A program made the translations under genes and the position numbers. The notes under the pieces are model-generated. The model worked only from the letters and a program-made list of their open reading frames with translations, was not told the origin of the DNA and did not search any database. From Baffinella frigidus (taxonomy: Eukaryota; Cryptophyceae; Cryptomonadales; Baffinellaceae), in the NCBI GenBank assembly GCA_026770585.1, contig MU646331.1, positions 161,310-183,223 on the forward strand: DNA of 21,914 nucleotides. The letters are read 5' to 3'. This document shows, piece by piece, positions 1 to 21,914 of the stretch. Each line of letters starts with the position of its first letter. The first letter of the stretch is position 1.

Positions 1-96
1 CTAAACCCTAAACCCTAAACCCTAAACCCTAAACCCTAAACCCTAAACCCTAAACCCTAAACCCTAAACCCTAAACCCTAAACCCTAAACCCTAAC
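1..96. repeat. Terminal telomere repeat (CTAAACC)n
   Basis: About 13 perfect 7-base CTAAACC units begin at the first base and end in CCTAACCAG. This is the C-rich strand of the TTTAGGG (Arabidopsis-type) telomere. Its perfection, compared with the degenerate interstitial arrays further in, and its position at the edge mark it as a real left chromosome end. Confidence 0.95.
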
Positions 97-1495
97 CAGA
101 TGTACTCAACACCGATGTCCGCGAACCCCCTGCAGTCCATCATTCCCCGCCGCATGGCCACCTCCTCGGAACAGGTTCAAGAATTTGACCAGAAATAAGA
201 CAGTCACCTTCTAGCCTGCCATTTTTATTGATTCTGGTCTCACTGAGGAACCTAGCGGGGCAGGAATGTTTGTACGAGGAGAGAAGTGTGCAACAGATGT
301 ATAGACTATACAACTACTTGCACTACTACCCGTGTTTCCCTAATTTGTCTATTTTCCCCCGCCGCATGGCCACCTCCTCGGAACAGGTTCAGGGTTCAGG
401 GTTTAGGTTTTAGGGTTCAGGTGGCAGGGTTTAGGGTTCTAGGGTCTAGAGTTTAGGGGTGAAAGGGTATCCTCTTGCAGGTCTGAAAAATAAAGTGTCC
501 ATCTATATTTCGGGAATTCTGCTGAATTTCACCCCTCAATTTCATCCTTTTTCAAATCTGAAAGCGCAGATCCTCGAGATTTGGCCGTCAGCTCCAGATT
601 CTGCTAAAAAAAATCGAGCTGCGATGAAATCGTGACATCTTTACTACAGGCCAAAAAAGATGTTCTAAAGTGATTATAATCCTATTAGACCTGCAGGAGG
701 ATACAGGGTTTAATTAAGATGGCATGGCTACCTCCGCTCAACCAGTTTCGCCCCCGTACAATACTTGTATATACTATTACAACTTCATAAAATACAACTA
801 CACATAAAGCCTCGGTGCGGGTGCATACATGGGGTCAGGCCGCGGTGGTAGCAATTCAGGTCTGTCTCAGGTACCTAACGGGGCAGGAAGGTGTGTACCA
901 GGAGAGGAATTTACAATAGATGCCCTGTACAATACATGTATAGACCACATACAACTACTACATGTATAGCGGGTACGTGTCCAACTTCAGTACAAATCAT
1001 ACAACCAACTGAGAAACACTTTTAAAATTGACAACCAGCTGAGAAAAACATTCAAACTTGTCCCTTTCCCGAGTGGCCCCGTCTCCCTTCGAACACCAAA
1101 GCCTGGCGACTGCCCAAGGGCCCGCCTCAGGGCCCAGCGGCCCGCCTCGGGACCGCTCCGAAATCACAAGATGCATTCGGGCAGTGTTGGTGTTAACTCA
1201 GGTCTCCCTCGGAACAGGGCCCCACGCCAGGAGACCAACGTACAATAGGTGTATATAATATACAACTACATATTTACAATAGATATACAGTGCATACGAT
1301 GCAAATACTTGGTACAAACCGTGTGTCTCTAAGCGACGAGAATCGTGTTCCTGGGAGCAGGGCCCGTACAATAGATGTATCGACTATACAAATATATACA
1401 GTATTTTCCTGGTACAAACCGTGTTTACCTGACGTGTTTCCTGGGAGCAGGGCCCGGTGCTTTGTATCAGGATGGGAACGTACAACAGATATATA
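97..1495. repeat. Degenerate subtelomeric repeat zone
   Basis: No convincing gene. Diverged copies of one module recur at about 234-345, 858-975, 1198-1290, 1320-1420 and 1430-1500. The module is a GGGGCAGGAA-like or GGGAGCAGGGCCC core, then GTACAAYAGATGTATA, then an AT-rich ATACAACTAC tail. A G-rich telomere-like patch lies at 389-470. Short open frames here have no supporting structure. Confidence 0.5.
100..178 (-). pseudogene. Telomere-abutting protein-like fragment
   Basis: The minus strand reads open from about 178 down into the telomere and gives a protein-like stretch beginning CSEEVAMRRGMMDC. The spacing C-EE-A-R-G faintly recalls the C-terminal region of glucose-1-phosphate thymidylyltransferases, but this is far too little to assign. 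Its first part is repeated at 356-390, where it runs into telomere-like repeats, and weakly at 715-750. It is best read as a gene remnant cut off by the telomere, or as a shadow copy of an exon like those described for the two genes below. Confidence 0.2.
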
Positions 1496-1499
1496 CACC

Positions 1500-2695
1500 A
1501 TCCCGTAAGTGCCCATAGGGTGAATATTCACCCTAACTCGCCCATAGGCAGGTCCTAGGGCCCTAACGTAGAGCGTATGAGCCTACTCGGCACTGAAGGG
1601 GTCCCTGGGAGCAGGGCCCGGCGCAGCGGCGCACACCCCCCTCGGGCCCCGGGGGGCTCTTCTCGCAGGCTGCCACCTCCACGAACCGAGATGACGGCGA
1701 GTACTTCATGGCCCTCTAGGCTCCACGAATAAGGATTTACGAATAAGAATGGCGGCGCGACGTTTCAGGGTGTGTCCGTTAAGTGGCCAGTACACCCCGT
1801 AAGTGGCGAGTAGGCTCATACGCCCTGCTGCAGGGCCCTAGGACCTGCCTAGGACCTGGCGTGGGTCTTTTAAGACCCCCTGGCCACTTCAGGGATACCC
1901 CTGTAGGATCCACGAACAAGGACGGAGGGGACACTTTACCAAGGGTGCATGGCGCTATCTCTTAAGTGGCCAGTAGCCTCATACGCTCATACATAGGCCT
2001 ATAAGTAGGGGGCTACTGGCCGTAGCCTGCTAGGAGTCAAATATGACCCGCCCGCTACTTAACCCTTAAGTGGCGAGCTGGTCAAATTTGACCCGCAAGA
2101 GGTCCTAGGCAGGTCCTAGGGCCTCTACCGTAGGGCGTATGAGCCTACTCGCCACTTGAGGGATTAAGTGGGTTCGGATTTTAAGGGCCAGGCACCCGCC
2201 ATTTGAGCGGGGTTGGAGCTTGTGGACGATGATATTACACGATTGTAGCGAGGACGATCCGTCGTGTTGACGGACTATCCTCGAGTTGACGTCCTGGGTT
2301 GGTGGGGACAAATCCGTCCATTTTTTTGGGGGGGGGGGGGCGGTCTCACCGAATTGGCGAGACCAAATAGACTGTAGTGCGCCCCTTAGGCGCGGTTGGA
2401 GCACGACGATAGTACACGATTGGAGCGAGGACGATCAAACAGGGGTACCTTGCTCACAAGGAGCAAAGTACCCCCCTCGGACCACTGTAGGGTGATAGTA
2501 GGGCCTACTGTAGGGTCCCTAGGGGGGTGCGCCACCTTATGCGCGAGGTAGCCCTCGAGTTGGCAGCATTCTCGATGACCGTGGAGGCGCTATCCCGTAA
2601 GTGGCCAGTAGGCGCATACGCCCTACCGTAGGGCCCTAGGACCTGCCTAGGACCTCTTGGCGGCCAAATGTGACCGTCTGGCCACTCAAGGGATA
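1500..2695. mobile_element. Palindromic MITE family B (4-5 copies)
   Basis: About 100 bp hairpin elements with ends like TCCCTTAAGTGGCCAGTAGG and a centre rich in CCTAGGACCTGCC lie at about 1500-1601, 1797-1897, 2062-2166 and 2591-2695, with a further degenerate copy from 1955. Each is an inverted repeat of itself: the left AAGTGGC end mirrors the right GCCACTT end. There is no coding capacity, so they would be non-autonomous. Confidence 0.6.
2280..2385. repeat. Dispersed repeat family H, copy 1
   Basis: Carries the family end TCACCAAATTGGCGAGACC-like followed by AAATAGACTG. Other copies lie at about 9790-9880 (TrpB2 intron 1), 11645-11770 and 12060-12176 (intron 3), the best of which share AGTTGACA-N-CTGG and CCGTCAACTTTG upstream. 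It occurs in both subtelomere and introns, so it is mobile or was mobile. No open frame. Confidence 0.5.
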
Positions 2696-2854
2696 GGGGT
2701 ACCTCGCCCATAAGAAACCAACGCCCCCTAGGACCCTACAGTACGCCTATGCCTAGGGCCCTGTCGTGATCCTAGGAGGGGGGCTGTTTCTTATGAGCGA
2801 GGTACCCCTGTATTGACAGAATTGCGGCAGCGTGGTCTTGCGACCGCAGGGAGC

Positions 2855-3132
2855 ATGGCCGAGCTAGAGGAGGACTACAAGAAGGGTACAGGGGTACCTC
2901 GCTCACAAGAAACGCCCATCCCCCTAGGACCACCATAGGACCGTAGGCATATGCCTACTGTAGGTTCCTTGGGGGTGGCGGTTTCTTATGGGCGAGGCAC
3001 CCCTGTATTGTGTGTGAGAGACCTGCGTTGATGACGCATGGCACGCAGGACTTCGAGAGAGAGGTCATGCACACACTACATGTAACCGTCGGCGAGAAAA
3101 TACGCGTCCAAACTCTCGATACTTTACAGGAA
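2855..3132 (+). pseudogene. Possible small coding fragments between family A elements
   Basis: An ATG at 2855 in good context (GGGAGCATGG) opens MAELEEDYKKG and is broken by a family A element at 2887. Past it, an acceptor-like GCACGCAG leads at 3049 into 28 open codons starting DFEREVMHTLHVTV and running to 3132, where the next element begins. A diverged copy of acceptor plus exon head lies at 4130-4167. I do not recognise the protein, and the phase across the element does not join cleanly, so this may be remnant rather than gene. Confidence 0.25.
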
Positions 3133-3783
3133 GGGGTACCTCACTCACAAGACAGCGACCCCCCGCCTAGGACCACCAGAGGACCCTAGGCATGGACCTA
3201 CTGTAGGGTCCTAGGGGGGGGCGGTTTCTTATGAGCGAGTTACCCCTATACTGCAGAGAGCGCTGCACCTCTCACGCGTGATGCACGACCCTACAGGGGT
3301 ACCTCGCGCATAAGAAACTACCCCCTCCCTAGGACCACCGTAGGGCCCTGGGCGTAGCCCTACATGCACTGTAGGGTCCTAGGAAAAGGCGGTTTTTATG
3401 AGCGAGGTACCCCTGTATTGCAGGGTGGTGCGTGTCCTTCATGTCGAGACGCCCCCATCGCGATTACGGCTTTAATCACAATCCGGCAAGATGCAACAAC
3501 CAACGCCCCGCGGCGGGCCCGCTCTCGCCCAACTTTGCCCTGAGTTTGACCAGCATGGCACTTCAACTCTGCCTTGAGTTTGACCAGCATGGCACTTGCC
3601 CGGCGTGCAGGGGTACCTCGCTCATAAGAAACTGCCCCCCCCCCTAGGACCACCATAGGGCCCTAGGCATAGTCCTACTGTAGGGTCCTAGGAGGGGGCG
3701 GTTTCTTACGAGCGAGGTACCCCTGTACGTGTAATTCATCGAGGGGTATCAGGACTCATGACAATCCGCACCACACGCCCACC

Positions 3784-3912
3784 TCAGCTCGAGCGGCCCG
3801 AGAGGTTACCCACCAGCCCCGCCAGCCCCCCCTGCTGCCTCCGCCGAGGCTCAGGGGCGGGGGGCGCTTCGCCGTACCAGAGCTCCCGCGTCAGCTGGGA
3901 GGCGTTGCGCGC
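3784..3912 (-). CDS. Unknown 136-aa protein, exon 4 (terminal)
   Basis: The acceptor CCCCCACTCAG precedes 42 open codons and a TGA. Phase 0 matches the end of exon 3. It starts ARNASQLTRELWYGEAPP, followed by an Arg/Gln/Gly tail. A family A hairpin (3606-3727) lies shortly downstream, in the likely 3' untranslated region. Confidence 0.6.
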   Translation of the reverse strand, partial: ARNASQLTRELWYGEAPPAPEPRRRQQGGLAGLVGNLSGRSS

Positions 3913-6900
3913 CTGAGTGGGGGTGGGGGGTTTACCACACGGTGAGCTTCGAGGGTTTCGGGACCCCTAGATTTAGCGGTAACGTGACCAAATTTTCATT
4001 AGAAGATCCTGAAAGTTAAGTGCCCACGGGGTAAGTTGACTTTTGATGAAAGGTCCGTAGTCCACTGTGTGGCAGGGGTCCAGTAACCCTGCACGGATAA
4101 TTCAGAGTGACCCCGGTAGGTTTGAGCAGGACGTAGGAGAAAGGTCGTGCACCCTCTACACGGTTACCTCGCTCATAAGGAGCCGCCCTCTCCCCCTAGA
4201 AGCAGTAGGGCTGTGGGTGTAGGAATACTGTAGGGTCCTACAGGGGTACCTCGCTCATAAGAAACCGCCCCCCCTACTAGGGCCATCATAGGGCCCTAGG
4301 CATGGTCCTACTGTAGGGTCCTAGGGGGAGGCGGTTTCTTGTGAGCGAGGTACCCCTGTACTGTAGGATCCTAGGGGAGGTGCACCTCCTTTCGAGAAAA
4401 GGTGGGGGGGGGCTCGCGGGGGTGTTTTTGGTGGGCGAGAAAAGTTCCTCTCGAAAGATAACTGATTCAGTTCCCTATTAGCGTTTTTTCTTAAATTAGG
4501 AGACCTAATTAAATTTACTACGCCCTAACTTATTTCTCCTATTCAACCTCCTATTGAAAAGGGAATTATTCAGTTATCTTCCGAGAAAAAAGTGCGGTTG
4601 GTGGGAGAGAAAAGAAACTGCCTCTCACACCCCAGGTCTCCATTTGTGAGAAAAGTGCGTTTCTTACGGATCAAACCCAACATGGCCACCATATAATCCC
4701 TTCTGTGAAGGCTTTGTAAGAATAGGACCTAAACACCAAAACAAACTCTGTGGGCGGTTCTGACGACTCGCAGGGACCACACGAGGCTATCTATGCGAAC
4801 AGATGCAGAAGTCAATTATTGGATTATTGCCCAGGAAACACGCCAAAAGTCAGCAAATGATCACATTTCAGCCCGCTGAGCGGGCGGAGACGTGATGATT
4901 TCCCGACATTTTTTAAAAACGTCCTTTTTATTCTGTTCGTGTGGATAGCCTCGTGTGGGAGGGGGTAGGGGTTCGATCTGCATATGCAGCTTGGGGGTGT
5001 TGTTGGTCAGTGGCTTTGAGGGCTCGCGTGTGTGTGGGGTTGTGGTTTATGGTTTATGATCCAGGGCTTAGGGTTTGGGGTTTAGGGTTCAGGGTCTAAG
5101 ATTTAGGGTCTAGGGTTTAGGGTTTAGGGTCTAGGGTTCAGGGTCTAGGGTCTAGGGTCTGGGGTCTAGGGTCTAGGGTCTAGGGTGAGGGTTTAGGGTT
5201 TTGGGTTTAGGGTTTTGGGAATCGGGTTTAGGATTGAGGTTTTAGGGTTTAGGGTTCAGGGTTTAGGGTTTAGGGTCTAGGGTTTAGGGTTTAGGGTCCA
5301 GGGTTTAGGGTTCAGGGTTTAGGGTCCAGGGTTTAGGGTTTAGGGTTCAGGGTTCAGGGTTCAGGGTTCAGGGTTTAGGGTTTAGGGTTGGGGAGAGACC
5401 GGCGTGTACTACTAGGCGGCTTTATGACAAATCGGTTCTGGGGACTCGCAGGGGGGGAGGGTAAGAGTTGAGGGTTTAGGGTCAAGGGTTCAGGGTTTTG
5501 GGTTCAGGAGTTCTGGTTTAAGATTTAGGGTTGAGAGTTGGGTTTGACCTGCATGTACTGTTTGTCGGCTCTGAAAAATCGGTTCTGGGGACTCGCAGGG
5601 GAGGGTTTAGAGTTTAAGGTATAGGGTTTAGGGTTTAGGGTTAACGATTTTTTTTTGGGGGGGGACCTGGGTGTACTGCTTGGCGGCTTCTAAAAACTCG
5701 GTTGTATGAAGAATCGCATGGGGGAAGGGTTGGAGTTTTGGGTTCAGGGTTCAGGATTTAGGGTTTAAGATTTTTGGTGGGGGAGGGCCCTGGGTGTACT
5801 GATTGGCGGCTTCTGAAAAATCGGTTCTGAGGACTCGCAGGGGGGGGGGTAGAGTTTATGGTGTAGTGTTTAGGGTTCAGGGTTTAGGGTTTAGGGTTTA
5901 GGGTTTGGGGTTTAGGGTTTAGGGCTTAGGGTTTGCGAGCAGGGGGGGGGGGATAAGAGTTTAGGGTTTAGGGTTTAGGGTTTAGGGTTTAGGGTTTAGG
6001 GTTTAGGGTTGGGGAGAGACCTGGGTGTACTGCTTGGCAGCCTCCTCCACGTCCTTGTCCCGCTTTTCCAAGACCTGATTTCGTGAGAAGATACCCCTTT
6101 ACAACACAGCGGACTACAAAAGAAGAAATCCCTAACCCCTAACCCTCAAAGGGATGTATTGCCAACCCACACGAGGCTATACATGCGAACAGAATAAAAT
6201 GGCATTTGAAAAAAATGTGGGAAATGATCACGTTTCCTCGTGCTTTTTCCGAGGAAACGTGATCAATTGCTGACTTTGGGCGTGTTTCCTGGGCAATAAT
6301 CCAATAATTGACTTATGAATCTGTTCGCATGGATAGTCTCGTGTAGACACGGTCGCGATGTATGAACACGAAAAAAAACGGGGCGCTTTCTGAGTAGGAG
6401 AGCACATCAACGTCCTTGTCCCGCTTTTCCAGGACCTGATTTCGTGAGAGGAGAGGGACCTTCACCACATAGCGGAACACAACGGGTTTCGTGGTGGCTC
6501 ACGTGTCCCTCTTTTCCAGGATCTGATTCGAGGGAGGAGAGAGACCTTTCCCACACATCCGATTCTGCTACACAGGGATTCTTGGTGGCCGAGCCACCAA
6601 TAATCTGTTAGGATATCCGTAGGAACAACCCCATGTCCCTACGGATTTCCTACCACGGGGGTCCTAATAATGTTCACGTGTGGGTTATTCACGCAATCCC
6701 TTCGTAGTCTGCTGTGTGGTCTAGGATGAGGATACGCCTACACGGCTCGAGGAAGACACATGCCTTGATGAATACCAACACGGCCGCCATGTGTGCATCC
6801 CCACAGGGGCAGTGGCTGAGCAGGGGCGCCGAGAGAAGTTACTCCGAAAACAAGTATTTTTCTTTTAACAGCTGGCAATGAAAACTACTACACAACGGGT

Positions 6901-8344
6901 CACGTCCGAAGGAATTGTGTAGTAATTTCCGTGAAGAATGTTTAAAAGAAAAATACTTGTTCCCGGATGAAGGTCATGCACGCGGACACCACTCGAGAAT
7001 GCTGAAGGATCTTTTTTACATGTGGGGTTGTCAACGTTTGTACCAGGATAGGGCATGCCAACCTCGCGTCTGGTATATTTTTTACTAGCGTGACCAATTT
7101 TATAACGAAAGTTACTACCCATATGCCCACTTGTAAAAACAAATGGTTTTAAACAGGCCCCTCTAGCATTCTCGTGTGGCACACGGTCTAGCTCTGCCTC
7201 AGTTGATCCGGGCTCCACATCAAATACATCTAGATCAGGACTCAGTAGAGATGCTCCAGTAAAAAGAGCACCAGCATGTATTTAACGAGGAGCCCAAATT
7301 AACTGAGGCAGAGCTAGGCGGAGCACTGGAATGATGCTTACACGTGACCACGCCAGGCTCTTGGTAGGGTATTCCAGGGTCGTACTGGGAACCATTGGGT
7401 CGTTCTTCGATCCGTTCTCTGCTAGACATTGACTTTTGAATACCGTTCTCATCTGAAAAATGACTTTTGAATACCCCCCCTCCAGCCCTGCGTGGTGAAT
7501 CCCACCGCAACACAGTCCAACAACGCAAGGGTCTTGGGGGGGGGTATTTCACAAGTAATTTTTTCAGGTGTTTTGGGCCAAAAGTGGACAAACGACCGCA
7601 CACACGGCTCCAAGAACGCGCTAATGGCTCCAAGAACGCGCTTGGAATACCCTACCCAAGAGGCAGGCGTGGTCCTACCGCAACGCAGTCGGAACAACGC
7701 AAGGGTTCGGCACCACAGCCTGGCTCTGCCTCACTCAATCTGGGCGTTTTGTACGGAGTCCTGATCCAAATGTATTTATGAAGAGCCCACGCTCCAGTGC
7801 AAAGATCATCTCAATGGATATGAGAGCAGCCCAGATTAACTGAGGCAGCAGGCAGAGAGGTAGACAGCGCACCTGATCCTTCCCAACGTACCGATCCACC
7901 AGCATGTAGTACGCGTCCTGCAGCTGCGGCGACCTGCGCGCCCCACCCAAGCGCTCAGCAACCAGCACCCCGCTGCGATGCTTCCCCCATCGTGAACGCT
8001 CTGTGCCAACCTGGCGGGCCACCGTGCCCTCCTCGCCCTCCACGCAGTGGTTTCTCCTTCGCCGGCGCCGCCCATGCCACGCATCTATTACAAAAAAAAA
8101 ACGCAGCGCGTCAAAGTTAGGCGATACATCTGCGTGGGCTCCTCCAGGCTGGACTCGGGAGCATGGCGGGGTGGTACAGCTCGCCGATGAACAGGCGGGC
8201 AGACGGGTAGGCGTGCATGGAGTAGGACGCGCCGCCGATGAAGGCGATGTCACCGGCGATTGATGCGACCGCCATCCACTTGAAGCGGTGGAACCATGTG
8301 TTCAGCGTCCCGCCCTTGGCGAACCAGCCCGCGGGCGTTGACAT
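3784..8344 (-). CDS. Four-exon gene, 136-aa protein of unknown family
   Basis: I assembled this from phase-compatible splice sites. Exon 1 is 8344-8178 (ATG, 167 nt), exon 2 is 7933-7873 (61 nt), exon 3 is 6074-6021 (54 nt) and exon 4 is 3912-3784 (ending TGA). Introns are GT-AG: GAGCT|GTACC to GCGCAG|GTCGC, CAG|GTGCGC to ATCAG|GTCTT, and CAG|GTCTCT to CTCAG|GCGCG. The protein has one likely membrane segment at about residues 23-43 (after HRFK). A charged helical stretch follows at 56-95, including VLEKRDKDVEEAAKQYTQ, and the tail is rich in Pro, Arg and Gly. I recognise no family. It lies head-to-head with TrpB2, and its introns 2 and 3 carry copies of exon 3 edges. Exons 3 and 4 are the best supported; exon 1 could have an upstream partner. 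Confidence 0.6.
4130..4167 (+). pseudogene. Diverged copy of the exon-like head at 3049
   Basis: GAGCAG followed by GACGTAGGAGAAAGGTCGTG matches CGCAG followed by GACTTCGAGAGAGAGGTCAT at 3049 and continues similarly to TTACC. It repeats the acceptor-plus-exon-head pattern seen in the two real genes. Confidence 0.3.
4446..4590. mobile_element. MITE family C, copy 1
   Basis: About 144 bp with terminal inverted repeats like CTCGAAAGATAACTGATTCA and an AT-rich centre. Copies 2 (13918-14061, opposite orientation) and 3 (21197-21340) confirm the boundaries. AAGT lies on both sides, consistent with a 4 bp target duplication, although the ends of this copy are eroded. Confidence 0.75.
4777..4958. 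mobile_element. MITE family D, copy 1
   Basis: Terminal inverted repeats of about 27 bp (CACACGAGGCTATCTATGCG and its mirror). The second copy lies at 6167-6344 in opposite orientation and shares AGTCAATTATTGGATTATTG. Each has a different inner hairpin: ATCACATTTCAGCCCGCTGA here, against a CCTCGT-containing hairpin in copy 2. Confidence 0.75.
5047..6010. repeat. Degenerate telomere-like array, G-rich on plus strand
   Basis: TTTAGGG variants (TTCAGGG, TCTAGGG, TTTTGGG) in blocks at 5047-5398, 5470-5540, 5592-5645, 5730-5775, 5860-5938 and 5955-6010. Relative to the minus-strand gene whose intron 3 this is, the sense strand is CCCTAAA, opposite in chromosomal orientation to the terminal telomere and to the arrays in TrpB2. 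Confidence 0.9.
6021..6074 (-). CDS. Unknown 136-aa protein, exon 3
   Basis: Eighteen codons, VLEKRDKDVEEAAKQYTQ, flanked by ATCAG and GTCTCT. Head copies with acceptor lie upstream at 6405-6435 and 6501-6522, and tail copies with donor lie downstream in intron 3. The repeated preservation of both borders argues that these are genuine splice sites. Confidence 0.65.
6167..6344. mobile_element. MITE family D, copy 2
   Basis: Same termini as 4777-4958, in inverted orientation. The inner hairpin ATCACGTTTCCTCG folds back onto CGAGGAAACGTGAT. Confidence 0.75.
6405..6522 (-). pseudogene. Two copies of exon 3 head plus acceptor (intron 2)
   Basis: On the minus strand, 6435-6405 repeats ATCAG|GTCCTGGAAAAGCGG and continues to GACGTTGA. 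At 6522-6501 a more decayed copy reads AATCAG|ATCCTGGAAAAGAGG. Both are preceded by the same CTCTCCTCNCACGAAA-like pyrimidine tract as the real exon 3 acceptor. Confidence 0.75.
6600..6745. repeat. Diverged hairpin repeat related to 18583-18745
   Basis: Shares ATGTCCCTACGGAT, GGGTCCTA, GGGTTATTCACG and TCGTAGTCYGCTGTGTGG with the element in TrpB2 intron 10. Half-copies of the CACAGCGGACTAC end also lie beside the exon 3 acceptors at about 6105 and 6465. Confidence 0.55.
6845..6966. mobile_element. Hairpin MITE, GAAAATTACTAC group
   Basis: Long inverted repeats (ACAAGTATTTTTCTTTTAA and mirror) with an inner CAATGAAAACTACTACACAA and a right end CCGGATGA. It belongs to a group sharing an AATGAAAATTACTAC inner arm, with members at 11825-11945, 16038-16179 and 18398-18570. 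Confidence 0.65.
7189..7857. mobile_element. MITE family F, two copies
   Basis: Copies at 7189-7316 and 7722-7857 have ends TAGCTCTGCCTCAGTT and mirror AACTGAGGCAGAGCTA. They share inner sequence (CAAATRYATYTA, GAGCCCA, CTCCAGTR). Both lie in intron 2 of the minus-strand gene. Confidence 0.65.
7361..7660. mobile_element. MITE family G, two copies
   Basis: Copies at 7361-7490 and 7533-7660 have ends TTGGTAGGGTATTCCA and mirror GAATACCCYNCCC. A third copy is in TrpB2 intron 4 (13735-13866). The copy ends carry GCAACGCAAGG-type flanks repeated at 7515 and 7695. Confidence 0.6.
7873..7933 (-). CDS. Unknown 136-aa protein, exon 2
   Basis: Acceptor GCGCGCAG. Exon 1 supplies CT and this exon supplies G, completing a Leu codon, then SPQLQDAYYMLVDRYVGKDQ. 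The donor is CAG|GTGCGC. Confidence 0.55.
8178..8344 (-). CDS. Unknown 136-aa protein, exon 1
   Basis: The ATG at 8344 opens 55 codons (MSTPAGWFAKGGTLNTWF...), including a hydrophobic segment after FHRFK that could span a membrane. The donor GAGCT|GTACCAC leaves two bases, matched by exon 2. The start is the first Met in this frame after the divergent promoter region. Confidence 0.55.
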
Positions 8345-9052
8345 GCTCCGTGCGAAAAAGCGCTGCTTTCCGTCAGGAACTAGACACCCGACTCTCCCCA
8401 GGAAGCGGGAAGCTACCGTCTGTCAATACGGAGCACTGCGCTTCTGAAAGCTCAAGAGGCGGGCACGAGTGGTGAAGGACGACGTTCTCGAGGCGCGGCC
8501 GCGCTCCGGAACGCGATTCCGGAAAAACGCACACAGGTCATGAGTCCCGAACGGGGAACTTCGATTTGTTCAGTTGTGTACTTAAGGCGAAGATAAACTT
8601 TTAAGTCAACCTTCCTGTCACAAATCCTCTGTGCTTCTTTCCAAGGTTCCTTTGCAACCCCAAAGGTGAGGCGCCCGAAAAGCTTCGCCCGCAGAGATCT
8701 GTTGCGATCGCCTCTCAGCGCGGCGGTGACACGAGCCTGCCGAGAGCGGGACGCTTGAGAGGTTCTTGCTCGGACAAGAAAGAAAGATCTATCAAGAGAC
8801 CACTTTCTTTCTTGTCTGGCACTGCGCACCTGCGCAACGGGCGTCCAGAGGCGCGAGCACAGGCATCGAGAGGGAGCATGCGAGATGAACACGCACGGGG
8901 GGGCGGGGATGTTGCGTGATGCGCCGCGCAGGGATCCTTGCGCGAGTAATCCTTGCCGCCTCGATCCTATGCGGCCCCTTTGTCCCAGCTTGAACAAACA
9001 CACCGCAGTGCCGCCTGCCGCTGACATCCCCCGCCGCCATCGCGCAAGCAGC
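8345..9052. promoter_or_regulatory. Divergent promoter region between the two genes
   Basis: 708 bp between opposite starts, free of telomere-like repeats. An interrupted palindrome lies at 8773-8816: GACAAGAAAGAAAG and its exact mirror, 16-base loop. The repeat TGCGCACCTGCGCA is at about 8824-8837. No TATA box is obvious. An open frame in phase with TrpB2 begins at an ATG at 8885, so the transcribed or translated part may reach further up. The 200-codon minus-strand open frame here looks like a shadow. Confidence 0.45.
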
Positions 9053-9121
9053 ATGGCGGCTGATCAGGTGAAGTACTTCCTGGATGAGAAGGACATGCCG
9101 ACGAGCTGGTACAACATCCAG
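9053..9121 (+). CDS. trpB2: TrpB2 exon 1 (residues 1-23)
   Basis: [20 protein letters not shown] then NIQ, the family N-terminus, with donor CAG|GTCTCT. The frame stays open upstream to an ATG at 8885 (56 more residues, Arg/Ser/Pro-rich), which could be an organelle-targeting extension. The 9053 ATG matches the usual family start. Confidence 0.88.
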
Positions 9122-10301
9122 GTCTCTCTCTGCCCACCACCAATCCCCCGAAGTGAAAAGAGATAGGGGTGGAGTTGAGTAACCCCCCCCCCAGGACCGA
9201 ATCCTGAGGGTTTAGGCTGACATATCACGTTCTGGTAAACTTCGGGTGGCTGGTGGCTCTCTCTCCACCAGCCCTCACGGAAGGACCAAACATCGATTTT
9301 CGACCTTTCCCCAAAAGTTGATTGTGCACCAAGATTGGGACTTCTTAAGTTGTAGCCAGCCGAATTCGCTTGGCTGTCAAGATGAATTTGAGGTCTGAAA
9401 ATCGACGATATCGTCTTTCCGTGACGGTTGGTGGCTTCCCACCCGACGGAGCTGTTTTCCTGCAACAACATTTCCAAGGAACCACCAGCAACCCGTAGCA
9501 GCTTATACCGGATCCTTGCAAGGATTCGGGCATTTAAAAAAAAAACTTTCCTATGACCCTACGGTAGGAAGCCTTAGGGACCTCGAATTGCTGACGGAAG
9601 ATACCGAAGAGATTTTTTCGGTTTAGCTGAAAATTACTACAGTACCCGGACCGGTTAAAAGCTGCAACGAGTTGCTGGTGAAAAGGTTCCACCAGCCCTG
9701 AGAGTGGGGGCAATCCTCCTTGTCGAGATCCCTGATATGTACCACATGTCGTCGAATTCCGGCAATTTCCAGTTCAAATCAGGGGGGTTGAAAAGGGCGA
9801 TTTGCGACCACTTTGGAGTGGAAACGAGCCCGGGCTCACCAAATTGGCGGCTCGAGCACAAATAGACTGAGACAGAGTTAGAAGATCTTTGCAACCCCAC
9901 AGCGCCGAGGGAAACTTGGTTGTGAATAATGCAGGCCGCGGTGTGAATTAAGGAGTTACGGTCGCTCCTTGATCGCAGACGGACCTCCCGACGCCGCTCC
10001 CACCCGTGATTAACCCGGGGCGGGGCGCATGGGCCCGACTGGCCTCTCTCTCCCTCTCCCTCTCCCGCTCCCTCTCTCTCTCCCTCTCTCCCTCCCTCTC
10101 TCCATCCGTCTCTCCCTCCCTCTCTCCCTCCCTCTCTCCCTCCCTCCATCCCTCTCTCTCTCTCCCTCTCTCTCTCGCGCGCGCGCGCTCTGTAAAACAA
10201 ACCCCACACCCTCAACCCGACAACCATTCTCTCCTTGCTCTCAGGCGGACCTCCCGACGCCGCTCCCACCCGTAATCCACCGCGGACGCACGGACCGAAC
10301 C

Positions 10302-10389
<88 letters not shown>

Positions 10390-12341
10390 ACCNNNNNNNN
10401 NNNNNNNNNNNNNNNNNNNNNNNNNNNNNNNNNNNNNNNNNNNNNNNNNNNNNNNNNNNNNNNNNNNNNNNNNNNNNNNNNNNNNNNNNNNNNNNNNNNN
10501 NNNNNNNNNNNNNNNNNNNNNNNNNNNNNNNNNNNNNNNNNNNNNNNNNNNNNNNNNNNNNNNNNNNNNNNNNNNNNNNNNNNNNNNNNNNNNNNNNNNN
10601 NNNNNNNNNNNNNNNNNNNNNNNNNNNNNNNNNNNNNNNNNNNNNNNNNNNNNNNNNNNNNNNNNNNNNNNNNNNNNNNNNNNNNNNNNNNNNNNNNNNN
10701 NNNNNNNNNNNNNNNNNCCTCAACTCTCAACCCTCAACCCTTAACCCTCAACCCTCAACCCTTAACCCTCAACCCTTAACCCTCAACCCTCAACCCTCAA
10801 CCCAGGCGGACCTGCCCACGCCGCTGCCGCCCGTGATCCACCCGGGGAGGATGGACCCGATCGGGCCGGACGATCTCGCGCCGCTCTTCGCGCCCGAGCT
10901 CATCAAGCAGGAGGTCTCGGGGGTTAGGGTTTCGGGGGTCAGGGTAGGGTGGTTTCAGGAGGTTTCGGGGGTTAGGGTAGGGTGGCGTTTGGCGTTTGGC
11001 GTTTGGCGTTTGGCGTTAGGGTTTGGGGTTTAGGGAGGATGGAAACAATTGGGCCGGATGACCTGGTGCCGCTCTTCGCCCCCGTGATCATCAAGCAGGA
11101 AGTTCACCCGAAACTGTGGGTAGTGAGGGTAGGAGCTATGCCATATGGCATAGCTCCTACCCTCACTACCCACAGAAACCCTAACCCCTAACCCCTAACC
11201 CGTGAACTGTAAACCGTAAACCTTGTGTGCCGAAGGTTCCGCAGGAGCGGTACATCGAGACCTCAACCCTAAACCCTAATCCCTAAACCCTAAACCCGAA
11301 ACTCTAAACCCTAAACCCTAAACCCTAAACCCTAAACCCTAAACCCTAAACCCTATACCTTCAGCCCTAAACCCCACACCCTAGACCCTGAACCCTAAAC
11401 CCCAAACCCTGGACCCTGAACCCTGAACCCTGAACCCTAGACCCAAACCCCTGAACCCTAACCCAGGTATCTCTGGAGCGGTACATCGAGATCCCGAAGG
11501 AGGTGCAGGACGTGTACCGCCAGTGGCGCCCAAGCCCCCTCTACCGCGCCCGCAACCTCGAGAAGGTGAGCCTAATCTGCGGAAGCGAACTGTTTAACGA
11601 AGTGCTTAATCTGCGGAAACGAAGTGTCCCGGGCGCTGCCTCGCGCGGGTTGGCTATCAGACTATTCTCAAGTTGACACGCTGGGAGTGCGGTACACATC
11701 CGTCAACTTTGCAGCGGGAAAGAGCCGGGTCTCACTAGATTGGTGAGCGCAAATAGACTTAGCCAGAGCTAGGCCCGAGCCCCCTCTACCGCGCGCGCAA
11801 CCTCGAGAAGGTGGGCATAATCTGCGGAAACGAACTTTTTGTTTAGTTTTATGGCAGCGAAAATTACTACGCAACTGCTCTACAGTGTAATAGTGTAATT
11901 GTCGTTGCCAGAAACTAGTGTTTTTGTTCGTTTCCGGAGATGGAAGTGCTGGCTCTCAAGTGACCATGCGGGTAGAACTTGAGTGTTGTTCGTTAGAGTT
12001 GAGACCGTGAGCCCTCTCTACCGCGCATGCAATCTCATGAGGTCTAGCTGCGCCTCACTAGGGTTGGCTGGCTATTCTCAAGTTGACATGCTGTGTGTGT
12101 GGTACAAAGCCGTCAACTTTGGAGTGGAAACGAGCGTGCCATCACCAAATTGTTGAGACCAAATAGACTGAGGTGTTGAGATCGTGAGCCCCCTCTACCG
12201 CGCCCGCAATCTCGATAAGGCCATTCTCGCTGGCCAGCCCGCAGAAGGTCAGGCGTCTGAACATTCTGGGGTTGGAAGGGTCTGTATGAGGGCGGTATTG
12301 GAAATCGATGCACCGGGGCGGCCGTGGTGGTACTCACAAGA

Positions 12342-12372
<31 letters not shown>

Positions 12373-12376
12373 TCTA

Positions 12377-12418
<42 letters not shown>

Positions 12419-15400
12419 AGGCTCTGGGTCTCCAACGGACCTGAAAGGGACAGAGCCTCCGTGGGGTTGCACAGATGGGTGTTGGTATTGATAAAAGTCT
12501 CTCTCTCTCTCTCTGACAGGCGCTGGGTCCCGTGTTGGTAGTAACAAAGGGCTCTCTCCGTGTGACACGAAGGCACTCTCCTACAAACGCTGGGTCTCTT
12601 CTTGTAGTTGATACCGTGAGCCCCATGCCGGCCATGTTGGTACTCACAAAAGTTGCTCCCTATCCCTCCCTCTCGCTCTCTCTCTCTCTCTCTCTCGCGC
12701 GCGCTCTCACTCTCACTCTCACTCTCCCTCTCTCCCTCTCTCTCTCTGACAGGCACTGGGCCTCGACGGGCCGAAGATCTACTACAAGTACGAGGGCGTC
12801 TCCCCGACGGGCAGCCACAAGCCGAACACCGCCGTGCCCCAGGTATCAGATAGAGCGGCTTTCAACCCTGTTGGCCGCGCGAAAAGAATAAAAATGCCAG
12901 ACGTTGACGATTACTGCCACGCCAGATTCTTGGAAGGTGTTGCCAAAAGTCAATTTCTCCTCAAGGTAGTGGTTTTCAAAAGTTGAAACTCGTATCCACA
13001 TACGGTTTTAAAAAATTAACACCCTCCTTCACTCTGGCGTCGTGGGACTAAGCCGCCAACGTTTGGCATCGTTTGGTTGTTTTCGTGGCCACACGGGCCG
13101 AAGATCTATTACAGGCACGAGGGGGTGTTCCCAACGGGCATCCACACGCCCAACACCGCCATGCCCCAGGTAGAGCGGTTGTGGGAAAACTTGGCCGATT
13201 TTCTGAGATTTTTTTCAGAGATTCACAGCTTTTGTACCAGGACGTGACATGAAACCGGTCCATCTAAACGATTCTGGTACAAATTCTGAAAACATTTGTC
13301 GTTGAAATCGGCCAAGTTTTGCCACAAGCGCTCTACCTCGAGACCTTACGAATGTGCCAAACCCTACACCCGAAACCCGAAACCCGAAACCCGAGATCTG
13401 AAATCTGAAACCCGAAACCCGAAACGGGTTCTCGCCGGTAAGGAGGGACGTTTGTATGTACCGACACGGCCGCCATGTACGCACCCCCACAGAGGCTACG
13501 GGTCTCTCTGCACCCCATGTTGGAATTAACAAAGATGTATCTCACTCCAGGCATACTGCAATAAGAGGTGGCTGGGTTGGTATCATTAACAAGGTCTCCC
13601 TGGCACCAAACGTTGGAATTAACAAAAGTCTCGTCTCACTCTCTCACGTCAGGCGGATTATCATAAGATGGCTGGGACTGAGAAGAAGCTCTGCGCAGAG
13701 ACGGGTTGTGATTACGAACCGAGGTTCCACGCAGGGCTGGAGGGGGGGGTATTCCAAAGTCATTTTTTTGAGGGGAAACGGTATTCAAAAGTCAATGTTG
13801 AGAAGAAAACGGCTCCAAGGGTGACCCGATGGCTCAAAGGGCGACCCTGGAATACCCCCCCGAAGGGCCCTGGGTGGTTCGGAAGCAGGTAGAGGAGCCC
13901 TGGGCGCACGCTCCTTTTCATCTCGGAAGATAACTGAATCAGTTCCTTTTCAATAGGAGGTTGAATAGGAGAAATTTGTTAGGGCATAGTGAATTTAATT
14001 AGGCCTCCTAATTAACTGAAAACGCTAATTAGGGAACTGATTCAGGTATCTTTCGAGATGAATTTGGTACCGCGAGACGAAAGCGTCCTGACATTCCTGC
14101 TGGTGTGCCCTGGCGTGACTGCAGGCGTACTACAACAAGATCGCCGGGACCGAGAAGCTCTGCACAGAGACGGGGGCGGGGCAGTGGGGATGCTCGCTCG
14201 CCTACGCTGGCAACGCCTTCGGCCTCGAGGTCGAGGTTTTCCAGGTGCGAAATAAACCTCCCAAACGTTGATTTGCCATAGGAATCCTTGGGTTCTCTCG
14301 AAAAGTTGCCGATTTGTGGTACACGTGATAGATAGATGCAAATTTCTGGTAGCCCTTCCGCGTAGACACTCTGCAGAGGAGACGGGCGCGGAGCAGTGTC
14401 ATGCAAAAAGCTATCGCCAACGAACCCCGTATTTGGACGCGACTCCGTACAAAAATTATAATGGAAAACAATTTAGGGTACTAAAAGTCCTGAAATGGCT
14501 TTTAAAATTATTTTAGAGCCTGTAAGTCCCTCGCCAGCGGACCACCTAGGGGGTCCGCTGGCGAAAGCTTTTCGCATTAAGTGGGGGTGCTCGCTCGGGT
14601 ACGCAGGAAACACGTTCGGTCTCGAATACAAGTCTTCCAGGTGCAAAATAAACCTCCCAAAAGTTAATTTACCCTAGGGAATCCTCGATTCCTTCCCAAA
14701 AGTGGCTGATGTGTTGTACAACTAATAGATGGACGCAATGTGTGGGGGTGCTCTCTCTGGTGTACGCGAGAAACGTGTTCGGCCTCGAAGTGGAAGTCTT
14801 CCAGGTGTGAACACCTTCCACGCGGGAGGGAGGGATGAATGGAACGATCCTCTAACTGGCATCGGATTTCCGATACCGCCCACAAGTTGATTTGCGTGAG
14901 GAATCTTTAAATTTTTCTCGAAAGGTGGCAGAATTGTGGTACACATAATAGATGGACGCAATATGTGGGGCGGATTCTGGCCCTAGTTAAATTTACTTAG
15001 GGCCCTAATTAACCTTCGGCCAATTCCTATGAACAAATAGGGGTCCAGTTTCATTTAAATTAAACATGTCCCCGGATAAAAGCTGGAACCCCGATCGGGA
15101 TAGAGGTTGAGGTTTTCCAGGTAACTTCCAAAAGTCATTTCGCTCTAGTAATCCGAGATTTATCGCCCAAAGTGGCCGATGTGTGGCACAGATAATAGGT
15201 GGACAGTAGTGGGGGTGCTCGCTCGCCTACGCGGGGAACGCATTCGGGCTTGAGGTCGAAGTCTTCTAGGTACCTCCCTAAAGTTAATTTCCCTAAGGAA
15301 TCCGAGATTTCCCCCCAAAAGTGGCCAATTGGTGGTACACATATAATAAATAGACGCAACATGTGAGGGTGTGCACTCACTTACGCGGGAAACGCCTTCG

Positions 15401-16927
15401 GGAGACTTCCACTTCGAAATGGAAGTCTTCCAGGTACCTCCTCAAAGTTAATTTCGACACATTACACCATACACACTGCACCATCGCCCCTGACCCCCAC
15501 TCCTAAATAGGTGGCGATCTCAAAGAAGATGAAACCGATGCGCACGGTGTACATGCAGACCTTTGGCGCCGCCTGCCACGCCTCGCCGTCCGATAGGTCT
15601 CCCGAAACCCCACGAACGAAACCCGAATCCCAAAACCCGAAACCCGAAACCCGAAACCCGAAACCCGAGACCCCAAGAACGAAACCCGAATCCCGAAACC
15701 CGAAACCCGAAACCCGAAACCCGAAACCCGAAACCCGAAACCCGGAACCCGGAACCCGAAACCCGAATTTCGAAATCCGAAACCCGAATCCCGAATCCCG
15801 AATCCCGAGCCCCGAAACCCGGAACCCGAAGCCACGACGCACAGTGTACAGGCAGACCGTCGGTGCCACGCCTCCCCTTCCGACAGGTCCCAACACTCAT
15901 ACCCTAAACCATACACCATACACCATTCACCATAAAACGTACACCATACACCATAAACAACACACCCTAAACCCTAAAAACGACCCCTAAACCCTATCGA
16001 CCAATAACCCCTCAGGACGGAGGTCGGGAAGAAGATCTCATAGGCAAACACTTATAATTTATAACTGGATTTCAATCGAAATTACTACACGTTTGCTTTG
16101 ATATTACTAGTAAAGATCGTTCTGTGTAGTAAGTTTCATTGAATCCAGTTGAATCCAAATTATAAGTATTTCCGTATGAGATCCTCGCGGAAGACCTTGA
16201 CTGCCCCGGGGGGACTATCCACCCTGAAAACTGAAAACTGAACCCTGAAACCAAACCCACAATTCCTGATCCCTCATCCCTAAAACTTAAGTCCAGAGCG
16301 CTGTGCAGAGAAGTTGGCCACCGGAAAATGGGAAAATGGGGAAATTGCAGCCGTTGATGTCCACTTTTGAGAAATTCATGGTACTAAATTTCTCAAAAGT
16401 CGACAAAATGGCTCCAATTTCTCGATTTTCTATTATTTCCCGTGGTCAACTTCTCTGCACATCGCTCTACCTGGAAACCATAAACCTACAATCTAAACCA
16501 GGACGGAGGTGGGGAAGAAAATCCTCGCGGGGGACCCGGACTGCCCTGGCTCGCTCGGGATCGCGATTTCCGAGGCCGTCGAAGCGACTGTCACGTCCGA
16601 CAAGAAGGCCAAGTAATCGCTTCCACGTCCATCTACACTCTTCCATGTCCATCTATACTCCACGAACGAGAACCTGTTGACTAGTTTGAGCGTTGTTTGG
16701 TACAAATTTTAGGCGGATTAGTAACCGCCCTGGTACAAAACCTGACCGGTTCAGTCAGCTGCCCCGGCTCGCTCGGGATCGCGATTTCCGAGGCCGTCAA
16801 AGCGACTGTCACGTCCGACAAGTACACGTCCATCTACTCCGTTACACGTCCATCTATACTCCACGCACCAGAGTCCGCTGTGCGACTGTTGACTGTTGAC
16901 GTACACCACCCCTGGCCCCTATCTCTC

Positions 16928-16971
<44 letters not shown>

Positions 16972-16990
16972 CACACACACGCGCACACAA

Positions 16991-17023
<33 letters not shown>

Positions 17024-17883
17024 CACACACACACACACACACGCTACCAACCCTAAACGCTGAACCCTTCTCCCTAAATCCTCAACCCCAATCACGCCTA
17101 ATCGCTGAAGACGCTGACCCTAACCCTAGTCCCGAAACAAGGTACGCGCTGGGCTCAGTGCTGAACCATGTGTTGATGCACCAGACCGTCATCGGACAAG
17201 AGGCCATCACACAGATGGAAATGGTACCTCCCTTCTTCCAACCTGACCTTTATTTGTACCGGGGGTCATCCACTTTTCGGCTACGATGGGTACAAACCCG
17301 CCGGAGAATCATGGGCCTCGAGGCCATCAAACGGATGGAAATAGTAAACCCCCAACCTGAACGAAACGGTAAACGCTAAACCCGAACGCAATAGTAAACC
17401 CTAAACCCTGAGGTTTAGGCCTCAACCCTAAACCATTTCCATGGGGGCGTGAAAGACCATTTCTGTAACCCCGAAACCCTCACTCCCACGCGAGCAGGCT
17501 GGAGCCACTTAGCAGCGACCCAAGATATTTTCCCCCGCATTCTCGGGGAAAATGCGGTTGGAATCCAATGCAAATGGATAAGATTCTAGTACGAATCGTT
17601 TAGATGGACTGCATCCGTAAAGACCTCGGTGGGTGCTAAGTGGATTACCCGCCTGATACATGCCACGAAATGTAACCCCACAACCTAAACCCTGGACCCT
17701 CAACCTTAAACCCTACACCCCGAACCCACAACCCAAACCCCAAACCCTAACCCCTAACCCTCCTCCCATGTGAGCAGGCTGGAGATTACCCAGACGTTCT
17801 CGTGGGCTGCACGGGTGGAGGGTCCAACTTCGGCGGCCTGTACTCCCCCCCACTGTGTGGTAGGCGGGACGGGGCAGGCGGGA

Positions 17884-17914
<31 letters not shown>

Positions 17915-20900
17915 TGTGGGGGTTCACCATTTCCATCCCCGTCCCGCCTACCACACAGTGGGCTTCGAAGACAATGTCCATCCATTTGCCTGGTACAAAT
18001 CGTATCCATTGCTAAAGAATAACCGTATTCATTGCTAAGAATAAATCGTAGCCATTGCTTAGGGGGGGAAATCGACGAGAATCCTGGCCGACATCCGCTT
18101 TGAAGCCCCCATGTGAGGCACGGTGGCGGGTCCAATTTCGGCGGCCTGTGATCCCCCCAGCCTCTCAGCCTGCGGGGCTTCAGTTGTTTCCCGTGGGGGG
18201 GGGGTGCTTCCCCTCACAGCTGCAGGGCCCAATCCCTAAACTCTGAACCCTCATCCCTGAGCCCTGAACCCTCATCCCTCATCGCTCAACCCCACATCCT
18301 ACACCCTCAACCCTAAACCCTAAGCCCTAAACTTTGAACGCAGGTGCTTTCCCTTCATCGGACAGAAGTTCCGCAAAGAGGTACTTCTTCCAATCTCAGA
18401 TGAAAACGTTTTTGATTTAGAACCTTTGGGCAATGAAAATTAGTAATTCAAAATTAGTAATTTTAATTTTGAATTACTACATATCATGATCTTTATTGGT
18501 AATATTAAAGCATTCATGTAGTAATTTTCATTGGTCCCTAAGGTTTCAAATTAAAACCGTTTTTTTATGAAGTCCCTCCCATCCACGCAGCGGGCTACGA
18601 AGGGGAACCTGGTTGGATATCAACCAGGTTTCGGTCAGGATATCCGCGAGAAAACTCCTATGTCCCTACGGATGGACTACTATAGGGTCCTATGGATTAT
18701 CACTTGGGGGTTATTCACGAAATTCTTTCGTAGTCCGCTGTGTGGTCCGCCATTTTCCCCCGTATTAAATTATCCGGTCTCCCTCCCCCTCCCATCCAGC
18801 CATCTTCCTCTGTTTTCATGAAACGTTTCCACCATCCTTTCAGACGCCGAAACCGTAAATAGTTCTACCCCCCTTTCAGGTGCCAAAACCGTTAATATGT
18901 CTACCCCTCTTTCAGGCGCCGAAACCGTAAACATGTATACCCCCCTTTCAGGCGCCGAAACCGTTCCGGGTGGTGGCGGTGGAGCCTGCCGCATGCCCGA
19001 CACTCACCAAGGTCGCTACACGTTACCCTAAACCCTACACCCTAAAACATCCAGCCTAAACCGTAAACCCTCAACCCTAAACCCTAAACCCTAAACCCTA
19101 AACCCTAAACCCTAAACCCTAAACCCTAAACCCTAAACCCTAAACCCTACCTAAACCATCAACCCCAAATCCGAAACCATGAACTATGTACCCTAAACCC
19201 TGAACCCTGAACCCTGAACCCTGAACCCTGAACCCTGAACCCTGAACCCTGAACCCTGAACCCCGACCCATCAACCCCAGACCCGAAACAAACCCTAACC
19301 CCTAAACCGTAAACCGTACACCACCACTAAACCGTAAGCCGCAAACCAGGAAAACGCCTACGACTTTGACCATGAACCATCAACCCCAAGCCCTGAACCC
19401 TAAACACTGAACCCGAAACAAACCCCAAACCCTAACCCTGTCCCCTCCCATAGGGCAAATATGCCTACGACTTTGGGGACACCGGCAAGATGACGCCTCT
19501 CATGAAGACCCACACGGTATGAAGACCCCCCCTTGTTGTAACAGGGATGCAACTATGGTTCTACGAACCTGGCCAAGAGTTGACTGAAAACCCCGCCCTG
19601 GGTCGCAGCTCGAATGATTGACTAAAAGCATCGCGTTGTGTGTGCAGCTCTCAGCGTTGACTGAAAACCTCGCGCTCGTTTGCAGCGTGAGGCGCTGACT
19701 GAAACCCTCTCCACCCTTGTTCGCAGCTGAAAGGGTTGACTAAAACAAACCACGCTTTGTTTGCAGTTCGAAGTATTAACTGAAAACTCACGTTTTGTTG
19801 GCAGCTGGGGCACCTGTTCATGCCGGCGCCGGACCACGCGGGCGGCCTCCGCTACCACGCCATGTACCTACGCCCTCTCATCCTCTCTCTTACTATGCCA
19901 TGTACCTACGCCCTAAGCCCTAAACCCGAAACCCCACGCCCTAAACCCGAAACCCTAAACCTTGAACCCTAAACCCTTGACCTTCAACTCCAAACTCTAA
20001 ACCCTAAAACCTAAACCCTGAACCCTAAACTGTAAACCTTAAACCCTAAAGAACTGTAAACCCTAAACCCTCAGAACCGAGGCCTCCGCTACCACGCCAA
20101 GTACCTACGCCCTCAACCATCAACCTGAACCCCTATGCCCGAAACCCGAAACCCCAAACCACAAACCCCAAACCCTAAACCGTCAACCCTAACGTACCAT
20201 CAACCGCCCTCTTGTGTGAAGCTGTACACCCACCGTCTCGGTATACCATAAATGCCCGACACGTCTGGTGCACCACAAACCGCTACCACGCCATGTACCT
20301 ACGTCCTAAACATTAAAGCCTAAAGATGCCCCTATAAACTACACCCTGAACTCTAAACCCTAAACCCTAATCCCTAATCCCTAATCCCTAAACCCTATGC
20401 CCTAAACCCTAAACTCTAACCCCTAAACCCTAAACCCTAAACCCTAAAACCTAAACCCTAAACCCTAAACCTTAGACCCTAAAATCCCAACCCCTATGCC
20501 CTAAACCCTAAACCGTAAACCCTAAACCCTAGACCCTAAACCCTACACCCGAAACCCTAAACCAGGTCACCGATCATCTCGCACCTCAAGGAGATCGGCG
20601 AACTGGAGGCACCATAAACCCTAAAACATAAACCCTAAACCCTAAACCATAAACCATAAACCATAAACCATAAACCCTAAACCCTAAACCCCAAACCCCA
20701 AACCCAAACCCAGAGCTCGAGGCTCCCCCCAGACCCCATACCCTGAACCCTACACCCTAAACCCTGAAACCGAAACCCTAAACCCCAAATCCCGAACCCT
20801 AACCTCCCAAACCACCCAAACCCCAAACCACGAGCTCGAGGCAACCCCCGCCCTCAATTCGCTACTAGTCAATAAACAGCGCCCCCCTCCTCCATCAACT

Positions 20901-21914
20901 GTGCGTCCATTTTCATAAACAACTCTGGTGGCATACGGAGCAGACTCCCTTCATAAACATTCATAGGATAACGGACTGAAAATGGGGTAGTTAGGCCTAC
21001 GGTATTGACTACGGTAGGCCGTAGGGGCCTAGGGGGCTCCTACAAAAAAACGGGGCCTAGAGGCCCTACGACCTACCGTAGGTAATACCGTAGGCCTAAC
21101 TACCCCATTTTCAGTCCGTTACCCTATTAACATGCTTTCCGATCGTCAACGGCGCCCTGCTGCCTCTGCAGGCGGTGGCATACACGTAGCCGGAGTTCAT
21201 CTCGAAAGATAACTGAATCAGTTCCCTAATTCGCGTTTTCATTTAATTAGGATGTCTAATTGAATTTACTGTGCACTAATGAATTTCTCCTATTCAACCT
21301 CCTTTTGAAAAGAAACTGATCCAGTTATCTTCCGAGATGAGAGTGCTTGGAGGCGAGCGAAGTCGCCCGCCTCGCATTAATCGGCAAAGCCTAATCTGCA
21401 CTGGCACTGCCGCCTGATACATGCCACGAAAAAAATCGTTTTCGTGGAAACACGTGTTTTCGTAACATGCCACGAAAACGCGTGTTTTCGTAACGTGCCA
21501 CGAAAACACGTGTTTTCGTCAACGGAGCCGTGTTGCCCCGGCATGCGGTGGCATGCAAGCAGACATAGTGCTTCGAAACGGACCCTAAACCCTAAACCCT
21601 CAACCCTCACCCACCAACCACCAATCCTAAACTATCAACCATCAATCATCAACCATCAACCATCAACCCTAGACCATCAACCATCAACCCTGAACCATCA
21701 ACCCTTATCCTGAACCAGATGGCGGCATACAAGCAGACAGACTGCTTCGAGTTCAAAATTTGAGTTACTTTCGAACCTTGCAATTGAGCGATCCAAAAGT
21801 CTACGCGCCGAAATGACCCGCCTCGGATCACTCGGCACTTTCTGATTTCTCACTGCGTGTGATGCAGGCGGTGGCATACAAGCAGACCGAGTGCTTCGAG
21901 GCTGGGGTTCTCTT
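9053..21914 (+). CDS. trpB2: Type-2 tryptophan synthase beta chain (TrpB2), 15 exons, 3' end off window
   Basis: A PLP enzyme that joins indole and L-serine (some family members use O-phosphoserine) to make L-tryptophan; TrpB2 usually works without TrpA. Exons: 9053-9121, 10806-10913, 11467-11565, 12753-12842, 14125-14244, 15511-15596, 16502-16612, 17142-17223, 17778-17839, 18344-18380, 18952-19011, 19454-19516, 19805-19863, 20566-20608, 21868-21914+. All phases agree and give 378 residues. Family landmarks in order: [20 protein letters not shown] near the start, [13 protein letters not shown] (80-92), GSHKPN with the PLP lysine K115, TETGAGQ with catalytic E137, SPGS-like [11 protein letters not shown] (about 207-217), YALGSVLNH, phosphate loop GGGSN (268-272), [32 protein letters not shown] and [14 protein letters not shown]. 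About 60-75 residues should remain beyond the edge. Thirteen introns are GT-AG and the last is GC-AG. Introns carry exon-edge copies. Confidence 0.93.
9245..9690. mobile_element. Two adjacent hairpin elements in intron 1
   Basis: The first (about 9245-9465) pairs CCACCAGCCCTCACGGAAGG and ATCGATTTTCGACC with inverted counterparts at 9390-9445. The second (about 9478-9690) pairs CACCAGCAACCCGTAGCAGC with the inverted GCTGCAACGAGTTGCTGGTG at 9660-9680. The second also holds GAAAATTACTACAGTACC. Confidence 0.5.
9979..10026 (+). pseudogene. Exon 2 head copy 1 (intron 1)
   Basis: Follows GATCGCAG and matches the first 45 bases of exon 2 with eight differences, six of them synonymous. It shares the changes CTC CCG ... 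CTC CCA with copy 2, so the two copies have a common history. It breaks off in a CT-rich tract. Confidence 0.85.
10044..10190. repeat. CT-rich low-complexity tract
   Basis: Mixed CTCTCTCC/CTCCCT repeats ending in a short GCGCGCGCGC run. It lies directly upstream of the acceptor of exon 2 head copy 2, where it would act as a pyrimidine tract. Long open frames across it are compositional. Confidence 0.9.
10245..10299 (+). pseudogene. Exon 2 head copy 2 (intron 1)
   Basis: Follows TTGCTCTCAG and reads GCGGACCTCCCGACGCCGCT, as in exon 2, out to CACGGACCGAACC. The ATG codon of exon 2 (GGATGG) is lost here. It runs into the CCCTCAA array. Confidence 0.85.
10297..10803. repeat. CCCTCAA array spanning the assembly gap
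   Basis: Regular 7-base CCCTCAA units with some CCCTTAA, a telomere-like variant. The array runs into the exon 2 acceptor (CAACCCAG). The gap sits inside the array, so its true length is unknown. Confidence 0.9.
10393..10717. other. Assembly gap (325 N)
   Basis: Run of N with CCCTCAA repeats on both sides. Long open frames that span it are meaningless. Confidence 0.99.
10806..10913 (+). CDS. trpB2: TrpB2 exon 2 (residues 24-59)
   Basis: [20 protein letters not shown], then [16 protein letters not shown], standard for the family. The donor is GAG|GTCTCG. The intron's first bases could themselves encode Val-Ser, as exon 3 does, so the intron start looks like a duplicate of the exon 3 start. 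Confidence 0.92.
10918..11036. repeat. G-rich telomere-like and GGCGTTT repeats in intron 2
   Basis: GGGTTAGGG-like and GGCGTTT units. This is the one clear block in TrpB2 where the sense strand is G-rich. The polarity flips to C-rich beyond the palindrome at 11114-11175, as if this half of the intron were inverted. Confidence 0.8.
11033..11101 (+). pseudogene. Exon 2 tail copy plus donor (intron 2)
   Basis: Sixty-nine bases match the 3' end of exon 2 in frame without a stop, ending ATCAAGCAGGAA|GTTCAC. About half the changed codons are synonymous and most of the rest are conservative. Confidence 0.9.
11114..11175. repeat. Perfect 62-bp palindrome in intron 2
   Basis: Two 31-base arms, no mismatch and no spacer. 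It starts CTGTGGGTAGTGAGGGTAGG, is centred on GCCATATGGC and ends CCCACAG. Telomere-like repeats change polarity across it. Confidence 0.95.
11245..11260 (+). pseudogene. Exon 3 head copy (intron 2)
   Basis: After CCGCAG the sequence GAGCGGTACATCGAGA matches exon 3 codons ERYIE, then gives way to CCCTAAA repeats. The first two codons of exon 3 are missing. Confidence 0.75.
11265..11465. repeat. CCCTAAA/CCCTGAA array running into the exon 3 acceptor
   Basis: Degenerate 7-base units continue to CCCTAACCCAG|GTATCT. The repeat itself supplies CTAAC, a branch-site-like motif, and the pyrimidines before the acceptor. Confidence 0.9.
11467..11565 (+). CDS. trpB2: TrpB2 exon 3 (residues 60-92)
   Basis: [20 protein letters not shown], then [13 protein letters not shown], the conserved substrate-pocket entry of TrpB2. 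The donor is AAG|GTGAGC. The sequence CTAATCTGCGGAARCGAA begins just after the donor and recurs after copy 1. Confidence 0.93.
11773..11810 (+). pseudogene. Exon 3 tail copy 1
   Basis: CCCCTCTACCGCGCGCGCAA followed by CCTCGAGAAG|GTGGGC, nearly identical to the exon 3 end, with the same post-donor TAATCTGCGG. Confidence 0.9.
11825..11945. mobile_element. Hairpin MITE in intron 3
   Basis: The ends CTGCGGAAACGAAC and GTTCGTTTCCGGAG are mirror images, with an inner GCGAAAATTACTAC arm. It begins a few bases after the donor of exon 3 tail copy 1. The real intron 3 begins with a similar CTGCGGAAGCGAAC. Confidence 0.65.
12009..12219 (+). pseudogene. Exon 3 tail copies 2 and 3
   Basis: At 12009-12040 GAGCCCTCTCTACCGCGCAT continues to CTCATGAG|GTCTAG. 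At 12186-12219 GAGCCCCCTCTACCGCGCCC continues to CTCGATAAG. They bracket a family H repeat. Confidence 0.85.
12328..12752 (+). repeat. Repeated 3'-intron module with CT tracts and exon 4 head copies
   Basis: The acceptor segment TCTCTCTGACAG|GC is present three times, with heads GCTCTGGGTCTCCAACGG (12421) and GCGCTGGGTCC (12520) and the true GCACTGGGCCTCGACGG (12753). A weaker copy is near 12588. Each module starts with a GTTGGTANTNACAAAAG motif. Confidence 0.85.
12753..12842 (+). CDS. trpB2: TrpB2 exon 4 (residues 93-122), PLP lysine
   Basis: [20 protein letters not shown] then [11 protein letters not shown]115 in SHKPN is the expected Schiff-base lysine. The donor is CAG|GTATCA. Confidence 0.95.
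13091..13169 (+). pseudogene. Exon 4 tail copy with lysine changed to threonine
   Basis: Seventy-nine bases match exon 4, remain open in frame and end CCCCAG|GTAGAG. The SHKPN of the real exon reads IHTPN here: AAG to ACG removes the PLP lysine. The head of the exon is missing and no acceptor is visible, so it is not a full alternative exon. Confidence 0.9.
13170..13336. mobile_element. Hairpin element starting at a pseudo-donor
   Basis: Arms GTAGAGCGGTTGTGGGAAAA and mirror TTTTGCCACAAGCGCTCTAC extend about 33 bases. The element's first GT is the donor position of the exon 4 tail copy. A related element with AGAGCGCTGTGCAGAGAAGT ends lies at 16292-16470. Confidence 0.7.
13370..13425. repeat. 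CCCGAAA variant array
   Basis: Telomere-like 7-base CCCGAAA units with CTGAAAT variants, C-rich on the sense strand. Confidence 0.85.
13551..13705 (+). pseudogene. Exon 5 head copies (two)
   Basis: After CACTCCAG at 13551, GCATACTGCAATAAGAGG matches the exon 5 head. After CACGTCAG at 13653, GCGGATTATCATAAGATGGC continues through GAGAAGAAGCTCTGCGCAGA to 13705. Both are preceded by the TTGGNATTAACAAAAGTCTC module also found in intron 3. Confidence 0.85.
13735..13866. mobile_element. MITE family G, copy 3
   Basis: Ends GGGGGGGTATTCCA and TGGAATACCCCCCC. It shares TATTCAAAAGTCAATG and GGCTCCAAGGG-type inner sequence with the copies in the minus-strand gene. Confidence 0.65.
13918..14061. mobile_element. 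MITE family C, copy 2
   Basis: TCATCTCGGAAGATAACTGA to the mirror CGAGATGA, 144 bp, in the opposite orientation to the other two copies. The flanks CTTT and ATTT suggest an eroded 4 bp target duplication. Confidence 0.85.
14125..14244 (+). CDS. trpB2: TrpB2 exon 5 (residues 123-162), TETGAGQWG motif
   Basis: [20 protein letters not shown], then [21 protein letters not shown]137 in TETGAGQ corresponds to the catalytic glutamate of TrpB. The donor is CAG|GTGCGA. Confidence 0.95.
14531..14564. repeat. Near-perfect 34-bp palindrome
   Basis: TCGCCAGCGGACC and its mirror GGTCCGCTGGCGA around CCTAGG. It lies just upstream of exon 5 tail copy a. Confidence 0.85.
14581..14640 (+). pseudogene. Exon 5 tail copy a
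   Basis: GGGGTGCTCGCTCGGGTACG to AAGTCTTCCAG|GTGCAA, followed by the same AAATAAACCTCCCAAA as after the real donor. Confidence 0.9.
14742..15433 (+). pseudogene. Exon 5 tail copies b to e
   Basis: Copies end at 14804 (CAG|GTGTGA, with a one-base insertion), 15120 (CAG|GTAACT, short), 15269 (TAG|GTACCT) and 15433 (CAG|GTACCT, with an internal inverted patch ACTTCCACTTCGAAATGGAA). Confidence 0.88.
15511..15596 (+). CDS. trpB2: TrpB2 exon 6 (residues 163-190)
   Basis: [20 protein letters not shown], then ACHASPSD and two bases of the Arg codon. It matches the family segment ending SPSDRT. Acceptor AAATAG; donor GATAG|GTCTCC. Confidence 0.9.
15599..15832. repeat. CCCGAAA array
   Basis: About 30 units of a 7-base telomere-like variant with CCCGAAT, CCCGGAA and AACGAAA interruptions. 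The sense strand is C-rich. Confidence 0.92.
15838..15887 (+). pseudogene. Exon 6 tail copy plus donor
   Basis: CGCACAGTGTACAGGCAGAC continues to CTTCCGACAG|GTCCCA. It has a small deletion relative to exon 6 that breaks the frame. Confidence 0.88.
16016..16220 (+). pseudogene. Exon 7 head copy interrupted by a MITE
   Basis: After CTCAG, GACGGAGGTCGGGAAGAAGA matches exon 7 to 16037. The match resumes at 16184 with CTCGCGGAAGACCTTGACTG. The intervening 142 bp element is absent from the true exon. Confidence 0.92.
16038..16179. mobile_element. Hairpin MITE with GATC target duplication
   Basis: TCATAGGCAAACACTTATAA to the mirrored TTATAAGTATTTCCGTATGA, 142 bp, with GATC on both sides (16034-16037 and 16180-16183). 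The inner arm GAAATTACTACAC links it to the GAAAATTACTAC group. The intact exon 7 provides the empty site. Confidence 0.9.
16292..16470. mobile_element. Hairpin element related to 13170-13336
   Basis: CAGAGCGCTGTGCAGAGAAG and the mirrored CTTCTCTGCACATCGCTCTA form the ends. An inner pair, TTTGAGAAATTCATG and TTTCTCAAAAG, also folds. Confidence 0.65.
16502..16612 (+). CDS. trpB2: TrpB2 exon 7 (residues 191-227)
   Basis: Completes Arg191, then [36 protein letters not shown] and two bases of Lys228. The acceptor is AACCAG. The donor GGCCAA|GTAATC is set by phase with exon 8. Confidence 0.92.
16759..16821 (+). pseudogene. Exon 7 tail copy plus donor, about 97% identical
   Basis: CTGCCCCGGCTCGCTCGGGA to GTCACGTCCGACAA|GTACAC differs from exon 7 by only two substitutions, but it lacks the last nine exon bases and uses a donor three codons earlier. 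An AG (TTCAGTCAG) lies just before it. This is the youngest copy seen. Confidence 0.92.
16919..17042. repeat. CT then CA microsatellite
   Basis: (CT)n with TTT interruptions followed by (CA)n with GC and AA interruptions. Confidence 0.95.
17142..17223 (+). CDS. trpB2: TrpB2 exon 8 (residues 228-255)
   Basis: [20 protein letters not shown], then AITQMEM, the family segment preceding the phosphate loop. Acceptor AACAAG; donor ATG|GTACCT. Confidence 0.93.
17303..17343 (+). pseudogene. Exon 8 tail copy plus donor
   Basis: ATCATGGGCCTCGAGGCCAT continues to CGGATGGAAATA|GTAAAC, open in frame. Confidence 0.88.
17505..17643. mobile_element. Hairpin element inside an exon 9 head copy
   Basis: CCACTTAGCA and mirror TGCTAAGTGG bound 139 bp. 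The left flank GCTGGAG and right flank ATTACCC together equal the first 14 bases of exon 9 exactly. A long target duplication is not evident. Confidence 0.85.
17778..17839 (+). CDS. trpB2: TrpB2 exon 9 (residues 256-275), phosphate loop
   Basis: [20 protein letters not shown] plus two bases of Leu276. GGGSN (268-272) is the PLP phosphate-binding loop. Acceptor GAGCAG; donor CCT|GTACTC, a weak consensus supported by exact phase with exon 10. Confidence 0.93.
17851..17960. mobile_element. Perfect 24-bp inverted repeats around a GT microsatellite
   Basis: CACTGTGTGGTAGGCGGGAC plus GGGG at 17851-17874 is matched exactly by its mirror at 17937-17960. The centre is (GT)n. It begins 11 bases after the exon 9 donor, and its right end contains ACACAG, an acceptor-like sequence. 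Confidence 0.85.
18118..18147 (+). pseudogene. Exon 9 tail copy plus donor
   Basis: GGTGGCGGGTCCAATTTCGG then CGGCCT|GTGATCCCCCC, preserving the GGGSNFGG codons and the unusual CCT|GT border. Confidence 0.9.
18344..18380 (+). CDS. trpB2: TrpB2 exon 10 (residues 276-288)
   Basis: Completes Leu276, then [12 protein letters not shown], matching the family FPF segment after GGL. Acceptor ACGCAG; donor GAG|GTACTT. Confidence 0.9.
18398..18570. mobile_element. Hairpin MITE, GAAAATTACTAC group
   Basis: Long arms: GATTTAGAACCTTTGGG...CAATGAAAATTAGTAAT against the mirrored right side ending CCGTTTTTTTATGA. A second nested palindrome, TTCAAAATTAGTAATTTTAA, lies inside. Confidence 0.7.
18583..18745. 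mobile_element. Hairpin element with CCACGCAGCGGGCTACGAA ends
   Basis: The left end CCACGCAGCGGGCTACGAA mirrors the right TTCGTAGTCCGCTGTGTGG. A perfect inner hairpin, AACCTGGTTGATATC-like with GATATCAACCAGGTT, lies at about 18607-18632. Related sequence is at 6600-6745. Confidence 0.7.
18841..18951 (+). repeat. 36-bp x4 tandem acceptor plus exon 11 head array
   Basis: CTTTCAG followed by NYGCCRAAACCGT starts at 18844, 18880, 18916 and the real exon 11 at 18952, an exact 36-base period. The upstream copies reach TAA right after the Pro codon (copy 2 shifts slightly), so use of a decoy acceptor would truncate the protein. Confidence 0.95.
18952..19011 (+). CDS. trpB2: TrpB2 exon 11 (residues 289-308)
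   Basis: [20 protein letters not shown], matching the family [14 protein letters not shown] segment. Donor AAG|GTCGCT. Confidence 0.94.
19012..19453. repeat. Intron 11: almost wholly CCCTAAA and CCCTGAA repeats
   Basis: Degenerate and perfect telomere-like blocks (perfect CTAAACC run at about 19075-19150, CCCTGAA run at 19199-19262). One exon 12 fragment at about 19351-19369 (AACGCCTACGACTTTGACC). The array ends CCCTAACCCTGTCCCCTCCCATAG. Confidence 0.9.
19454..19516 (+). CDS. trpB2: TrpB2 exon 12 (residues 309-329)
   Basis: [20 protein letters not shown] then T, matching the family [10 protein letters not shown] motif. Donor ACG|GTATGA. Confidence 0.95.
19571..19804 (+). repeat. About 39-bp x6 tandem acceptor array before exon 13
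   Basis: GCAG occurs at 19608, 19647, 19685, 19726, 19766 and 19804 (last base), spacing 38-41. Each is preceded by TTGTNTG and most are followed by an AGNGTTGACTGAAAAC-like body. The last is the exon 13 acceptor. A half unit begins at 19571. This fills most of intron 12 (19517-19804). Confidence 0.95.
19805..19863 (+). CDS. trpB2: TrpB2 exon 13 (residues 330-348)
   Basis: [19 protein letters not shown] plus two bases of Met349, the family [10 protein letters not shown] motif. The donor GCCAT|GTACCT is repeated three more times downstream. Confidence 0.94.
19864..20565 (+). other. Intron 13: exon 13 tail copies between telomere-like repeats
   Basis: Copies of CTACCACGCCAT|GTACCTACG end at about 19901, 20100 (GCCAA|GTACCT) and 20294. 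Each is followed by CCCTAAA-type repeats. The last array runs into AACCCTAAACCAG|GTCACC. Confidence 0.9.
20079..20294 (+). pseudogene. Exon 13 tail copies (two longest)
   Basis: At 20079-20100 GAGGCCTCCGCTACCACGCC then AA|GTACCT, and at about 20280-20294 CCGCTACCACGCCAT|GTACCT. A shorter third copy, TACTATGCCAT|GTACCT, is at 19891-19901. Confidence 0.88.
20566..20608 (+). CDS. trpB2: TrpB2 exon 14 (residues 349-363), GC donor
   Basis: Completes Met349, then [14 protein letters not shown]. The only phase-correct donor is GAG|GCACCA, so intron 14 is GC-AG. Both tail copies downstream keep GAG|GC. Confidence 0.88.
20964..21126. mobile_element. Long hairpin with nearly identical ~65-bp arms
   Basis: The left arm ATAGGATAACGGACTGAAAA to GGCCTAG is mirrored almost exactly on the right, ending CCGTTACCCTAT. 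The spacer holds CTCCTACAAAAAAACGG. The near-identity of the arms suggests recent origin. Confidence 0.85.
21172..21360 (+). pseudogene. Exon 15 head copy split by a MITE
   Basis: CTGCAG|GCGGTGGCATACACGTAGCC then GGAGT, the MITE, then GAGTGCTTGGAGGC. Removing the element and one GAGT restores a stretch of the same length as exon 15. It has an in-frame TAG. Confidence 0.92.
21197..21340. mobile_element. MITE family C, copy 3, with GAGT target duplication
   Basis: TCATCTCGAAAGATAACTGA to CGAGATGA, 144 bp, with GAGT at 21193-21196 and 21341-21344. The intact exon 15 acts as the empty site. Confidence 0.92.
21419..21520. repeat. Tandem palindromic repeat with CACGTG core
   Basis: Three to four units of ATGCCACGAAAACRCGTGTT plus TTCGTAAC, about 30 bp each. 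Each unit holds the palindrome GAAAACACGTGTTTTC (CGCG in one). A single ATGCCACGAAATGTAAC copy with the same left flank CGCCTGATAC is at 17650-17678. Confidence 0.9.
21545..21760 (+). pseudogene. Exon 15 head copies (two more)
   Basis: At 21545 GCGGTGGCATGCAAGCAGAC then ATAGTGCTTCGA. At 21720 GGCGGCATACAAGCAGACAG then ACTGCTTCGAG. The acceptor AG is lost in both (GCAT and AGAT). They bracket a CCATCAA/CCCTAAA array at 21583-21716. Confidence 0.88.
21868..21914 (+). CDS. trpB2: TrpB2 exon 15 (residues 364-378, continues off window)
   Basis: [15 protein letters not shown] plus two bases, the family motif before the C-terminal domain end. The exon is cut by the window edge. Confidence 0.93.

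Follow-up and report, generated by a model that had tools for sequence, protein, structure and literature searches.

Exon sequence is repeated in an adjacent intron where exons are tandemly duplicated or mutually exclusive. A local tandem duplication may also run across an intron-exon boundary and carry the splice signals along, as outlined for potato RdRp in PMC4974935, and intron gain by duplication of an AGGT-containing exon segment was proposed by Rogers in 1989, as described in the same paper. Moreover, introners, i.e. transposable elements that make introns, are presented in PMC9860276 and, for dinoflagellates, in PMC11453091, and according to the summary of PMC11782384 an intron's two borders share direct repeats of 4-30 bp. 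Here we analyse a gene of Baffinella frigidus in which most introns contain decayed copies of the edges of the neighbouring exons.

The window, i.e. the whole stretch of 21,914 nt analysed here, has its first base at position 161310 of a contig of 1.23 Mb, from an assembly of 382 Mb in 1364 contigs. From 9053 to the window end it contains, on the plus strand, 15 coding exons of a gene for a TrpB-like pyridoxal-phosphate enzyme (match to NF009057, 586 bits), referred to as the TrpB2-like gene. Its 14 introns are 288-1684 bp long, all 14 acceptors are AG, and the donors are GT in 13 cases and GC in intron 14. In the first reading intron 7 had a GA donor, which was ruled out by the public protein P0001 (472 aa) in favour of a GT donor located nine bases downstream; with the end of exon 7 corrected in this way, intron 7 comprises 529 bp. 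The features of the gene are as follows, with exons abbreviated as e1 to e15:

9053..9121, plus: exon 1 with start codon, exact match to P0001
9122..10805, plus: intron 1, with a gap of 325 N
9980-10023 and 10245-10296, plus: two decayed e2 head copies in intron 1
10806..10913, plus: exon 2 (P0001)
11033..11100, plus: e2 tail copy (40-107 of 108, 84%; exon-versus-window search)
11244..11260, plus: e3 head copy (9-25, 100%; exon-versus-window search)
11467..11565, plus: exon 3 (P0001)
11773-11810, 12010-12036 and 12187-12219 (span 11773..12219), plus: three e3 tail copies with family X elements between them
12753..12842, plus: exon 4 (P0001)
13093..13169, plus: e4 tail copy (14-90 of 90, 86%), directly next to an inverted-repeat element at 13168-13338
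13653..13705, plus: e5 head copy (1-50, 77%)
14125..14244, plus: exon 5 (P0001)
14364/14580, 14742, 15082, 15208 and 15363 (span 14364..15435), plus: e5 tail copies in intron 5
15511..15596, plus: exon 6 (P0001)
15838..15867, plus: e6 copy (31-60 of 86)
16016..16209, plus: e7 head copy in two parts (matches 1-22 and 20-48) with an inverted-repeat element between them
16502..16612, plus: exon 7, end corrected with P0001
16759..16822, plus: e7 tail copy (40-103, 97%), similarity extending into the intron
17142..17223, plus: exon 8 (P0001)
17309..17342, plus: e8 tail copy
17778..17839, plus: exon 9 (P0001)
18122..18147, plus: e9 tail copy
18344..18380, plus: exon 10 (P0001)
18836..18964, plus: 36-bp tandem array of 3.6 copies, spanning the acceptor and the head of exon 11 (TRF)
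18952..19011, plus: exon 11 (P0001)
19351..19368, plus: weak e12 head copy (E=0.076)
19454..19516, plus: exon 12 (P0001)
19805..19863, plus: exon 13 (P0001)
20081-20099 and 20280-20294 (span 20081..20294), plus: two e13 tail copies with donor
20566..20608, plus: exon 14, GC donor (P0001)
21172-21201, 21545-21576 and 21721-21751 (span 21172..21751), plus: three e15 head copies in intron 14, the first interrupted by an inverted-repeat element at 21197-21340
21868..21914, plus: exon 15, continuing past the window end (P0001)

The 378-aa translation of the joined exons is an exact substring of P0001, for which the listing gives a single 1,856-nt contig. As the exons matching P0001 are spread over ~18 kb of the genome, this contig must derive from spliced RNA, and as P0001 corresponds exactly to the joined intact exons, at least one product uses these rather than the copies. 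The residues at the start of P0001 are encoded at 8631-8663, which implies an additional 5' exon and an intron ahead of the start codon (8631-9052). In a protein tree of 40 chosen matches, midpoint-rooted for drawing, P0001 groups with P0002-P0004 and P0019-P0020 (fork support 99/95), P0004 being labelled taxid 2898, Cryptomonas paramaecium. A dinoflagellate host had been considered, its hallmarks being GC donors, AG|G acceptors and TTTAGGG-type repeats, but with this grouping a cryptomonad-like host is more likely. On the minus strand, positions 7860-8345 resemble, by eye, exons of a divergent neighbouring gene.

Each exon was compared with the whole window by blastn-short, and non-self matches at E≤0.05 were called copies. 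All 26 matches obtained lie on the plus strand in an intron adjacent to their exon, 17 of them in the downstream and nine in the upstream intron; as two copies are split, they represent ~24 copies. The upstream-intron matches derive without exception from the first half of the exon (heads, 9/9) and the downstream-intron matches from the second half (tails, 16/17), the exception, e5 29-62, looking by eye like one piece of a tail copy that an insertion has divided. Non-adjacent introns of the gene contained no match to any exon at this threshold. In 200 intron sets resampled at order 2 the mean number of matches was 0.36 (max 2), 0.04 of them adjacent, and the contrast with 26/26 shows that the rule of adjacency and polarity is real in this gene. 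Thus, exon-edge copying into adjacent introns is confirmed for the TrpB2-like gene. At E 0.05-0.5 another 14 matches, which we excluded from the copy count, comprise three that are adjacent and on the plus strand and 11 that lie elsewhere or on the minus strand; the same resampled sets yield a mean of 4.12 matches (max 10) at E≤0.5.

An earlier note on this DNA had assigned tails of the upstream exon to the 5' part of an intron and heads of the downstream exon to its 3' part, as is the case for 25 of the 26 matches, the other one being the split tail piece. Its claim that copies never come from non-adjacent exons agrees with the exon-by-exon search, and its view that local duplication of splice junctions lengthened the introns is supported as well. 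The note had counted copies in at least 12 of the 14 introns, a figure that fits if introns 10 and 11 are included: matches at E≤0.05 occur in 11 introns (1-9, 13 and 14), the evidence for intron 10 is not the exon search but the 36-bp array across the e11 acceptor, detected independently by TRF, and intron 11 has one adjacent, weaker head match (E=0.076). Intron 12 contains acceptor-like repeats, seen by eye only. In a scan of exon edges, the own intron scores best for 15 of 28 edges and not for the other 13, i.e. copying is frequent, but not universal.

The polarity of the copies also bears on the idea that these introns were born by tandem duplication of an AGGT exon segment, each intron being a duplicated piece of exon (Rogers model). 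Direct repeats of exon sequence beside the introns and AG|GT at several junctions are in line with this model. However, as we derive it, an intron should then begin (5') with the head of the downstream exon and finish (3') with the tail of the upstream exon, whereas the reverse is found in 26/26 matches, so that we reject this origin as highly improbable.

The duplicated units span both exon and intron sequence, including contiguous e5 and e3 units. On the exon side copies usually end abruptly, inside the exon, and on the intron side they often remain similar past the splice site. In intron 5 several copies of the e5 tail, with donor and 92-105 nt of intron, are arranged head to tail with a period of about 155-162 where uninterrupted; three of these units extend 105, 92 and 97 nt beyond the donor, the next copy beginning within 5 nt, and in one copy the flank is apparently lost and regained after an insertion. 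Similarly, a 204-nt unit at 12010 in intron 3 aligns with 270 nt of its source.

Flank similarity was tested in 60-nt windows on 52 hand-listed rows from the TrpB2-like gene and a second gene (see below), nine of which stop short of the junction. Among the 43 junction-reaching copies, the intron-side flank is similar at p≤0.05 in 19 (14 at p≤0.01) and the exon-side flank in six (one at p≤0.01); intron-side similarity at this level is absent from the other 24 copies, some of which have 92-97% exon identity. With gapped 150-nt windows and 60 shuffles each, 22 of 37 source-copy pairs from a hand-made list reach p≤0.033, although telomere-like repeats may inflate a few pairs. Position by position (46 hand-listed rows, three of them out of register), mean identity decreases from 0.82 at +2 to 0.58 at +3, i.e. 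after the GT, and at the acceptor it amounts to 0.92 at -3 versus 0.38 at -4, i.e. it drops ahead of the CAG. In the same rows the GT is retained in 27/33 tail copies, three of the six misses being register errors of the list, and the AG in 12/13 head copies. One-sided constraint on the source together with indels explains part of the drop beyond GT and CAG. Alternatively, copying and retention might be tied to the junction itself, with units that end at GT or CAG. The copies would then serve, or have long served, as alternative coding ends or as splice sites in competition with the real ones, and introns would consist of reserve exon borders; we consider this unlikely.

The copies differ from their exons by 0-29%, and this divergence is codon-periodic. 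In a hand list of 50 rows from both genes, mismatches at codon positions 1, 2 and 3 amount to 27/332, 23/337 and 93/331 in the TrpB2-like gene (positions 1 and 2 pooled, 50/669) and to 25/418, 20/422 and 78/427 in the second gene (pooled, 45/840). The third position has ~3.6 times more mismatches, in copies with and without similar flanks, and C-G changes number 58 at third positions versus eight at first and second positions. As synonymous change in the exon plus neutral change in the copy should result in an about twofold rather than a 3.6-fold excess, the copies may once have been coding or may have been copied from a diverged allele. Divergence at positions 1 and 2 (95/1509, ~6%) is near half of that in the intron flanks (149/1076, 13.8%, a value filtered towards similar columns). 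As regards strong coding constraint on the copies, the third-position excess is real, yet the flank divergence does not require a constraint on positions 1 and 2.

The retained splice dinucleotides, the codon-periodic divergence and the bias of C-G changes would suit copies that are functional, i.e. alternative exon ends or decoy/recursive splice sites under selection. However, P0001 uses none of them, the partner splice site is missing from most, five of the 50 rows have a net frameshift and four ungapped copies contain stops, and the divergence at positions 1 and 2 is what an unconstrained copy would give; functional copies are therefore an unlikely explanation.

High-copy inverted-repeat elements sit within and between the exon-edge copies, and M1, X and Y each have many matches in the genome. 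M1 is a foldback element of 146 bp, found at 13917-14062 and 21197-21340, the latter within an e15 copy and, by eye, bordered by GAG at both ends; apart from the window's own copy, the full-length matches listed for the genome have 94-96% identity (40 scored out of 1271 candidates). A joint query with X and Y gave 2450 genome candidates, of which 40 were scored. Family X has flanking direct repeats in six of ten testable cases (11 found) compared to 252/1755 random sites, the sample including some X copies from the arrays studied. An intergenic X (~2213-2440, core 2275-2374) is flanked by direct repeats of 63 nt, i.e. a repeat-element-repeat arrangement outside any exon, and an X in the stretch L003 by repeats of 70 nt. 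Among the 40 scored candidates, many Y matches begin 7 nt into the intron past exon xA of the second gene and extend almost to where the following copy begins. Where it borders this copy, the Y next to xA lacks its right end, and in our reading of the sequences the xA copy meets the truncated Y at a shared CGAT.

These elements initially made a strong case for foldback or MITE insertions with very long (~50 bp) target-site duplications, which would constitute the exon-edge copies: X and Y lie between copies, many of the scored Y matches start near the xA donor and end near the next copy, and two X elements are framed by long direct repeats. Against this, a long repeat flanks just one of eight further Y insertions (score 27; maximum of 15.5 in 56 cross controls), the Y beside xA is truncated at the copy boundary, and inverted-repeat elements in general show no enrichment of tight flanking direct repeats (1/39 versus 36/493 controls). 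After the tests of Y insertions and of elements in general, target-site duplication appears improbable. We have moderate confidence that X/Y/M1-type elements were frequent breakpoints of duplication, and microhomology may have contributed to these breakpoints.

Other repeats occur in the window as well. Positions 1-95 form a perfect CTAAACC telomere-type array, i.e. an interstitial telomere repeat or a join, and mostly degenerate telomere-like 7-bp minisatellites (10298-10392, 10718-10803, 11261-11461, 15617-15830, 19025-19315 and 20339-20802) fill parts of several introns, some close to the acceptor. A cluster of palindromic elements of ~120-145 bp, pairwise 67-91% alike, is located at 2437-4370.

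Exon-edge copying is not confined to the TrpB2-like gene, to which the earlier note had restricted it. A further TrpB2 exon downstream (L002, 3439-3516) is followed, before the last exon, by two decayed tail copies (E 0.002 and 0.009), as predicted by the adjacency rule. The second gene, which is ARM-repeat-like (L014 and L023 on contig C10, minus strand), was picked among six readable stretches for its plain coding segments and repeats and is thus not an unbiased sample. Nine exons were modelled using P0121 (58% identity over 75% of the query), xA-xG being backed by this protein and xH and xI by coding bias only, with all borders placed by eye at AG and GT. This gene has 32 matches at E≤0.05 (control, 100 sets: mean 0.87, max 4), 27 of which are adjacent, i.e. 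19 tails downstream, seven heads upstream and one extra match of the xD copy downstream, and exon-edge copies adjoin each of the nine modelled exons. None of the five non-adjacent matches (E 0.039-0.05) lies in an intron; four form two reciprocal exon-exon pairs and one falls within its own exon, on the other strand. Among the adjacent matches of both genes we found no complete exon copy with both splice sites: the xD copy alone reaches both exon ends (e15 being cut by the window end) and, reduced from 84 to 59 nt, a net loss of 25 nt, it is out of frame.

Three TCP1-like fragments (C6, C94 and C39), parts of three of the four contigs with TCP1 matches, were chosen by family and not by repeats, and two of them have exon-edge copies. 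In C6 there are one tail copy, one non-adjacent match (E 0.007) and, beyond the stop codon, a weak match; C94 shows two copies of heads as well as a match inside its own exon on the minus strand, and in the C39 fragment no exon-edge copies were found. Moreover, local direct repeats (within 1.5 kb) account for 27% of unmasked bases in the TrpB2-like gene and for 35% in the part of the window that precedes it. Eight of 25 further stretches sampled contained readable sequence; in six with >1.5 kb unmasked, which include the downstream part of TrpB2 and the second gene, the share is 12-50% (L009, where only 215 bases are unmasked and repeat pairs are absent, was omitted). Local duplication is therefore general, with exon edges caught in it.

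The spread over several genes on different contigs also speaks against an assembly artefact, i.e. small-scale false duplication, for which the 325-N gap and the draft state of the assembly (1364 contigs) could be cited; as the copies are up to 29% diverged and carry different insertions, such an artefact is very improbable. Processed pseudogene fragments were ruled out, as no match lies in a non-adjacent intron and the genome matches of P0001 are all at the TrpB2 locus among the 17 listed (19 candidates scored).

Taken together, the introns probably lengthened through small tandem duplications that recurred at splice junctions, followed by decay and foldback insertion. The duplicated units, ~36 to 270 bp where measurable, would each lie across a splice junction. 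Duplication of an exon tail with the donor and the start of the intron would leave the real exon first, followed by a surplus tail in the intron's 5' part, and duplication of the intron end with the acceptor and the exon head would leave an extra head in its 3' part. If splicing keeps to the outer sites, intact exons are still joined, so that junction-straddling duplications would be nearly neutral, whereas duplications within an exon would alter the protein and be lost by purifying selection. As the copies rarely have both splice sites, they may, under exon definition, not be seen as exons. They would then decay, indels, telomere-like repeats and inverted-repeat (foldback) elements would accumulate in them, and arrays would expand further. 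Junction duplication together with outer-site splicing would thus generate adjacency and polarity without any further rule, in a process that is not specific to the TrpB2-like gene. The abrupt loss of similarity past GT and CAG and the codon-periodic divergence fit this duplication model poorly and are left unexplained by it.

Growth by junction-straddling duplication suggests a route for intron lengthening in which duplications across splice sites are shielded from selection. Many junctions with extra splice sites in exonic context could, furthermore, serve as a test bed for exon definition versus splice-site strength, and such sites would confuse gene prediction.

The locus differs from tandem or mutually exclusive exons in that its copies are partial and decayed. 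Introners, as presented in PMC9860276 and PMC11453091, are similar with respect to the high-copy inverted-repeat elements near splice sites that fill introns, but in TrpB2 the shared sequence is the exon edge itself. The repeats outlined in PMC11782384 are likewise located at or near splice sites, whereas the TrpB2 introns contain repeats, tens of bases long, of a single exon edge. The Rogers model, in the description given in PMC4974935, likewise involves tandemly duplicated coding sequence next to an intron, but the polarity of the copies is the opposite. Among the titles and abstract openings listed from the open-licence literature we found no description of pervasive exon-edge copies in introns. 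Boundary-crossing tandem duplication is known singly, and no report on the scale of the TrpB2-like gene was found. The interpretation of the earlier note is supported as regards duplication, adjacency, polarity and intron growth, but neither its limitation to one gene nor its view that nothing comparable is known is supported, since potato RdRp, as outlined in PMC4974935, shares the boundary-crossing duplication with TrpB2. In the potato case this duplication gave rise to one new intron, whereas in TrpB2, where P0001 joins the 15 window exons exactly and no new spliced intron by duplication was found, many duplications at most junctions have lengthened existing introns.
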